Assembly: GCF_903064525.1 (NCBI RefSeq)
Contig: NZ_LR797830.1
Location: 248,001-312,000, forward strand
DNA from: Methylacidimicrobium sp. AP8
Lineage (GTDB): Bacteria; Verrucomicrobiota; Verrucomicrobiia; Methylacidiphilales; Methylacidiphilaceae
Direction of reading: 5' to 3'
Length of the DNA stretch: 64,000 bases
Notes under the pieces: generated by a model
What the model was told of the DNA's origin: nothing
Databases searched by the model: none
What the model saw: the letters and a program-made list of their open reading frames with translations, nothing else
Part shown: positions 1 to 64,000 of the stretch, piece after piece
Position numbering within the stretch: the first letter of the stretch is position 1
Layout: each line of letters starts with the position of its first letter
Translations under genes and position numbers: made by a program

Positions 1-2064
1 GCAGGAAAGCGCGCCGTGGGCTTTCGAGTACCGGTAGAGGGCGTACTTGCGGGGCTGGTCGATCGGGAAGTACTTCCCCCCTTCGCTTTCCACGAAGGGG
101 GCCGCATGGCAGGTGGCGCACTTGGGTTCGCCTGCCGATACCCACCAGTCGCTTCCGCCCGAAGCGCTGTCATAGGAAACCGGCTCCCCTTCGCTCGCAT
201 TCCAGGGCAAAAGCTTGAGCTTGCCTTCTTTGTCCTTTGCGGCCTTGACGAGGGTCGCACCCTTATGATCGGCGTAATAGGCGTAGACCGGGTTGTTGCC
301 GTCCCGGACCCGGGGATCGGCCATCTCGAGAAAGCGTTCGACCTCTCCGCGCGCCACCTCGTTCCGGATCTCCTCCACGCTCTTGTTCCGCAAGGTCTTT
401 CCCTTTTGACTGACGACGTCGTCGAGGTCGTCTCGCTGGTAGAGCTCCACCGAGAGCTGGTTGTGGCAGTCGGTGCAGGTAAGGCCCCTCGGCTTGGGCA
501 GCGGCCGGTCGTTCTCGTCCCGCAGGCTCACGTTCTCGAGATACCATTTGCCCAAGGGGTTGAGGAAGAACGGCGGCTTTACATCCGGGTTGCTATGCGC
601 ATCCCTCCGCAAGTAGCAGCCGCCGCCGGCGATCCTCTGATCGGATTGAGCGAACTTGTTGTTGCCGTAGGAGTCGGTGATCTGAAACGGGTTCGTCTCG
701 AAGTCGTTCTGCTTCGGATTCTGCCAGTGGGTCGGGTGGCAAGCCTGGCAGGAAACCGTTCTCCCCGCCTTGTCGTTCATATCGGCCAAAAAGGCGGCGT
801 GTGTGGCGTGAATCGCCTGGGCAAGCGGCTTTGCTTTGGTGGTGGGATATCCCGTCGCTCCCGGGCGCGGCTCCTGGAGGTTGCCGGAAATGTTGTCTCC
901 ATGACAGTCGGCGCAGTTGACGGAACCGACGCTGCCGAGTCGGTTCGAGGACGCCTTCGGATCGTACTCCTTGAGAAATTGCGTCTGGAACATCTTGTCG
1001 TGGATCTCGAGCAGGTTGATGGAGGAGGACGAGAGCCGGGCCATATAGTCGGACTCGTCGGGATAGTTCTTTTTCCAGTAATCGTATTCCTTCTCGAACA
1101 GCGTCATTCCCGCCTGCTTCGACAGCTTCGCCGCCCTACCTTCGGCGGAGTGGCAGAGAACGCAGTTGGGAATGTCGACCGGGTTGGTGCCGAAGAACTC
1201 GACCGGCTTCCCGTCGGCCAGAATCGGCTTGCCTTGCTTGTCCCGCAGCTGAACCGTCGAATATTGGTAAGGTTGAAAATCCCGGTTCGTGACGGTCCGG
1301 ATCGTGCCTTTCCTGGTCGAGTCGTAGAACGCGGTCAAGGGAAGGCCGAGGGCGTCCCAGACGTTGGCCGCCGTCAGCGTCAAGCGGACGTTCTTCACGT
1401 CCGGGATCAAGGAATCGGTAAAGACGATGTCGCCGCCTTGGTCTCCGGCGTAGTCGAGATATCCTCCCGCCAGCGGCTTGCCCGAGGGGCCCGCGTCGAT
1501 GGGGATCTCAAGGTCCTTGCCGATGTGGATTCGCTTTTCGATCGACCAGTCCTTCGGGAGCGTCCCTTCCAGATCCTTGTAGATGAAGATATGCTCCCAG
1601 ACGTAGTTGGCCATGTTGTCGCCCGGATCGGACATGGTGCCGTTGCCGTTCACGTCCTTGAGGACCGACCAGTACTTCATCTTGTTGCCTTCCGAGTAGC
1701 TGTTGTCCCGCAGGAAATAATAGAGCTGGACCTGGTCGTCGGGGGAAAGGAGCTTCGGCCGCTTGCCGTTCCGGCCGGATTCGACCGCCTGGGCTTGAAA
1801 AGAATTGTACGGGGGGATGACGCAGCAGTAGGAGATGTCGAAGCCCACGCAGTGCATCCCCAGCTCGTAGTTGATGAGGATGTTGTACGGGTTTTTGGGC
1901 TGGTACGCCTTGAGGGTCAGATGGGTGATCTCATCCCGGATCTCGACCGGCTTGAGGCGGTCGAGGCGGAAGGGCGGGTTCGGATCGTAGTCGGCTACGT
2001 CGGCGCGGGCGGGCGAGCCGAATGCGGACCCTAGCAACGCCAAAGCCAACCAGCCGCCGATCAT
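1..2064 (-). CDS. multihaem c-type cytochrome, C-terminus beyond window
   Basis: The minus strand is open from 2064 to the left edge (688 codons), so the gene is partial at its 3' end. It contains five complete CxxCH haem-binding motifs: CVLCH near 1150-1164, CADCH near 901-915, CQACH near 736-750, CTDCH near 463-477 and CATCH near 106-120. A lone Cys is the last codon at the edge (1-3) and may begin a sixth. The N-terminus MIGGWLALALLGSAFGSPARA is a good Sec signal peptide, so I start at the ATG at 2064-2062; no strong Shine-Dalgarno is visible and a GTG at 2115 is an alternative. Haem attachment would be periplasmic. Cys-rich stretches also occur early (GMHCVG and SYCCV near 1800-1860). Likely electron transfer; the specific partner or substrate cannot be read from the sequence. 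Confidence 0.85.
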   Translation of the reverse strand, partial: MIGGWLALALLGSAFGSPARADVADYDPNPPFRLDRLKPVEIRDEITHLTLKAYQPKNPYNILINYELGMHCVGFDISYCCVIPPYNSFQAQAVESGRNGKRPKLLSPDDQVQLYYFLRDNSYSEGNKMKYWSVLKDVNGNGTMSDPGDNMANYVWEHIFIYKDLEGTLPKDWSIEKRIHIGKDLEIPIDAGPSGKPLAGGYLDYAGDQGGDIVFTDSLIPDVKNVRLTLTAANVWDALGLPLTAFYDSTRKGTIRTVTNRDFQPYQYSTVQLRDKQGKPILADGKPVEFFGTNPVDIPNCVLCHSAEGRAAKLSKQAGMTLFEKEYDYWKKNYPDESDYMARLSSSSINLLEIHDKMFQTQFLKEYDPKASSNRLGSVGSVNCADCHGDNISGNLQEPRPGATGYPTTKAKPLAQAIHATHAAFLADMNDKAGRTVSCQACHPTHWQNPKQNDFETNPFQITDSYGNNKFAQSDQRIAGGGCYLRRDAHSNPDVKPPFFLNPLGKWYLENVSLRDENDRPLPKPRGLTCTDCHNQLSVELYQRDDLDDVVSQKGKTLRNKSVEEIRNEVARGEVERFLEMADPRVRDGNNPVYAYYADHKGATLVKAAKDKEGKLKLLPWNASEGEPVSYDSASGGSDWWVSAGEPKCATCHAAPFVESEGGKYFPIDQPRKYALYRYSKAHGALSC

Positions 2065-2157
2065 CGGCCGGCTCGAACCCAAGGGATGCCTGAAGGGCTC
2101 TTGCAGCAAGCGCACCGAATATGGGCAATTACTGCAAAAGGGTTGTTATGTCAATAG

Positions 2158-4113
2158 CTATTCGAGGAACTTTTCCAAGCCCGCGTCCTTGGGAAGGCCG
2201 AGGCTCAGGGCATCCTGGTAGTGGCGCTTGGCCAGCTCCTTGGCGGGCGGCTTCTGCGTGGCGTAGATGACCGCGAGATTGAAGTGCGCGTCCGCGTAGT
2301 TCGGATTCAGCTCGAGCGCGCGCCGGAGCTCCTTTTCCGCCGCTTCCTGCCATCCTTTCTTCGCGCAGGCGATCCCCAGGTAGTTACGGGTGCGGGGATC
2401 GTTCGGGTCGAGGACGATCGATCGGGTGAGCATGGTGATCGCGTTGTCGTAACGGCCCTGCTGGTAATAGACGATCCCGAGAACCGAGTGGGAGAAGGCG
2501 TCGTTCGGGTTGAGCTTGATCGCTTGCTGCAGGGCCTTCTCCGCATCCTCGTACCGGCTCTGCTGAAACCGGACCACGCCGAGATTGGCCCAGGCAAAGA
2601 CATTCCCCGGGTCCTTTTGGAGAATCTGATCGTAGACTTTGGCGGCCTCCTCATGCTGCTGGGAATTGAAGTAGATGGCGGCCTTTTCGGCCAGTTGCCG
2701 AATCTCAGGAGAGAGGGAGGAGGCGCTGCTGCCTTCGGAGGCAGGCTCGGAAGCCGGGGCGGGTTGCTGCCCGGCTTCTCCGGACGCCCGAGCCGGCGGT
2801 TTTTCCTCCATGGTGACGAGTTGTCCGGGCGGACGGTTGTCGGAGGAGCCGGCTACCGTATCCGGTGCCGGGGCGGGGGGATTCGGAGGCGTCGAATCGG
2901 AGGCCTGGGGGAGGATGCCCATCTCCTTGGCTTTTTGCTTCAGGACGGCGACGAACGCTTGCTTGTCCGGATGGTCGAGAGGAGGTGCTTGCGGGCCTTT
3001 GAGGAGGGCGAGCTCCTCCGGAGTCAGCGAGACCAGCGGGGAGGAGAGAATCTCCAGCTGCCTTTGCACGAACTGGGAGTCGACCTTGAGGGATTGAAGC
3101 TCCTCGGTGAGGAGCTTCTTGGCCATCTCGCGCCGTGCCTGCTCCTGGAGCTGGCGGTTGATGATCCCGCGGAGGATCTCGTTCTCCTTTTTGAGCTGCT
3201 CGTTTCCCGATGAGGCTAAAAATTGTCGTGCCGATTCGGCTAGCCGCTGCTGCGCCGTTTCCAGCTGGGATTTCAACGAGGTCGCCGTCGATCGGAAAAT
3301 TTGGTTTTCCCGCTCGAGGACGGCCAGCTGTTCCTGGACGCCTTTGAGCTGATCCCGGATGGCGACTACCGCGCTCTCGTTCTCGCCGGTCTGCAGGGCA
3401 CGGATCTTTCCCTCCGCCTGCGCGAGTTGTGCTTTGAGCGCATTATTTTCCTGGAGGACTGCGGTGATCCTCTCCTCGACGTTGGAAGACTGGGCGATGG
3501 CCAGCTCCTTGCGTGCGTTCTGGAGCCGCTCGCGAAGGGAGTTCGCTTCCGCAACGGCCGCCTGCAGCTTGGATTTGGTCGACGTCAGCTCGCTTTCGAG
3601 CTGGGCGATCCGGCTACGCAGGAGCAGCAGCTGCCGGTTGTCGGCCCCTGGGCCGGAGGCGGCGTAGCCGCCCGCGGAGGGAGCCTGACCGCCTCGAGGA
3701 TCTCCTGCCGCTTCCCGTTCCGGAGCCGAGGAGGCCGCGGCGGCCTCCGCCAGCCGGCCGGGTTCCGAACCGGCGGCACCTTTCTGCGAGGCACCGTCGC
3801 AGAGCGCGATCTTGCCGCGAACGTAGCGAAGCCGGAATGCGACGATCGATGGCTCCCAGTCCGGATTGTTTTTCTTGAGAAGCTCGAGCTTTCTCTCCAC
3901 CTCCAAATACTTCTGGCGCGCGGAGGCCTTATCCCCCTTCTTTTCGAGCTGCTCCGCCTCTTGCAGGCTTAGATAGGCTTGGAGGAACTGATCTTGCGGC
4001 GGGTAGGCCGCCCGGGCCGGGCAGGCGATCGCCAGGAGCAGGCAAGCGAGGCCACCTCGCAGAAAGAGGTGCATGAGCCCAGGATTTTGTCTCTTGGACG
4101 CGTCATAAGTCAA
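2158..4113 (-). CDS. secreted coiled-coil and TPR-repeat protein
   Basis: A 651-residue protein. The N-terminus carries a signal-like hydrophobic stretch ending ACPARA (residues ~20-35). A low-complexity Ala/Gly-rich linker follows, then a long heptad-rich coiled coil (about residues 165-360) and a Pro-rich linker. The last ~180 residues hold at least four TPR units with the usual G/A-Y-P spacing (for example WANLGVVRFQQSRYEDAEKA). An AAGAAAGG sequence about 10 nt before the ATG at 4113 supports that start; an inner Met at 4074 would give a more compact signal peptide. Such architecture usually scaffolds envelope complexes. The product is not assignable to a named family. It is transcribed toward the cytochrome gene with a ~90 bp gap and diverges from trpC. 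Confidence 0.8.
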   Translation of the reverse strand: MTYDASKRQNPGLMHLFLRGGLACLLLAIACPARAAYPPQDQFLQAYLSLQEAEQLEKKGDKASARQKYLEVERKLELLKKNNPDWEPSIVAFRLRYVRGKIALCDGASQKGAAGSEPGRLAEAAAASSAPEREAAGDPRGGQAPSAGGYAASGPGADNRQLLLLRSRIAQLESELTSTKSKLQAAVAEANSLRERLQNARKELAIAQSSNVEERITAVLQENNALKAQLAQAEGKIRALQTGENESAVVAIRDQLKGVQEQLAVLERENQIFRSTATSLKSQLETAQQRLAESARQFLASSGNEQLKKENEILRGIINRQLQEQARREMAKKLLTEELQSLKVDSQFVQRQLEILSSPLVSLTPEELALLKGPQAPPLDHPDKQAFVAVLKQKAKEMGILPQASDSTPPNPPAPAPDTVAGSSDNRPPGQLVTMEEKPPARASGEAGQQPAPASEPASEGSSASSLSPEIRQLAEKAAIYFNSQQHEEAAKVYDQILQKDPGNVFAWANLGVVRFQQSRYEDAEKALQQAIKLNPNDAFSHSVLGIVYYQQGRYDNAITMLTRSIVLDPNDPRTRNYLGIACAKKGWQEAAEKELRRALELNPNYADAHFNLAVIYATQKPPAKELAKRHYQDALSLGLPKDAGLEKFLE

Positions 4114-4295
4114 TAGCCTTTCTTAATAGCCTATTTGCGTGAAACTTATGGGCAAGGGGGCGTTCCGGGGGGGATGCGGCCGGGTCGCCCGACGAACGCC
4201 TTGCTCCGGAACCTTCCGACCGCCATAGTGCGCGGGAGGAGCCGGAGGGGGGGCGGAGCCCGGTCCGAGTTCCGAAAGCGGAAAGGCTCAGAAGC

Positions 4296-5108
4296 ATGGA
4301 AAACCGGTTGGAGCAGATTCTCCGAAGCAAAAGGGAGGAAATTGCCCATTTCGGCTCGGCCTGCGATCAATGGCGAAAAGAGGCGCTCGCGGCAAAACGC
4401 GGCTTCCGCTCGATGGCCCGCGCTCTCAAGAAGCAGGAGCGCATCGGTGTGCTCGCCGAGGTGAAGCGGGCTTCTCCTTCGGCGGGGCCGATTGCGCCCG
4501 ATTGTGATCCGGTCCGGCAGGCGCTCCTTTACGCCGAGGCGGGCGCGGACGCGATCAGCGTCTTGACCGACGGGCCTTTCTTTTCGGGCTGCGCCGAAGA
4601 CCTGCGCCGGATACGGCAGGCGGTCGATCTCCCGCTGCTGCGCAAGGACTTCGTGCTTTCGGAGGTGCAACTCTATCAGAGTGTGCTGCTGGGCGCGGAT
4701 GCCGTGCTGTTGATCGTGGCCGCCCTGTCGACTCCGGAGCTGCGCCGGCTGCATGCGCTCGCGCTCGATTTGGGCCTCGAAGCCCTGGTCGAGGTGCATG
4801 ATCCGGCCGAACTCGACCAGGCGCTCGGGGTCGGAGCAACGCTGATCGGCATCAATAACCGTGATCTTCGCACCTTTTCGATCGACCTGAAGACCTCGGA
4901 GCGGCTTGCGGGAGCCATTCCGGAGGATCGCGTGGCGGTCAGCGAGAGCGGGATCGTTTCCGGGACCCAGGCGGAGCATCTCCGGTCTCTGGGCATCGAT
5001 GCGATTCTCGTCGGGGAGGCTCTGATGCGATCTGCGGATCCGAAAGCCAAATTGGCGGAATTCCGCCGGTCGGCGGGCGTGCGGGCGAGAAGGCGGCCTT
5101 TGGCGTAG
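4296..5108 (+). CDS. trpC: indole-3-glycerol-phosphate synthase
   Basis: TrpC closes the indole ring of carboxyphenylamino-deoxyribulose phosphate in tryptophan synthesis. The 270-residue length is normal for a single-domain enzyme. The characteristic TIM-barrel motifs are present in order: EVKRASPSAG (55-64, with substrate Lys57), LRKDF (catalytic Lys117), INNRDL (186-191) and SESGI (216-220). It is first in a tight trpC-trpF-trpB run, with 14 bp to trpF. A GAAAGG sequence lies ~9 nt before the ATG. The short C-terminal tail is Arg-rich. Confidence 0.97.
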   Translation: MENRLEQILRSKREEIAHFGSACDQWRKEALAAKRGFRSMARALKKQERIGVLAEVKRASPSAGPIAPDCDPVRQALLYAEAGADAISVLTDGPFFSGCAEDLRRIRQAVDLPLLRKDFVLSEVQLYQSVLLGADAVLLIVAALSTPELRRLHALALDLGLEALVEVHDPAELDQALGVGATLIGINNRDLRTFSIDLKTSERLAGAIPEDRVAVSESGIVSGTQAEHLRSLGIDAILVGEALMRSADPKAKLAEFRRSAGVRARRRPLA

Positions 5109-5122
5109 AGAGATGGGGTTCT

Positions 5123-5737
5123 ATGCCGGTTCGGGTCAAAATTTGCGGGATCACCTCTCTGGCGGATGCTCGCATGGCGCTCGATGCGGGAGCGGACGCC
5201 CTCGGATTTATCCTCTATCCGGGCAGCCCGCGCTACGTGAAGCCGGAAGACGCCGCGGAAATCCTCGAGGCTCTTCCTCCCTTTGTGGAACGGGTGGCGG
5301 TGCTCGTGAATCCCGATCGGGGGGAAATCGAGCGGATCGAGTCGATGGCCGGCTTCAGCTCTTGGCAGCTCCACGGGACCGAAAGCCCGGAATTCTGCGC
5401 TTCTCTTCGGCCCCGCGTCATCATCAAGGCTCTCCGTCCTCCTTGGCCGACCGTTCCGGAATTTTCCTTTCCCTGCGCGGCCCTGCTTCTGGATAGTCCG
5501 TCTTCGTCTTGGGGCGGAAGCGGCAGGACGCTCGATTGGTCGCTTGTCCGGAAATTTGCGGGCGGGCTCCGCCAGCCCTATATCCTATCGGGAGGGTTGA
5601 CTCCGGAGAATGTCCGGGAAGCGATCGAGCAGACCGCACCGTTCGGCGTCGACGTGGCAAGCGGGGTCGAGCTTGCTCCTGGCAAAAAGGACCCGAAGCG
5701 TGTATGGGAGTTTGTACGGAGATGCAAGGATCTCTAG
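5123..5737 (+). CDS. trpF: phosphoribosylanthranilate isomerase
   Basis: TrpF performs the Amadori rearrangement preceding TrpC. The 204-residue protein has the N-terminal KICGIT motif with the catalytic Cys8, a mid-protein LLLDS segment carrying the expected acid, and the phosphate-binding [11 protein letters not shown] and DVASGVE motifs at the C-terminus. It sits between trpC and trpB and overlaps the trpB start, so the three are probably translationally coupled. Confidence 0.96.
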
Positions 5738-6972
5738 CCGGGCTGCCGGATCTCGCAGGCCGTTTCGGTCCTTACGGGGGGAGGTTCGCGCCGGAGTCGC
5801 TGGTGGCGGCTCTGGCGGAGCTCGAAGAGGTCTATCGTGGCGCCAAGGAGGATCCGGTCTTCCGGCAGGAGCTGGAGCACCTGCTCCGGACGTATGCGGG
5901 CAGGCCTACCCCGCTCACGTATGCCGAACGTCTTTCGGAAAGCCTGGGCGGAGCCCGCATCTATCTCAAGCGGGAAGACCTTCTCCATACCGGAGCGCAC
6001 AAGATCAACAACACGCTCGGCCAAGCCTTGCTGGCCTTGCGGATGCGCAAGCGGCGGATTATCGCCGAGACCGGTGCCGGTCAGCACGGGGTGGCTACGG
6101 CGACGGTCTGCGCGCGCTTCGGGCTTGCCTGCACTATTTACATGGGCGAAGTGGACATGGAGCGCCAAGCCTTGAACGTTGCCCGCATGAGGATTCTCGG
6201 GGCGGAGGTCCTGGCCGTGCGCAGCGGCCAGCGCACGCTCAAGGAAGCGGTCAATGCGGCGATGCGTGATTGGGCCGCGACGGTGCGTTCGACCCATTAC
6301 ATCCTCGGCTCGGCGCTGGGACCCCATCCGTTTCCGACGTTGGTTCGTGACTTTCAAAGCGTTATCGGCCGGGAGGCGCGGAGGCAGGTTCTCGAAAGTG
6401 CGGGAAGGCTTCCGGAGGCCGTAGTGGCTTGCGTGGGGGGAGGAAGCAATGCGATCGGCATCTTTTACGGATTCCTCGGCGATCCGCAGGTTCGGCTGAT
6501 CGGGGTCGAGGCCGGCGGCCGGGGCCCGGGGCTGGGAGATCACGCCGCCCGTTTCGCGGGCGGGGGCGTGGGGGTCTTGCACGGAACGAGGACCTACGTG
6601 CTGCAGGATGACGACGGGCAGATCGCGTCGACTCACTCGATATCGGCCGGGCTGGACTACGCGGCGGTCGGCCCCGAGCATGCGTACCTGCGGGAAATCG
6701 GAAGGGCCGAGTACACGGCCGCCGGGGATCGGGAGGCTCTGGATGCGTTCTACCTGCTGGCCCGGACGGAAGGCATAGTTCCGGCGCTCGAGAGCGCGCA
6801 TGCCCTCGCTTACGCCGTCCGCTTGGCCCGGGAGCTTCCGTCCGATAGGGTGCTCCTGGTCAATCTCTCCGGCCGGGGCGACAAGGACGTCGAGCAGGTG
6901 GTCCGCATGGCGAACGGACCGGAGAACGGTCGGAGCTCGGCCTGCGGGGGCAGGGGAAATGCTTCGTCTTGA
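5722..6972 (+). CDS. trpB: tryptophan synthase beta chain
   Basis: TrpB condenses indole and serine using PLP. The motif HTGAHKINN carries the PLP Lys (residue 94), and the glycine-rich GGGSNAIG phosphate loop is present. The open frame extends upstream, but homology begins at [15 protein letters not shown], so the start is ATG 5722, which overlaps trpF by 16 bp; ATG 5704 is possible. Length is about 416 residues, ending in a short non-conserved tail. trpA does not follow, although trpBA is the common arrangement; the next gene is gmk. The alpha subunit must be elsewhere. Confidence 0.96.
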
Positions 6973-7037
6973 AAAGATCTAGCTGGCAGAGAAGCTTGAC
7001 CCTTCCGCGGGCGATGGGAAAAGAAGGATAGGAAACT

Positions 7038-7679
7038 GTGCCATTTGCAACGGGAGAGAAAGCGACCACCTTTCGCCGGGAAGGGATTCTGTTTGTGATC
7101 TCGGCCCCTTCCGGGACGGGGAAGAGCACGCTTTGCGAAAATTTGCGCCGGACGCCCGACTTCATCTTTTCGATTTCCTGCACGACCCGGAAGCCCCGAC
7201 CGGGGGAAGTCGACGGCGAAGACTACTTTTTTCTCGACGAGAAGCAGTTTTTCGAAAAGGTCGCGGCGGGAGAATTCCTCGAATATGCCAAGGTGCACGG
7301 CTGCTGGTATGGGACCTTGCGGCGGACGGCGCTTGAGGCGCTGTCCAAGGGGACGGATGTCTTGCTGGACATCGATGTTCAGGGGGCGAAGAACATTCGC
7401 AACCAGGAAGATGCGCGGCTGAAATCGGCTCTTGTCGACGTCTTCATCATGCCTCCGACCCTCGCCGAGCTGGAGCGGAGGCTGAGGAAGCGGGGAACGG
7501 AGGACGAAAAAGAGATTGCGCGCAGGCTGGAGCGCGGCCGGGAAGAGATGAAGGCATGGAAGGAGTTCAAATACACCATCCTTTCCGGCTCCATGGAGGA
7601 GGACCTGACGAAGTTCCGCGCAATCATGCGTGCCGAGCGATACCTGAGCCGCAGGCTGACTTTGTATGATGGAGGCTGA
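7038..7679 (+). CDS. gmk: guanylate kinase
   Basis: Phosphorylates GMP to GDP. The P-loop SAPSGTGKST is at residues 22-31, followed by the GMP-binding segment SCTTRKPRPGEVDGEDYFF and the acidic LLDIDVQGA motif. The 213-residue length is typical. The start is GTG, preceded by AGGATAGGAAACT. It overlaps the following coaC gene by 14 bp, which suggests coupled translation; gmk next to coaBC-type genes is a common bacterial arrangement. Confidence 0.96.
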   Translation: MPFATGEKATTFRREGILFVISAPSGTGKSTLCENLRRTPDFIFSISCTTRKPRPGEVDGEDYFFLDEKQFFEKVAAGEFLEYAKVHGCWYGTLRRTALEALSKGTDVLLDIDVQGAKNIRNQEDARLKSALVDVFIMPPTLAELERRLRKRGTEDEKEIARRLERGREEMKAWKEFKYTILSGSMEEDLTKFRAIMRAERYLSRRLTLYDGG

Positions 7680-8415
7680 GGGACCTACCGTGCTTCTCGG
7701 GGTGACCGGGTCGGTCGCCGCCTTTCGTGCGATCGATCTGGCCAGCCGGTTGACACAGGGCGGATACCGCGTCGACGTCGTGTTGACCGAGGCGGCTCTC
7801 CAGTTCGTCCGGCCGTTGTCCTTCGAAGCGGTGACCCATCGCCCCGCCTACACCGACGAGAGCCCCGGGACGCTCGGCGGGCGGGCTATCCACGTCGAGC
7901 TGGGGGAGCGGGCGCGGCTCGTGGTCGTCGCTCCCGCGACCGCGGATCTGATCGGTCGCTATGCAGGCGGTTTGGCTTCCGATCTCCTCTCCGCCGTGCT
8001 CCTGGCTTCCGCCGCACCGGTCTTGCTGGCCCCCGCGATGAATGCGCGAATGTGGGAACACCCGGCGGTTCGCCGCAACGTCGTTCTGCTCCGAAGACGG
8101 GGCGTGCATTTCCTCGGCCCGGAATCGGGCCTGCTCTCGTGCGGAATCGAGGGTCCGGGGCGACTCTGGCCTGTCGACCGGCTTCAGGCCGCGATCGAGG
8201 AGCTGTTGGCTCCCGCCTCTCCCTCGGGGAACGTGGCGAGATCCTTGGAGGAAGAACTTGCCGCGCAGCGACGACAGTCGTTTTCGTTGCGCGACGAGTA
8301 CGGAAAGGGGGTGAGCGGGATGCCGAAGCAGAAGAAAGCCGCCAAGAAACCAGCGGTCAAGAAGGAAGAGGAGAACAGCAGGAAGGAGAAGGGCGGCTCC
8401 GCAAAGAAGAAGTAG
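7666..8415 (+). CDS. coaC: phosphopantothenoylcysteine decarboxylase (CoaC domain only) with lysine-rich tail
   Basis: This flavoprotein decarboxylates phosphopantothenoylcysteine in CoA synthesis. Visible motifs are the N-terminal GVTGSVAAFRA flavin loop, the catalytic His in AIHVELGERA, the PAMNARMWEHPAV motif, and the flexible-flap Cys in SCGIEGPGRLW. It ends after the CoaC domain (about residue 185); the CoaB synthetase domain of the usual bifunctional CoaBC is absent. Instead the frame runs on into a ~60-residue tail whose last 31 residues are almost entirely Lys/Ala/Glu. The tail may be a separate small protein (see 8320-8415). Start is ATG 7666 or the adjacent ATG 7669. Confidence 0.88.
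   Translation: MMEAEGPTVLLGVTGSVAAFRAIDLASRLTQGGYRVDVVLTEAALQFVRPLSFEAVTHRPAYTDESPGTLGGRAIHVELGERARLVVVAPATADLIGRYAGGLASDLLSAVLLASAAPVLLAPAMNARMWEHPAVRRNVVLLRRRGVHFLGPESGLLSCGIEGPGRLWPVDRLQAAIEELLAPASPSGNVARSLEEELAAQRRQSFSLRDEYGKGVSGMPKQKKAAKKPAVKKEEENSRKEKGGSAKKK
8320..8415 (+). CDS. possible nested 31-residue lysine-rich protein
   Basis: An in-frame ATG inside the coaC tail is preceded by a G-rich purine stretch (GGAAAGGGGG, ~9 nt upstream) that could bind a ribosome. From it, 31 residues beginning MPKQKKAAKKP would be made, about half Lys. The sequence cannot decide between a CoaC tail, an internal initiation product, or both. Function unknown; its basicity suggests nucleic-acid binding, which is inference only. 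Confidence 0.3.
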   Translation: MPKQKKAAKKPAVKKEEENSRKEKGGSAKKK

Positions 8416-8509
8416 GAAGGAGCGGCTCGGCTGCTGCTCGGCCTTTGACGCAAAAGAGGAGGCCTTTTCCCGGTGGGGAAAAGCGGAGTTCGGAGCGGAG
8501 CTATCGATC

Positions 8510-9013
8510 GTGAGTGAAGAGCTGTGGACGGAAGAAAGCCCGGTCGTGGCGATCCTGATGGGGAGCCGATCGGACTGGCAGGTCATGCAGGGAGCGTCGG
8601 AGGTCTTGCAGCAGTTCGCCGTGCCCCATGAGAAGGCGATCGTCTCCGCCCATCGCACCCCGGAGAAGCTGCGCCAATACGCGCTATCGGCGGCCGACCG
8701 GGGGATCCGGGTGCTGATCGCGGGAGCGGGAGGGGCGGCCCATCTGCCCGGCATGCTGGCGGCCTATACGCCGCTGCCGGTGCTCGGGGTGCCGGTCGAG
8801 ACACCGACGCTGCGGGGAGTGGACTCCCTCTTGTCGATCGTCCAGATGCCCTATGGAGTGCCCGTGGGCTGCCTGGCCATTGGCGAAGCCGGCGCCCGAA
8901 ATGCCGCCTTGCTTGCCGTCGCCATTCTCAGCTTGCGCGATCCGGAGCTTGCGGGACGCTTGCGCGACTTCCGCAACGCGCAGACGCAGCGGGTCCTCGA
9001 CCAGAGCTTATGA
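8510..9013 (+). CDS. purE: N5-carboxyaminoimidazole ribonucleotide mutase
   Basis: Class I PurE in de novo purine synthesis. Motifs: MGSRSDWQVM at residues ~17-26, SAHRTPEKL in the active site, the glycine-rich AGAGGAAHLPGM loop and GVPVETPTLRGVDSLLSIVQMP. The 167-residue length fits. The GTG start has GGAG ~9 nt upstream. The stop overlaps the purK start in an ATGA arrangement, so the two are coupled. Confidence 0.96.
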   Translation: MSEELWTEESPVVAILMGSRSDWQVMQGASEVLQQFAVPHEKAIVSAHRTPEKLRQYALSAADRGIRVLIAGAGGAAHLPGMLAAYTPLPVLGVPVETPTLRGVDSLLSIVQMPYGVPVGCLAIGEAGARNAALLAVAILSLRDPELAGRLRDFRNAQTQRVLDQSL

Positions 9014-10143
9014 CTCCCAAGCTTCCCGGCTCCTCCGTCGGGATTGTGGGCGGCGGCCAGCTCGGGCGCATGCTGGCGGCGGAAGCCAGGAGGATGGGCT
9101 ATCGCGTCCAAGTGTTCGACCCCGCTCCCGACAGCCCCGCCGCCGCTCTGGCGGATCGCCATTGGTGCCGCCCTTTCTCCGATCGGGAGGCGCTCGAGGA
9201 ATTCGCCCGGGCCGCGGACGTCATCACCTACGAGTTTGAGAACATCCCGGCGGAAAGCCTGACCTTTCTCGAAGAGCGAAAGCCGGTTTCCCCTTCGCCC
9301 GAGATTCTGCGGATCTGTCAGGATCGCTTCCTGGAAAAGGATTTCTTGGTCCGGCAGCGCTGCCCGGTAGCCGCTTTCGCCCGTGTGGAGAGCGCGGACG
9401 ATCTGGAGAAAGCTCTTGGGATCGTCGGGACCCCCGCCTTGTTCAAGACCGCGCGGTTGGGATACGACGGAAGGGGACAGGCTGAGGTCCGGACGCCGGC
9501 GGATCTTGAGCCGGCGTGGCGAAGACTAGGAGGCGCTCCGGCGATCCTGGAAAAAGAGGTGCGGCTCGAAGCGGAGCTTTCCGCGATCGTCGGACGGTCC
9601 GCGGCAGGCGACCTCGCGGTTTTTCCGATTTCGCGGAACTTCCATCGGGAAGGCATCTTTGATTACTCTCTGACCCCGTCCGGGCTGGGGAAACGCATCG
9701 AAGCGGCCGCGAAGGAAATGGCCGTTGCGATCGCTTCGGCGCTGCGTCTGGTCGGCGTGCTGGCCGTCGAGTTTTTCCTCGATGAAGGGGGCGGTCTGCT
9801 TGTGAATGAATTGGCCCCCCGGCCGCACAACTCCGGACACTTTACCCTGGACGGCTGCCGGACGAGCCAATTCGAGCAGCAGCTCCGGGCGGTCGCGGGG
9901 CTGCCCCTGGGCGACGTCTCCTTGCGGGGGCCCATCCTGGTCCGCAATATTCTCGGCGATGCCTGGTCCCAAGGAGAGCCGGATTGGGCCGCGCTCCTGT
10001 CGCTGCCGGGCCTGCGGCTCCATCTTTACGGGAAAAGCCGCCCGGCGCCGAAGCGGAAGATGGGCCACTACGCGGTGGTAGCGGCGTCGATGGCCGAAGC
10101 ATGCGCGCTCGACCGGCGGGCCCTCGCGGTCCTTCGGCGGTAA
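9010..10143 (+). CDS. purK: N5-carboxyaminoimidazole ribonucleotide synthase
   Basis: ATP-grasp enzyme making the substrate of PurE. It has the N-terminal GIVGGGQLGRML nucleotide fold, the ATP-grasp segment around TARLGYDGRGQ, the EKEVRLEAELSAIV strand and the metal-binding NELAPRPHNSGH motif. At 377 residues it is full length. It is the last gene of the plus-strand run; the next gene converges from the minus strand 8 bp away. Confidence 0.96.
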   Translation: MTPKLPGSSVGIVGGGQLGRMLAAEARRMGYRVQVFDPAPDSPAAALADRHWCRPFSDREALEEFARAADVITYEFENIPAESLTFLEERKPVSPSPEILRICQDRFLEKDFLVRQRCPVAAFARVESADDLEKALGIVGTPALFKTARLGYDGRGQAEVRTPADLEPAWRRLGGAPAILEKEVRLEAELSAIVGRSAAGDLAVFPISRNFHREGIFDYSLTPSGLGKRIEAAAKEMAVAIASALRLVGVLAVEFFLDEGGGLLVNELAPRPHNSGHFTLDGCRTSQFEQQLRAVAGLPLGDVSLRGPILVRNILGDAWSQGEPDWAALLSLPGLRLHLYGKSRPAPKRKMGHYAVVAASMAEACALDRRALAVLRR

Positions 10144-10151
10144 GGAAGCCG

Positions 10152-10898
10152 CTACCGATACCAGGCGGGCCATTCCACGTAGATCTTGGTGCACCGGTCC
10201 CGCCCTTGGGCTTCCGGAAAACGCCAATCGATAGCAAAGCCTCTTGACTCGTACCCGGCCGGCCGGATGGTGCACCAAGCGGAAAAGAGCCAGGGGCCGA
10301 GGGCGGGTGCGGGAGCGCGGCCGAGGCAGGGGATCGTCGCCGTCATCGGCGCCAGGTCGAAATGAAAAAGGAGGTCGGCGGCGGCGGGCCGCCAACCCCA
10401 GCAGGAGAAGTAGGTTTCGAAACGGTCGCGGTCCGGGCGGTCCGGAACCGGTTGCACGGGATATTCGGCCTCGATCCGGATCCGCTTCCTTTCGCGTGCG
10501 GCGAAGGCTAAGGGCATCGTCCAGGCATAACGAACCGGGCATCCGCTCTTTTCTCCGAGCAGGAGCAGCTCCTCCGGCGCCGTTTCCCGAACCGGCCGAA
10601 CCTGCGTTTGGCCTACCCAGGCGCGAAAGGCGGCCGGCGGGCTTGCCGGGTCCTCCTCCGAATAGAAGCGGAGGCGGATATCTTTATCCCCGTTCTCCAA
10701 GACGACTTCCTCGTGGTATCGAACGCACGGGGCGAGCTGCGAAGAGAAGGAGGCCGATCTCCGGGGAACGAGCTGCGCGTAGACCGTGTCGGAAAGGAGC
10801 CGGACCGGCAGAGGGTCCGCACCGGCGGAGAATAACAGGCAGCCGGCAAGATAAACGAGGCCGGCGGCTTTTCCGGCGAGCGATTTCGCAGCGGCCAC
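10152..10898 (-). CDS. secreted protein of unknown function
   Basis: A 248-residue protein with an N-terminal hydrophobic segment (about residues 10-27, ending SAGA) that looks like a signal peptide. The rest is beta-rich by composition, with several Cys and Trp and no recognised motif. The GTG start has GGAGAG about 5 nt upstream. It begins 12 bp after the membrane-protein gene at 10911-11684, so the two probably form an operon. I do not recognise a family. Confidence 0.7.
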   Translation of the reverse strand: MAAAKSLAGKAAGLVYLAGCLLFSAGADPLPVRLLSDTVYAQLVPRRSASFSSQLAPCVRYHEEVVLENGDKDIRLRFYSEEDPASPPAAFRAWVGQTQVRPVRETAPEELLLLGEKSGCPVRYAWTMPLAFAARERKRIRIEAEYPVQPVPDRPDRDRFETYFSCWGWRPAAADLLFHFDLAPMTATIPCLGRAPAPALGPWLFSAWCTIRPAGYESRGFAIDWRFPEAQGRDRCTKIYVEWPAWYR

Positions 10899-10910
10899 GG
10901 CTTCTCTCCA

Positions 10911-11684
10911 TTACCCGCTTTTCCGGCCGCCGCGTGCGCCGATCTCGTGGTAGCCGGCGTATCCGACGATCCCGAATGCGGCCAGGTGAAGGCTTAGGAG
11001 AAGAAGGAAGGCGAGGAACCCCATACGCCGCGCAACCTTCCGGCTGCTCCGATCGGCTTCCGCCGCCCAGCATTCGGCGAGCACCTCTTCGAGCCGCTCC
11101 TCCGGATAGAGCCCCGGAGAGCGGGTGAAGAACGATCGCATATCCGAGGAGAGCGCTAGCGCCGCGGGTGCCGCGCAGTGGCGGAGGAGGCAGGCCGTCG
11201 CCCGGCGGGCTCGGGCAAAGCTTGCCAGCGCGGCGGCGGAGTAGGCGGCCGCCGCGGCCTCCCGGGCTGGGGATGTCAAAAGCGGCAGGCATCCGGCTTC
11301 CGGCGGGGGAGGGGGCAGCCCGTTCCGGCGCATCGCTTCCCTGGCTTGAGCGAACGCGAGCTCCTTCCACCGGGCTTCCGCTAAGACCCGGCGAGCCCAA
11401 GTGCGGATCGAAGATTTGAGAAATGGACGGGCTGTCGACAAGCCCGATGCGGGCAGCAGGACGAGGAAAGTCGCAAGCCCAGCAAGAACGCAGAGAGGAT
11501 GCCTGCGGGCTTTCTTCAGGAACTGCTTGTTCCAGAGCAGCGTAGAATGGGCGAGCAGAGCCCAGGAAAGAGCCCCGCCGAGAAAAGCGGACCCGAGGAC
11601 GCCCAGGAAGGCGGCCGGCGCCCGCCGTGCGAGCTCGATGAGGGCGGCGGTGGCCAAAAAGAGCAAATCGGGGATCCGCTCCAT
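10911..11684 (-). CDS. membrane protein, paralogue of the protein at 46344-47120
   Basis: About 257 residues from the ATG at 11684, which has GGAG 10 nt upstream; longer starts up to 11849 exist but overlap the divergent gene. Two hydrophobic segments near the N-terminus flank an LWN motif, a soluble middle contains the segment RSFFTRSPGLYPEE, and a last TM helix ends AFGIVGYAGYHEI. The protein at 46344-47120 has the same plan: the same ~50-residue spacing to LWN, a second helix ALATFV.ALLFFA against LATFLVLLPA, and a final helix ending TLIGWAAYQDI. I infer a shared unnamed family. Function unknown; it is paired with a secreted protein. Confidence 0.7.
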   Translation of the reverse strand: MERIPDLLFLATAALIELARRAPAAFLGVLGSAFLGGALSWALLAHSTLLWNKQFLKKARRHPLCVLAGLATFLVLLPASGLSTARPFLKSSIRTWARRVLAEARWKELAFAQAREAMRRNGLPPPPPEAGCLPLLTSPAREAAAAAYSAAALASFARARRATACLLRHCAAPAALALSSDMRSFFTRSPGLYPEERLEEVLAECWAAEADRSSRKVARRMGFLAFLLLLSLHLAAFGIVGYAGYHEIGARGGRKSG

Positions 11685-11839
11685 GGATTGCGGGCTCCGG
11701 CCCGAGGCTACGAAGCCGAAGGCTGCGGCGTCAATGACGCGGCTTGCGGCTCTCCCGCGCACCCATGGCCGAAAAAAAAGAGCCATGGCGAGAAAACAAG
11801 ATTGACGAGGGCTTCGTTCCGCCTTATGCGGGAAGTCCC

Positions 11840-12271
11840 ATGCGAACATCAGTCCTTGCGCATGGGTCCTTTTTTGTTGCCCTGGTTCTGGCCGGAGCTG
11901 CGACCGGACCGTCCGTGTGGGCCAAGACCGTCTATTATCCCCTTCGAAAGCCTATCCCCTCCTCGTTCCGGAAAGCGGGGCAGCTTTCCCCCGACGACTA
12001 CCTGACCGTCACGGTAGGGAGGGCGAAGAAGAAGATCGCGGTCTGGAGCTCGGCTCCCAGCAAGCCCTTTCGGCGCATCGGCCTCTTGGAGACGAACCGT
12101 CCGCGTCGTCACGCGGCCCGCATCGCGGCCGAGAACGGGGGCGATGGCATCCTTCTGGTCCAGCGCGAGGAGGAGCCCTACATCCCCGCTTGGGTGGGAC
12201 GGAGGCAGGGCACCCTTCGTTTCAGTGAATTCCGATACTGGTGGGTGATCGAAGGTCCACAGGCGCCTTAG
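11840..12271 (+). CDS. small secreted protein of unknown function
   Basis: 143 residues starting MRTSVLAHGSFFVALVLAGAATGPSVWAK, a convincing signal peptide that sets the start at ATG 11840 with GGAAG 5 nt upstream. The mature part is basic (for example VGRAKKKIAVW) and ends in an aromatic segment RYWWVIEG. No known motif. Its stop codon TAG at 12269-12271 lies within the outer end of a palindromic repeat, so insertion of the repeat probably changed its C-terminus. Confidence 0.65.
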   Translation: MRTSVLAHGSFFVALVLAGAATGPSVWAKTVYYPLRKPIPSSFRKAGQLSPDDYLTVTVGRAKKKIAVWSSAPSKPFRRIGLLETNRPRRHAARIAAENGGDGILLVQREEEPYIPAWVGRRQGTLRFSEFRYWWVIEGPQAP

Positions 12272-12452
12272 CGGCCATTTCTCACAAATTTCGTAGCCGA
12301 GGCGCCGCAAATGGGCTTGGGTGCGAGGCGGGCGCAGGTTTTCCACCGGAGCTGTATGAAGACATACTGCGAGGATGGAAAACCAAGCGGGAGCGAAGCA
12401 GACGAGCCCGTTTTGCAAGCCGTTGGAGAAAGCTTGTGAGAAATGGCCGTTA
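12269..12452. repeat. palindromic interspersed repeat, copy 1
   Basis: About 185 bp whose ends are inverted repeats: GCGGCCATTTCTCACAA on the left and its near-complement on the right. The two halves also pair throughout, meeting at GCTGTATG-AAGA-CATACTGC. Nearly identical to copies at 15344-15529 and 30247-30431 (inverted). It has no transposase, so it is a MITE- or REP-like non-autonomous element. It lies directly at the stop codon of the upstream gene. Confidence 0.92.
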
Positions 12453-12553
12453 GGGCAGGATCTCCCCGTATTCGAGACACCGGCCCGGCGGCGCGGCCAA
12501 TTCGCTGGTCCGAAGCGGCACCACCAGGGTAGAGTATCGCGGGTTCGGCGAAG

Positions 12554-12638
12554 GCCCACGTGGTGGAATGGCAGACACACGGGACTTAAAATCCCGTGGG
12601 GGGAAACTCCCGTGTGGGTTCGAGTCCCACCGTGGGCA
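12554..12638 (+). tRNA. tRNA-Leu (anticodon UAA)
   Basis: 85 nt with a 7-bp acceptor stem (GCCCACG / CGTGGGC), discriminator A, anticodon stem CGGGA/TCCCG with loop CTTAAAA (anticodon TAA), a long class II variable arm (GGGGGGAAACTCCC) and a T arm GTGGG-TTCGAGT-CCCAC. No CCA is encoded and no intron is present. It sits between repeat copy 1 and the carboxypeptidase gene. Confidence 0.97.
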
Positions 12639-12693
12639 GGTTCTTCCCGTCCGCCGCCTAGAGGTTCCGGCCGGAGAGGAGCGAGGGAAAGCG

Positions 12694-13563
12694 ATGCGAT
12701 CGGGGAACGCGGGCTGGCGGAAGAGCGCGAGGCGGGTCGGCCTCTTGTCGGCCTGTCTTCTCCTTTGCTGCGGGTCGCCGCTCCACGGCGGAGAAGCGGG
12801 TCTGGATGCCCAGGTGCAGGCGGGCGCCGCGCTCCTCTGGGACGAGGGCGCGCAAAAGCCGCTTTTCCGAAGGCAGATCTCCGCGCTTCACGCACCCGCA
12901 AGCACGACCAAGCTGATGACAGCCTTGCTTGTCTATGAGAAGACTCGCCTGGCCGGAGAGGTCACGATCCGGCCGGAGGATTTGCGGGGAGCCGGGGAAG
13001 TGCCCACCGTCCGCCTGCTGCCGGGGGACCGCTTCACCACCGCCGATCTTGTCCGCGCCCTTTTGATCAGCTCGAGCAACGAAGCGGCCCTGGCCTTGGC
13101 CCGCACGGTTTCGGGCTCGGTCGGCGGGTTTGTCGCCGACATGAACGCGCGCGCCGCCGCCTTGGGTTGCCAAAGAACGCACTTCGTCAATCCGAACGGC
13201 ATCAGCGAGCCGGGCCACTTGACCTGTGCCCGCGATCTCCTGCGTATTTTCGAGGCCGTGCTCGCCGTCGAAGAGCTGCGCGCGATCTGCGCGACCGACG
13301 GCTTCGCACTCCTGACAAGCGATGGCAAGGCGGTGCAGTACCTGATGAACACCAACCGCCTCCTCGGACCCTATCCCGGGATGGGGCCGGCCAAGACCGG
13401 CTATACGCGGGAAGCACGGCACACCTACGCCGCCTTTTGCCAGCGAGGGGAGCGCAAGGTGTCCCTGATTCTGCTCGACAGCCCGAACAAATGGGCCGAC
13501 GCCGTGGCTCTCTTCGATTACGCCTTCGGCGGGAAGGCCGAGGGGGTTGAAGGGGCGCCCTGA
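12694..13563 (+). CDS. D-alanyl-D-alanine carboxypeptidase (penicillin-binding protein, S11 family)
   Basis: A periplasmic peptidoglycan-trimming enzyme of the PBP5/DacC type. From ATG 12694 (GAGG ~8 nt upstream) it has 289 residues with a signal peptide ending near residue 32. All three serine beta-lactamase-fold motifs are present: STTK at 70-73, SSN at 127-129 and KTG at 234-236. The frame extends upstream through the tRNA, which rules out longer starts. It lacks the PBP5 C-terminal beta domain and amphipathic anchor. Its 3' end overlaps the converging glycosyltransferase gene by 46 bp. Confidence 0.92.
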   Translation: MRSGNAGWRKSARRVGLLSACLLLCCGSPLHGGEAGLDAQVQAGAALLWDEGAQKPLFRRQISALHAPASTTKLMTALLVYEKTRLAGEVTIRPEDLRGAGEVPTVRLLPGDRFTTADLVRALLISSSNEAALALARTVSGSVGGFVADMNARAAALGCQRTHFVNPNGISEPGHLTCARDLLRIFEAVLAVEELRAICATDGFALLTSDGKAVQYLMNTNRLLGPYPGMGPAKTGYTREARHTYAAFCQRGERKVSLILLDSPNKWADAVALFDYAFGGKAEGVEGAP

Positions 13564-14603
13564 GGCGGCGAAGCGGCGCCTTCGTCGATAAGCCTCTGGT
13601 AGATCGCCAGATAGTCCTTCGCCATTCGTTCCGCGGTAAAGCGCCTTTCGAAGGAGAGCCGGATCTGCTTCCGGGACAGCTGCGCCGCAAGAGGCACAGC
13701 CCGGACGGCTTCCTCCACGTTTCGGACCAGGAAGCCGGTGGTTCCCGGTTCGAGGACTTCGGGTAGCGCGCCGTAGGGAAAGGCGATCACAGGGGTGCCG
13801 CAGGCGATCGCTTCGATGGTCGACAGGCCGAAGGGCTCCGGCCATTGAATCGGGGAGATCAGCGCCACCGCGTTTCCGATCAGGGCCTGCTTCTCGCTCT
13901 GGTGGACTTCCCCCAGGAAGCGGACATGGGGAAGGGAGAGCAGGGGGCGGATGGTTTCGATGTACTCGGCGTCGTGGCGTGGATCCTCCTTGGCGGCGAT
14001 GAGCAGCGGGATGCCTGCCCTCCGGGCGATTTCGATCGCCAAGTCGGGCCGCTTCTCCACGGAGAGGCGGCCTAGGAACAGGAGATATCCTCCTTCTCCG
14101 CGGCCGAGGGAGTAGAGCTTTTCGGGCAGCCCGTGGTGGACGGTGCCCATCCAGCGCGCCTGAGGAACCAACCTTCGCTGCGCATCGGAGATGGCGACAA
14201 CCGGCATCTCCGGAAAGCCGTCGAAGAGCCGGCTCGTTTCCGGCGCATCCAGCCGGAGATGGAGGGTGGTCACCGTGCGGTTGGGCCGGCCTCGGAAGAA
14301 CGGGAAGTGGAGGAACTCCGTGTGAAAATGGAGCACGTCGAACTCGGCTTCCGCCCGGAGCGCCGCATCGATCTCCAGGATGAAATAGGGGAGGTAATCC
14401 CGGCAGTCGGGCATCTTGCGGAGGCTTTGCGGGCAGACCGAACGAAGCCTTGCGCGGGTGAGGGAGTCTCCGCTGGCGAAGAGAGTAACTTCGTGTCCAA
14501 GGTCGACCAGAGCCTCCGTCAAAAAGGAGACTACCCTCTCCGTGCCCCCGTAGCCCTCCGGGGGGACGCGCTCTACCGGAGGTGCAATTTGCGCGATTCG
14601 CAC
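13518..14603 (-). CDS. glycosyltransferase family 4 protein
   Basis: A GT-B fold retaining glycosyltransferase of 361 residues. The N-terminus holds the acceptor-side motif PPEGYGGTERVV, and HFHTEFLHFP lies mid N-domain. The C-domain has FLGRLSVEKRPDLAIE and the nucleotide-sugar motif PEPFGLSTIEAIACGTPVIAF. It probably adds a sugar to an envelope polysaccharide or lipid; donor and acceptor are unknown. Starts at GTG with a weak ribosome site. Confidence 0.9.
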   Translation of the reverse strand: MRIAQIAPPVERVPPEGYGGTERVVSFLTEALVDLGHEVTLFASGDSLTRARLRSVCPQSLRKMPDCRDYLPYFILEIDAALRAEAEFDVLHFHTEFLHFPFFRGRPNRTVTTLHLRLDAPETSRLFDGFPEMPVVAISDAQRRLVPQARWMGTVHHGLPEKLYSLGRGEGGYLLFLGRLSVEKRPDLAIEIARRAGIPLLIAAKEDPRHDAEYIETIRPLLSLPHVRFLGEVHQSEKQALIGNAVALISPIQWPEPFGLSTIEAIACGTPVIAFPYGALPEVLEPGTTGFLVRNVEEAVRAVPLAAQLSRKQIRLSFERRFTAERMAKDYLAIYQRLIDEGAASPPQGAPSTPSAFPPKA

Positions 14604-14712
14604 GACGGGCCAGGCTAGAAGGGCATCCGTCCCGAGTCAAGGACGATGGAAAGATCGTGCTCCCGCGGCAGCCCCCCGCCCGGTCCGATTACCAAAAGAG
14701 GCGATGAAAGCA

Positions 14713-14742
14713 TTGACAGCGTGAAAACCTGCCGGCTACTCT
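14713..14742 (+). promoter_or_regulatory. possible sigma-70 promoter giving a near-leaderless carbonic anhydrase mRNA
   Basis: A perfect TTGACA (14713-14718) is followed after 18 nt by TACTCT (14737-14742), a weak -10. Transcription would begin at about the ATG at 14748, and no Shine-Dalgarno is visible, so the message may be leaderless. Confidence 0.3.
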
Positions 14743-14747
14743 CCGGC

Positions 14748-15329
14748 ATGCCCAGTATCCTTGAATCGGTCCTCGATGCGAATCGGCGCTATGCCCTGAA
14801 TTTTGGAGACAAAAAGAATCTCGCGATGCCGCCGGCACGGCGTTTTGCGATCCTGACGTGCATGGACGCGCGGTTGGACCCAGCAAAGTTTGCGGGCTTG
14901 AACGAAGGGGATGCCCATGTGATCCGCAATGCGGGCGGGAGGGCGAGCGACGACGCGATCCGTTCGCTGGTGATCTCCTACAAGCTTCTGGGCACTCGGG
15001 AATGGTTCGTGATCCACCACACCGACTGCGGCATGGAGACCTTTACCGACGAGATCATGCGCGGATTGCTGGCGAAAAGCCTCGATCACGCCGTCCTGGA
15101 GAGCGACGGATGGCACGATCGAGGATCCGGCTCCGGCACTTCGGAGGCCCAGTATATCGACTGGCTGACGATTCGCAACCAGGAGGAGAGTGTCGTGGAC
15201 GACGTCCAGCGCCTCCGCCGGCATCCGCTGGTTCCCCCTTGGATTCCGATCCACGGATTTCTCTACGACGTGCGCTCCGGCGTTTTGCAGCCGGTTGCGG
15301 CGGCGAGCGCCATCGGGGCCGCCAAATAG
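14748..15329 (+). CDS. beta-class carbonic anhydrase
   Basis: Interconverts CO2 and bicarbonate. The 193-residue protein carries the beta-CA zinc site and dyad: Cys38-Met-Asp40-Ala-Arg42 and His91-Thr-Asp-Cys94, with NAGGRASDD and [23 protein letters not shown] between. The sequence resembles the short type III beta-CAs (Rv1284-like). The start is chosen at ATG 14748, close to the first conserved residues; an in-frame GTG lies at 14721. Repeat copy 2 follows 14 bp after the stop. Confidence 0.9.
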
Positions 15330-15343
15330 CCCTATCGGGACCG

Positions 15344-15529
15344 CTAGCGGCCATTTCTCACAAATTTCGTAGCCGAGGCGCCGCAGATGGGCTTGGGTGC
15401 GAGGCGGGCGCAGGTTTTCCACCGGAGCTGTATGAAGACATACTGCGAGGATGGAAAACCAAGCGGGAGCGAAGCAGACGAGCCCGTTTTGCAAGCCGTA
15501 GGAGAAAGCTTGTGAGAAATGGCCGCTAG
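15344..15529. repeat. palindromic interspersed repeat, copy 2
   Basis: 186 bp bounded by CTAG on both sides, with 20-bp terminal inverted repeats starting CTAGCGGCC. Almost identical to copy 1, differing at single positions such as CGCAGATGG for CGCAAATGG. It lies between the stops of the converging carbonic anhydrase and acetate kinase genes, 2 bp from the latter. A folded transcript could act as a bidirectional terminator. Confidence 0.93.
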
Positions 15530-15531
15530 CC

Positions 15532-16752
15532 TCAAGCGGGGGCTTCCGGCTCGAGCGAAGCACGGCCGGAACGGACGAGAGAGCGGGTCTGCCGGGCGAT
15601 CATGAGTTCTTCGTCGGTCGGAACGACCCGGATCTCGGCGGGGCTCTCGTCGGTAGAAATGACCGGCTCGTTCTTCCGATTCCTCTCGGGATCGAGCTGG
15701 AAACCGAGGAAGCCGAGCGGAGAGCAGATCCTCTGGCGGATTTCGGGTGCGTGCTCGCCGATGCCGCCGGAGAAGACCAGGAGATCGACTCCTCCGAGCG
15801 CCGCGACGAGGGAGCCGAGGAACTTGCGCGCCTGATAGCAGAAGACCTCGATGGCCGCGGCGGCCTTCTCGTCGCTTGCTTCGGCCCGGAGCAGGTCGCG
15901 CATGTCGCCGGAGGACTCGGAGAGGGCGAGCAGCCCCGATTCCTCGGAGAGGAGCCTGGCGACCGTGGTCAACCGGAGGCCCCGCTCGCGCAGCAGGTAG
16001 AGGACGACACCGGGATCGAGGTCGCCGCAGCGGGTGCCCATCACGAGGCCCGAGGTCGGGGTGAACCCCATGGTGGTGTCGACGCTCTTCCCGCCGCGTA
16101 CGGCGGTCATGCTCGCGCCGCCGCCGAGGTGAGCCAGGACGATGCGGCCCCGCGCGCGCTCCGGGGGCAGGATCTTTTGCAGGACGGAAAGCAGATATTC
16201 GCAGGAGATCCCATGAAAACCGTAGCGCACCAACCCTTCCTTTCGGAGGGAGAGCGGCAGGGCGTAGGTGCGCGCCGCAAAAGGCATCGATCGGTGGAAG
16301 GCGGTATCGAAACAGCCCACCTGGGGGAGACCGGGCTTGAGCTTCCGGATGGAGCGGACCGCCTCCAGCTCGTGCGGGAGATGTTCGGGGGCCAAGCTGC
16401 AGAGATCCTGCAGCTTCTGGAGCACGGGCGAGGTGAGGAGGTGGGGAGCTCCGAAAACGGCGCCGCCGTGGACAAGCCGGTGGCCGACCGCATCGAGATC
16501 CTCCGTAGGATAAACCGAACCGAGCCAAGAAAAGAAGCGGCCGAGGGCGGCTCGGTGATCGGGGAGAGGGAGGCGTTCCTGCCAGATCGTGGCTCCCTGC
16601 GTGTCCTTGGCCTCGCAGAGCCCCTCCCCGGCTCCGATGCGCTGGATCTCCCCGGAAAGCAGCCTCTGCTCGGAGGAGGCCATCCCGAAAAGGGCGAACT
16701 TGAGGCTTGTGGAGCCGCTGTTGATCGTGAGGATCTTGTCCGCTTCGGCCAT
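15532..16752 (-). CDS. ackA: acetate kinase
   Basis: Interconverts acetate plus ATP and acetyl phosphate plus ADP. 406 residues, full length. Signature 1 is LTINSGSTSLKFALF (Asn11), signature 2 is FHGISCEYL, and the phosphate-binding LAHLGGGASM and the adenosine-binding SGGIGEHAPEIR are present. No phosphotransacetylase gene is adjacent. Repeat copy 2 is immediately downstream. Confidence 0.96.
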   Translation of the reverse strand: MAEADKILTINSGSTSLKFALFGMASSEQRLLSGEIQRIGAGEGLCEAKDTQGATIWQERLPLPDHRAALGRFFSWLGSVYPTEDLDAVGHRLVHGGAVFGAPHLLTSPVLQKLQDLCSLAPEHLPHELEAVRSIRKLKPGLPQVGCFDTAFHRSMPFAARTYALPLSLRKEGLVRYGFHGISCEYLLSVLQKILPPERARGRIVLAHLGGGASMTAVRGGKSVDTTMGFTPTSGLVMGTRCGDLDPGVVLYLLRERGLRLTTVARLLSEESGLLALSESSGDMRDLLRAEASDEKAAAAIEVFCYQARKFLGSLVAALGGVDLLVFSGGIGEHAPEIRQRICSPLGFLGFQLDPERNRKNEPVISTDESPAEIRVVPTDEELMIARQTRSLVRSGRASLEPEAPA

Positions 16753-16787
16753 GAGGTATGTCCGGTCGCTTCCCGCCGGCCTTCGCG

Positions 16788-17903
16788 TCAGGGACCCGGC
16801 AAGACGGTGCTGGTCCGCCGCTTGCGCTGGTCGAGAACCCCGTGGATGAACAGAAATTCCCCGATGTGCTCCATCGACAGGAGGCCCACGAGCTCCCCAT
16901 TGCGCGCGACGATTGCGGAACGCTGTCCTTTCTCCTGGAGGCGGGCGATGGCCACTTCCGCCACTTCCGATGCGTCCACCGTGAGGAAATCCCGATTCAT
17001 CACTTCCGCCACGGGAACATCTTCGCCGTATCGCGAAAGCCCCTCGACGAGGTTGTGCCGGGTGAGGATGCCGACGACGGTTCGGCCGGAGACCACGGGG
17101 AAGTCAAGATGGCAGCCGGCCAGGAGGTAGCGCACCGCGGACCCGAGCGGGTCCTCCGGACGGAGGATGTGGAACTCGGTCATCATCAAGTGGCTGACCG
17201 GGATCGCGCTGAGGGCCGATTTTACCTGGACGAGGCTCGCTTCCTGGGCCGCCCCCATCCAGACGAAGAGGGCGATGAAGAGCAGGAACGGATTGTGGCC
17301 GAAAACGCCGTAGAACCCGAAGAAGATCGCCATGCCCTGGCCGACCGCTGCGGCGATCTGCGTCGCACGAACCGCGTCCATCCGGGAGGCCAAAAGCGCC
17401 CGGAGCACGCGCCCTCCGTCCATGGGGAAGGCGGGAAGCAGGTTGAATCCGGCCAGCACTACGTTGATCCAGAACAGGTTGAGGAGCAGGTTCCCCCCGA
17501 TCCAATGAAGGTTGGTCCATGATTCCACATTGCCCACGATGAGAAGGATGACATAAAGAACGGCGGCGAGGACCAGGTTGACGGCGGGGCCGGCCAGAGC
17601 CACCAGGAACTCTTGCCAGGGGTCTTCGGGCATCCGTTCCAGACGGGCGATTCCGCCGATTGGATAGAGCGTGATGTTGCGTGTCTGGATCCCGAACCGC
17701 TGGGCGGTCAAGGCGTGGCCGAGCTCATGGAGGACGATGATGGCGAAGAGCGGAATGAGGGAAAGCACGGAGAAAATGACGTCGGAGAATTCCCCGGTTG
17801 CGGCATAGGCGCCGGCGGCGACCCAGAGAACGAGAAGGAGGAGGGTGATATGGACGTAGATGCCGATCCCCCGGACGACGCCGATTTTCCATGCCCACCG
17901 CAT
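16788..17903 (-). CDS. site-2 protease family metalloprotease with CBS domain pair
   Basis: A 371-residue intramembrane zinc protease of the M50 family. HELGH (His59, Glu60, His63) and NLLPAFPMDGGR (with Asp162) supply the metal ligands; about six hydrophobic segments cover residues 10-220. The C-terminal ~130 residues are two CBS domains (HLMMTEFHILRPEDPL and VMNRDFLTVDASE), so activity may respond to a nucleotide. This is the SpoIVFB-like rather than the PDZ-bearing RseP-like layout. Substrate unknown. It is separated from rtcB by 5 bp and probably co-transcribed with it. Confidence 0.92.
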   Translation of the reverse strand: MRWAWKIGVVRGIGIYVHITLLLLVLWVAAGAYAATGEFSDVIFSVLSLIPLFAIIVLHELGHALTAQRFGIQTRNITLYPIGGIARLERMPEDPWQEFLVALAGPAVNLVLAAVLYVILLIVGNVESWTNLHWIGGNLLLNLFWINVVLAGFNLLPAFPMDGGRVLRALLASRMDAVRATQIAAAVGQGMAIFFGFYGVFGHNPFLLFIALFVWMGAAQEASLVQVKSALSAIPVSHLMMTEFHILRPEDPLGSAVRYLLAGCHLDFPVVSGRTVVGILTRHNLVEGLSRYGEDVPVAEVMNRDFLTVDASEVAEVAIARLQEKGQRSAIVARNGELVGLLSMEHIGEFLFIHGVLDQRKRRTSTVLPGP

Positions 17904-17908
17904 AATGT

Positions 17909-19339
17909 TTAGCCTTTGACGCAGATCAGCGGATTGAGCCGGGCCACCCTTCGAGCCAGCCCCGCCGCCTCGGCCGCGTCGACGACGGCCGAGACGTCCT
18001 TATACGCTCCCGGGGCTTCTTCGGCCACTCCGCGGTGCGATCGGGCGCGGACCAGAACGCCTCGACGTTCCAGCTCCTCCACCAGATCCTTTCCGTCCCA
18101 GGTTCGCGCCGCTTGGTTTCGGCTCATCTGCCGGCCGGCTCCGTGCACCGCCGAGGAGAAGGTTTTTTCCTCGCTGTGCGGATCCCCGGCGAGGATGTAA
18201 GAGCAGGTGCCCATGCTTCCGCCGATCAGGACAGGCTGCCCCCAAGGGGAGAAAGCGCTTGGAAGATCAGGGTGGCCGGGGCCCAGGGCGCGTGTGGCCC
18301 CTTTTCGATGGACAAAGAGCCGAACCGGCCTTCCGTCGACGGAATGGATCTCCTCCTTGCAGGTGTTGTGGGAGACGTCGTAGAGAAGAGCGAGGCGATG
18401 GCCCGGGAAGAAACGAGCGAAAACCTTCCGGATGAGATGGGTGAGAATCTGGCGGTTGGCCAGGGCGCAGTTGATCCCCGCGCGCATCGCTCCCAGATAC
18501 CGCCGGCCCAGCTCGGAGGAGAGAGGGGCGGAGGCGAGCTCCTTCTCCGGGAGCCGGAGCCCGAAAGAATCTGCGGCAGCGGCCATCTCGCGAAGGAAGT
18601 CGGTTCCGATCTGGTGCCCGAGGCCGCGCGAGCCGCAGTGAATCGATATCACGAGCTCGCCCCGCTCCAGGCCGTAGGCCCGGGCGATATCCGCCCGGTA
18701 GATTTCCGACACCTCCTGAACCTCGGCGTAATGGTTGCCCGAGCCGAGCGTTCCCATCTCGTCCTTCTGCCGGCGCTTGGCCTCCCGGGAGACCGCAGAA
18801 GGGTCGGCCCCGTCCATGCAGCCCCGCTCCTCGATCCGGTCGAGGTCCTCGGCTTCGCCGAAGCCCGATTCGACCGCCCATCGCGCCCCGCCGAGGAGCA
18901 TGGCGTCCATTTGGGAGTCGTCCAGCCGGACCTTTCCCCGGGCTCCGACCCCGGCCGGGATCTCGCGTGCCAGAGCCCCGGCGAGTTCCTCCTCCCGACC
19001 GGCTATCGATTCTCTGGGCAGCCCCGTTAAGAGGGTGCGCACCCCGCAGGAGATGTCGAAGCCTACCCCTCCTGCCGAAACCACCCCTCCTTGCTCCGGA
19101 TCGAAGGCGGCTACCCCCCCGATCGGGAACCCGTAGCCCCAGTGCGCATCGGGCAGCGCGTAAGCCGCCCGGACGATCCCCGGGAGCGAGGCGACGTTGG
19201 CCGCCTGCTCGGCGACCTTCTCGTCCATCTCTTCGAGGAGCGACCGGGTGCCGTAGAAGACGGCGGGCACGCGCATCGGCCCCTGCGGCGGAAGCTCCCA
19301 GGCGGTCTCGGAGAGTTTTCGGAGGCGGGAAAGGTCCAT
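17909..19339 (-). CDS. rtcB: RNA-splicing ligase RtcB
   Basis: GTP-dependent ligase joining 2',3'-cyclic phosphate or 3'-phosphate RNA ends to 5'-OH ends. 476 residues. Metal ligands are seen in GGVGFDISCGVR (Asp95, Cys98), SGNHYAEVQ, SIHCGSRGLGHQ and YDVSHNTCK; the guanylylated His lies in SAVHGAGRQMSR. The gene encoding archease, which activates RtcB, is directly upstream (19380-19835), so this is a functional pair. Confidence 0.96.
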   Translation of the reverse strand: MDLSRLRKLSETAWELPPQGPMRVPAVFYGTRSLLEEMDEKVAEQAANVASLPGIVRAAYALPDAHWGYGFPIGGVAAFDPEQGGVVSAGGVGFDISCGVRTLLTGLPRESIAGREEELAGALAREIPAGVGARGKVRLDDSQMDAMLLGGARWAVESGFGEAEDLDRIEERGCMDGADPSAVSREAKRRQKDEMGTLGSGNHYAEVQEVSEIYRADIARAYGLERGELVISIHCGSRGLGHQIGTDFLREMAAAADSFGLRLPEKELASAPLSSELGRRYLGAMRAGINCALANRQILTHLIRKVFARFFPGHRLALLYDVSHNTCKEEIHSVDGRPVRLFVHRKGATRALGPGHPDLPSAFSPWGQPVLIGGSMGTCSYILAGDPHSEEKTFSSAVHGAGRQMSRNQAARTWDGKDLVEELERRGVLVRARSHRGVAEEAPGAYKDVSAVVDAAEAAGLARRVARLNPLICVKG

Positions 19340-19379
19340 GGCCTAAGGTAATCAAAAAAAGCAAAGGCGGCTACGCACC

Positions 19380-19835
19380 TTAGACATCGACGACGCACTG
19401 CGCCACCCATTCGCCGGCCGGGTTGCGGAAAAGCCGTAGCTCGGTGTAGGTGGCTCCCTTCACCTCGACGGCCGGTTGGTGGCGTTCCGGATCGAGCGGC
19501 TCTCCCCAGGCCGTTCCTTCCAGGCGGCCATCGTGCAGGCTGACCGAAAATCGGGAAAAGAGCATCCGGCGGGTAGCCATTTCGAAAATCAGAGCGTTGA
19601 GCCAATCGAAGAGCAGAGCTTCTTGGTTCGCGGCGCTGCATGCGATGGCGATCGGCTCCCGGGGTGCGATCCGCCGCGGGTCGGCGACGACCGCCGTCAA
19701 GGCGAGCGCGGCTTGGGCGAAGGCTTCTTCCCGGGAAGAACCGATGCCCCGAATGCCGACGTCGGCGCCGTGGGCGAAGTGTTCCCAGCGCGGGTGAAAC
19801 GCAGCTTCCGGCGGTTGGACGGTTGCCATGGCCAC
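19380..19835 (-). CDS. archease
   Basis: A small acidic protein that promotes RtcB guanylylation. The 151-residue sequence has the family pattern: [26 protein letters not shown] near the start, [13 protein letters not shown] in the middle, and [14 protein letters not shown] near the end, with the conserved acidic metal-binding residues. It lies 40 bp upstream of rtcB on the same strand. GTG at 19835 follows GGGA; ATG 19829 is also possible. Confidence 0.93.
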
Positions 19836-19853
19836 GAGTTTCCCGTTTTGCTC

Positions 19854-20666
19854 TTACGGAAGCAAGAGAATCGGGCAGAAGGCTTGGCTGCAGATCGATT
19901 CGATCTCCCCGGGAGGAAGAGCCGAGCCTCCGATCGAGATCGCCAGGAGGCCGACCCCCTCGCGCGCCGCCGCCGTCAAGATCGGCCAGGCCTTCGGAGG
20001 GATGCCGGATCGGAGGGTTGAGGAGGGGGCGTCCCGGAGAAGCTCCCGGAATTCGGGATCAGGCGGGACTTCCCCCCCCGATGCCGAGCAGAGCACGACG
20101 AGCTTTGCAGGAAAGTCCCGCGCGAGGGCTGCAACCAGGCGCAAGGTCGGTAGCTCGGAAGGTTTTCCCGAAGAGAAGACCCCAATCGGTGGTTGGATCG
20201 AGCTCTCGCCGGAGAGATAGAGGACGGCGGCTCCCGAACGGGAGACGATTTCCCGGGCGAGGGCTTCTTCTCGCGTCGGTATCCCAACGCGGGACTGGGA
20301 GCGAAGGAAGAAGATCAGATCGGTTGCCGAGGCGGCTTCCGAGAGCGCCTCCGCGGGCATGCCGCGGAGCACCTGAAAGGACCAAGGGATGCGAAAGCGG
20401 CGTGCCAAGCCGCTCACGGCTTCTTCGGCGTGGGACGCTAAGGCGCGTAAGGCACGCTCGACGGCGGCCGGTTCCAGCCGGCGCCGGCAAGCGGTGTCCA
20501 TCCCGATTTCGGCAGCCAAGGGAAGTTCGGCCAACCGGAGAAGGTTGCTGTCCTCCAGGAAGAGGTAGGCGAGCTCGGCTTCGAAGTGCGCAGCAAGCTC
20601 CGCCGCCGCCTCCGCTCCTCCTTCGGAGCAGGATTGTCCGAATAGGACGACCCGGTCGATCCTCAC
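19854..20666 (-). CDS. universal stress protein-like tandem domain protein
   Basis: 270 residues. The first half begins RIDRVVLFGQSCSEGGAEAA and has the length and alternating hydrophobic pattern of a Usp/adenine-alpha-hydrolase fold; the second half (from about IGVFSSGKPSELPTLRLVAAL) looks like a degenerate second copy ending AFCPILLLP. The GTG start overlaps the Lon-like gene's TGA as GTGA, which fixes the start and implies coupling. The canonical Usp ATP motif G-2x-G-9x-G-S/T is not clear, so ligand binding is uncertain. Confidence 0.65.
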   Translation of the reverse strand: MRIDRVVLFGQSCSEGGAEAAAELAAHFEAELAYLFLEDSNLLRLAELPLAAEIGMDTACRRRLEPAAVERALRALASHAEEAVSGLARRFRIPWSFQVLRGMPAEALSEAASATDLIFFLRSQSRVGIPTREEALAREIVSRSGAAVLYLSGESSIQPPIGVFSSGKPSELPTLRLVAALARDFPAKLVVLCSASGGEVPPDPEFRELLRDAPSSTLRSGIPPKAWPILTAAAREGVGLLAISIGGSALPPGEIESICSQAFCPILLLP

Positions 20667-23083
20667 GCCTGTGCTCCGCCGGAGGAAAGCGAACGCGCCC
20701 TGCGGGCAAACTCGCTCAGCTTGCGTTCCACCCGTCCGTTGACGCTCTCTTCCGGATAGCGGCCATCCGGACCGCGCTCGCCCGCCGGGAGGCCCGTCAA
20801 GAGTTCCATGGCTTGGTCGACCGTCTCCACGGCATAGAGGTGAAAAAGCCCCTGCTCGACCTTTTCGAGCACCTCCCGGCGTAGGACGAGATGATCGACG
20901 TTGGCCGCGGGGATGATCACCCCCTGGCGACCCGTAAGGGAGCGCGCGCGGCAGATGTCGAAAAACGCCTCGACCTTTTCGTTGACCCCCCCGATCGCTT
21001 GCACCCGCCCCTTCTGGTTGATCGATCCGGTGATCGCCAAGGATTGCCGGATCGGGAGATCGGCCAGCGTCGAGAGAAGGGCGCAAAGCTCCGCGCAGGA
21101 AGCGCTGTCCCCATCGACGATCCCGTAGGACTGCTCGAAGACGAGGGTCGCCGTGAGCGAGAGCGGCTCCTCCGGCACGTAGCGGCCGGCCAGGAATCCG
21201 GAAAGGATCAGGACCCCCTTGGAGTGAATCGGACCTCCCAGCTTGGCTTCGCGCTCGATGTCCACCACCTTCCCGCTGCCGAAGCGCGCCCGTGCCGTAA
21301 TCCGGGTGGGATGGCCGACGAGCACGCCTCCCGCCGCGAATACGGCCAGGCCGTTGACTTGGCCCACGCTCTCTCCGTCGCAGTCGACCAAAAGGGTGCC
21401 CCGCAGCACTTCTTCCCGCAGCCGCTCCCGGATCCGGCCCGAGCGCGCCTCGGCGGCGGCGATCGCTTTCTCGACGTGAGCTTCCGTGATGATCCGCGCC
21501 GCGGCGTCCCGGGCCCAAAAGTCGGCTTCCTGGAGGAGATCCGTCACGGCTCGTCTGCGCAGCGTAAGTTTCTTGCCGTCTGCGGCGATCCGGCTTCCTT
21601 CCTCCAGCAGGCGGGCTACCGCCCCGCGGTCCATGGGCAGGAGATTCGCCTTGCGTGCCTCGTCCGCGAGGAACTCGGCGTAAGGCATCAGGATCGCCTC
21701 GCTACGATCGATGTCTTCCTCGAAATCGGCCACCACCTTGAACAACTCGGAGAATTCGGGGTCGAGCTCGTGCAGCAGATAATAGAGCCAGCGCTCGCCG
21801 AGCAGGACCACCTTCACCTCGAGCGGAATCGGTTCCGGCTCGAGCGAGACTGTGCTGAGGATCCCGAGAGCCTCGCCCAGCGGCTCGATCCGGATTTGGC
21901 GGCTGCGGAGCGCCCGTTTGAGCCCTTCCCAGGAAAAGGGATGGGAGAGGAGCCGGAGCGCGTCGATCGCGAGATAGCCCCCGTTGGCCTTGTGGAGAGA
22001 GCCCGGGCGGATGAGCGAGAAGTCGGTGACCAACGCTCCCATTTGCGCGACGTGCTCGACTGTTCCGAAAAGGTTGGAAAAGGTCGGATTCTCCTCCAGA
22101 ACAACAGGGCAGCCCTTGGCGCCGCGCTGGTCGACCACGACGTTCACCCGGTAACGGCGGAGGAAGGCTTCGACTGGATCGGGGCCGATGCCGGGGGGAT
22201 TCATCCCCGGCGGAAGGGCGTCGCCCTCTTTCGGGGGCCGGAAGCTTTCGGCGTTCTTCAGCGCATCCCGTTCGACCGACTCCAGGTGGGCGTGAACAGC
22301 CGGCATATCCGAATATTTGGTTTTGAGCTCCTCGAGCAGGTTCGAGACCGTCGAGTGGACGACCGAGCGGTTGAGCTCGCGCAGCTCGGCCTGCGCTTCT
22401 CTCCGCCACTTGGGAATCTCGCGGATCACCCTAGTCAGCTCTTCTTGCCAGGCGGAGATCCGATTCTGGATCTTCTGCTTTTCCTCCTCAGGCAGCTTGG
22501 CAAAGCTTTCCGGGTCGAGGACCTCGCCGTCCTTGAGCGGGGCGAAGGCAAAGCCGGCCGGTGTCTGGAGCAAGGCGATCCCGTCCTTCTGCGCGCGATC
22601 GCGGAGCTCCGAGAAAGCCCGGTCCCGCCGGTCGTGGAACCTCTGCTCGATATCCTGCGCGCGCGCCCGGTATTCGTCGCTGTCAAAAACCGCGGGGATG
22701 CCGGCGCGCAGATCCTCCACGAAGCGATCCATATCCTCGGCGAACTCTCTGGCCTTCCCGGGCGGAAACCCCAGCGCCCTCGGCCGCCGCTCGTTGTCGA
22801 ACGCAAACACGTAAGCCCAATCCTGCGGAACGCTCCGACCTGCCGCTCGCTCCCGGAGCAGGCGGAGCACCACGGTGCGTTTTCCGACCCCGCTCGGCCC
22901 CATGACGAAAAGGTTGTACCCGGGCTGCTCCATCCCGATGCCAAAGCGCATCGCCTCCGTGGCTCGTGTCTGGCCCAGCACACCCGGGATCCGGGTTAGC
23001 TCCGCGGTTGTCTCGAAGGGAAGTCGGGCGGGATCGATGCGGCGGTCGAGGGTCTTGGCATCTAGGCGGAAATCGGATCGCAC
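20663..23083 (-). CDS. Lon-type ATP-dependent protease (AAA_32/LonB-like)
   Basis: 806 residues. It opens with the LonB-like AAA domain, with a P-loop GPSGVGKRT at 62-70 and a long helical insertion (about 110-290). The second half of the AAA module contains HKANGGYLAIDALRLL, and the C-terminus is the S16 proteolytic domain with catalytic Ser near residue 658 (GDSASCAELCALLS) and Lys near 701 (GGVNEKVEAF). The N-terminal substrate domain of classical LonA is absent. It probably degrades damaged or regulatory proteins in the cytoplasm. The start is GTG with a weak ribosome site; translation couples to the stress-like protein. Confidence 0.92.
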   Translation of the reverse strand: MRSDFRLDAKTLDRRIDPARLPFETTAELTRIPGVLGQTRATEAMRFGIGMEQPGYNLFVMGPSGVGKRTVVLRLLRERAAGRSVPQDWAYVFAFDNERRPRALGFPPGKAREFAEDMDRFVEDLRAGIPAVFDSDEYRARAQDIEQRFHDRRDRAFSELRDRAQKDGIALLQTPAGFAFAPLKDGEVLDPESFAKLPEEEKQKIQNRISAWQEELTRVIREIPKWRREAQAELRELNRSVVHSTVSNLLEELKTKYSDMPAVHAHLESVERDALKNAESFRPPKEGDALPPGMNPPGIGPDPVEAFLRRYRVNVVVDQRGAKGCPVVLEENPTFSNLFGTVEHVAQMGALVTDFSLIRPGSLHKANGGYLAIDALRLLSHPFSWEGLKRALRSRQIRIEPLGEALGILSTVSLEPEPIPLEVKVVLLGERWLYYLLHELDPEFSELFKVVADFEEDIDRSEAILMPYAEFLADEARKANLLPMDRGAVARLLEEGSRIAADGKKLTLRRRAVTDLLQEADFWARDAAARIITEAHVEKAIAAAEARSGRIRERLREEVLRGTLLVDCDGESVGQVNGLAVFAAGGVLVGHPTRITARARFGSGKVVDIEREAKLGGPIHSKGVLILSGFLAGRYVPEEPLSLTATLVFEQSYGIVDGDSASCAELCALLSTLADLPIRQSLAITGSINQKGRVQAIGGVNEKVEAFFDICRARSLTGRQGVIIPAANVDHLVLRREVLEKVEQGLFHLYAVETVDQAMELLTGLPAGERGPDGRYPEESVNGRVERKLSEFARRARSLSSGGAQA

Positions 23084-23220
23084 AATAGCTTTTTCGGGAA
23101 GGGCCTTCTTCCTGTAAAGGGTTTTTACCGGGATGCCGAAAAAGGGAAGAGTTCGGCCGGAAAAAAAGACTGCGCCATCGTCTTCTTCGGGGGATATGGT
23201 TTTCCGGTCCAGCCCGCACC

Positions 23221-23874
23221 ATGGAAAGAGTGGTCCAGCCTGCTGTTTTCGATCGCCTTCCGCCGGAAAGCCTCGAAGCGGAGCGGAGGCGGCGCGAGCT
23301 GCGCCGGATCTGTCGCCTCATGGGGAACCCGGGCTGGTTTTGCCGGCAGCTGCGCCAGCGCGTGCGGGAGTTTGCGCGCGGTGTCGAAATCAGCCCCGGA
23401 GACGGAGCGCTCGGCCGGCGGCTCTACTGGGATCCGAAGCTAAGGGAGAAGCTGGCGTTAACAGGGCTCGATCCGGGCGCTCGCCCGGCGGCTTGGCCGC
23501 TTCCTTGGGAATGGCGTCGCGAGGAGGTGCGGGAGTTCCGCGGGTGGGGAGACTACCCTCTGGTTTTGGCCAACCTCGTCTTGTTTCGATTCTCGAACGA
23601 GGATCTGGGGAAGATCGGCCGGGCGATCGATCGATCCTGCCGCCTCCTGCTAGCGGTCGAGCCGGCTCGTCGCGGGTTGCATCTAAGCGAGCTTCGGCTC
23701 CTCCGCCTCGTCGGCCTGAGCCGCGCTGCCTACGAGGAAGGTCGGGCCGCCGTCCGGGCGGGCTTCCTCGGGAGTGAGCTGGTGGAGGCCCTGGGGTTGT
23801 CGGCCCGACGGTGGAGATTCGATGTGGAGATCACCTTCCGTGGGGCCTACCGGCTCGTCGCCGCACGACATTGA
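23221..23874 (+). CDS. class I SAM-dependent methyltransferase-like protein
   Basis: 217 residues. The pattern ELRRICRLMGNPGWFCRQL, then VEISPGDGALGRRL in the place of the glycine-rich SAM loop, DYPLVLANLVLFRFSNEDLGKI, and VEPARRGLHLSELRLLRLVG matches methyltransferases of the UbiE/MenG-like type. The loop is unusual (ISPGDG rather than the common GCGDG), so SAM binding should be checked. The substrate is not predictable. It diverges from the Lon-like gene with ~140 bp between. Confidence 0.75.
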   Translation: MERVVQPAVFDRLPPESLEAERRRRELRRICRLMGNPGWFCRQLRQRVREFARGVEISPGDGALGRRLYWDPKLREKLALTGLDPGARPAAWPLPWEWRREEVREFRGWGDYPLVLANLVLFRFSNEDLGKIGRAIDRSCRLLLAVEPARRGLHLSELRLLRLVGLSRAAYEEGRAAVRAGFLGSELVEALGLSARRWRFDVEITFRGAYRLVAARH

Positions 23875-24003
23875 GGCGAGGGTACAGGAGAGGGCGGCGG
23901 CAAAAGGCTCGCCCGGGCCAGTGTGAATCGGAATCTTGGGGGAGACGGCCGCGACGACCGCTCTTGGGCTCTGCACCGAGAAGGACCGGCTTGCGCCTCC
24001 TTT

Positions 24004-24043
24004 GGCGCCTCGGCTACGAAATTTTTGAGAAATGGCCGCTAGC
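24004..24043. repeat. one-ended remnant of the palindromic repeat
   Basis: GGCGCCTCGGCTACGAAATTT followed by TGAGAAATGGCCGCTAG matches one end of the full copies (for example the right end of the copy at 30247-30431). The other end is not recognisable. It lies between the converging methyltransferase genes, 26 bp from the stop at 24069. Confidence 0.8.
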
Positions 24044-24068
24044 GGAAAAAGCCGCGCGAAAGGCCCGT

Positions 24069-25019
24069 TCAACGGTGTCCCGGGAAAATCCGCAGCCAAA
24101 GGGTAGCGGGTCCGCTTCCTTCGGGAAGATCCGCGGGATGCGGCGGAGACGGCAGCGGCTCGAGCTTGGCTCCCGCCCGATGACAAGCGCGGGCGGCTTC
24201 CCGAAGGAGATCCGCAGGCCGCCAGGGGCGATAGTTGGTCGAGAGCAGCAGATGGGCGCCCGGCTCGCAGAGCGGCAGAACTCCAAGGAGCAGTTCTCCA
24301 AGATCGCGCGGGAGAGAGAAGTCGGCTCCCCGGCGCCCGTGGGCGTAGGTGGGGGGATCGATCACGCAGGCGTCGAAGCGTGCCCGGCGCCGGGAGAGGT
24401 ATGGGAAGACCGCGCGCGCATCCCGCGCAAGGAACCAGTGGGAGGAGGGATCGAGGGAGTTCAACCGGTAGTTCTCCTTCCCCCATTCGAGAATGCGCGG
24501 GGAGAGATCGACGTTCCAGGTGCAGGCGCCGGCCGAGGCCGCTGCGACGCCGAAGGAGCAGGTGTAGGCGAAGAGGTTGAGGAGGCGCCTCGGCTTTATC
24601 TTCCGGAGAAAGGCACGATTCTCCCGTTGATCGAGGAAGAAGCCCGTCGACTCTCCGGCGTCGAACCGGAGGAGGAAGGAGAGCCCGTTTTCCTGGGCCG
24701 TGGCGGTTGGGGGTAGGCCGCGACTGCCCGAAACGAGTGTGAGCCGGGAAGTTCGGCCCCTCTCCCAGCGCTTGCGCAGGAAGATCCGGTCGACGGCCAG
24801 GCCGAGCCGGCTTCTCCAACCTTCGAGCTCGGACAAGAGAGAAGGGAGGGTTCCGGGGGAATTCCAGGAAACGAGCAGATCTCGGCCCAGCCGTTCGATC
24901 CAGCCGTCGGGTCCCGAAAAGAGGCGATGGATGGTGGTGCCGGACGCGGCGAAGGCGGCGATTTGCGCCGGCCCGATCCAACCGGGCTCGGCTTCCGACG
25001 AAGGGTGGGGGGAGGCCAC
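24069..25019 (-). CDS. RlmI/RlmK-type class I SAM methyltransferase
   Basis: 316 residues. FDAGESTGFFLDQRENR is the hallmark before the SAM fold of the RlmI/RlmK-L rRNA cytosine/guanosine methyltransferases, followed by LLNLFAYTCSFGVAAASAGA and the motif IV-type IDPPTYAHG. No PUA domain is evident, so the rRNA target is uncertain. It starts 13 bp downstream of the oppF-like stop and may be the last gene of that operon. Confidence 0.88.
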   Translation of the reverse strand: MASPHPSSEAEPGWIGPAQIAAFAASGTTIHRLFSGPDGWIERLGRDLLVSWNSPGTLPSLLSELEGWRSRLGLAVDRIFLRKRWERGRTSRLTLVSGSRGLPPTATAQENGLSFLLRFDAGESTGFFLDQRENRAFLRKIKPRRLLNLFAYTCSFGVAAASAGACTWNVDLSPRILEWGKENYRLNSLDPSSHWFLARDARAVFPYLSRRRARFDACVIDPPTYAHGRRGADFSLPRDLGELLLGVLPLCEPGAHLLLSTNYRPWRPADLLREAARACHRAGAKLEPLPSPPHPADLPEGSGPATLWLRIFPGHR

Positions 25020-25032
25020 AGGCGCCGCGATG

Positions 25033-25866
25033 CTACAGAGATGGCACGGCAGCCAGGAGCTTCCGCGTGTACTCGTTTTGCGGATTCCGGTAGAGCTCTT
25101 CCGGCGGCGCCGCCTCGACGATCTTTCCCTCGTGGAGCACCAGCACCAAGTCGCTCATGTGCTCGACGACCGCCAGGTCGTGCGAGATGAAGAGATAGGC
25201 GAGGCCGAGCTCTTGCTGGAGGTCTTGGAGGAGGTTCACGATCTGCGCCTGGACCGAAACATCGAGCGCGCTGACCGGCTCGTCGCAGACGATCAGCTCG
25301 GGCTCGACCGCCAAGGCGCGGGCGATGCCGATCCGCTGCCTCTGGCCTCCGGAAAACTCGTGCGGAAAGCGATCGAGGGAGTCGGCGGGCAAGCCGACGC
25401 GCGCCAGCAGTTGGGCGGCGCGATCCCGCCGTTCCTGCGGGCGGAGGGCGGGGAAGTGGACTTCCAAAGGTTCGCCGACGATCCGGGCGATCGTCAGCCG
25501 AGGATTGAGCGAGTTGTGCGGGTCCTGAAAGATCATCTGCACTCGTTTCCGATAGGGGCGCAGGCGCGCCCCCGAAAGGGTGTCGATCCGCTCCTGCCGG
25601 TAGCGGATGGCACCCGAGTAGGGCGGGACCAGCCGGACGACGGCCTTGCCGATCGTCGTCTTCCCGCTTCCGCTTTCGCCGACCAGACCGACCGTCTGGC
25701 CGGCCCGGATGCGGAAGGAGACACCCTTGACGGGCTCGACGAAGCGCCGGGAGCGGAAAAAGAGGCCGCCGGGAAGGGGGTAGCGCACGACGAGGTCCTC
25801 GACCTCCAGCAGAAGCGGCGCGGGATCGCCCGGATCAGGAAGAGAGGAGGCGTTCGAGTTGGGCAT
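25033..25866 (-). CDS. oppF: oligopeptide/dipeptide ABC transporter ATP-binding protein (OppF/DppF)
   Basis: 277 residues. Walker A GESGSGKTT, the Q-loop in QMIFQDPHNSLNPRLT, the signature SGGQRQRIGIARAL and Walker B LIVCDEPVSALDVSVQ are all intact. The start overlaps oppD by 32 bp. The sequence ends soon after the NPQNEYTRKLLAAVPSL motif usual in this family. Confidence 0.95.
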   Translation of the reverse strand: MPNSNASSLPDPGDPAPLLLEVEDLVVRYPLPGGLFFRSRRFVEPVKGVSFRIRAGQTVGLVGESGSGKTTIGKAVVRLVPPYSGAIRYRQERIDTLSGARLRPYRKRVQMIFQDPHNSLNPRLTIARIVGEPLEVHFPALRPQERRDRAAQLLARVGLPADSLDRFPHEFSGGQRQRIGIARALAVEPELIVCDEPVSALDVSVQAQIVNLLQDLQQELGLAYLFISHDLAVVEHMSDLVLVLHEGKIVEAAPPEELYRNPQNEYTRKLLAAVPSL

Positions 25867-26698
25867 AGTCGATGGTGATCAGGCGTTTCCTGCCCTCCCC
25901 CAGTCGGGGGACGCAAGCGATGAGCGCCTGCGTGTACGGATGGCGCGGCCGGGCGAGAAGGATATCGGTGGGGCCGTGCTCCACGAGCTTGCCGCGGAAC
26001 ATGACGACCACCTGGTCCGCGAATCCCTTGACAAGGCCGAAATTATGGGTGATGAGCAGGATCGCCATGCCGAAGCGGGTGCGAATCCCGCGCAGCAGAT
26101 CGAGGATCTGGGCTTGAATCGTGACGTCGAGGGCGGTTGTCGGCTCATCGGCGACCAGAAGCCGCGGCCGGCAGACCAAGGCCATTGCGATCATCACGCG
26201 CTGCTGCATCCCTCCCGAAAGCTGGTGCGGGTAGCTTTTCCAGCATCGCTCGGGGTCCCGGATGCCCACCTCGGCAAGGGCGGCAATCCCGGCCGCCCGG
26301 CGGTCCGTCAGGTCCTGCCGGTGGAGCGCCATCGCTTCGCTCAGCTGGAATCCGACGGAAAATACCGGGTTGAGCGACGTGGAAGGCTCTTGGAAGACGT
26401 AGGCGATCTTGCCTCCCCGATAGCGGCGCAGGGCTCTTTCGGGAAGGGTCAGCAGGTCGGTGCCCTCGAAGAGCACCTTTCCCGAGCGGATCCGGGCCGG
26501 CGGTGAAGGAAGGAGGCGGGCTAGGGCGAGAGCGGTCACGCTCTTGCCGCTGCCGCTTTCCCCGACGACCGCCAGCGTCGAGCCGGCAGCCATCGAGAAG
26601 GAGATGCCGTCGACGGCGCGAACGGTTCGTTCTCCGTTGGCGAACTCGATCGTGAGGTCGGAAACCTCGAGGATCGGGGCCGAATGCAGATCGGGCAT
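25835..26698 (-). CDS. oppD: oligopeptide/dipeptide ABC transporter ATP-binding protein (OppD/DppD)
   Basis: 287 residues. Walker [15 protein letters not shown]-loop [13 protein letters not shown], signature [15 protein letters not shown] and Walker [17 protein letters not shown] are intact, followed by the family tail [15 protein letters not shown]. It forms the second ATPase subunit with OppF. 12 bp separate it from oppC. Confidence 0.95.
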
Positions 26699-26710
26699 GG
26701 CGGGAAAGGA

Positions 26711-27781
26711 CTATCGGCCCCCGGTGCGGAAATGCGGATCGATCACATCCCGGAGGGTGTCTCCCAGCAGATTGAAGGCGGCCACCGTCACGAACACCGC
26801 GGCTCCGGGCGTCAGCAGCCACCAGAAGTTGCACATGAACACCTTCATTTCCTGGGCTTGCGCGAGCATCAGGCCCCAGGAAGCCGAAGGCTCTTGAATG
26901 CCGATCCCCAGGAAGCTCAACGCCGCCTCGCCTAGGATGTATCCGGGAATGCTCAGCGCCGCGGCGACCAGGAGATAGCTCGCCAGGTTCGGGAGCAAGT
27001 GCTTCCAGAGGATGCGCCAGGGCGAAAGGCCCGTCACGATTGCGGCGTCGACGAAGGTCTGCGCTCGGAGGGAAAGGGCCAGCCCCCGGACGACCCGCGC
27101 CGCGCCCGACCAGCCGAGGAAGCTCAGGATGACCACGATCAGCAGATAGACCTGGCCCGAGCTGAATTGGCTGGCGAAAGCTCCGCGGAGGGCCAGCAGC
27201 AGGTAGAGCCCCGGAATCGCCATTAGGAGTTCCGTCGTGCGCATGACGACCGAATCGAACCATCCGCCGAAATATCCGGCGAGGCCCCCGGCGATCAAGC
27301 CCACGCCCAAACTGATCGAAATCCCGATCAGGCCGATGCTGAGCGAGACCTGCGCACCGTAGAGCAGCCGGGAGAAGACGTCCCGGCCGGTGCTGTCGCT
27401 GCCCAGTAGATAGATCTTCTCGGGCGGGTCGACTCCGAAAAGATGGCGGCGGCAGGGGAAAAGGCCGAAGAGGCGGTAGGGATAGCCGATCGGTAGCCAG
27501 CGGAGCGCGGCTGTCCGCCCGGGGATCGGCCGGTAGAGCGCCTGCGTGGGGTCCGCATTCTCGTAGAGGCGGACGGAAAGGCCTTCCCGCGTCCAGGTGA
27601 TGGCGGTCGGAGGATGGTAGGTCTTTTGGAGATCCTGCTCCCCGGGGCCGTAGGGGGCCAGGAAGGGCGCAAAGAGGGCGCAGGTGTAAAGAAGGCCGAG
27701 CAGCCCGAGCGCGAAGGCGCCCTGCGGGCGGGAGAGCACCTGCCGCCAGAGCGCGGAAGCTTTGGGGGGGAGAGAATTCAT
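26711..27781 (-). CDS. oppC: oligopeptide ABC transporter permease (OppC)
   Basis: 356 residues from the ATG at 27781, which overlaps the oppB stop as ATGA. There is one N-terminal TM helix, an unusually long periplasmic loop (about residues 40-140), then the permease core with five helices and the EAA loop near EAALSFLGIGIQEPSASWGLML. The ending NLLGDTLRDVIDPH is family-typical. Confidence 0.94.
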   Translation of the reverse strand: MNSLPPKASALWRQVLSRPQGAFALGLLGLLYTCALFAPFLAPYGPGEQDLQKTYHPPTAITWTREGLSVRLYENADPTQALYRPIPGRTAALRWLPIGYPYRLFGLFPCRRHLFGVDPPEKIYLLGSDSTGRDVFSRLLYGAQVSLSIGLIGISISLGVGLIAGGLAGYFGGWFDSVVMRTTELLMAIPGLYLLLALRGAFASQFSSGQVYLLIVVILSFLGWSGAARVVRGLALSLRAQTFVDAAIVTGLSPWRILWKHLLPNLASYLLVAAALSIPGYILGEAALSFLGIGIQEPSASWGLMLAQAQEMKVFMCNFWWLLTPGAAVFVTVAAFNLLGDTLRDVIDPHFRTGGR

Positions 27782-28749
27782 CGGGCGGGGAGGCGGACGC
27801 GGGGATCGACCCATGCGAGCAGGATGTCGGAGAAGAGGTTGCCCAGGACCAGGAGGATGCAGCTTAAAACGACCGACGCGAGGACCACGAACTGATCCTG
27901 GCGGATGAAGGCCGAGTAGATCAGCTGCCCTAGGCCCGGATAGCTCATCACGTTTTCCACGAGCAAGGAGCCGCTCAGGAGCCCGGCGATCACGTAGCCG
28001 AGGGTGCTCAGGAGCGGGTTCACCGCGTTGCGGAAGACATGCCGCCAGATAACGACATTTTCCGGCAGCCCTTTGGCCCGCGCGGTGGTCACGTATTCGG
28101 CGCGGATGACGTCGAGAACGTTGGCTCGTAGGATGCGCATCAAGGAGGCGATGCTGCCCAGGCCGAGAACCAGGGTCGGGAGGATCAGATGATGGGCAAC
28201 GTCGAGGACGCGGCCGATGGGGGAAAGGAACTCATGCTCGATCGACGTGAGCCCTCCGAGCGGGAACCAGCCCGTTCGCGCGGCAAAATAGACGGCGAGC
28301 AGGGCCAGGAAGAATTCGGGGATGGAGAGGGAGGCGTAGGCGAGAAAAGCGGTCAAGCGATCCCACCAGGAATTTCGGTGGACCGCCGCAAGAACTCCCA
28401 GGGGTATCGCGACCGACCAAGCGAAGGCGAAGCTCGTCAGGTTGAGGAGGAGGGTGGCTGGCACGCGTTGCCAGAGCAGGTCGACTACGGAGACCTTGTA
28501 GGTCCACGAGTAGCCGAAATCGCCGTGCAGCACGTTGCGCAGCCAGAGAACATAGCGCGTGTACCAGGGCTGATCCAGACCGAAGCTCTTTTCCAGGGCC
28601 GCGAGAAACTCGGGGCTGATGTCGCGCTGGGCCTTGATGGGGGTGAGGAAATTCCCCGGGGTCAGCGACATGAGGTAGAAGACCAGCAAGGTAACGCCGA
28701 GGAGCAGGGGAATCAAAAAGAGCAGCCGCCGGAGAACAAAGAGAACCAT
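27778..28749 (-). CDS. oppB: oligopeptide ABC transporter permease (OppB)
   Basis: About 323 residues, starting MVLFVLRRLLFLIPLLLGVTLLVF, the usual OppB N-terminal helix. The EAA-type loop is EYVTTARAKGLPENVVIWRHVFRNAV, followed by GSLLVENVMSYPGLGQLIYSA. The ATG at 28749 lacks a clear ribosome site; an upstream ATG near 28821 follows GGAGG, but only 2 nt separate them. First gene of oppBCDF. The binding-protein gene is 1.7 kb upstream on the same strand, with an opposite-strand gene between. Confidence 0.93.
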   Translation of the reverse strand: MVLFVLRRLLFLIPLLLGVTLLVFYLMSLTPGNFLTPIKAQRDISPEFLAALEKSFGLDQPWYTRYVLWLRNVLHGDFGYSWTYKVSVVDLLWQRVPATLLLNLTSFAFAWSVAIPLGVLAAVHRNSWWDRLTAFLAYASLSIPEFFLALLAVYFAARTGWFPLGGLTSIEHEFLSPIGRVLDVAHHLILPTLVLGLGSIASLMRILRANVLDVIRAEYVTTARAKGLPENVVIWRHVFRNAVNPLLSTLGYVIAGLLSGSLLVENVMSYPGLGQLIYSAFIRQDQFVVLASVVLSCILLVLGNLFSDILLAWVDPRVRLPAR

Positions 28750-28914
28750 CGGAAAGAAGGGAAACGCCTGTCGGGTTTTGTCTCTTGATAAGGGCTCGGA
28801 AGTGGGGGAAAGACAATACATTTCCTCCGCGGAAGACGACCGAGAGCACGCGTAGCGCGGGAAAGCAAAGGGACCAGCCGAAAGATCTACCGCAGACAAC
28901 CCGAGGAAAGGGCG

Positions 28915-30249
28915 ATGAAGAAGGTTTTGGGAGTGCTGGGATTCCTTTTCCTCGCGTCGCTGGCTATCGTCCTTTGCGTGGCGGCGGCGTATTGGAACGG
29001 CGAGGGCCTGCGCTCCTATCTCTCTCGAGCGGTGGCCGAAGGTATCGGGGTCGAGGGACGGTTTTCCCCGCTGCGGCTCCGCGGGCTTGCGGTCGGCAGC
29101 GGCGGGTTTTCGGGGGAGGGCGTTCCGGGATCGCCGATCGGAGAGCTGCGAGCCGAAGACCTGGAGGCGCGCTTTGCGCTCTCCGCGGTGGCCCACGGAA
29201 TTTGGCGGATCGACCCGCTCCGCATCGCGCATCTGGAGATCGTCTTTCGTGCGGCGCGAAGGGAGGGCGAACCGACGTCCGACGGCTCCCGACCGTCCGG
29301 GCCGCCGGAGGCCCCCGGGGCGGGGAGGGCGCGGGCCGGATTTGGCCGGATGAGCCTCGAACGAGGGGAAATCCAGAGGGTTGATCTGCGCTGGCCGGCG
29401 TCCATTCTCGGCGGGGGGGCCTTGAGCGGCACGCGCGTTTCGCTCAAGGCCGAAGGATCGGCGTGGAACGGGAAGGCCGGCGGAGGAACGATCGCCTGCG
29501 CTTCCCTGCCGAACCTCAGCCTCGAAGAGCTTCGCTTCCGTCTCGATACGGGAGGGCTTTCCTTGGAGCAGGGGCGGCTCCGCAGCGAGCCCTCGGGTTC
29601 GATCCTCCTTGCCGGGAGGTTCCGCTGGCGGGATCCCGGGGAGGGCGAGCTCCGCTTCTCGGCCTCCGGGGTCGCCCTTTCCCCTTGGCTGCCGGAAGCT
29701 TGGCGGAATCGGGTCGAGGGGGATTTGGAGGCCGAAGGGACCGTGGCGGCTCCCCGCCGGGGCCCGTGGAAGGTGGAGGCGGATTTGTCCCTGGCGCATG
29801 GGAAGCTGGAGGGTCTCCCGTGGCTCGTAGAGCTGGCGCTCAACGGCGGAGGAGCGGCGGCGCTTCCTCTCGACCGGGCCCGGGCGCATCTGCAGGCCGA
29901 GCCCGGGGATCTTTCCTTCGAGCGGATCGAGATCGAATCCCGAGGCCGGATGCGGATCGAGGGGAGCCTTCAGGTGCGGGGGGATTCGCTAAGCGGCCAC
30001 CTAGCCGTCGGCCTCGCGCCGGAGCGGGTGGCGCTCTTGCCGAGCGCCCGGGAAAAGATCTTTTCCGAGGAGAAGGGCGGTTATCTCTGGGCTCCGGTAA
30101 CCGTGACCGGCACGGTCCGGGATCCCCAAGAGGATCTGAGCCCACGGATTACCGCCGTGGCGAAGGAAGCGGTGAAAGCCGGGGTAGAGAGGACGATCCG
30201 TTCGGCCCTCGATTTCCTGCGCCGCTCCCGCGGCTCGCCTGGTCCTTAG
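28915..30249 (+). CDS. AsmA-like envelope protein
   Basis: 444 residues. A single N-terminal TM helix (residues ~5-27) precedes a long beta-rich domain with repeats of the type GxLxLRxGxLxxEPSGSILLAGRFRW, typical of AsmA/TamB-like inner-membrane-anchored periplasmic proteins. These are thought to move or organise lipids between membranes; the assignment rests on pattern, not motif. AGGAAAGGGCG precedes the ATG. Its stop TAG (30247-30249) lies within the end of repeat copy 3. It sits on the opposite strand between oppA and oppB. Confidence 0.6.
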   Translation: MKKVLGVLGFLFLASLAIVLCVAAAYWNGEGLRSYLSRAVAEGIGVEGRFSPLRLRGLAVGSGGFSGEGVPGSPIGELRAEDLEARFALSAVAHGIWRIDPLRIAHLEIVFRAARREGEPTSDGSRPSGPPEAPGAGRARAGFGRMSLERGEIQRVDLRWPASILGGGALSGTRVSLKAEGSAWNGKAGGGTIACASLPNLSLEELRFRLDTGGLSLEQGRLRSEPSGSILLAGRFRWRDPGEGELRFSASGVALSPWLPEAWRNRVEGDLEAEGTVAAPRRGPWKVEADLSLAHGKLEGLPWLVELALNGGGAAALPLDRARAHLQAEPGDLSFERIEIESRGRMRIEGSLQVRGDSLSGHLAVGLAPERVALLPSAREKIFSEEKGGYLWAPVTVTGTVRDPQEDLSPRITAVAKEAVKAGVERTIRSALDFLRRSRGSPGP

Positions 30250-30431
30250 CGGCCATTTCTCACAAGCTTTCTCCTACGGCTTGCAAAACGGGCTCGTCTG
30301 CTTCGCTCCCGCTTGGTTTTCCATCCTCGCAGTATGTCTTCATACAGCTCCGGTGGAAAACCTGCGCCCGCCTCGCACCCAAGCCCATTTGCGGCGCCTC
30401 GGCTACGAAATTTGTGAGAAATGGCCTTTAG
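30247..30431. repeat. palindromic interspersed repeat, copy 3 (inverted)
   Basis: About 185 bp, the reverse complement of copies 1 and 2, with ends TTAGCGGCCATTT and AAATGGCCTTTAG. It begins at the AsmA-like stop codon and ends about 65 bp before the oppA stop. The rest of the 245-bp gap between the converging genes shows no feature. Confidence 0.92.
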
Positions 30432-30494
30432 CGCACTCGGAGCAGCCGGGTCGGCGGCGAGGCACCCCGGACGGTCCCGGCGGCCGCCGCTAGC

Positions 30495-32276
30495 CTACGG
30501 AGCCCAGACTTCCTCCAGGTTCCAGACGACTGAGCCGATCTTCGGGATCTGGACATTGCGCCACTTGTCCCGCAGCCCGGCGTAGATCTCGGGCGTGACC
30601 AGGTAGATGTAGGGGACTTCCTCGCTGAGGATCTGCTGGACCTCGTCCCAGTAGCGCTTGCGGAGGCTTTCATCGAGGGTCGTGAGCTGGGCGATCATAA
30701 GGGCGTCGATCCGGGCTTCCCAGGGAGTCGCCGGCGCGGGCTGGCTCGGGTACCACTGGTGGAGCCGTCCCTTGCTCATGAAGACCGACATGCCGTCGGC
30801 GGGGTCGCCGCCACCCGTCAGTCCCAGAAGGCAGGCTTCGTAGTCGAATGAGTCGCTGATCTTGGTGACGAGGGCGCCGAAGTCGAGGAACTGGAGACGC
30901 ACGTCGATGCCCAGCGCTTTCATGTTCTGCTGGAAGACCGTCGCCATGGCCGTGCGTAGGGAGTTTTCCTGGTTGGTCAGAAGCGTGAAGCTTACGGGAT
31001 GACCCTCCGCATCCGCCAGCGTGCCGTCCCCTTGTCGATGGAAACCGGCTTCGGTCAATAGCTGCTCCGCGCGCCCGGGATCGAAGGGATACTGGCGGAT
31101 TCGGGGATTAAACCATTTGGTGTTCGCCGGACTTTCCGGTCCCCAGAGAGGCTGGCCTCGGCCGAAGAGAATGCCCTTGACCATGCCTTCCCGGTTGATC
31201 CCGTAAGAGATCGCCTGTCGGAAGCGCCGGTCCTGGAACCAGCGGAGCTTATAGGGCGTCACAAAAGGCTTTCCGCTCTTGTCCCGTCCGGGATTCTGGT
31301 TGAACCAGAGGAAGGTCGAAGCGGTGGAAGGGCCACGGTCGTAGACGGTGTAGTGGTAGATCTTCTCCCCGCGCCGGACCCAGGCGACGTCGTCGGGGGG
31401 AATCGTGTCGGCGTCGGTCTGGCCGGAGGCGAAGGCGACGACGCTGGCGTTCTGGTCTTTTACGAACTTCACGATCAGAAAATCGAGGTAGGGGAGTCGA
31501 CGGCCCGAGGAATCAACCCGCCAATAGCGGGGATTGGCCTCGAGAATAATCATCTGGCCGGGTCGGTAGCTGTGCAGGCGGAAGGCGCCGCTGCCGGCGA
31601 TGGCCTGGGGCGTCTTTTGGGCGGTGAAGATGCTCCAGGCGCGAAGCAGGGTCCCGTCCTCGTACGCTCCTTGGAGGAGATGCTTCGGCATGATCGTCAC
31701 CCCGGACATGTAGCGGAGGAACGGGGCGAAGATATCGGGGGTGCGGATCCGCACGGTGTGCGGGTCGAGCTTTTCGACTTGGAAAGGCTTGCCGTTGACC
31801 GAGAGGTCGTAGGCGTTCCGGTTGGGATAGCGGGGATCGTACACGCACTGGAAGGTGAAGAGCACGTCATCGGCGGTCAGCGGGACCCCGTCGCTCCACG
31901 TGAGCCCTTTGCGGAGGTGAAAGGTGAAGGTGCGGCTGTCGGGTCCGACCTCCCAGGATTTCGCCAGGGCCGGCACGACTTCCTCCCGAATGGGGTTATA
32001 GGCGGTGAGCCCGTCGAAGAGCAGTCCGAGAAAAGAGGCCGAGGAGGCGTCTTCGGCGACGAGCCAATTGAAGGTGTTCGGCTCGCCCGGGCTAGCCTCG
32101 ATGAATATCCCTCCCGGCTTTCCCGGCTGGGCTTTAGAGACGTCGGCGTCCTCCGGGATCGGAAAGCTCGGCCTTTCTTCGAGCCGCGTCGGCGGGGAGC
32201 AGGAGAGCGTTACCAGCCCGCAGCCGGCCGAAAGGAGGACGGGGATCAGCCGAAGGCTTGTCTTCCTCACGATCAT
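30495..32276 (-). CDS. oppA: peptide ABC transporter substrate-binding lipoprotein
   Basis: 593 residues of the SBP_bac_5 family. The N-terminus has a lipoprotein signal with lipobox LSC near residue 26. The family block SWEVGPDSRTFTFHLRKGLTWSDGVPLTADDVLFTF is clear, as are WFNQNPG and FRQAISYGINREGMVKGILFG. It would supply peptides to the OppBCDF pump downstream, although the opposite-strand AsmA-like gene separates them and it may have its own promoter. Confidence 0.94.
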   Translation of the reverse strand: MIVRKTSLRLIPVLLSAGCGLVTLSCSPPTRLEERPSFPIPEDADVSKAQPGKPGGIFIEASPGEPNTFNWLVAEDASSASFLGLLFDGLTAYNPIREEVVPALAKSWEVGPDSRTFTFHLRKGLTWSDGVPLTADDVLFTFQCVYDPRYPNRNAYDLSVNGKPFQVEKLDPHTVRIRTPDIFAPFLRYMSGVTIMPKHLLQGAYEDGTLLRAWSIFTAQKTPQAIAGSGAFRLHSYRPGQMIILEANPRYWRVDSSGRRLPYLDFLIVKFVKDQNASVVAFASGQTDADTIPPDDVAWVRRGEKIYHYTVYDRGPSTASTFLWFNQNPGRDKSGKPFVTPYKLRWFQDRRFRQAISYGINREGMVKGILFGRGQPLWGPESPANTKWFNPRIRQYPFDPGRAEQLLTEAGFHRQGDGTLADAEGHPVSFTLLTNQENSLRTAMATVFQQNMKALGIDVRLQFLDFGALVTKISDSFDYEACLLGLTGGGDPADGMSVFMSKGRLHQWYPSQPAPATPWEARIDALMIAQLTTLDESLRKRYWDEVQQILSEEVPYIYLVTPEIYAGLRDKWRNVQIPKIGSVVWNLEEVWAP

Positions 32277-32434
32277 TCCCTATGGCATAGCCCATTGCGC
32301 CCCTCTCCCGCCAGCGGGTCCTGCCACCGGCGCCGGCGGGACGATGCTCTACGCGGTTCCGGATGAGAAGAAGCTTTTCGTTTGCCGGATCCCAGGGTAG
32401 ACGAAGCACGGGGAACCGAGGCGGAAAAATCACG

Positions 32435-33748
32435 ATGATTCGACAGAAGACATTGCGGGAGCCTGTGCGGATTGAAGGCAACTCCCTGCATACCGGCCAG
32501 CCGGTGTCCCTGGTGTTGCGTCCGGCCGATCCCGACACCGGCTACGTGTTCAAGCGGGTTGATCTGGCCGATGAGCCCACCGTCGCGGCGCACATCGATC
32601 ATGTGCGGCAGACCGAGCGGGCCACCACCCTCGGGGAGGGCAATGTCAAGATTCACACGGTGGAACATGTCTTGGCCAGTCTGCGGGGATGCGGGGTCGA
32701 TAACGCGCTGATCGAGCTGAGCGCCAACGAGCCGCCGATCGGAGACGGCAGCGGAAAGATCTACGTCGAGGCGATCCGGCGCGCGGGCCTCCGCGAACAG
32801 GATCGCCCGGTCTCGTTCTTCGAGCTCCGGGAACCGCTTTGCGTCCAGGGGAAAGAGGGCGCTTACCTGATCGCGTGGCCGAGTTCGTCTTTTTCCCTCA
32901 CCTGTACCCAGGTGACGCATACCGGCAAATTTACGCAATTCCTCCATTGGGACTATGACCCCGAGCGCTTCGCCGCCGAGATCGCTCCCGCCAGGACGTT
33001 TGTCTTTTACGAAGAGGTGCAGCCCCTCATGGAAAAGGGGTTGATCAAGGGGGGGAGCTTGGAAAACGCGATTGTGATTCGCGGGGAGACCATCTTCTGC
33101 CAGGAGCCGCTCCGATTCCCGGACGAGTTCGTCCGCCACAAGATCTTCGACATGATCGGAGACCTCGCGCTCTTCCCGCACCGGCTCAAAGCGCATATCT
33201 TCGCCGCGAAGCCGAGCCACACCCTGAATGTGGAGATGGCCAGGGCGCTCCAAAAGGCGCACCGGGATTACCTCTCGCAGCTCATGCCCCTCGAGAACAT
33301 CCCGACAGGGGAGGGCGCCTTGGATATCCGGGATGTCCTCAAGATCCTTCCGCACCGCTATCCCTTTCTGATGATCGACCGCGTCCTCCGGTTCGAGGGC
33401 GACGTCAAGGCCGTGGGTCAAAAGGCCGTGACCATGAACGAACCCTACTTTCAAGGGCATTTCCCAGGTCACCCCATCATGCCGGGCGTCCTGCAGCTCG
33501 AGGCCATGGCCCAGCTGGCCAGCATCCTCCTGCTCCGACAAGCCGGTAATGCGGGGAAGCTCGGATTTTTCATGAGCGCGGACAAGGTGAAGTTCCGTCG
33601 GCCGGTGATGCCGGGAGATACGCTGATCGTCGAAGCGGAGCTCATCAGCTTTCGCGGCAAGATCGGGCGGGCTTCGGGACGGTGTCTGGTCAACGACCGG
33701 GTCACCTGCGAAGGGGAGCTGCTTTTCGCGCTGGTCGATTCGATTTGA
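32435..33748 (+). CDS. lpxC/fabZ: fused LpxC (UDP-3-O-acyl-GlcNAc deacetylase) and FabZ (3-hydroxyacyl-ACP dehydratase)
   Basis: 437 residues. The LpxC half (1-~290) performs the committed step of lipid A synthesis; zinc ligands are His78 (VKIHTVEHVL) and His235/Asp239 (RHKIFDMIGD), with the catalytic His254 region FPHRLKAH. The FabZ half (from ~298) has LPHRYPFLMIDRV and the active-site loop GHFPGHPIMPGVLQLEAMAQL. The ATG at 32435 matches the LpxC N-terminus RQKTLREPVRIEG. The fusion is known in Bacteroidetes/Chlorobi and PVC bacteria. lpxA follows after 9 bp. Confidence 0.96.
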   Translation: MIRQKTLREPVRIEGNSLHTGQPVSLVLRPADPDTGYVFKRVDLADEPTVAAHIDHVRQTERATTLGEGNVKIHTVEHVLASLRGCGVDNALIELSANEPPIGDGSGKIYVEAIRRAGLREQDRPVSFFELREPLCVQGKEGAYLIAWPSSSFSLTCTQVTHTGKFTQFLHWDYDPERFAAEIAPARTFVFYEEVQPLMEKGLIKGGSLENAIVIRGETIFCQEPLRFPDEFVRHKIFDMIGDLALFPHRLKAHIFAAKPSHTLNVEMARALQKAHRDYLSQLMPLENIPTGEGALDIRDVLKILPHRYPFLMIDRVLRFEGDVKAVGQKAVTMNEPYFQGHFPGHPIMPGVLQLEAMAQLASILLLRQAGNAGKLGFFMSADKVKFRRPVMPGDTLIVEAELISFRGKIGRASGRCLVNDRVTCEGELLFALVDSI

Positions 33749-33757
33749 CGGCGGAAG

Positions 33758-34549
33758 ATGCCGACCCTGGTCCATCCCACGGCGATCCTCGAACGCGGAG
33801 CTGTTCTCGGAGACGGCGTCGAGGTGGGCCCCTACGCCTTTGTCGGCGCGGAGGTCCGGTTGGGGGACGGCTGCATTCTCCACCACCACGCGTCGGTGAC
33901 GGGGAAAACGGAGGTCGGGCCCGGTAACGAATTTTTCCCCTTCTCTTCGATCGGTCAAAAAAGTCAGGATCTCAAGTACCGCGGCGAGCCTACATTTCTT
34001 TCGATCGGCGCGGGCAATTGCTTTCGGGAGTTCGTGACCGTCAACCGGGCGACGGGAGAAGGCGGGCGAACGGTGATCGGCTCCGGGAACGTTTTTCTTG
34101 CCTACGTCCATATTGCGCATGATTGCGTCATCGGGAGCGGCTGCATCTTCTCCAACAACGCCACCCTGGCCGGACATGTGCAGGTCGCAGACTATGTCAC
34201 CATCGGCGGGCTGACGGCGGTTCACCAGTTCTGCCGGCTCGGCGCGTACTCGATGTTGGGAGGCTGCACCAAGGTGGTGCAGGATGTGCCGCCCTATTGC
34301 TTGGTCGATGGGAATCCCGCGCGGCTCCATTCCCTCAATTGGGTCGGGCTCAAGCGCCGCGGCTTCGCCAAGGAGGCGCTGGAGAGCCTTCGTCGGGCCT
34401 ATCGGCTCCTCTTTGAGGAAGGGAGAAACCAGAGCCAGGGAATCGAAGCGGTCGAACGGAGCGGAGAGCTGACCCCGGAGGTGGAGAACCTCCTTGCTTT
34501 CTTGCGCTCCACCGAGCGGGGTGTCACCCGCCCGTTGAGCGGTTCCTAG
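33758..34549 (+). CDS. lpxA: UDP-N-acetylglucosamine acyltransferase
   Basis: First enzyme of lipid A synthesis. 263 residues with left-handed beta-helix hexapeptide repeats across the first ~180, catalytic His in HIAHDCVIGSGCIFSNN, the GGLTAVHQFCRLGAYSMLGG segment and DVPPYCLVDGNPARLHSLN before the helical C-terminal domain. Co-transcribed with lpxC/fabZ. Confidence 0.96.
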   Translation: MPTLVHPTAILERGAVLGDGVEVGPYAFVGAEVRLGDGCILHHHASVTGKTEVGPGNEFFPFSSIGQKSQDLKYRGEPTFLSIGAGNCFREFVTVNRATGEGGRTVIGSGNVFLAYVHIAHDCVIGSGCIFSNNATLAGHVQVADYVTIGGLTAVHQFCRLGAYSMLGGCTKVVQDVPPYCLVDGNPARLHSLNWVGLKRRGFAKEALESLRRAYRLLFEEGRNQSQGIEAVERSGELTPEVENLLAFLRSTERGVTRPLSGS

Positions 34550-34660
34550 GGAACGCGCCGGTTCGGCCTTGCCGGGAGGCAACGGCGGCGTTTAGTCTAA
34601 AGCGGCGCCATCCCGGGGCATGCCCGAGGCACCCGCGCAACCAACAGGAGAATCCGTTCC

Positions 34661-35602
34661 ATGAGTCTTTCGCCCATGCAAAAAGCGCCTCTCGATGTGC
34701 CCGCCGATCTGCGGCCTCGCTATGAGCAGAACTTCGCCGAGATGACCCGGGGCACGGGTCGGCTGATGATGATGGCCGCCGACCAGAAGGTCGAGCATCT
34801 CAACGACGACTTTTACGGCCCGGGCATCGCCGAGGACGACGGGGATCCCGAGCATCTCTTCCGCATCGCCTCGCGCGCCCGGATCGGCGTCATGGCGACC
34901 CAGCTCGGGCTCATCGCGCGCTACGGAGAGGACTACCCCGGGATCCGCTACGTGGTGAAGCTCAACAGCAAGACCCACCTGATTCCCACCAAGATGGGCG
35001 ATCCGGATAGCCGCCAGTGGCTCTCCTTCGAGCAGCTCGACCGCTTTCGGGAATCCTCTTCTCTTCCGATCCTCGGTGTGGGCTACACGATCTATCCGGG
35101 CAGCCGGGCGGAGCCGGAGATGCTGCGGGAAGCGGCGCGGCTGGTGTTCGAGGCGCACCGGCGCGGCTTGCTGGCGATCCTGTGGGCCTATCCAAGGGGA
35201 GCGGCCGTTTCCGATGAGCGGGATCCCCACCTGATCGCGGGTGCCGCCGGCTTGGCGGCGTGCCTGGGAGCCGATTTCGTGAAGGTGAACGAGCCGAAGG
35301 CGAAGGACGGGCGGAACGCGGCGGCGCTCCGGGAGGCAGTCCGGGCGGCTGGACGGACTCGGCTGATTTGCGCCGGGGGGAAAGAAGAGAGCGTGCCCGA
35401 ATTCCTGGCGAGGCTGCATGCGCAGATCCATGAAGCAGGTGCGGCCGGGAACGCGACGGGGCGGAACATCCATCAACGGCCGCTATCCGAGGCCATCGCG
35501 TTTTGCAACGCGATCTCCGCGATCACGCTTGACGGAGCGACGGCGGAGCAAGCCGTCGCCTTGTATCACAAGGAGCTCTCCGCCTCCTCGACCACCGGAT
35601 GA
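34661..35602 (+). CDS. class I fructose-bisphosphate aldolase (DhnA/archaeal type)
   Basis: 313 residues. MMMAADQKVEHLNDDF near the start, PRGAAV in the middle, and the Schiff-base Lys region ADFVKVNEPK followed by RLICAGGKEES match the archaeal-type/DhnA aldolases. It would serve glycolysis or gluconeogenesis along with the phosphofructokinase at 42384 and enolase at 57041. AACAGGAGAATCC precedes the ATG. Its 3' end overlaps the converging symporter gene by 37 bp. Confidence 0.85.
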   Translation: MSLSPMQKAPLDVPADLRPRYEQNFAEMTRGTGRLMMMAADQKVEHLNDDFYGPGIAEDDGDPEHLFRIASRARIGVMATQLGLIARYGEDYPGIRYVVKLNSKTHLIPTKMGDPDSRQWLSFEQLDRFRESSSLPILGVGYTIYPGSRAEPEMLREAARLVFEAHRRGLLAILWAYPRGAAVSDERDPHLIAGAAGLAACLGADFVKVNEPKAKDGRNAAALREAVRAAGRTRLICAGGKEESVPEFLARLHAQIHEAGAAGNATGRNIHQRPLSEAIAFCNAISAITLDGATAEQAVALYHKELSASSTTG

Positions 35603-37206
35603 GCGGGCGCGGGAGCGCGGAAGCAGAGGCCGACGAGGAAGGTCGAACAGCTCCCCACAAAGACCCGCCAAGGGAAGGAGACGCACGGCAGCCAGGCCAG
35701 TCGGTCCGCGTCCGCCTGCGAGACCAGCCCGAGAATCCCCTGGGGGGTACCGCTGAGCAGGGCGACCGTCCCCAGGCCCGCCGCCATTGCCACGCAGTTT
35801 CCGAAGTCGCTTCCCCGGTTCCGCGTAAGAACGCCGAGCAGAAAGACGCCCAGGAGCGGGCCGTAGGTGTATCCGAAAAGGCCGAGGACGATGGGAAGAA
35901 TGCGGGATTGCGGGGAATGGAGGACGAAGGAGGCGGTCGCGCAGGCGATGGAGACGCACAAAAGAGCGAAGAGCACCGTCGCGCTCCGGAGAAGCCGTAG
36001 CTTCGCCCGGTCGCCGGAGCCGGCGGGAAGGAACCGGAAGGCCCAGTCCTCGCAAAAAGAGGTCGCCATGGCGTTCAAGGCTGCGGAAAGAGAACCCATG
36101 GCGGTCGCGAAGATCGCGGCGATGAGCAGACCGCGGATGCCGGGAGGGGTTCCGCAGAGGATGAAATAGGGGTAGACCTCGTTTGCCTGCGTGGGAAAGC
36201 GGGTGTCGTGCGCGGAGCGGGCCAGGAGGCCTAAAAAGATCCCGATCGTCAAGAAGAGGAAGACCAGCGGCACGTCGGTCAGCCCCGAAAGGATCAGCGA
36301 GAGTCGGCTCCGGTGGTGGTTCTTGGCCGTGAGAAGGCGCTGCACAAGATCCTGATCGGCGCCGTGAGTCGCCATGGTGGTGAAAGTGGAGCCGATCAGC
36401 GCGGCCCAGATTGTGTAGTCGGAGGAAAAGATCGAGCCGAGATTTTCCCAGAGGTTCTTTTGCGGATCGATTCCCGTCTCCGCCCAAGGGAGCGCGGATA
36501 AGAGCCGGGCGGCCTCCCGGAAGGGCGAACTGCTTCCCCAGGGGATCTTTTGGAAAAGGAGGGAGAGAGTCAGGATGCCGCCGGAGAGCATGAGGCCCGC
36601 CTGGAGCAGATCGGTCCAGATCACCGCCCGAATGCCGCCCGCGACCGTGTAGAGCGTCGTGAAGAGGGTGAGCAGGAGGGCGGAGGCGGCATAGATCGAG
36701 AGCTCCTCCCCGGCGGAAACCGGGCCGCCCCGGAGCAGCTTCACGCCGAGCACGGGAAGGATAGCGGCAACGTAGAGCCGGGCGCCGGAGGCGAGCAGCC
36801 GCGTCAGGAGGAAGATGGCCGATGCGGCCGACTTGGTCTTCGGGCCGAAACGGAGGTCGAGAAACTGGTAGATCGAGGTGACGCGATAGGCGAAATACGG
36901 CTTGACGAAGAGGTAGGCGACCACCACGCGGGCGAGGACCGTCCCGAGCGAAAGCTGGAGGTATTCATAATTTCCGAGCGCGTAGCCCTCCGCCGGGGTA
37001 CCCAGGAAGAAGGCCGCGCTGGTCTCCGCGGCGATCAGCGAGCCAAGGACCGCCCACCACGGCATCCTGTGCCCGCCGAGGGCGAACTGCTCTACGGTCT
37101 TTGGGCGCTTCCCCGCCTGGAAGCCCACCCAAAGGACGATAGCCAGATAGAGCAGGAGAACCGCGACGTCGATGGCAGGGAAGCCCCCGGGGAGCGAAGG
37201 TCTCAT
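35566..37206 (-). CDS. sodium:solute symporter family protein
   Basis: 546 residues from ATG 37206, which overlaps the mutase stop as ATGA. About 13 hydrophobic segments; the family signature region reads QFALGGHRMPWWAVLGSLIAAETSAAFFLGTPAEGY, and GGIRAVIWTDLLQ is the usual sodium-site motif of SSS transporters. Substrate unknown (sugar, amino or organic acid). Coupling with the phosphosugar mutase hints at a sugar, which is weak evidence. Confidence 0.88.
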   Translation of the reverse strand: MRPSLPGGFPAIDVAVLLLYLAIVLWVGFQAGKRPKTVEQFALGGHRMPWWAVLGSLIAAETSAAFFLGTPAEGYALGNYEYLQLSLGTVLARVVVAYLFVKPYFAYRVTSIYQFLDLRFGPKTKSAASAIFLLTRLLASGARLYVAAILPVLGVKLLRGGPVSAGEELSIYAASALLLTLFTTLYTVAGGIRAVIWTDLLQAGLMLSGGILTLSLLFQKIPWGSSSPFREAARLLSALPWAETGIDPQKNLWENLGSIFSSDYTIWAALIGSTFTTMATHGADQDLVQRLLTAKNHHRSRLSLILSGLTDVPLVFLFLTIGIFLGLLARSAHDTRFPTQANEVYPYFILCGTPPGIRGLLIAAIFATAMGSLSAALNAMATSFCEDWAFRFLPAGSGDRAKLRLLRSATVLFALLCVSIACATASFVLHSPQSRILPIVLGLFGYTYGPLLGVFLLGVLTRNRGSDFGNCVAMAAGLGTVALLSGTPQGILGLVSQADADRLAWLPCVSFPWRVFVGSCSTFLVGLCFRAPAPAHPVVEEAESSL

Positions 37207-39101
37207 CGGGAGAGGCGCGACTGCGCGTCCGCAGCGATCGCCCGCCACCAGGCGGCGAGGCGGGCCTCGACCCGCTCTTCCTGAGCACGGAGGTCGTGCT
37301 CCGCTCCAGCCTGATGGAAAAGATAAAACTTAAGCTTCGGCTCGGTGCCCGAGCAGCGGACGGCCAGTCGCTCTCCTCCGCGGAAGGAGAAGCGCAAAAA
37401 TGGTTCTCTCGGCAAGAGCTCTCCGTCGGCATCCCAATGGTCTTCGGTCTCGAAGTCCTCCGTGCCCACGGGGGGGTCTCCGCCCGGCCCGCGGGGAGGA
37501 GCTTCTCGAAACGAAGCCAGAAGCTCGTTGCGCTTTCTAGAGCCGTCCGTCCCTTCCAGGGTGAGCGTGTGCAACCGTTCGGCAAAGAAGCCGAACCGAC
37601 GGTAGAGCCAATCCAAGAGACCCGGCAGGGTCTTCCCGTCGCGGGCGGCCCACCCTGCCGCCTCGACGAGCTGAAGGGCGGCGGCGCTGCCGTCCTTCTC
37701 CCGCACCCGATCCGTGCAGAGGCAGCCGTGGCTCTCTTCTCCGCCGAAGATGAGCCGGCGGCGGTCCTGCGGGTTCTTTGCCGCGATCTCCTCGTATCGC
37801 CGGAGTTTGGCCGCGATATGCTTGAATCCGGTCAGGGTCTCCACGCAACGGACGCCGAAGCTTTCGGCGATCGCGCGGAGCAGGTCGGTGGTCACGAAGG
37901 TTTTGAGCAGCACGGGAATGCCGGCGCCGCCATCGGCGGCGCGACGGGCGAAGGTCCGCTCGCACCGGTAGTAAGCGAGCAAGGCCGCGATCTGATTCCC
38001 GGTCAGGATGCGCCAGCCGCCGGCGGTGTCGCGGACGGCGGCGCCCAAGCGGTCGGCGTCCGGATCGGTGCCCAGGACCAGATTACGCCCTTCCGCGCTC
38101 GCTTGCGCGATCGCTTCCGCCAGCGACCGGGAATCTTCCGGGTTGGCCGAGGAGACTCCGGGAAATCGACCGTCCGGGGTGTCCTGGCCCTTGACAAGAG
38201 AGCAATCGATTCCTTGGCGCGCGAGCAGAGCGGGGACGGTGCGCAGTCCTGCGCCGTGCAATGGGGTATAGACGACCCGAACCCGCCGCGTTGCGAGCCG
38301 GAAAGCGGCCGGCTCCAGGATCGCCGACTCTACCGCCTCGAAGTACGCCTGGTCGAGGTCGGGCCCGAGGGGCTCGAGGGGACCGGGAGGTCCTTCTTGT
38401 CGAAGTGGATTCGAAAAGGGGATTTCCTCGATGGCGCGGCTCACCCCCTCGGCCACCTCGTTTGTGATCTGGCCTCCGTCCGAGAGATAGACCTTGAGCC
38501 CATTATCCCAAGGGGGATTGTGGCTTGCCGTGACCATGATCCCCGCGTCGGCGGAGAGCCGCCGAATCGCGAAAGAAAGCTCCGGCGTGGGTCGCTCCTC
38601 GGGAAATACCCAAACGCGGAATCCGAGCTGGCGCAGGGCATCGGCGCAGACGTCGGCGAACTCCGCGGAGAAGAGGCGGGTGTCGCGCGCGATCACGGCG
38701 GAAAGGGGGCGTGTGGCTGCCGAGCGCAGCAAATACCGGCCGAGCCCGAGAGCGGTTCGGCGGACCGTCCTCGGGTTGAGCGTCGCAGTTCCCACCGCCG
38801 GGAAGCGAGGGGGCTCGCCTGGATCGGCCCCTCCCCGTTCCGCCGCCGTGGGAACCCGGCCGATCGTCCGGCTGCGGATTCCTCCCGTGCCGAAGAACAG
38901 GGAAGGGCCGAACCGGTGTTCGATCTCCTCCCAGTCCTCGGCGTCGAGCAGCTCGGCGATGCTCGCCCGCTCGACCGGGCAGAGATCGGGAAGGGCGAGG
39001 AAGTCGACAAGGTGCTTCGCGGCGCTGGGAGAGAGCTTGCCCTCCGCCTGCGGAGGGAATCGAAGGGAGTGCGGAGAACGAAGGGTTGTGGACCGACGCA
39101 C
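37203..39101 (-). CDS. phosphoglucomutase/phosphomannomutase family protein
   Basis: 632 residues, an alpha-D-phosphohexomutase. The phosphoserine loop is VTASHNPPWDNG (Ser193), the metal-binding loop is GTDPDADRLGAAV, the sugar-specificity loop is FGGEESHGCLC, and the phosphate-binding C-terminus is RCSGTEPKLKFY. Length and the N-terminal FFGTGGIRSRTIG match the PgcA-type phosphoglucomutase. Starts at GTG. Confidence 0.92.
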   Translation of the reverse strand: MRRSTTLRSPHSLRFPPQAEGKLSPSAAKHLVDFLALPDLCPVERASIAELLDAEDWEEIEHRFGPSLFFGTGGIRSRTIGRVPTAAERGGADPGEPPRFPAVGTATLNPRTVRRTALGLGRYLLRSAATRPLSAVIARDTRLFSAEFADVCADALRQLGFRVWVFPEERPTPELSFAIRRLSADAGIMVTASHNPPWDNGLKVYLSDGGQITNEVAEGVSRAIEEIPFSNPLRQEGPPGPLEPLGPDLDQAYFEAVESAILEPAAFRLATRRVRVVYTPLHGAGLRTVPALLARQGIDCSLVKGQDTPDGRFPGVSSANPEDSRSLAEAIAQASAEGRNLVLGTDPDADRLGAAVRDTAGGWRILTGNQIAALLAYYRCERTFARRAADGGAGIPVLLKTFVTTDLLRAIAESFGVRCVETLTGFKHIAAKLRRYEEIAAKNPQDRRRLIFGGEESHGCLCTDRVREKDGSAAALQLVEAAGWAARDGKTLPGLLDWLYRRFGFFAERLHTLTLEGTDGSRKRNELLASFREAPPRGPGGDPPVGTEDFETEDHWDADGELLPREPFLRFSFRGGERLAVRCSGTEPKLKFYLFHQAGAEHDLRAQEERVEARLAAWWRAIAADAQSRLSR

Positions 39102-39189
39102 GCTGCGGAAACCCTACTCATCGGAAAGGCGGCTGACAAGAGACCCGGGAAGCCCCGCCGGATTCCGGCTCGGTTGCCGCTACCCGCCC

Positions 39190-39331
39190 ATGCTTCCCCA
39201 TGCGGGAGGTGTTCCCCAGGGGCAGGCCTGCCCCTTTTCCAGGGGTGAAGGCGCGTTTGCGTCAGAAAACAATTGGCCAACAGGAAGCTTCTCCGCTATC
39301 TTCGGTCAAAAAGGAACAAGAAAAAAAAGCG
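39190..39331 (+). promoter_or_regulatory. structured leader of rpsO
   Basis: The 230-bp stretch upstream of rpsO contains a perfect palindrome GGGGCAGGCCTGCCCC (39219-39234) followed by four T, and just before it an imperfect CCCGC...CATGCGGG stem-loop (from ~39184). This could be a weak intrinsic terminator or an S15-binding autoregulatory leader as known in other bacteria. Which one cannot be told from the sequence. Confidence 0.35.
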
Positions 39332-39598
39332 ATGCTGGATCCGGAGAAGAAGCAAGCAATCATCACCGAATTTCGCTGTCACGACAGCGACACGGGATCG
39401 GCCACCGTCCAGGTAGCCCTTCTCACTCAAAGAATCCAGCAACTCACCGGCCACCTCCGACAGCATCAGAAGGATCACAGCTCGCGGCGCGGGCTGTTGC
39501 GGATGGTGAACCGCCGGCGCAAGTTGCTAGATTACTTGAATCGGACGGAACCCGACAGCTACCGCGAGCTGATCGGCCGGTTGTCGTTGCGCAAGTAG
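39332..39598 (+). CDS. rpsO: 30S ribosomal protein S15
   Basis: 88 residues starting [14 protein letters not shown], with the S15 signature [22 protein letters not shown] and [21 protein letters not shown]. The frame is open upstream, but the family length and the ATG after AAGAAAAAAAAGCG set the start. Followed by pnp, the classical rpsO-pnp order. Confidence 0.97.
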
Positions 39599-39668
39599 CC
39601 GTTGCTACTGGAGCAGATGGGCCCTGGATCTTGGGCTTCCAGGTATCGCAGAAGAGAAAGGATCAGGA

Positions 39669-41813
39669 ATGGAACTTCCAGTACGCGTATCGGTCGCTTG
39701 TGGGGAATCGCCGGTTATTTTGCAAACGGGCCAGCTGGCCAAATTGGCCGACGGTGCCGCCGTGGTCAGCTGCGGGGAGACCGTGGTGTTGGCCACCGTG
39801 GTCTCCACGAAATCGGTTAAACCGGAACAGGACTTCTTGCCTCTTCAGGTCGAATATCGGGAGCGAGCGGCCGCGGCGGGCCGCATCCCCGGAGGATATT
39901 TTCGTCGGGAGGGACGTCCGAGCGAGAAGGAGATTCTAACCGCGCGGATGATCGACCGTCCGCTGCGGCCTCTGTTCCCCAAGGGATATTTTTACGAAAC
40001 GCAAGCGATCGTCACCATGCTCTCCGCCGACGCGCAAAACGACCCGGACATCCTGGCGATCAATGCGACGTCGCTGGCGCTCATGGTCTCGGACATTCCC
40101 TTTGCGGGGCCTGTGGGTGCGGTTCGCCTCGGCCGGCTCGAGGGGAAGTGGGTCGTCAATCCTACCCATCGGGATCGGGAATTTAGCGATCTGGATCTGG
40201 TTTACGTGGGAACGGAGACCGAGGCGCTCATGATTGAAGGGAGCGCCCGAGAATTGCCGGAAGCCGACTTCCAGCGGAGCCTAGAGGTGGCGCATGAGGC
40301 GATCGAGGGGCTGATCCGGGGCCAGAAGGAGATCGCGGCGAAGGTCGGACGCGCGAAAAGGTCGTATACCTGTTACCTGGCGGACCCGCAGATCGTAGAA
40401 TTTGCCGCCGAATTGCTGGGCGGCCGGCTCGAAGAGGCACTCTATCTGCCGCAGAAGCAGGAGCGGGAGAACGCCCTGGATCGGTTGAAGGCGGAGCTGA
40501 CCGAAAAGATCCGCGAACGATTTCCGGCCGCTTCGGACGCCGACGTGGCCAGAGCATTCACGAAGCTGCAGGTGCAGATGTTCCGCCGCCGCGTCTTGGA
40601 AGAGGGCAAGCGGTGCGACGGCAGGCGGTTCGACGAGGTGAGGCCCCTGTCGGCCCAGACGGGCATCCTCCCGCGGGTCCATGGGACGGCCCTCTTTTCC
40701 CGCGGGGAGACCCAGGTACTCTGCATGGCAACCCTGGCTTCGCTGAGCGAGGCGCAGGAAATCGATGCGTACGGGGGTGGAGAGACGACGAAGCGATTCC
40801 TCCTCCATTACAACTTCCCCCCGTTCTGCGTCGGGGAGGTGGGACGGATCGGCGGGCAGAGCCGCCGGGAGATCGGCCACGGCGCTCTGGCGGAGCGATC
40901 GATTCTTCAGGTTGTACCCCCCGAGTCGAGCTTTCCCTACGCCATCCGGGTGAACGCGGAGGTTCTGGAATCGAACGGATCGACTTCGATGGCTTCGGTT
41001 TGCGGAGGCACCCTTTCCCTCATGGATGCCGGCGTGCCGCTGAAAGCTCCGGTGGCGGGGATTTCCGTAGGGTTGGTGACCGAGCCGGACGATGCTGGGG
41101 GCATCCGGCGTTATGTTCTTCTTACCGATATCCTGGGTTTGGAAGATCATTACGGCGACATGGATTTCAAGCTGGCGGGCACGGCGCAGGGGGTCACCGG
41201 GTTTCAGCTCGACTTGAAGCTGCCGGGGATTCCGATCCGGCTCTTGCAGGAGGCGATCGAGCGCGCCGCCGTTGCCCGGCGACAGATTCTCGCCTTCATG
41301 CAGCAGGTTTTGAAGGCGCCGCGCCAAGAGCTTTCCCGGCACGCTCCCCGCATCGAGACGCTCAAGATCCATCCCGACAAGATCGGGCTGTTGATCGGAC
41401 CGGGCGGCAAGAATATCAAGCGGATTTCCGCGGAAAGCGGAGCGGAGATCAGCGTGGAAGACGATGGAACCGTCCGCATCTATTCGCCCGACGGGGAAGC
41501 CATGGCGCTGGCGCGGGAGATGGTGGAGGAATTGGCGGGCGAACTGGTCGTAGGAGGCCTCTACAAAGGGCGGGTGAGCGGAATCAAGGATTTCGGCTGC
41601 TTTGTCGAAATCCGGGGCAAGGGCGAGGGTTTGGTCCATATTTCGGAGTTGGCCGAGAAGCCGGTCCGGCGAGTGGAAGACGTGGTGCGGATGGCGGATG
41701 AAGTCTGGATCAAGTGCATCGGAATCGACGAGCGTGGACGCTACAAGTTCAGCCGAAAGGCGGCCTTGCGCGACAAGCGTTTGGAAGAGGAGCAGCAGGC
41801 GGGGAAAAAGTAG
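39669..41813 (+). CDS. pnp: polyribonucleotide nucleotidyltransferase (PNPase)
   Basis: 714 residues. Two RNase PH-like domains (first from the N-terminus with RIPGGYFRREGRPSEKEILTARMIDRPLRPLFP, second with GTALFSRGETQVLC), a KH domain with GLLIGPGGKNIKRI, and a C-terminal S1 domain YKGRVSGIKDFGCFVEIRGKGEGLVHISEL. Degrades RNA from 3' ends with phosphate. Confidence 0.97.
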   Translation: MELPVRVSVACGESPVILQTGQLAKLADGAAVVSCGETVVLATVVSTKSVKPEQDFLPLQVEYRERAAAAGRIPGGYFRREGRPSEKEILTARMIDRPLRPLFPKGYFYETQAIVTMLSADAQNDPDILAINATSLALMVSDIPFAGPVGAVRLGRLEGKWVVNPTHRDREFSDLDLVYVGTETEALMIEGSARELPEADFQRSLEVAHEAIEGLIRGQKEIAAKVGRAKRSYTCYLADPQIVEFAAELLGGRLEEALYLPQKQERENALDRLKAELTEKIRERFPAASDADVARAFTKLQVQMFRRRVLEEGKRCDGRRFDEVRPLSAQTGILPRVHGTALFSRGETQVLCMATLASLSEAQEIDAYGGGETTKRFLLHYNFPPFCVGEVGRIGGQSRREIGHGALAERSILQVVPPESSFPYAIRVNAEVLESNGSTSMASVCGGTLSLMDAGVPLKAPVAGISVGLVTEPDDAGGIRRYVLLTDILGLEDHYGDMDFKLAGTAQGVTGFQLDLKLPGIPIRLLQEAIERAAVARRQILAFMQQVLKAPRQELSRHAPRIETLKIHPDKIGLLIGPGGKNIKRISAESGAEISVEDDGTVRIYSPDGEAMALAREMVEELAGELVVGGLYKGRVSGIKDFGCFVEIRGKGEGLVHISELAEKPVRRVEDVVRMADEVWIKCIGIDERGRYKFSRKAALRDKRLEEEQQAGKK

Positions 41814-41867
41814 GGACACCGCTGTGGCCGGTGTTTCTAGCCTCATGCCGCAGGACAAGGAGGAGCT

Positions 41868-42344
41868 ATGGCATTGCCTGTAGGGGCGGCAGCGCCCGAT
41901 TTCGCGCTGAAAAGAAAAATCCCCGAGGGCCTCGAGGAGGTCCGGCTGAGCGCTTTTCGCGGCCGGAAGGTCGTGCTTCTCTTCTTTCCCCTCGCGTTCA
42001 CCAGCGTCTGCACCGAGGAGATGTGCAGAATGACCGAGGGGCTTAACGCGTATGAGCGCCTCGATGCTTCGATCCTTGCGGTAAGCGTGGACAGTCCCTT
42101 CGCGCAAGAGGCGTGGGCGCAGAGGGAAGGGATCCGGATTCCTCTTCTTTCCGACCTGAACAAGGAGGTCGCCCGGGCTTATGACGTGCTCCTCCCCGGC
42201 CTTTTAGGCATCGGCGATGTGGCCGCCCGGGCGGCTTTTGTCATCGACAGGCAAGGCAAGATTGCCTATGCGGAAGTAACTCCGAATCCAAGCGTGCTGC
42301 CCCAGTTTTCCGCCATCGAAGAGGCCGTGCGACGCATCGGTTGA
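41868..42344 (+). CDS. peroxiredoxin (AhpC/TSA family)
   Basis: 158 residues. The active site is P41-x3-T45-x2-C48 (FPLAFTSVCTEEMC), with a second Cys at 53 that might resolve the sulfenic acid, as in AhpE- or BCP-like enzymes. The rest matches the thioredoxin fold (AAFVIDRQGKIAYAEV). Probably detoxifies peroxides; the reductant is unknown. AAGGAGGAGCT-type site just upstream of ATG 41868. Confidence 0.92.
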   Translation: MALPVGAAAPDFALKRKIPEGLEEVRLSAFRGRKVVLLFFPLAFTSVCTEEMCRMTEGLNAYERLDASILAVSVDSPFAQEAWAQREGIRIPLLSDLNKEVARAYDVLLPGLLGIGDVAARAAFVIDRQGKIAYAEVTPNPSVLPQFSAIEEAVRRIG

Positions 42345-42383
42345 AAGCCGGCGCGAAAGGGGCGAGCGGGCGGCGGGTGCGGT

Positions 42384-43478
42384 ATGGCGGCTTTCCGTGT
42401 CGGAATCCTCACCAGCGGCGGAGACTGCCCCGGGCTCAATGCGGTGATCCGCGCGGTGGTGGCCGCTTCCTCCCAGCGGGGCTGGGAGGTCTTCGGATTC
42501 ATCGACGGCTTCGAAGGCCTGCTCTCTCCCGTCCGTTATCGAATCCTCGAAGAGCCGGCAACCGTCGGGATTGCGAGGCTGGGCGGCACCATTCTTGGCA
42601 CGACCAACTGCGGGCGCTTCGCGACCCGGGTGGGCGTAGGCGAGGTCCGCCGGATCCCCAAAACGGTGATCGACGAGGTTTGGGAGACGGTGGAGGGGCT
42701 GCACATCGGCGGGCTGATCTGCATCGGCGGGGACGGTTCCCTGACGGCGGCTCAGCAGCTCTCCGAAGCGGGACTACCGATCGTCGGCGTGCCCAAGACG
42801 ATCGACAACGACATCTCGGCGACTTCGAGCTCCTTCGGGTTCTATTCCGCCGTCGAGTTCGTCACCCAGGCTCTCGATCGGTTGCGATCGACGGCGATGA
42901 GCCATCGCCGGGTCATGGTCGTGGAGGTGATGGGAAGATACGCCGGTTGGATCGCGCTCTTCGGCGGGCTGGCGGGCGGAGCCGACGTGATCCTCTTGCC
43001 CGAGATTCCTTTCCATTACGAAAAGATCGCCCATGAGGTGCGCAAGCGCGTGGCGGAAGGAGCGCTCCAGACGATGATCGTCGTCGCCGAAGGGGCCCGG
43101 CCGGCCGACGGACAACTGGTGACGCAAGAGGATGAGACGGAAAAGGGGCTTGCAGGCGAGATTCGGCTGGGCGGGATCGGCCGGCATGTCGCCGGCATGA
43201 TCCAGCGATTGACCGGTCGGGAGAGTCGGGAGGTGGTGTTAGGCCAGCTTCAGCGTGGAGGACCGCCCACGGCCCTCGACCGGAATCTCGGGATGCTGTT
43301 CGGAGTCGCCGCCGTGCGGTTGGTGGAGGAGAGGCGCTTCGGAGAAATGGTGTCCTTTTGCAACGAGCGTGTGGGATCGGTTCCGATTCGGGAAGCGGTT
43401 CGTCAGACCAAGACCGTGCCTCCCGACTGCGAAGAGCTTGCCGCCGCCCGCGCGATCGGCATCGCCTTCGGGGATTGA
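42384..43478 (+). CDS. 6-phosphofructokinase (ATP- or PPi-dependent)
   Basis: 364 residues. GILTSGGDCPGLNAVIR at the N-terminus, GGDGS at 115-119, PKTIDNDI at 137-144 and MGRYAGWIALFGG. In this family Gly in GGDGS with Gly before TIDND marks ATP users and Asp with Lys marks PPi users; here the pair is Gly with Lys, an intermediate combination seen in group III enzymes, so the phosphoryl donor is uncertain. Confidence 0.9.
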   Translation: MAAFRVGILTSGGDCPGLNAVIRAVVAASSQRGWEVFGFIDGFEGLLSPVRYRILEEPATVGIARLGGTILGTTNCGRFATRVGVGEVRRIPKTVIDEVWETVEGLHIGGLICIGGDGSLTAAQQLSEAGLPIVGVPKTIDNDISATSSSFGFYSAVEFVTQALDRLRSTAMSHRRVMVVEVMGRYAGWIALFGGLAGGADVILLPEIPFHYEKIAHEVRKRVAEGALQTMIVVAEGARPADGQLVTQEDETEKGLAGEIRLGGIGRHVAGMIQRLTGRESREVVLGQLQRGGPPTALDRNLGMLFGVAAVRLVEERRFGEMVSFCNERVGSVPIREAVRQTKTVPPDCEELAAARAIGIAFGD

Positions 43479-43505
43479 CTCCGGGACAGGCCTGCCGATG
43501 CGCCC

Positions 43506-43544
43506 GCAAGCCGTAGGAGAACGCTTGTGAGAGATGCAGGTTAG
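43506..43544. repeat. one-ended remnant of the palindromic repeat
   Basis: GCAAGCCGTAGGAGAACGCTTGTGAGAGATG... matches the right end of repeat copy 2 with a few changes. It lies 27 bp after the phosphofructokinase stop, between converging genes. Confidence 0.75.
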
Positions 43545-43583
43545 GCCCCGGTCGGCGGGAATCGCACTCGGATCGGGCTTTGC

Positions 43584-44144
43584 TCACCAGAAGGTCAACG
43601 GGGGCATCAACGTCCAGCCCATGCCCCAATCCATCCCGGGATAGCCCCAGCCCCACTCCACGCGGGGATCGTCCCAGTGGTTGCTCACAACGTGTTCCCG
43701 CCACAAGTGGATCTTCGTCGCGGCGATCAGAGGATAATTGTACCGTCTTTCGCCGATCCGCCCCGGCTGGGAGCCGACGATGCGCCCGACGACCGTGATT
43801 TCCCGGCCCCTTCTATAGACGTTGAGGTCGAGCAGCGAGGGGGTGCCGACGATAAACCGGCCGCCGGTCTTGTCGGAAGGGACGGGCCGGTCGTAGGGGT
43901 TCAGGTCATGCTCAAGCACCTCCAGGTAGGTGCACTGCTTGCGATGCTTCCCGTAGAGGATCCTTCCGCCCAACATCACCGTATGTTGGCGGTAGCGTGA
44001 AGGAGCGCTTCGAATGGCTGCAAAGGAGGGTTGATTCTGGACCTCCTTCTTGACCTCTTTCGGAAAGGGGCTGCAGGCGGCCAGGAGCAGGGTGAGAGCG
44101 AGGCAGGCTAGGAAACTTCTGCGACTGGACAGAACCGGATTCAT
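43584..44144 (-). CDS. Slp-family outer-membrane lipoprotein, third tandem copy
   Basis: 186 residues from ATG 44144. Lipobox LLAAC, then the Slp pattern QPSFAAIRSAPSRYRQHTVMLGGRI, LEVLEHDLNPYDRPV, GGRFIV and YRRGREITVVGRIVG. The C-terminus is rich in Trp, Gly, Met and Pro (YPGMDWGMGW). Part of a three-gene tandem array with 44323-44889 and 44907-45485. Confidence 0.88.
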   Translation of the reverse strand: MNPVLSSRRSFLACLALTLLLAACSPFPKEVKKEVQNQPSFAAIRSAPSRYRQHTVMLGGRILYGKHRKQCTYLEVLEHDLNPYDRPVPSDKTGGRFIVGTPSLLDLNVYRRGREITVVGRIVGSQPGRIGERRYNYPLIAATKIHLWREHVVSNHWDDPRVEWGWGYPGMDWGMGWTLMPPLTFW

Positions 44145-44322
44145 CGAGTGGGACCCCGGAACCATCCCTTGGCTTGCTACGCGAGGCTAAGCGCGTTTCG
44201 CCATTACAAATTAGCACGGTCGGCGACGATTCTCCAACACTCTGCAGGAGTTCGCTGGGTCCGTCTCCCCTTGCGCCGGCGAAAGCGGGGATCGAGAGAA
44301 GCGCTAAACGCAGGCGGGCGGA

Positions 44323-44889
44323 TCACCACCACCAAGGGCCGAAGCCCCATCCCATGCCTAATCCCATGCCGGGATAGCCCCAGCCCCATCCCATGCCGGG
44401 ATAGCCCCAGTAAGCGTTGTTCGTCGCGTACTCGGGCCACAAGTGGATGTGCGTCGCAGCCACCACCGGGTAAGTATAGGGCTTTTCGCCGATCACCCCC
44501 CGCTGGGGTGTGGTGAGGCGCCCGACGACCGTGATATCTCGACCTTTGCTGTAGACGGAAGGATCCAAGAAGGTGGAGGTCCGGACGAGGAAACGGCCCC
44601 CGATCTTGTCGGAGTCGATCGGTTGATCGGAGCTGTCGAGCTTTTCTTGGAGCACCTCGAGGATGGTGACGTCCTTAAGGTTCTTAATCTGGGCGATCGT
44701 GCCCCCGAGCATTACCATCCGACCCCGGTAGGCGTAAGGGTTGTTGCGGATCGCGGCGAAGGACGGCTGCCCCTGCACCTGCTTTTTGATTTCGCTGGAA
44801 AACGGGCTGCAGCCGGATAGGAGCGCCGCAGCAAGAACCAAGCGAGGAATAGAAAACCACCGAGATCCCGAAAGAGCGGATCCGTGCAA
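44323..44889 (-). CDS. Slp-family outer-membrane lipoprotein, second tandem copy
   Basis: 188 residues from a TTG at 44889, chosen because AAGGAGG lies exactly 6 nt upstream; ATG codons further up lie inside the neighbouring gene. Lipobox LLSGC, then QPSFAAIRNNPYAYRGRMVMLGG, LEVLQEKLDSSDQPI and SKGRDITVVGRL. The tail ends GWGYPGMGLGMGWGFGPWWW, the most aromatic of the three. A 17-bp gap separates it from the first copy. Confidence 0.88.
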   Translation of the reverse strand: MHGSALSGSRWFSIPRLVLAAALLSGCSPFSSEIKKQVQGQPSFAAIRNNPYAYRGRMVMLGGTIAQIKNLKDVTILEVLQEKLDSSDQPIDSDKIGGRFLVRTSTFLDPSVYSKGRDITVVGRLTTPQRGVIGEKPYTYPVVAATHIHLWPEYATNNAYWGYPGMGWGWGYPGMGLGMGWGFGPWWW

Positions 44890-44906
44890 GCTGATCCTCC
44901 TTGTGC

Positions 44907-45485
44907 TCACCACATGCCGAAGCCGGGCATTCCGAAACCCGGGAAGAAGCCCATTCCCGGCCCCCACATGCCCGGCTCATATCCCCAGTTCATCATCGCC
45001 CAGTCGTAGTCCGCACCCGCTGTGCTCTCCGGCTGCCAGAGGTGGATCTGGGAAATCGAAATCACGGGGTAGGAGTAGCTCCTCTTGCCGATGGTTCCCG
45101 GTTGCACCCCGCTGACGCGTCCGGCGACGGTCACCTCGCGGCCGCGCTTGTAGATCGATGGATCGAGGAACTTGGCCGTAACCGCGAGAAAGCGTCCGCC
45201 CGATTGGTTCGTCGACAACGGCCGTTGGTCGCCTCCGAGAGGCCTTTGGACGATCTCCAGCACCGTCGAGTTCTTCCGATTCTGAATTTGCACGATTTTG
45301 CCGCCGAGAATCACAAGCCGGCCCCGGTAGGCGGTAGGATCTTGACGGAGAGCGCCGAAGGAGGGCTGGTCCTTGGCGGCCTCCACGGTGGATTCGGGAA
45401 AAGGACCGCCGCAGCCCGTGAGGGTCGCGAGGAGGAGAGTTGCCATGATCGACGCGAAAAGGAAACGCATGCGCTCACAGCTCAT
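44907..45485 (-). CDS. Slp-family outer-membrane lipoprotein, first tandem copy
   Basis: 192 residues. Lipobox LTGC at ~residue 25, then QPSFGALRQDPTAYRGRLVILGGKI, LEIVQRPLGGDQRPL, GGRFLAV and YKRGREVTVAGRVSGV. The tail is Gly/Met/Phe/Trp-rich (EPGMWGPGMGFFPGFGMPG). In E. coli, Slp is a carbon-starvation and acid-related lipoprotein. ATG 45470 is an alternative start. Confidence 0.88.
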   Translation of the reverse strand: MSCERMRFLFASIMATLLLATLTGCGGPFPESTVEAAKDQPSFGALRQDPTAYRGRLVILGGKIVQIQNRKNSTVLEIVQRPLGGDQRPLSTNQSGGRFLAVTAKFLDPSIYKRGREVTVAGRVSGVQPGTIGKRSYSYPVISISQIHLWQPESTAGADYDWAMMNWGYEPGMWGPGMGFFPGFGMPGFGMW

Positions 45486-45667
45486 TAAGCCCTATCATTG
45501 GCTGGTCGCCGGTTGATCCGTCAAGGCCAAACGGGCCTTGCGTTGCGCGCGCGGCGACATATCCGCAAGCGGCAAAAAAATCTTTGGCGGCAACCGGATC
45601 TGTGCAAACGTGTAGCGACGCGGCAGTCCGCCGCGGGCGAAGGCGGAAATCGCCCAGAGATGCAGAG

Positions 45668-46318
45668 ATGGATAGAGAACGCTGGATCGGCCTGTCGGCC
45701 TCCGTGGCGCTGCACCTGGCCATTCTGCTGGGATCCGGCGCGTGGATCGTCAAGCGCGCCGAGTACGGGATGGCTCCGGGGCGGAACTCGGTCGCCGTCG
45801 ACCTGGTAGAGGGAGCATCGGAACCCGAAGCTGCGGCGCAACCGCTTCCGCAGCCCGAACCGGCTACTCGGCCGCAGCCCGGGGAGATGACGGAGGCGGT
45901 TGAGCGGACGCCCCCGCTCCGGCCCGAGGTCTCCCGGGAGGCGCCGAAGCCCTCTCCGAAGCCGCATCCGGTCGCGATCCGGGGGAAGGGCGCTTCGGGG
46001 GCTGGGCGGGACGCGCTTACCTTGAGGCGCGCCAGCGGCACTACCAGCGCCCAGCCCGATTACCTGAACAATCCGCCTCCCCCCTATCCCGAAGAGTGCC
46101 GCTGCCGCGGCGAGCAGGGAACGGTCGTGCTGAAGGTGCTCGTCTCTCCTCGCGGAACGGCGCAATCGGTCGCGCTGATCCGAAGCTCGGGGTTCGGTCC
46201 GCTCGATCGCGCCGCGCTCGATGCGGTCCGGAAATGGCGCTTCCGGCCGGCAACCGTCGGCGGCATGCCCGTCGAGTCGTACGTCGTCGTCCCGATTCGC
46301 TTTGTGCTCGAAGGCTAA
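45668..46318 (+). CDS. tonB: TonB-like energy transducer
   Basis: 216 residues from ATG 45668. N-terminal TM helix (ASVALHLAILLGSGAWIV), a Pro/Glu-rich periplasm-spanning segment, and the C-terminal TonB domain with PPPPYPEECRCRGEQGTVVLKVLVSPRG, DRAALDAVRKWRFRPA and VVVPIRFVLE. ExbB/ExbD genes are not nearby. Confidence 0.92.
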   Translation: MDRERWIGLSASVALHLAILLGSGAWIVKRAEYGMAPGRNSVAVDLVEGASEPEAAAQPLPQPEPATRPQPGEMTEAVERTPPLRPEVSREAPKPSPKPHPVAIRGKGASGAGRDALTLRRASGTTSAQPDYLNNPPPPYPEECRCRGEQGTVVLKVLVSPRGTAQSVALIRSSGFGPLDRAALDAVRKWRFRPATVGGMPVESYVVVPIRFVLEG

Positions 46319-46343
46319 GCGGCAGCCTCCCGAGCCGGCTCCC

Positions 46344-47120
46344 TTATGTTCTGACCTGGATGTCCTGGTAGGCGGCCCACCCGATCAGGGTGAAGGGAAC
46401 GGATTGGACGGCGAAGAAGAGCAGCAAAAGGATCAGCCGTAGCCGGGGAACGAGCTTCGGGGTCTGCTGGTCGAGTTCCTGCTTGATGTAGTCGGCGACG
46501 ATGGCGACGGCCCGCGAGTCGGGATAGATCACGGGCGGTGCGGCGCTCAGGTATTGCTGCACGTCCTGGGAGACCGCCTCTTCGGCTTCCGTGATCCGGA
46601 CGGAGAGCATCCAGCTGAGGAACGGATGCATCCGCTGGAAGTTTTGGGCGGCGCTCTTCGCATAGATCTTGGCGATCGTGAACTTCGTATTGGGGCTGGT
46701 CAACGGGATGGTCGGGCCGCCGCTCTGATCCTGCCAGAGCGAGGGGTCGTGGGGCTCCTGGCCCAGCTGCCAGACGGTCTTCCGGGCATCTTGGAAGGTG
46801 GCGTGCTTCCATCCTTCGTTGCTCTGGAGCGAGGCCGCCCAGCGGTCAACGAACCCTTCTCCGGCGGCCTTGGCATGGCTCAGGGCGAAAAACAGCAGCG
46901 CGCCCACGAAGGTCGCCAGGGCGGCGATGCCGCAAAAGAGATGGTGGATCGGGTTGGCGTGAAAAAGCAGATTCCAGAGCTTGGTGTAATTGCTGGCCAG
47001 CCACCAGCAGCCGCCGGCGAGGAGAGCGGCGGCCACCCCAGTCAGCACGAACTGTCCCGTTGCTTCGACGAGGAAAAGAAGGATGCAGGCGCCGGTGACG
47101 GCGATCAGGTCTCCGAGCAT
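46344..47120 (-). CDS. membrane protein beside the tubulin-like system; paralogue of 10911-11684
   Basis: 258 residues from ATG 47120 (MLGDLIAVTGACILLF). Two N-terminal hydrophobic segments around an LWN motif at ~residue 49, a third segment ALATFVGALLFFALSH, a ~130-residue soluble part, and a final helix ending TLIGWAAYQDIQVRT. The layout is the same as in the protein at 10911-11684. It is divergently transcribed from the tubulin-like gene across a 313-bp region, which suggests joint control. No known motif. Confidence 0.7.
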   Translation of the reverse strand: MLGDLIAVTGACILLFLVEATGQFVLTGVAAALLAGGCWWLASNYTKLWNLLFHANPIHHLFCGIAALATFVGALLFFALSHAKAAGEGFVDRWAASLQSNEGWKHATFQDARKTVWQLGQEPHDPSLWQDQSGGPTIPLTSPNTKFTIAKIYAKSAAQNFQRMHPFLSWMLSVRITEAEEAVSQDVQQYLSAAPPVIYPDSRAVAIVADYIKQELDQQTPKLVPRLRLILLLLFFAVQSVPFTLIGWAAYQDIQVRT

Positions 47121-47433
47121 AAGACAGCTTTTAGGGTGTAAGAAAGGAGAGGGGCGAGTCAAGACGCCGGGCGCCCGGCCGATGGGTTCCCGGCGGTTCT
47201 CGTCCGAAGGGCTTGCCGGAAGGGGGAAGTTCGCAAGGCTTCCGAGCAAAAGGGATTGCTTTTTTTTCCCGCGCGGGTAATCCGATTCGAAGATATCCCT
47301 CGACCGCAGCTGATTTTGGTCCCGCGAAAGAATTTTCTCCCACGGCCCGGCAGAAGAACCGATCGGCGAAGCAAGAGGCGGGGGATAGGCCGGGCGATGG
47401 GGATCAGGGCAGGATGCTAGGCGAATCGGATGC
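47121..47433. other. divergent intergenic region upstream of the tubulin-like gene
   Basis: 313 bp without a coding sequence I can support. It presumably carries divergent promoters for the membrane-protein and tubulin-like genes. A T8 tract at about 47259-47266 is not preceded by a convincing stem. No repeat copy and no clear -35/-10 pair were found. Confidence 0.4.
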
Positions 47434-50400
47434 ATGAATCCTAACCACATGATCATCGGCCTGGGGGGGACAGGAGGCAAAATCATCCGGGCCTTCCGAA
47501 AGACCATCTACCAGGAATTCCGAAGCTTGAGTCCCAAGGAGATAAGCCTCGGATACCTCTACGTCGATTCGAGCGACGAGCTGATGCATCTTGACGATCC
47601 CACCTGGAAGATCCTGGGGCAGAGCGTGCAGCTGGGGCCGAACAGCCAGCTGCACATTCGGTGCGCCAATCTCTCCGCCATCCTGGAAAATCTGACCAAC
47701 TATCCGGGCATCCGCCCTTGGATCGGAGATCGTGCGATTTGGAACGACATTTTGGGCGGAATCGTCGGCGACGCGATCGGCGGACAGAAGCGGAGGCTCG
47801 GCCGGTTTCTCTTCGCCAATCATGCGACCGAGTTTCGCAACCGGCTGACCGCTCAGGTGCGCGAGCTGCAACAGGGCGGGGAGGCCAGCGTGACCTTCCA
47901 CGTCTGTGCCGGCCTGGCGGGAGGGACCGGGAGCGGTACGATCATCGACGCCTTTTGCCAGATCCGGCGTCTCTATCCCGACTCCTTGCAATATCGCATC
48001 ATCGGATACCTTCTCCTTCCGGAGGAACATCCGAAGCCCAACTGGAACACCGGCAACTACCATGCCAACGGCTATGCGGCGCTGGCGGAGCTCAACGCGC
48101 TGAGCGTCGGAAAGTTCTTCCCCTGCGACATCGCGGGGGACGGCAGCCGGATGACCGACTTGCAGACGCCCTTTAACGGCGCCTATCTCTTCAGCACGCA
48201 CAACGAGAACGGGCTTGCTCTCAGCGTGGACGACATCCCGAACGTGGTCGCGGATTTTCTCTATCAGAAGATCGTCACGGTGCGGAAGGTGAACTGGGCG
48301 AACCTAGCCAGGCAGGAGAACGCGGAAAACGGAGACGGGATGCCGGAAACGATCCCTGGGACCAACATCGGGGTTCGGTCCAAAAGATGGCTCACCTTCG
48401 GGGTGAAGAGGATTGCCGTGCCGGAGGAGGAGATTGCGGAATATCTCGCCTACCAGTTCGCCCGGCAGGCGGCCCTGCAGCTCCGCTACAACAACTGGTC
48501 GGAGACCGAGGGCTACCTGCCCAACGCCAAGAACGTCGATCTGATGAGCTACGCGACCGCTCCGGAGCAGCTCGAGCGGTGGCTGATCTCCGACGAGCAC
48601 CTGATTTTGTCGGCGCCCGTCCTGGAGGCGGACGGGACGCAGGGGCGTTGGCAGCCGATCACCCGGTACTGGACGACCGTTGTCGGGGCTTTCAAGCAGG
48701 AGATCCAGGAGAGGGAGGACGGAGCCAAGTGGCTCGACAGCCTCAAGGGAAGGCTGGAAATCCGTTTCAGCGACCAGTACCGCGGTCACGGTGTCAAGGC
48801 CTTTTATCAGACCGTATCGGCCTCGGCCCGGGAGCGGGCGCGGGAGATCCGGCAGAAGCTCGAGAGAGAGTTGTTCGGCAACTGGCGGGACGGGGTCCGG
48901 TCCGTTCATGAGATCGGCGCGCTCGTGGGCGCCGTGATCAGCTATCTGCGCGCCCGCTTCGAACGCTTCGATGACGACTTGTCCAAAGCGAAATCGCAGG
49001 AGGAGAGTCTTGCCAAGAAGCTCAAGGAGCAAGAGAAGGAATGGGTTAAGGTCGGGGTCATCTCCGACATGTTCGGGAAACGGAAGCGGATTTTCGACGC
49101 CTGTGCCCTGACCCTCCAAGACCTCTACGCCTGCCGGACGCGCATCGAAGGTTGGCAGTTCGCCAAGAAATTCGCTCCGGTGCTCATCGAGGAGATGACC
49201 CAATTGAAAGCCGAGCTCGACCGGAGCTCCGCGATGATCGCGGAGGCGCTCAAGAGCTTCGAGGAGCAGATTGCCGAACGCTGCGTCGATGAAGGCGGAG
49301 CGGTCGATTATCGGCAGCAGGTCATCCGGTTCTACGATCCGGATCTGGTCCGGACGGTGACGCGCAGGCTAATGAAGGATGCCAGGGAGCAGCTCACCCA
49401 GACGCAGCGGGTCCGGTCCGCTCTGGTCGGCATGTTGGGCGACAAGCTCGATTTCCGCACGTTCAATGAACGGATCAACCGGACGACCTTCCTGGACGTG
49501 CTCGCCAGCCAGTGCATGGAGAACGCGAAGATCGCCCACAATAATCTAATCGAAAGCACCAAGGAGAAGCTGATCGGTGTGAGCATCATCGATAAGCTGC
49601 GCGACCGCTATGGGGATCGGCAGTCCCTCCGCCTCTTCGTGGATGGAATCGTCAAAGCGGCCGGCAACTACTTGATTTTCAACCCGGACGAAATCAAGCG
49701 ATCGGCGCCGGGAATCAATCCGGGGGCGCAAATCTGCGTCTCGACCTTCACGGTGATCCTCCCCAAGGCGCCGGAAGCGGAAGATTTCGTCAAGATGCTG
49801 CGCGAGGTCTTTTGGGAGTGCGTGCAGACGACGGCGCGCGATTTCCTGGAGGGGAGCCGACCCAACGAGATCATCCTGGCCAGCGTCACCAATCTTTTCC
49901 CGCTGCGCGTGGTCCAGCTGCTCTCCTTTCTGCGGGCTCGGTATCTGGAACGGGTCAACGGCCCCAACCCGGCCCGCGCCCGGATGGAAATCCATATCGA
50001 GGATGACGGGCAGTCTCTTCCGAGCCTTTTCCTGCCGAGCCGGAGCGAGCTCCAGGATCGGATCGCTCCCTATCTGCTCCTCGGCAAGGCCTTGGGATTG
50101 ATCGCCGGCCGGGAGAACGAACGAGGGGCTCAGGAGCTGGCCATGCTCACCAAGGACGAGTTCGGCATCGAGACGCCGATCTTCCTGGAAGGAGCGACGA
50201 TCCCCGAAATCCTGGCCAATCTCCCTGAGTCGAAAGCCTTGACCCTGGAGGAAGCGGTAGCCAAGCACCTTGAGGATCCCCAGGTGCGCCGGGATCCGAA
50301 TCGCACCGAGACGACACAGAAGCTAGTCGCCATGGTCAACGAGTTCTCGCGTCAGCTCCCTCTTTCGGATCCTCAGGCCAAGCTTTTCCCGGAATGGGGC

Positions 50401-50436
50401 CGGCGGGCGATCAAGCTGCTCCGCGGGGAGGGATAG
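47434..50436 (+). CDS. tubulin/FtsZ-superfamily large protein (Tubulin_2-like)
   Basis: 1000 residues. The N-terminal GTPase domain has MIIGLGGTGGKIIRAF (glycine-rich nucleotide loop, 6-21) and the tubulin signature CAGLAGGTGSGT (~158-169), followed by FLYQKIV-type helices. A long helical middle (about 440-720) includes Lys/Glu-rich coiled coil (KSQEESLAKKLKEQEKEW). The rest is alpha/beta without a recognised motif. No TM helix or signal peptide, so it is cytoplasmic. The family was noted by Makarova and Koonin (2010) as the core of a predicted membrane-remodelling system with OmpA-family and von Willebrand A proteins. The next gene, 4 bp away, is an OmpA-domain protein, in keeping with that. 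Polymerisation is untested. Confidence 0.88.
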   Translation: MNPNHMIIGLGGTGGKIIRAFRKTIYQEFRSLSPKEISLGYLYVDSSDELMHLDDPTWKILGQSVQLGPNSQLHIRCANLSAILENLTNYPGIRPWIGDRAIWNDILGGIVGDAIGGQKRRLGRFLFANHATEFRNRLTAQVRELQQGGEASVTFHVCAGLAGGTGSGTIIDAFCQIRRLYPDSLQYRIIGYLLLPEEHPKPNWNTGNYHANGYAALAELNALSVGKFFPCDIAGDGSRMTDLQTPFNGAYLFSTHNENGLALSVDDIPNVVADFLYQKIVTVRKVNWANLARQENAENGDGMPETIPGTNIGVRSKRWLTFGVKRIAVPEEEIAEYLAYQFARQAALQLRYNNWSETEGYLPNAKNVDLMSYATAPEQLERWLISDEHLILSAPVLEADGTQGRWQPITRYWTTVVGAFKQEIQEREDGAKWLDSLKGRLEIRFSDQYRGHGVKAFYQTVSASARERAREIRQKLERELFGNWRDGVRSVHEIGALVGAVISYLRARFERFDDDLSKAKSQEESLAKKLKEQEKEWVKVGVISDMFGKRKRIFDACALTLQDLYACRTRIEGWQFAKKFAPVLIEEMTQLKAELDRSSAMIAEALKSFEEQIAERCVDEGGAVDYRQQVIRFYDPDLVRTVTRRLMKDAREQLTQTQRVRSALVGMLGDKLDFRTFNERINRTTFLDVLASQCMENAKIAHNNLIESTKEKLIGVSIIDKLRDRYGDRQSLRLFVDGIVKAAGNYLIFNPDEIKRSAPGINPGAQICVSTFTVILPKAPEAEDFVKMLREVFWECVQTTARDFLEGSRPNEIILASVTNLFPLRVVQLLSFLRARYLERVNGPNPARARMEIHIEDDGQSLPSLFLPSRSELQDRIAPYLLLGKALGLIAGRENERGAQELAMLTKDEFGIETPIFLEGATIPEILANLPESKALTLEEAVAKHLEDPQVRRDPNRTETTQKLVAMVNEFSRQLPLSDPQAKLFPEWGRRAIKLLRGEG

Positions 50437-50440
50437 CGCC

Positions 50441-52093
50441 GTGCCTCCCGCACCGGAGAGCTCGGGAGAACCGCCGGTCAGACGAGGCTTTTGCCGGAAC
50501 TACGGAAATTGTCCGACCCGAGCGGATACCCGCGCGGTGATCGCAGTTCCGGAAGGCAAGGAGTTTGTCTGCCCGGACTGCGGGAGCCCTCTGGTTCCTG
50601 AGGAAGAGGTTCTTCGCCGGCCGAGCCGAAGCCGTAAGGGAGGGCTTGGCCTCTTTCTGCTGCTTCTTCTGTTGCTGGGCGGCGGGGCGGGTCTTTGGCT
50701 GGCCCTGCGCGGGCAGCCGAGTCCCAAAACCGCGCCCGCGCCCCCGTCGCCGCCGCCTCCCATGACGCCCCCGCCGCCCATTGCCGAGCGGACGCTCTTT
50801 ACCGTCTCCGGCTCCCGAATTCTGGCGGCGAGGCTTGTCCCCGAGCTGGTGCAAGCATTCCTCTCCGAAGAGCTGCGCGCGACCGAGGTCGCCATCCGGC
50901 GGGGAAGGGACGGCCGATCGCTTGTCGTCGCCGGAAAGTCCGCGGAGGGGAAGGAAGAGCTTTGGGTCCGCATCGCGGCTTCGAGCACCGCGGAGGGCTG
51001 GAAGGATCTAGCCGAAGACAGAACCCAGATCGCGATGGCCTTCCGCAGAATTACGCCCGAGGAAGCGGCGCTTTTCGGCAAGGCGGTCAACATCACGGCA
51101 CCGGACTCCGAGCATGTCATCGGTGTCAGCGGAATCGCGGCGATCGTTTCGCCCGCCAACCCGGTTTCTCAGATCTCCTTGAGCGATCTGCGCAAGATCT
51201 TTCAGGGCTGGGAAGGGAGCGGCAAGGCCCTAGGCTTCCCGGGAGGGAAAATCGCCCTCTACGCTCCTGCGGCGGACACGGCCGGCTGGCAACTCTTCGC
51301 TCGCCGTGTGCTTGGGGGGGCTCCCGGCTCGTCCGCGATCATCCGCTTGGAAAGCGGCGAGGAGGTCTCTTCCCGGGTCGCGGCCGATGCTCGGGCCCTC
51401 GGGATCGTCGACTTCCCCCACATCGGTCGCTGCAAGGCCTTGGCTCTCTATGAGAAGGGCACTATCCCGCTGGCCCCGACGTTCGCATCGCTCGAGTCGG
51501 AAGCCTATCTGCTTTCGACTCGGCTCTACCTCTACACGAAGGGGAGCGGGCGGAATCCCGACGTTGACGCCTTTATCCAGTTCGCCCTTTCCGATCGGGG
51601 GCAGCAGGTCGTGCAGAAGGTCGGCTTCGTCGGCGCGGCGACAAAGGCGGCCGAAGCGGCGGAATCGTTGATTCAACCGAAGACCGAAATCCCCCGCGAT
51701 GCGCCGATGGATTACCGGGACCTGGTCAAGGGGGGGAATCGGGTCGCCTTCGACGTCCGTTTCCGGACCGGGAGCGCCGAGCTGGACAACAAGGCTCTCG
51801 TCGACATTCGTAGGCTGGCGAAGGTGATGAGCGAAAGGGGGGAGGCGGACCAAGCGGTTCTCCTGATCGGCTTTACCGACAATGTGGGGGATCGCGCCTA
51901 CAACTTGCGCCTCTCGGTCGAACGGGCAAAAAGCGTGGGCCAGGCGCTACGCGTCCTGGGGATCCCCGTCGCAGCGACCGCAGGGGAGGGGGACCAGATG
52001 CCCGTAGCGTCGAATGACACCCCGGAGGGCCGAGAGAAGAATCGCCGCGTCGAGCTTTGGATCGTTCAGGGGAAAGCCGCCGCGCAGCCCTAA
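50441..52093 (+). CDS. zinc-ribbon, single-TM, PstS-like and OmpA-like fusion protein
   Basis: 550 residues. N-terminal zinc ribbon with Cys18, Cys24, Cys44 and Cys47 in a CRNYGNCP...VCPDCG arrangement, predicted cytoplasmic; a TM helix at ~68-89; a Pro-rich linker; a PstS-like periplasmic binding domain (~119-400, FTVSGSRILAARLVPEL, DLRKIFQGWEGSG); then an OmpA-like peptidoglycan-binding domain (~430-545, GFTDNVGDRAYNLRLSVERAK and NRRVELW). GTG start with GGAGG ~9 nt upstream; 4 bp after the tubulin-like gene. It could link a cytoplasmic tubulin-like filament to peptidoglycan. Bound ligand unknown. Confidence 0.88.
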   Translation: MPPAPESSGEPPVRRGFCRNYGNCPTRADTRAVIAVPEGKEFVCPDCGSPLVPEEEVLRRPSRSRKGGLGLFLLLLLLLGGGAGLWLALRGQPSPKTAPAPPSPPPPMTPPPPIAERTLFTVSGSRILAARLVPELVQAFLSEELRATEVAIRRGRDGRSLVVAGKSAEGKEELWVRIAASSTAEGWKDLAEDRTQIAMAFRRITPEEAALFGKAVNITAPDSEHVIGVSGIAAIVSPANPVSQISLSDLRKIFQGWEGSGKALGFPGGKIALYAPAADTAGWQLFARRVLGGAPGSSAIIRLESGEEVSSRVAADARALGIVDFPHIGRCKALALYEKGTIPLAPTFASLESEAYLLSTRLYLYTKGSGRNPDVDAFIQFALSDRGQQVVQKVGFVGAATKAAEAAESLIQPKTEIPRDAPMDYRDLVKGGNRVAFDVRFRTGSAELDNKALVDIRRLAKVMSERGEADQAVLLIGFTDNVGDRAYNLRLSVERAKSVGQALRVLGIPVAATAGEGDQMPVASNDTPEGREKNRRVELWIVQGKAAAQP

Positions 52094-52103
52094 CCAGCTT
52101 CCC

Positions 52104-52274
52104 TAGCTCACAAAATTTCTATCCGGGGTGCGGGGCCGACGGGCCTGGAGGCAAGGCGGGGCGTGGGTTTGCCCTGCGGAGCTGTATGAAGCCATTGTAC
52201 GAGGAGGGCCAGAAACCGAGCCCTGAAGAAGGAGTCGGATCCATTGCGCAAGCCGCAGGAGAAGGCTTGTCAGA
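52104..52274. repeat. diverged full-length copy of the palindromic repeat
   Basis: Alignable along its length with copies 1 and 2, including CTCACAAAATTTC at the left, GGAGCTGTATGAAG in the centre and GCAAGCCGCAGGAGAAGGCTTGTCAGA at the right, but with many substitutions. It starts 11 bp after the stop of the OmpA-domain gene and separates it from the next gene. Confidence 0.8.
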
Positions 52275-52354
52275 CAGAAAGACCAACTCTGCTCTTACTT
52301 TGACAAAGCCGTGAAAATGAGAGAGAATGTTTCGTCACTAGGGCCAGGAGGCGT

Positions 52355-54002
52355 ATGAGCGATCTTGTTGATCCCGATGCGGATGTGAATCCTAGGAACC
52401 GGCCGGTGAACGCGGCCGGCAACGGACGGGCAAACGGCGCCCCGCCGCCTGCCGGAAGGGCTTCCGGGCGAACGCGCAAGGGGAAATGTCCGAACTTTGG
52501 GGAATGCCCGAACGGCGGAACGGTGATCGAGGTGCCGGAAGGGGCGTCATTCGTCTGCCCGGAATGCAACAGCGAGCTTTTGCCCGAACAAAGCCGCGGG
52601 GCCCGAAAATTACGGAGGCTCTTGGTCCCCTGTGCGCTTGCTGCGGCTCTCGGCCTCTTGGGAGCCGGTTCCTATTGGGTCGCGGGATCCCTGGTGAGCC
52701 TGATTGCGAAAAAGGGGGGCAACGAGTTGGGGACGACGGTGCAAAAGGGCGGGCCTCCGTCCGGCGACGGCAAAGGAGAGCTTGCGCTGCCTCCTCTGCG
52801 GGAGCGGAAGCCGACGCTCGCCGATGCGGAAGCGGCATTGCGGAAGGATCTGCCAAAGGGAATCACGCTGGTTTCGCTAAAACCGAACGAGGAGCAAAAA
52901 AATCCGGACGGCTCCTGGAGCAATGCCTATGACGCAACCGTCGTAGCCGAGAACGCGTACTATTGGGTTCCCGTTGCGGATCTGGATGCCGCAAACTTGG
53001 CCAGGCGGTTAGGCGAGGTTCCCGCTGACGAGCGGTCCTGGGCGCGACGGCACCTGAAAGATCTAGTGCTTACTCAGGACCAGGGACCAGGCCAGGAGTA
53101 TCTCTTCGACCGGAAGAAGCCGCTCGCTTTCTTGACGCCGGGCACCCCGTTCCCATTCGTGTGGAAAGTCGTGGCGACACCCGGAGAGGATGGTTCGTGG
53201 AAGTTCGTCCCGACCTCCCCACTTCCTTTTACGGCGCCGGCGCCGAGCGAAGGGGGAGCGGACACCCGGTTGGTGCTGCTGAGCGACCCCGAGCTCGAGC
53301 AGGCGCAATTGCTCGAGAGGCGGCGTTGGGACCAATTCGTCCAGCGGCTTAAGGAAATCGATCGGCAGGCCAGAAGCCGATACCGCGAGGTCATGAGCAA
53401 CGCCCCCGCCCGGGTCCGGAAGCCGGACGTGTTCCGAGCGGGGAGCGGCGGACCGACGACCCTGGCGGAAGGAGCCGGGCTCGGTGCGGTCGGCGGAGCC
53501 TTGGGGAGCCATGTTCGGCGGCGGGGAAGGGGCCGGGATTGGCGCGGGGATCGGCATGCTCCTGGGAGCCCTCGGCGGGGGGATCTATTCGCACCAGAAG
53601 CAGCAGAAGCAATACGAGGCGGCGCTGGCCGAGCGGGAGAGATATGAGCGCATGGCTGCCTCCGCCAAGCGCCGAGCACGCGATGAGCTTCTCGCGCAGT
53701 ACGAGCAAGAGCTGGAGCAGCAGGCGCAGCAGCGGCTCTCGCTGCTGGCGGGCGGCACCGTGGGGGTGAGCAAGTCTTCGCCTTTTGGGGGCGGCCCCGC
53801 GAATCCGTGGAGAGACCCGGCGGCTACGGAGATGCCCCCGTCCTCGTCGGAGGGTTCCGGGCCGCCACCTATGCCTCCGCTACCGACGCAACAAACCGAT
53901 GGACCACCGTCGGGATCCGGACCGTTCGGTGGCAACGCTCCTTTCCCGCCGACGGATAGCGGTGGCCCTCCACCACCTCCTCCCCCGCCTCCGCCGTATT
54001 GA
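52355..54002 (+). CDS. zinc-ribbon, single-TM, glycine-zipper/coiled-coil protein with an apparent frameshift
   Basis: Two frames, 52355-53647 and 53484-54002, together encode one protein of about 549 residues if one G is removed from GGGG at 53503-53506. The first part has a zinc ribbon (Cys45, Cys51, Cys68, Cys71) resembling the neighbour's (PEG-x2-FVCP-x-C), a TM helix (~89-117) and a soluble domain. The glycine zipper GAGLGAVGGALG continues across the break as FGGGEGAGIGAGIGMLLGALGGG, then a coiled coil (~580-bp onward, EAALAERERYERMA) and a Pro-rich tail ending in PPPPPPPPPPY. AGGAGG precedes ATG 52355. It may be a sequencing error, recent mutation or recoding. Confidence 0.75.
53503..53506 (+). 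other. apparent frameshift site (GGGG)
   Basis: Removing one G joins the frames seamlessly as G-A-L-G-A-M-F-G-G within the glycine zipper. The upstream frame continues to a stop at 53645-53647 with a very Arg-rich, non-protein-like sequence, as expected for a shifted frame. Confidence 0.7.
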
Positions 54003-54027
54003 ACGCGTTCCTAGGCGGATAGATCGG

Positions 54028-54240
54028 CTAACCGCCGGCGACTACCCGCAGCACTTCCACGCGATCTTCCGGCTGGAGCCGGCGCACGCTCCATTCCCGC
54101 CTGGGAAGGACCTCCTTGTTGAGTTCTACGAGAACAATCTTGGCGGGATAGCCGAGAGAGACCAGGAGATCCGAGACCGAGGTGCCGGCGGGGACCGTCG
54201 CCTCCTTCCCGTTCACGTGGATGCGGCATTCGTCAGGCAT
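54028..54240 (-). CDS. thiS: sulfur carrier protein ThiS
   Basis: 70 residues, MPDECRIHVNGKEATVP...VLRVVAGG. The ubiquitin-like fold pattern and the C-terminal Gly-Gly, the site of thiocarboxylate formation in thiazole synthesis, are intact. The start at 54240 lies inside thiH (28-bp overlap), preceded by GGGAAGA. Confidence 0.93.
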   Translation of the reverse strand: MPDECRIHVNGKEATVPAGTSVSDLLVSLGYPAKIVLVELNKEVLPRREWSVRRLQPEDRVEVLRVVAGG

Positions 54241-55343
54241 TCTTCCCAATCTTTCCATACCGGTTCGTAGCCGATCTCGCGTAGGCGGTCGGCGATCGCA
54301 CGCGGAGACCGTTCGTCGGAGGTGGCGAATTGTTCCTCGGCTGCGTCGGCTGCTTCCACTGGAGTCGGCGGTTCCGAACGGCCGGCGACCGTCCGGTGCA
54401 GCCGCTCCCTTCCCGCGCCCGTGTAGCCTCCGGGATCGGTTCGGGATCCTGCGCTTAGGAGCGTGATGCCGAGCGGAATCAGCCGATCCCGTAGCAAGGG
54501 GGATTCGCGGGTGGAAAGAACAAGTCCGACCTGAGGAAAAAGGATCCGAAAAGCGCAGTGCAGCTGGACGAATTCCCGATCGGAGACCGGATATTCCGGC
54601 ACGAACCCGCCGGCTGCAGGCCGCAAGCGCGGCAGCGAGATCGTCAAATAGGATCGCCAGGCATGCTTGAGGAGCCATGCCGCATGGGCTGCCAGGGCGA
54701 AGGCATCTTCGCGCCAAGGAGCCAGGCCAAGGAGGGCGCCGATCCCGATCCGGCGAAAGCCTGCGCGGTAGGCCCGTTCCGGCGCCTGGAGCCGCCAACC
54801 GAAGTCGCGTTTCGGCCCGGAGAGATGAAGAGAGGCGTACGCTTGCGGATCATAGGTCTCCTGATACACAACGACCCCTTCGGCTCCGGAATCGACGATC
54901 CGGCGGTACTCGTCGGTTTCCAAAGGAGCAATCTCGATCGAGATTGAAGGGAAATACGGGCGGATTCGTCGAATGCAGGCCGCCACATACGCTGGCGAAA
55001 CCCATTTGGGGTGCTCTCCGGCAACCAGGAGAATCGATCGAAATCCCTGCTCGGCCAGGTACCGGGCTTCCCGCTCGACCTCCTCCGGGCTCAGCGTGAC
55101 GCGGAGAATCGGGTTGGATCGGGAAAAGCCGCAATAGCGGCAGACATTCACACACTCGTTGGAGAGGTAGAGCGGAGCGAAGAGCCGGACGGTTTTCCCG
55201 TAGTGCTGGACGGTCCGATCGTGCGCTCTCTGCGCCATGGCTTCCATTTCCGAAGGCGTCTTGGGCTCCAGGAGGGAACGAAAGAGAGCTTGCTCACGGA
55301 AGAACGGAAAGGTTCGCTCCTGCAGCGCTTCGAGAAAGGACAT
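54213..55343 (-). CDS. thiH: 2-iminoacetate synthase ThiH
   Basis: Radical SAM enzyme cleaving tyrosine to dehydroglycine for thiamin thiazole. 376 residues with the cluster motif C64-x3-C68-x2-C71 (NECVNVCRYCGF), then LLVAGEHPKWVSPAYV and YQETYDPQAYASLHLSGPKRDFGWRLQAPERA. thiS overlaps its 3' end. No TPP riboswitch is recognisable in the short upstream region. Confidence 0.95.
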   Translation of the reverse strand: MSFLEALQERTFPFFREQALFRSLLEPKTPSEMEAMAQRAHDRTVQHYGKTVRLFAPLYLSNECVNVCRYCGFSRSNPILRVTLSPEEVEREARYLAEQGFRSILLVAGEHPKWVSPAYVAACIRRIRPYFPSISIEIAPLETDEYRRIVDSGAEGVVVYQETYDPQAYASLHLSGPKRDFGWRLQAPERAYRAGFRRIGIGALLGLAPWREDAFALAAHAAWLLKHAWRSYLTISLPRLRPAAGGFVPEYPVSDREFVQLHCAFRILFPQVGLVLSTRESPLLRDRLIPLGITLLSAGSRTDPGGYTGAGRERLHRTVAGRSEPPTPVEAADAAEEQFATSDERSPRAIADRLREIGYEPVWKDWEECLTNAAST

Positions 55344-55429
55344 GATGCAAGCCTAGCGCAGGCCGCGCCCGGCCACAAGAGAGCGCACCGGCCGCAAGCC
55401 CGAGAAAATCCTCTCCCTGCGGCGATCGA

Positions 55430-56596
55430 ATGCTCTATTTGTTTCCTATGGCCTTGGCTCTTCTCTCCTCGGCTCGGCGCGAGCCGATCGACCCGTATCC
55501 GGGTCTTGAGACGGTGCGCCATCTCTATGTGCACACCCCGTTCTGCGCCACGGTCTGCCCCTATTGCGCCTTCTATGTCCACACCGGGTCGGCAGCCGAG
55601 ATGCGCTCCTTTGTCGAGGCCCTCTTGCTGGAGTGGGATAGGCTCCGGCGGACCTACCCGATCGCAGCGCGGACGCTCTACTTCGGTGGGGGAACCCCTT
55701 CCCTTCTCCCCCTCGATGCGTTCCGCCGGCTGGCCGAGGCCCTCCGTCCATGGGAGAGCGTGGAGGCGACGCTCGAGGCGAACCCCCGAACGGTGACTCC
55801 GGAGAAAGCGGCGGCATGGCGAGAGCTTGGGATCGGGCGGGTCAGCCTCGGGGTGCAGTCGCTCGATCCGGCCGTGCTTCGCACCCTCGGTCGCCGGCAC
55901 CGCCCCCGGGACGTGGAGCGGACGATGGCGGTCCTCCGCGAGGCCGGCTTCGAGAACATCAACGTCGATCTGATCTTCGGGGTTCCCGGCCAGTCCATCG
56001 CTTCCTGGAAAGAGACTCTGGAAGGGGTGATTGCCATGGCTCCTGCGCATATCTCGGCTTACGAGCTCACCTACGAGGAGGACACGCCCTTTTTCGAAGC
56101 TCGGGCGGCGGGAGTTTGGCGCGAGGACGAGGAGCGCTCGATTGCCATGTACCGGGAAGCTTGGAGCCTCTTGGAAGCGGCCGGATACCGGCAGTACGAG
56201 ATTTCCAACTATGCCCGGCCCGGTCGGGAGTGTTTGCACAATCAGGGCTACTGGATGGGGGACGACTATCTCGGTCTCGGCCCGGGCGCCTTCTCGACCG
56301 TAGGCTTGCGCCGCTGGCAGAACAGGAGGCATACCGGCCGATACGTCGCCGCGCTCTCTGCCGGACGAGAGCCCCCGAGAGAGGAGGAAGGGCTATCTGA
56401 AGAGGTGCGGCGCCGCGAGCGGCTGATGCTGGGCCTACGGACCAGCCGCGGCATACCCTATTCCTGGATTGAGGGAGAAGCCGAACGGGCGCGTGCCCTG
56501 ATCGGTCAAGGATTGGCCGAGCTCTCGGACGGAACTTTCCGGCTTACTCCGGAAGGAAGGCTTTTGGCCGACGGGATTGCCGGTCTTTTCGTCTGA
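55430..56596 (+). CDS. hemW: radical SAM family haem chaperone HemW
   Basis: 388 residues. Cluster motif C39-x3-C43-x2-C46-AFY (CATVCPYCAFY), the SAM-binding GGGTPSLL, LGVQSLDPAVLRTLGR, and the HNQGYW motif in the C-terminal half used in haem binding, which separates HemW from true HemN (the latter has a second Cys after the first motif). Inserts haem into respiratory proteins. An internal Met (residue 7) is an alternative start. Confidence 0.93.
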   Translation: MLYLFPMALALLSSARREPIDPYPGLETVRHLYVHTPFCATVCPYCAFYVHTGSAAEMRSFVEALLLEWDRLRRTYPIAARTLYFGGGTPSLLPLDAFRRLAEALRPWESVEATLEANPRTVTPEKAAAWRELGIGRVSLGVQSLDPAVLRTLGRRHRPRDVERTMAVLREAGFENINVDLIFGVPGQSIASWKETLEGVIAMAPAHISAYELTYEEDTPFFEARAAGVWREDEERSIAMYREAWSLLEAAGYRQYEISNYARPGRECLHNQGYWMGDDYLGLGPGAFSTVGLRRWQNRRHTGRYVAALSAGREPPREEEGLSEEVRRRERLMLGLRTSRGIPYSWIEGEAERARALIGQGLAELSDGTFRLTPEGRLLADGIAGLFV

Positions 56597-56635
56597 CAAT
56601 CGGGCTGCGGGCGGAGGATTTTTCGCGGAGAACCT

Positions 56636-57004
56636 CTATTTGGGGCTAACGGTCTCTCGATCGGAGGGGGGAGGGAAGGGGTCGAAGCGGAAGATGATCT
56701 CCCCCTTCTTTCCCATGTTCAGCCGGTCCCGGGCGATCCGGGTCAGGTAATTGGGATCCGACTGGAGAAGCTCGAGCTGGAGATTGAGCTCCCGGTTGCG
56801 CGCTTGCTCCGCCGCAACTTGGCGTTGGATCTGCTCTTTCTGGCGCTCCAAGCGATCGATCTGCTGGACCAGAGGCCAGAACGCCGATAAGAGGAGCCCC
56901 AGCCCGGTCAGCAGTATGCCGATGCCGAGTAGGTGACTCAACCTGGCCCAAATCGTGTCCCCGCTCATGCGTCCGGCGCCCCCCGGGGCGACTCCTGCCT
57001 GCAC
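56636..57004 (-). CDS. FtsB/DivIC-like septum formation protein
   Basis: 122 residues: TM helix at about residues 25-47, then a coiled coil (LERQKEQIQRQVAAEQARNRELNLQLELLQSD) and the motif NYLTRIARDRLNMGKKGEIIFRF common in FtsB/DivIC proteins. Would join FtsL/FtsQ in division. The GTG start at 57004 is supported by AGGAGG 5 nt upstream; ATG 56968 is an alternative. It follows eno by 36 bp on the same strand, the usual eno-ftsB order. Confidence 0.88.
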   Translation of the reverse strand: MQAGVAPGGAGRMSGDTIWARLSHLLGIGILLTGLGLLLSAFWPLVQQIDRLERQKEQIQRQVAAEQARNRELNLQLELLQSDPNYLTRIARDRLNMGKKGEIIFRFDPFPPPSDRETVSPK

Positions 57005-57040
57005 CCGTGCCTCCTGCCGCCGGCAGGCCGGTTGTCGGGA

Positions 57041-59958
<2,918 letters not shown>

Positions 59959-60069
59959 GACGAGCCCCGCAGCCTAGCGCTTATCGGCAGGAGAGCCAAG
60001 GACAAGATATCCGCTCCGCCGAAGGCCGGTGAAGCGGCTGCCGCGCGGATCGATCTTTCTTCGCCAGGG

Positions 60070-60241
60070 AACCAGGCTTGCGGGCTCCCCCAAGCTTCCA
60101 AAGTCGCCGGAAGTTGTGCGCCGAGCAGACCGACAACCATGCTCCCTGTGCTTTGGCTTGTTGCCCTCGGAGCCGAAACGCCCGGAAGCCGTGACCGATT
60201 TGGGCGATGCCGAAGACCACCGGTTCGACCGTCTGCTTGCC
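60070..60241 (-). pseudogene. remnant of a DDE transposase C-terminus
   Basis: Read from about 60241 on the minus strand: GKQTVEPVVFGIAQIGHGFR, then AFRLRGQQAKAQGAWLSVCSAHNFRRLWKL. This matches the pattern of IS1182-like transposase C-termini (KQTVEPVFG..K...GFR.F.LRG..KV.GEW.L.C.AHN..KL). A TGA immediately precedes it and no start or inverted ends are seen. Confidence 0.55.
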
Positions 60242-60385
60242 TCAAGGATAGAGGCGGCGGCTTCCCGGGCTGGCGAACTTTTCCCCCCCCGCTTTACCCC
60301 ATCTTGCGTCTTGGGGGGGCGCTATATTCCGCGGGCGCCTCCCGACGACGATCGGTGGGCCGGAACTCGTATTGCCGGCGGCATT

Positions 60386-60487
60386 GCGGAGCTTCAACCC
60401 TCATCGCAGAATAGACTGCGATTCCCTCCGCCTGGAGAGCCTCGACCTCTTCGCCATGAAGAAGCCGCCGGCTCCGCGCAACGGAGC
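60386..60487 (+). ncRNA. candidate structured RNA of unknown class
   Basis: An outer stem GCGGAG/CTCCGC (60386-60391 with 60426-60431) encloses a perfect 7-bp hairpin ATCGCAG/CTGCGAT (60403-60409 with 60416-60422), and the intrinsic terminator follows. A TATATT at 60323-60328 could be a -10 box, without a good -35. No coding sequence on this strand explains the terminator. Confidence 0.25.
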
Positions 60488-60495
60488 TTTTTTTT
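60471..60495 (+). terminator. intrinsic terminator
   Basis: Stem GCTCCG / CGGAGC with loop CGCAA, followed directly by eight T. Textbook Rho-independent form on the plus strand, although no plus-strand gene is seen upstream. Confidence 0.7.
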
Positions 60496-60523
60496 GGAAA
60501 GCGGACGCCTTCCTCGCTCCCTT

Positions 60524-61237
60524 TCAGCAAGCGGTATCCGGGCGGAGCGCTTCTTCCAGCGCCCTGCGGCAGGAGGAGAGTTGCGCGGCGGAATCGTTTT
60601 CCGGTGGAGGGATCAGGTGGCCGACTCGGACATGGCAGCCGGAAAACGGGTGGGGAATTTGGAAACGATCCCAGCTCCGCAGCTCCGATTTCCGGGAGAA
60701 GCGGCAGGTGATGGGAACGATGGGACGCCCGAGCAGCTGGGCGACCTGCATAACGCCATCCTGAACCTGATAGCGGGGCCCGCGCGGACCGTCCGGCGTC
60801 ACTGCGATGTCGTGTCCTTCCCTTCCCAGCCGGAGGATTGTCCGGAGCCCGAGGCTTCCTCGCCGGGAAGAAGAGCCGCGTGCCGCTTCGAATCCAAAAT
60901 GGGCGAGAAGCCGGGCCAGTACCTCGCCGTCATTGCTGGCGCTGACCAGCGCTGCAAGCTTCCGCCCGGGGAAGTGGCGTGCGTAAAGAGCCGGCATGAC
61001 AAGGAGCCGGTTGTGCCAAAACGCGAAGATCAGAGGCTCCTTCGGCGGGCGGCTCACGATGCCCTGCGGATCGTCCACGGCTAGGCGGAGAGTACCGGTG
61101 ATGCCGCGGACGAGGAACGCCCCGAGCACCGGCGAGAGGTTCCTGCGTAGCCAACGGCGCCGCGAGGCGATCCAGGCTTGCGCATTCTGCGCCCGATCGA
61201 GCCGTCGGCTTTCTTCGGCTTGGGGATCCGTGCTCAT
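60524..61237 (-). CDS. DUF374-type lysophospholipid acyltransferase family protein
   Basis: 237 residues from the ATG at 61237, which overlaps the upstream stop as ATGA. The sequence has LIFAFWHNRLLVMPALY, in which HN replaces the classical HxxxxD-type motif as in DUF374, then SASNDGEVLARLLAHFGFEAARGSSSRRG and VTPDGPRGPRYQVQDGV. This family is proposed to acylate lipids at the inner membrane, related to LpxL/LpxM. Substrate not assigned. Confidence 0.88.
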   Translation of the reverse strand: MSTDPQAEESRRLDRAQNAQAWIASRRRWLRRNLSPVLGAFLVRGITGTLRLAVDDPQGIVSRPPKEPLIFAFWHNRLLVMPALYARHFPGRKLAALVSASNDGEVLARLLAHFGFEAARGSSSRRGSLGLRTILRLGREGHDIAVTPDGPRGPRYQVQDGVMQVAQLLGRPIVPITCRFSRKSELRSWDRFQIPHPFSGCHVRVGHLIPPPENDSAAQLSSCRRALEEALRPDTAC

Positions 61238-62580
61238 TCCGATGCCGCAGCCTCCTCCGCAGACTCTTCCTTGAGGCGTTCGATCCGGACGCGCCGGAAC
61301 TTCTGGGGGAGCACATCTTCGGCCACCAGGCGGAAGCCGTCGACCTGGATGGTTTCGAACCGCCTGGGCTGCCGGCCCCACTGGGCCAGGCACCATTGCG
61401 AGACGGTTTGGGTAGTTTCGGTGGGGAGCGGCCAATTTGTTTCAATGGCCAGATCGCGCAGCGGGAGATCCCCGTCGACCGTCGCCGAATCCGGAGTCAG
61501 CTCATAAATCGGGTTCTTTTCGATGTCGAACTCGTCCCGAATATCGCCGACCAGCTCTTCGAGGACGTCTTCGAAGGTCACCAATCCGAGCATCCGGCCT
61601 TCGCCGTCGTTCACGATGGCCATGTGCGTCCTCGCCTTGCGGAACTCCTCGAGCATCGCGGGCAGGAGGATGTTCGGCGGGAAGAAAAGGGCGGGACGGA
61701 GGATGGCAGAGATCGTGGTCTGCTTGCCCAGCGCGATGTATTGCCAGAGGAGCTCTTGCAAGAGGATGATTCCGACGACCTGGTCCTTGCTGCCGGCGCA
61801 CACGGGGAACCGGCTATAGCCGGAACTTTGCGCGATCCGGATCGTCTCCTCGATCGGCGCATCGCGCCAGAGCACGACCGCCCGCTCGCGTGGAACCATG
61901 ACATGCTCCGCTCGCGTCTGCCGCAGGCGGAGGGCCTTGACCATGATCTTGTTGATCAGCTCGTCGAAAGGATGGGCGTGAGGAGAGTGGATGAGGATCT
62001 GCTGGAGCTCCTCGCGGCTGAGCGAAGGGCTTCCGCTTTCGGGCGGCGGAAGGGCGAAGCCGAGCAGCCGGAGGAGCAGGTCGGCGGTCTCGTGCAGGAT
62101 CCAGACGAATGGGTAGAAGAGGTAGTAGAAGACGAGGAGCGGAGGGCTGAGCAGGAGGACGATCTTTTGCGAGTGTTGGAGGGCCAGGAACTTCGGGGTG
62201 AGCTCGCCGAGCGCGATGCAGACGAAGGTGATCAGGATGAAGCCGAGCAGCGAGCTTACCGAGTGGAGGACAGGCCCTTTCGGCAGCCCGACCGAGAGAA
62301 GGAGGGGATTGAGCCAATCGGTCATGATCGGCTGCCCGGCCCATCCGAGCCCGATGCTGGCCAGGGAAACGCCGATTTGGATGGCCGGCAGGAAGCGGTC
62401 GGGCTCGCGCACCATCTGCAAGGCCAAAGGAAGCCTCCAATCGGAACCTTTCAACAGGGGCTTGAGCTGGGTGACCCGGACCTTGACGATCGCGAATTCG
62501 ATGGCGACGAAAAACGCGTTGGCCGCTACCAGCAGCGGCAGCAGAAGGGCTCTCCACCCGGAATCCGCCCCTGTATCCAT
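61234..62580 (-). CDS. CNNM/CorC-type (DUF21) membrane protein with CBS pair
   Basis: 448 residues: DUF21/CNNM membrane domain with four helices in the first ~180 (FFVAIEFAIVKVRVTQL, GLGWAGQPIMTDW, ALGELTPKFLALQ), then a CBS pair (HVMVPRERAVVLW and AILRPALFFPP), and a C-terminal CorC_HlyC domain (IYELTPDSATVDGDLPL ... VRIERL). Probably involved in magnesium or cobalt handling, although many members are called hemolysin-like without proof. Confidence 0.92.
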   Translation of the reverse strand: MDTGADSGWRALLLPLLVAANAFFVAIEFAIVKVRVTQLKPLLKGSDWRLPLALQMVREPDRFLPAIQIGVSLASIGLGWAGQPIMTDWLNPLLLSVGLPKGPVLHSVSSLLGFILITFVCIALGELTPKFLALQHSQKIVLLLSPPLLVFYYLFYPFVWILHETADLLLRLLGFALPPPESGSPSLSREELQQILIHSPHAHPFDELINKIMVKALRLRQTRAEHVMVPRERAVVLWRDAPIEETIRIAQSSGYSRFPVCAGSKDQVVGIILLQELLWQYIALGKQTTISAILRPALFFPPNILLPAMLEEFRKARTHMAIVNDGEGRMLGLVTFEDVLEELVGDIRDEFDIEKNPIYELTPDSATVDGDLPLRDLAIETNWPLPTETTQTVSQWCLAQWGRQPRRFETIQVDGFRLVAEDVLPQKFRRVRIERLKEESAEEAAASE

Positions 62581-62654
62581 CCTTTGTTCGACTTTCCGCT
62601 TGCCGAAAGTTGCGCCTTGTCCGAATTCCCTTGGGTAAAAGCCTTTCCCGTTAC

Positions 62655-64000
62655 ATGACGACCGGACGCTTCCTTAGAAATCCCGCAGCCCCCTCGTTCC
62701 CGTGTCGTCCGCGGGGCTGCTTAAAGAAGGCGGAAGGAGAGGCGTACCGGGAGGCGCTCTCGTTCCTGGGTCAGTGCCGCCGATGGGGCATGAAGCTGGG
62801 TCTGGAGAACATGGAGCTTCTCGCGCAGGCTGTGGGATCGCCTCAGGACGGCTTGCATTTTCTTCACATCGCTGGCACCAACGGAAAAGGTTCGACGGCC
62901 TCCTTCCTGGCCGCCGCTCTCCGCGCCGCCGGCTACCGTGTCGGTCTCTATACTTCGCCCCATCTTTGCACTGTCCGCGAGAGAATTCAGATCGACGGGG
63001 CAATGGCAACTCAGCGGCAATTTACTCGGTGGATCCGAACCGTTCAAGCAGCAATCGGAACCCTGGAACGGAAGCATCCCGGATTTTCCCCCACCTTTTT
63101 TGAGGTCCTGACCGCCGCGGCGCTGCTCGCCTTTCGGCAAGCGGAAGTGGATTGGGTGATATGGGAGACCGGTCTGGGCGGAAGGCTCGATGCGACCAAC
63201 ATCGTACGTCCGGAGGCCTGCGTCATCACCACGATCGGGATCGAGCATACCGCCCAGCTCGGCGATTCCCTGTCCGAAATCGCTCGGGAGAAGGCGGGAA
63301 TCCTCAAGCCCGGGGTCCCGGTCGTCGTGGGCGTGGTCCCGGAGGAGGCTCGGAAAGCGATCGAGGAGAGGGCCGCCCAGATTGGCAGCCCGCTCCTGGC
63401 GATTGGCCGGACTGCAGCGGAGCCTTGGGACGGGCGGGAGGCTTGCCAGAGGGTTCGGATCGACGGGCAACGGTTCGTTCTTGGTCTTCTGGGCGAGCAT
63501 CAGCTGCACAACGCGGCCTGCGCCTACGCGGTCCTCCGGTTGCCGATCTTTTTGGGGAAGCCGCTTCCCCGGAAGTCGATTCGCGCCGGCTTCCGGGCGG
63601 TGCGCTGGCCGGGGCGATTCCAGGTATGGAAGAGAAGCCCTCTCTGGATCCTGGACGGTGCCCATAACCCCCAGGCGGCCGAGGCTCTGTTGCACGCCTG
63701 GCGCACCTGTTTCGGCGGGCGGTCCTATCACCTGGTTTTTGCCGTCTTAAGAGACAAAGACTTCCGGGCGTTGGCCGCCGTTCTCGCCCGGCAGGCGCAC
63801 CGGGTCAGCCTAGTCAGGCTTGCTACGGAGCGCGGGCTCGACCCGGTCCGGCTGGTCGAATGTTTTCCTTCCGTGCCGTCCCGGGTTTACGGCTGCTGGA
63901 GGGAAGCGAGAGCAGATCTGGCCGAGGATCCAGGCCCCGTGCTCGTGGCCGGTTCCCTCTTCCTGGTCGGGGAGGTGCTGGCCGATCAGCCGGGATTCGA
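62655..64000 (+). CDS. folC: folylpolyglutamate synthase/dihydrofolate synthase, 3' end beyond window
   Basis: An open frame from ATG 62655 to the right edge (448 codons present). REALSFLGQ, RWGMKLGLENMELL and the P-loop HIAGTNGKGSTASFL open the Mur-ligase-like ATP domain, followed by YTSPHL, WETGLGGRLDATN, GIEHTAQLGDSLSEIAREKAGILKPG, and WILDGAHNPQAAEAL. Adds glutamate to folates. No Shine-Dalgarno is seen and the first ~30 residues are non-conserved, but no other in-frame start lies upstream of the conserved part. It diverges from the CBS-protein gene by 74 bp. Confidence 0.93.
   Translation, partial: MTTGRFLRNPAAPSFPCRPRGCLKKAEGEAYREALSFLGQCRRWGMKLGLENMELLAQAVGSPQDGLHFLHIAGTNGKGSTASFLAAALRAAGYRVGLYTSPHLCTVRERIQIDGAMATQRQFTRWIRTVQAAIGTLERKHPGFSPTFFEVLTAAALLAFRQAEVDWVIWETGLGGRLDATNIVRPEACVITTIGIEHTAQLGDSLSEIAREKAGILKPGVPVVVGVVPEEARKAIEERAAQIGSPLLAIGRTAAEPWDGREACQRVRIDGQRFVLGLLGEHQLHNAACAYAVLRLPIFLGKPLPRKSIRAGFRAVRWPGRFQVWKRSPLWILDGAHNPQAAEALLHAWRTCFGGRSYHLVFAVLRDKDFRALAAVLARQAHRVSLVRLATERGLDPVRLVECFPSVPSRVYGCWREARADLAEDPGPVLVAGSLFLVGEVLADQPGF

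Follow-up and report, generated by a model that had tools for sequence, protein, structure and literature searches.

The stretch of DNA analysed here (the window, 64,000 nucleotides of the genome of Methylacidimicrobium sp. AP8) carries on its minus strand, at 43584-45485, a tandem of three slp genes that are transcribed in the order w3, w2, w1 (Table 1). The start of w2 is a TTG codon at 44889 with AGGAGG ahead of it, 17 bases past the stop codon of w3, and an alternative ATG start for w1 is present at 44165. Adjacency of tonB and the array was seen in all 10 genomes of the window's genus and its sister genus (the window and nine others) whose sequence reaches that far, two contigs that end short of tonB having been left out of the count. 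The divergent arrangement of tonB and the slp array in both genera suggests shared regulation. No sigma-70-like promoter or terminator-like site was found in the array region, and an Rfam search of this region gave no match at the gathering score.

Table 1. Positions, in the window, of the slp genes, the genes that flank them and the C-terminal tails of the encoded proteins
Feature	Position	Strand	Description
slp copy w3	44907..45485	-	First transcribed; lipobox LTGC-G; lipid Cys 45413-45411
slp copy w2	44323..44889	-	Lipobox LSGC-S; lipid Cys 44811-44809
slp copy w1	43584..44144	-	Lipobox LAAC-S; lipid Cys 44075-44073
TonB C-terminal domain protein	45668..46318	+	Divergent from the slp array; neighbour in both genera
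Phosphofructokinase gene	42384..43478	+	Convergent with the slp array; the other boundary conserved within the genus
w3 tail	44910..45035	-	42 aa: 10 G, 6 M, 5 P, 4 W, 4 F, 2 Y, no H, no C
w2 tail	44326..44436	-	37 aa: 11 G, 7 W, 4 Y, 4 P, 3 M, no H, no C; predicted disordered
w1 tail	43587..43700	-	38 aa: 6 W, 5 G, 4 P, 3 M, 2 H, no C

In five of the seven genomes of the window's genus, the array includes a fourth tandem copy (w4), placed between w1 and the phosphofructokinase gene; this copy is missing from the window genome (43479-43584) and from genome G004, and in G003 it is broken by an in-frame TAG. The gap between w2 and w1 is ∼1.9 kb in G002 (L038 1383-3261), compared with <0.5 kb in the other genomes, and may reflect an insertion. 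Elsewhere in the window, a 387-aa ORF without a Pfam match (46344-47507, minus strand) is divergent from a gene at 47434-50436 whose 1000-aa product contains a Tubulin_2 domain (PF13809).

Family membership, lipobox and distribution

Scores for w1, w2 and w3 were 135.8, 160.0 and 150.4 bits against PF03843 (Pfam gathering score 22.5), and 96.6, 98.4 and 97.8 bits against TIGR00752 (NCBIfam cut-off 88.45). The preliminary description of the locus as three tandem Slp-type lipoproteins was therefore borne out by the curated cut-offs of both models, and the Slp motifs and tails that it quoted are present in all three ORFs. It is near certain that w1, w2 and w3 are ordinary members of the Slp family of outer-membrane lipoproteins. 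Each translation has a lipobox with its Cys and no Asp at position +2. By the Lol rule, a lipoprotein without Asp at +2 is retained in the outer membrane, and retention of w1-w3 in this membrane would follow.

A simple lipobox pattern was matched by six of seven w1-like, all seven w2-like and all six w3-like proteins, as well as by nine of nine proteobacterial Slps; the seventh w1-like protein has VGVGC-S, which the pattern misses. A tail is present and a clear lipobox absent in two other groups of Slps (the L004-like and FFF groups), suggesting that the lipid anchor and the tail are only loosely coupled. The sister-genus group L050-L054 has tails of just 4 residues and lacks the Cys of the CxPF motif, both in 5/5 proteins, so that it has neither lipid anchor nor tail; the lipobox pattern scores one upstream Cys in one of the five.

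Six Slp genes were found in the window genome. In the order, Slp was present in 13 of 60 genomes, the window genome included, all of the same family and with 2-7 copies each, and in none of the other 47; two matches at contig edges (G003:C223 and G009:C45) were left out of the sequence set. Seven of 387 genomes sampled across the phylum have Slp, and six of these belong to the window's family. A genome of a third genus of the family (G008; L048 870-1923) encodes a pair of strongly divergent Slp relatives, one on each strand. A search of viral contigs for relatives of E. coli Slp and YeaY found none at the sensitivity used.

The expansion of Slp in acidophilic methanotrophic Verrucomicrobia, of which the window's genes are part, is already known, since it was published in 2008 and 2022 (PMC2474590; PMC9543262). 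The passages on Slp in these papers describe six paralogues with a possible role in acid in the genome of Methylacidiphilum infernorum (PMC2474590), five copies in Methylacidiphilum fumariolicum and up to seven in Methylacidimicrobium, with a lipobox in 55 of 79 Slps (PMC9543262). In the later account, Slp is absent from neutrophilic Verrucomicrobia and related to gammaproteobacterial Slp, and the verrucomicrobial genes were gained by horizontal transfer and then underwent rampant duplication (PMC9543262). Slp was proposed as a first line of acid defence in these works (PMC2474590; PMC9543262), and the mechanism of its role in acid is called unknown (PMC9543262; PMC7231039). Several slp copies are also described for Acidihalobacter and Leptospirillum (PMC9062700; PMC7231039). 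A limited literature search found no data on Slp expression for Methylacidiphilum.

Composition and conservation of the C-terminal tails

The tail was taken as the residues after the last core Trp, and was tabulated for 82 of 83 proteins, leaving out the N-terminal piece of the stop-broken copy in G003. Among the last 30 residues, 20 (w1), 28 (w2) and 27 (w3) are W, G, M, Y, F or P. The mean for the ORFs of the window was 7.8 and the highest count among the remaining ORFs was 14, with a baseline of 38 non-overlapping, ATG-started ORFs of at least 150 aa that includes w1 and w3. The unusual composition noticed at the outset thus holds and exceeds what is expected by chance.

Such tails had been described initially as not a usual part of Slp, and this was contradicted by a comparison that reached beyond the window's family. 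The sequence LWDYGYGAFWPEPGWGAPYY lies near the C-terminus of E. coli Slp, YeaY likewise has an aromatic-rich C-terminal segment, and similar tails are found in Slps of Hafnia, Salmonella, Klebsiella, Proteus, Aeromonas and Acidithiobacillus caldus, and in one other Slp of the Verrucomicrobiota. The aromatic-rich C-terminal segment, a trait delimited here in place of any published criterion, was present in w1-w3 and in 10/10 Slps outside the family, where W, Y and F make up 15-32% of the tail compared with a mean of 8.8% of the core in the same ten proteins. This set comprises only ten proteins: nine proteobacterial (two from E. coli K-12 and seven from plasmid-collection records, several of them chromosome-sized) and one from another Verrucomicrobiota genome. 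The TIGR00752 alignments also reach into the tails. This model (length 182, part of the tail included) was matched up to positions 173, 167 and 169 by w1, w2 and w3, with alignments ending at residues 185, 200 and 175 and thereby running beyond the last core Trp by 30, 23 and 25 residues. The aromatic tail therefore looks like a normal trait of the Slp family, and no peculiarity of the w1-w3 array.

Tail dN/dS was 0.15, 0.11 and 0.10 for w1, w2 and w3 (core, 0.20, 0.08 and 0.10), and tail amino-acid identity 0.82, 0.85 and 0.84 (core, 0.77, 0.90 and 0.85), in comparisons spanning orthologues from seven, seven and six genomes, respectively. Over seven groups of the window's genus, tail dN/dS ranged from 0.09 to 0.18 and was equal to or lower than that of the core in six. 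The values are rough: they were obtained by simple Nei-Gojobori counting with gaps omitted from the alignments, and neither Trp nor Met codons offer a synonymous site. The calculation excluded the groups that lack a tail or are proteobacterial, together with the L005-like and L006-like proteins of the sister genus. Conservation orthologue by orthologue at low dN/dS indicates that the tails of w1-w3 are under selection.

In a tree of 80 of the 82 cores (two were too short; 133 columns, deep forks open, some labels set from the tails), a single change each accounts for w1, w3, w4 and most of the other tail groups. For w2, two changes are required in the best tree and just one in 57% of the bootstrap trees. 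Two are also required for the L006-like label, under which proteins of two genera are joined. The idea that each copy has a distinct, non-random tail thus stood up when related genomes were compared: tails are present and conserved in orthologues, rather than absent from all relatives or varying at random, and the tree separates the copies into groups of their own, w2 weakly.

The residues of the tail are not kept to the same extent. Trp identity was 1.00 in the w1 tail and 0.98 in the w2 tail, with Met at 0.65 and 0.79, and Met-Leu swaps were seen in both; swaps of this kind where 98-100% of Trp is kept point to hydrophobic rather than ligand chemistry. In the w3 tail, however, Met (0.87) is conserved better than Trp (0.78), with W/Y exchange that includes the last residue, and the same order was seen in the L004-like tail (Met 0.77, Trp 0.55), which counts against a purely aromatic reading.

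Predicted structure and possible roles of the tail

An AlphaFold2 model built from a shallow alignment of 19 proteins (the window and near relatives), without lipid, had a mean pLDDT of 79.2, with core blocks mostly near or >90 and tail residues 129-162 <50; a prediction from the single sequence (mean pLDDT 35.4) was discarded. The core of this model has five predicted strands of 6-16 residues; OB folds are closed barrels of five strands. Foldseek retrieved the OB folds of SSB and PriB at E ∼1e-4 (best 9.6e-5, TMq 0.36), with modest TM scores of 0.30-0.40 on a query length that includes the tail. VIA-align gave Z scores of 9.0-10.3 to anticodon-binding OB domains, OBodies, and MCM and CST chains, over 85-113 residues at an rmsd of 2.2-4.7, the top match having Z 10.3 and rmsd 3.1 with 97 residues aligned. 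Neither phmmer nor a profile search found a significant solved homologue in the PDB (best E 0.53 and 0.23). The Slp core (∼125 residues) is thus predicted to be OB-like and the tail to be disordered; this predicted likeness of fold says nothing about function.

We consider it about an even chance (roughly 0.5) that Slp consists of an OB domain anchored by lipid, with a disordered aromatic tail that provides a further contact, either to the outer membrane or to a partner. The lipid anchor and the flexible tail would then act as two contacts that hold the OB domain to the inner leaflet of the outer membrane or to its partners, with the Trp and Tyr residues of the tail seated in the membrane interface. 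Many copies with differing tails could provide both dose and diversity of partners in an envelope that faces low pH, and might thereby lower the entry of protons or organic acids. The only tail-less Slp group, L050-L054, which also lacks the CxPF Cys in 5/5 members, was counted in favour of an anchor combined with a tail.

Low-complexity tails rich in aromatic residues and Gly could just as well bind proteins or associate with one another. As a reading of its own, in which the tails are segments for contact with beta-barrel or periplasmic partners (for example those served by TonB) or for Slp-Slp assemblies, we regard this as rather unlikely. The predicted disorder of the tails and the constant proximity of tonB are consistent with it, as is their conservation within paralogues and divergence between them, which would be expected if each had its own partner. 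However, a partner protein was not identified, and the similar composition of the tails in the different copies fits one chemical role for all of them better than a specific partner for each.

Binding of Cu(I) or another soft metal by the Met-containing tails of the window's genus, an idea raised in the preliminary description, is weakly placed and appears improbable. Methanotrophs need copper, and the hosts are methanotrophs; at least 3 Met are present in 27 of 44 tails of this genus and an MxM or MxxM motif in 16 of the 44, and L004-like tails have MGMYGPMG-like repeats in which Met is conserved at 0.77. In Met-rich copper-binding proteins, Met is clustered, often together with His or Cys, and conserved across orthologues. 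In contrast, Met is absent from 14 of 21 sister-genus tails and only one of the 21 has at least 3, a number reached neither by the two tails of the third genus (G008) nor by any of the 10 outside the family. Cys is found in none of the 67 family tails of at least 15 residues, and 2 or more His in only six, so that copper binding as a general role of the tail is unlikely. The Met-Leu swaps of w1 and w2 also speak against it, and of the neighbouring genes inspected, none was recognised as a copper gene either by eye or by Pfam. Met enrichment is confined to some paralogues of the window's genus: its L005-like and L006-like paralogues have few or no tail Met, and the main Slp copy of the sister genus has a tail that is 46-47% aromatic without Met. 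A more elaborate proposal, that the tails of Methylacidimicrobium were recruited as paralogue-specific disordered Met/Trp modules, made of MGMYGPMG-like repeats in the L004-like copy, that buffer Cu(I) at the outer membrane together with the adjacent TonB system, seems to us highly improbable.

The distant Slp paralogue L004 (1366-2037) is encoded in the window's own genome (C1, match at 1772086-1772490) and has no clear lipobox. Its tail of MGMYGPMG/MGMFGPMG-like repeats is among the most Met-rich of all, and orthologues occur in five other genomes of the genus.

The last residue of the tail is W, Y or F in 66 of 72 Slps of the family (all but five w4 copies and one G008 protein), whereas just 3 of the 38 baseline ORFs of the window, w1 and w3 among them, end in this way. 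The terminal aromatic residue could hence be an outer-membrane beta-signal, the tail forming a strand that is recognised by BamA or threaded through a barrel. We find this very doubtful, because a beta-strand signal requires an alternation of residues that Pro and Gly interrupt here, and because the tail is predicted to be disordered; moreover, none of the 10 Slps outside the family, the proteobacterial ones included, ends in an aromatic residue. Neutral low-complexity drift would fit the length differences of a few repeat units seen among w3-like tails, L004-like tails and those of the sister genus, but was rejected, as it is contradicted by the tail dN/dS of 0.09-0.18 and by the presence of a tail in distant Slps.

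Comparison with known Slp proteins

Slp has been cited as an acid-resistance protein without a mechanism, and the present analysis gives it an anatomy: a lipid anchor, a predicted OB core and a conserved aromatic tail that is predicted to be disordered. The array is otherwise an ordinary and already published expansion of a gene family. The genes are the same as, or orthologues of, the multi-copy slp genes reported at 5-7 copies for M. infernorum and Methylacidimicrobium, and the tail, its selection and the fold described here are absent from the passages on Slp in those accounts (PMC2474590; PMC9543262). A limited search of the literature on the Slp tail or fold likewise found no description of a conserved, paralogue-specific tail. 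Multiple slp genes are shared with the extreme acidophiles Acidihalobacter and Leptospirillum, which belong to other phyla, as far as the passages on these genes go (PMC9062700; PMC7231039).

With the Slp family as a whole (PF03843/TIGR00752), including E. coli Slp and YeaY, the proteins have in common the lipobox, the core and an aromatic and Gly-rich C-terminal segment. Unlike the two Slps taken from E. coli K-12, Slp and YeaY, which continue for 13 residues past their last aromatic residue, most copies of the window's family end at an aromatic residue; Met has been added in some copies of the window's genus, and the family carries 2-7 copies per genome.

Follow-up and report, generated by a model that had tools for sequence, protein, structure and literature searches.

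What does a large tubulin relative do in a bacterium when its gene sits beside genes for zinc-ribbon and OmpA-type membrane proteins? A cluster of this kind occurs in Methylacidimicrobium sp. AP8, a methane-oxidising bacterium with a genome of 2.30 Mb, whose closest named relatives in our named collection belong to Methylacidimicrobium and then Methylacidiphilum. We analysed a 64,000-nucleotide stretch of its DNA, referred to here as the window, in which a tubulin-type gene is followed by two genes for ribbon-bearing membrane proteins (adapter 1 and zr2) and faces a divergent gene for another membrane protein, memb (Table 1). At roughly one chance in two, we propose that the cluster encodes a cytoplasmic scaffold or filament of the tubulin family with a physical link to the cell envelope.

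Table 1. Positions of the cluster genes and their notable parts in the window
Feature	Position	Strand	Basis or remark
memb, 258-aa membrane protein with LWN loop and C-terminal AAYxDIx motif	46344..47120	-	divergent from tubulin gene
Tubulin_2 / FtsZl1 protein, 1000 aa	47434..50436	+	PF13809, AlphaFold model, CetZ/tubulin matches
T1-like nucleotide loop GLGGTGGK, residues 9-16	47458..47481	+	sequence
T4-like signature AGLAGGTGSGT, residues 159-169	47908..47940	+	sequence
Helical insertion inside tubulin C-terminal domain, residues 352-766	48487..49731	+	model secondary structure, match range
Rest of tubulin-type C-terminal domain, residues 767-841	49732..49956	+	element order, match range
Adapter 1: zinc ribbon - TM - PstS-like PBP - OmpA, 550 aa	50441..52093	+	Pfam, ribbon/TM spacing
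Zinc ribbon of adapter 1, residues 15-55, predicted cytoplasmic	50483..50605	+	invariant cysteines
OmpA-like peptidoglycan-binding domain of adapter 1, residues 439-545	51755..52075	+	PF00691 E 1.2e-16
zr2 (adapter 2), part one: zinc ribbon - TM - uncharacterised domain	52355..53647	+	ORF
zr2, part two, other frame: glycine zipper and proline-rich tail	53484..54002	+	ORF
G-run in zr2, lacking 2 bases present in relatives; site of the frameshift	53503..53506	+	DNA alignment
Second, diverged memb paralogue	10911..11849	-	A4 profile E 7.6e-33, ORF

By its sequence, the 1000-residue protein is a member of the known FtsZl1 (Tubulin_2) family, which was described by Makarova and Koonin in 2010 with Methylacidiphilum infernorum V4 in the alignment (PMC2875224). 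It matches the Pfam profile PF13809 over profile positions 2–354 of 356 with an E value of 4.5e-64, scoring 217 bits where 27 would suffice, and the open reading frame carries both motifs, GLGGTGGK and AGLAGGTGSGT, on which membership of the tubulin/FtsZ superfamily had been predicted. Across 36 homologues, residues G11, G12 and G14 of the T1-like loop are invariant, as are G163, G164, T165, G166 and G168 of the T4-like signature. The layout also follows that of FtsZl1, with an N-terminal GTPase-like domain bearing the AGLAGGTGSGT loop, a coiled coil represented by long helices at residues 491–538 and 549–615, a helical C-terminal part, a total length of about 1000 residues and an OmpA-type neighbour. 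The canonical FtsZ profile PF00091 stayed below threshold, at 19.4 bits against 33, and the canonical T7 catalytic motif NxDxxD is not visible in the protein. Residue E298 is invariant, even in distant Akkermansiaceae-like proteins; as it sits after an H8-like helix, any role for it is a guess. Searching by sequence, we found no credible solved relative in the PDB.

In the 2010 paper, neither T6-H7 nor a C-terminal domain of a known kind could be recognised in FtsZl1, and three options were left, one being that these elements are present and extremely diverged (PMC2875224). An AlphaFold model built from the alignment of 36 homologues, with a mean pLDDT of 89.9, bears on the question of whether the missing C-terminal elements exist. 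The top Foldseek match of the model is CetZ, followed by tubulins. By VIA-align 2, CetZ (PDB 3zid, 4b45 and 4b46) superposes with a Z score of 26.5, over 305 of 342 residues at 3.6 Å, and tubulin, BtubB (of BtubAB) and TubZ score 23–25. The matched range of the model runs from residue 2 to residues 842–869 and covers the target chains nearly end to end. The order of elements accounts for this long range: a strand at 319–328 and a helix at 331–351 are followed by a helical insertion at 352–766, after which come a strand at 769–777, a helix at 780–796, strands at 801–807 and 812–822 and a helix at 828–841. From this order we infer the tubulin succession S7-H9-S8-H10-S9-S10-H11, interrupted between H9 and S8. 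The protein is thus predicted to have a complete CetZ/tubulin fold, from which it differs in a helical insertion of about 415 residues that splits the C-terminal domain, and in sequence, with identities of 10–16%. A structural match to the tubulin fold had been set beforehand as a test of the original prediction, and the model provides one. In departing from the 2010 account by showing a C-terminal tubulin domain, the model favours the option of elements present but extremely diverged.

The fold resembles those of TubZ and PhuZ as well, which raises the idea of a division FtsZ or of a tubulin that segregates plasmids or phages. This we regard as the least probable of the readings weighed here. 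The gene is chromosomal and occupies a single locus throughout the genus. On contigs that are long enough, the cluster is flanked on one side by pnp, peroxiredoxin, pfk, slp lipoprotein and tonB genes and on the other by a ThiH-like gene, hemN and enolase. Identity inside the genus is 87–91% for the tubulin protein and 89–93% for the pnp product at the same locus, so that by sequence the former appears about as conserved as its housekeeping neighbours. A canonical division role was rejected in view of a separate FtsZ-type gene in the genome (C1:603906), and a phage or plasmid tubulin in view of the search results, with no phage match and a single full-length megaplasmid match. Some relatives, moreover, do not have the tubulin gene. 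Among the 30 nearest genomes, our own included, 11 carry the tubulin gene, and all of these belong to the same family; one genome (G008) is without tubulin, memb and ribbon genes. The sister genus has memb, tubulin, adapter 1, zr2 and memb in this order on one strand, at a different genome location. One sister-genus genome (G010) retains the flanking genes in order but, of the cluster, only zr2, with memb, the tubulin gene, adapter 1 and the second memb missing. Joint loss is the simplest reading of this absence; it would link memb, tubulin and adapter 1 and indicate that they are not essential there.

Beside the TonB gene in the window lie three adjoining paralogous genes for Slp-family outer-membrane lipoproteins (43584–45488, minus strand); several relatives in the genus have four Slp places at the same position.

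Adapter 1 starts 4 bp past the tubulin stop codon. A protein with a ribbon, a transmembrane (TM) helix and PstS-like and OmpA-like domains had been predicted here, and Pfam confirmed both exported domains (PBP_like_2, E 7.8e-15; OmpA PF00691); the NCBIfam matches in the cluster are likewise of OmpA and PstS type, with none above cut-off among the matches listed. The ribbon has the form CX5C...CPDC and precedes a single TM helix. The stretch RRPSRSRKGG, rich in arginines and with a lysine, lies directly before the helix and, by the positive-inside rule, would place the ribbon in the cytoplasm. The OmpA domain keeps the pattern TDxxG...NLxLSxxRA, which we take to be typical of peptidoglycan-binding OmpA domains. 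Conservation along the chain is uneven. Within the genus, identity is 76–93% in the ribbon, 54–63% in the TM and linker region, 71–74% in the PBP domain and 85–93% in the OmpA domain; to the sister genus, the corresponding values are 51–68%, 20–31%, 31–34% and 62–63%. Conserved ends around a freely changing middle are to be expected of a protein that bridges two fixed partners, though such conservation is no proof of the ribbon's contact. In one related locus (L022, 8189–8343; genome G007), the adapter 1 ribbon is broken by a frameshift or stop, with the remainder of the protein open.

Ribbon proteins also occur beside Tubulin_2 genes elsewhere. We collected 80 named loci with a query made of tubulin sequences alone, added loci of the host's own phylum and reduced the set to 51 at about 65% identity, of which 47 have more than 1 kb downstream. 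A first motif rule found ribbons at 25 of 46 loci and was judged too strict; with the profile that replaced it, 40 of the 47 non-redundant loci have a same-strand gene for a ribbon protein no more than 3 kb downstream of the tubulin gene, a count that leans on the first because the profile was built from the motif-found, tubulin-adjacent genes. Of 342 genes located elsewhere in these loci, only one satisfied the stricter rule of motif plus TM helix; given how the profile was built, the comparison is not fully independent. The ribbon gene mostly begins within 35 bp of the tubulin gene, and its product has the ribbon at the N-terminus, typically followed by one TM helix. The arrangement occurs in seven phyla (Verrucomicrobiota, Bacteroidota, Pseudomonadota, Acidobacteriota, Thermodesulfobacteriota, Fidelibacterota and Elusimicrobiota), and the window cluster fits it, with an N-terminal four-cysteine ribbon and a TM helix just downstream of Tubulin_2. 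A neighbourhood of ribbon and OmpA proteins that persists across relatives, the second test set beforehand, was found. Operon conservation of this kind could also reflect regulation, with no docking involved.

The loci in which the profile detected no standard ribbon are of several kinds. At the expected place in L110, the ribbon is degenerate. Four long-branch relatives (L039, L040, L042 and L043), of which L042 and L043 are Akkermansiaceae-like, have no detected ribbon gene; in L042 its place is taken by a MotB-like protein, which matches OmpA weakly, and by membrane proteins with LWN and DIK motifs on both sides. In L055 a STAND-like ATPase is fused to the C-terminus of the tubulin, and the neighbours of L097 are ATPase, nuclease-like and DNA-methylase genes. 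With families assigned by eye, these last two loci lend some colour to a conflict or anti-phage system: upstream in L055 is a gene that may be TIR-like or nucleotide-hydrolase-like, L097 adjoins the methylase and nuclease-like genes, and restriction-type genes occur near L066 and L079. We nevertheless consider such a function very unlikely for the family member studied here, whose single housekeeping locus and high identity within the genus are unlike a defence island, and for which PADLOC models yield generic OmpA/MotB matches only.

The L055 fusion itself (9932–15612) looks like a conflict-system version; a second ATPase gene follows directly after it, and the upstream gene could by eye be TIR-like or deoxyribosyltransferase-like. 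A different setting is seen in Bacteroidota (L080–L124), where the tubulin and ribbon genes are followed by a conserved operon for exported proteins of about 370, 240, 330 and 520 residues, mostly without Pfam matches. One of these has a possible SnoaL/NTF2-like region, and the operon includes a glycine-zipper protein of about 255 residues that resembles the zipper of zr2.

Across 41 adapters, the four ribbon cysteines (C18, C24, C44 and C47 in adapter 1) are the sole invariant residues, and the exported heads vary: PBP_like_2 and OmpA domains occur in nine members each, Big_2 in five, FGE-sulfatase and MORN in two each, He_PIG in one and a vWA-type domain in one, and others have no assigned family. 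The ribbon and membrane anchor thus appear constant, and the exported part seems to be exchanged between bacteria. The idea of the ribbon as a docking end gains support from the conserved ribbon and OmpA ends of adapter 1 and from the ribbon being the sole part common across phyla. The exchange also changes how the cluster compares with the operons of the 2010 paper. It had been suggested that this may be a distinct version, lacking the von Willebrand A (vWA) and GTPase partners of the published set. Part of this stands: the OmpA-type neighbour of the FtsZl1 operon is present as adapter 1, but unlike in the 2010 operons no vWA, GTPase or kinase gene is recognised beside the tubulin gene. Pfam found no vWA domain among the cluster proteins, the four VWA_2 matches in the genome all lie outside the window, and a scan of nine proteins encoded around that gene turned up no divergent GTPase or protein kinase domain. 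The distinctness itself is weakened by a locus from another phylum (L062, assessed by eye), where a vWA-like domain, matched as TssR_VWA, sits on a ribbon/TM adapter; the versions therefore look like exchanges of exported domains.

A varied set of outside domains is also what a membrane receptor might have, and this is the main rival to the coupling we propose: PBP, Ig, MORN, FGE and vWA heads would sense, the ribbon would relay the signal to a GTP switch, and no filament would form. Such signalling we hold to be unlikely, although it draws on several observations. PstS-like and other ectodomains bind ligands, the exchange of sensor heads is generally usual in receptors, the canonical T7 loop is not seen, and transport or signalling was proposed by the reviewer Jekely in 2010. 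Against it, the predicted tubulin fold is full and includes the polymer-contact domain, which suggests assembly, as in all characterised relatives, and the OmpA domain suggests an anchor instead of a sensor.

The divergent membrane protein predicted beside the tubulin gene, memb, is present. Its open reading frame was listed with 387 residues, of which about 130 at the N-terminus overlap the tubulin gene; aligned relatives start at a methionine that corresponds to a product of 258 residues, and the extra residues are probably spurious. In the 15 aligned members of the family, L48, W49, N50, R228, G247 and A250 are invariant, with Y251 and D253 close to it. In relatives, hydrophobic stretches at about residues 27, 63 and 220 suggest three helices, with the LWN loop and the DIK tail both in the cytoplasm. 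The model is helical (pLDDT 86) and has no convincing match in Pfam or the PDB; a weak F-BAR match (E 0.34) was judged to be chance. The protein recurs next to Tubulin_2 in other phyla, and its C-terminal DIK end can be aligned with membrane proteins of Akkermansiaceae-like loci (probability 93%). Most Bacteroidota have another small membrane protein in its place, for which the probability of kinship is 25%; we do not claim this kinship. The genome has a second memb copy about 35 kb away, and other genomes of the genus also have second copies elsewhere.

The other ribbon protein, zr2, carries one of the two adapter-type ribbons in the genome. It had been described as a single ribbon/TM protein with a glycine zipper and a proline-rich tail. 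The ribbon and TM helix are indeed encoded together, but the zipper and tail lie in another frame. In alignment with copies from related genomes, where both parts share one frame, the window DNA is 2 bases short in a run of G, which points to either an assembly slip or a real frameshift. A programmed frameshift was rejected because the related copies are in one frame.

With memb and the adapters the cluster has membrane anchors, and these bring in a further reading, in which a filament strictly remodels membranes by bending or scission of the inner membrane or by building internal ones. Methanotrophs, purple bacteria and magnetotactic bacteria are groups known for intracytoplasmic membranes, and many of the proteobacterial and nitrospirotal carriers of Tubulin_2 (L057, L060, L062, L063, L078, L079 and L097) belong to them by name, though sampling may contribute to this; several proteobacterial carriers may share the trait. 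Many Bacteroidota carriers are without such membranes, however, and the adapters reach peptidoglycan or exported proteins, a better fit to envelope coupling than to remodelling of the inner membrane alone. Remodelling in the strict sense, as proposed by Makarova and Koonin (PMC2875224), is compatible with the evidence, and we rate it as quite improbable in this form.

Taken as an envelope coupler, the cluster could work as follows. The Tubulin_2 protein would provide a GTP-binding core and a C-terminal domain with a helical arm. Single-pass adapters would dock on it through their cytoplasmic zinc ribbons, and their exported domains would engage envelope targets, which here would be peptidoglycan through OmpA, with the PstS-like domain of adapter 1 as a possible ligand sensor. 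As a second membrane anchor, memb would present its LWN loop and DIK tail to the cytoplasm; the topology proposed for it and for the adapters follows the positive-inside rule. GTP-dependent assembly would then organise envelope components or be controlled by them. We infer the docking, the polymerisation, any membrane remodelling and the cellular role of the machine. More tentatively, and with less than even confidence, we extend the proposal to the family: Tubulin_2 may be the core of a modular coupler between cytoskeleton and envelope, in which a polymer with a helical arm receives a constant ribbon/TM plug bearing OmpA, PBP, vWA, Ig, MORN or FGE heads.

Parts of this design have parallels. 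FtsZ is held at the membrane by separate adapters, ZipA/SepF, and the cluster is analogous in pairing a tubulin relative with separate membrane adapters. Unlike ZipA or SepF, to which we saw no homology, the adapter spans the membrane with its ribbon predicted inside and an envelope-binding domain outside. With MotB, ZorB and TssL-type proteins it shares a C-terminal OmpA peptidoglycan-binding domain on a single-pass membrane protein; it differs from them in its N-terminal zinc ribbon and PBP domain, and no MotA/ZorA partner was recognised in the cluster. The main text of the 2010 paper does not mention a zinc-ribbon/TM adapter, and its unnamed families A1–A2 and B1–B9 may include ribbon or memb proteins (PMC2875224). 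In the literature searched, which was mostly non-subscription papers and, for the 2010 study, its main text, we found no link of the family to zinc ribbons and no experimental study of Tubulin_2 since 2010. The family and its Methylacidiphilum membership were already known; within that literature, the ribbon adapter is the new part.

A constant cytoplasmic ribbon with interchangeable heads offers a direct binding test, and the recurring arrangement with its swappable outside parts gives a testable idea of how a poorly understood family of the bacterial skeleton works. If true, it would be a new kind of linkage from a tubulin polymer to the cell exterior, and bacterial tubulin relatives, for which few anchoring modes are known, would gain one more, in carriers that range from acidic environments to animal guts.
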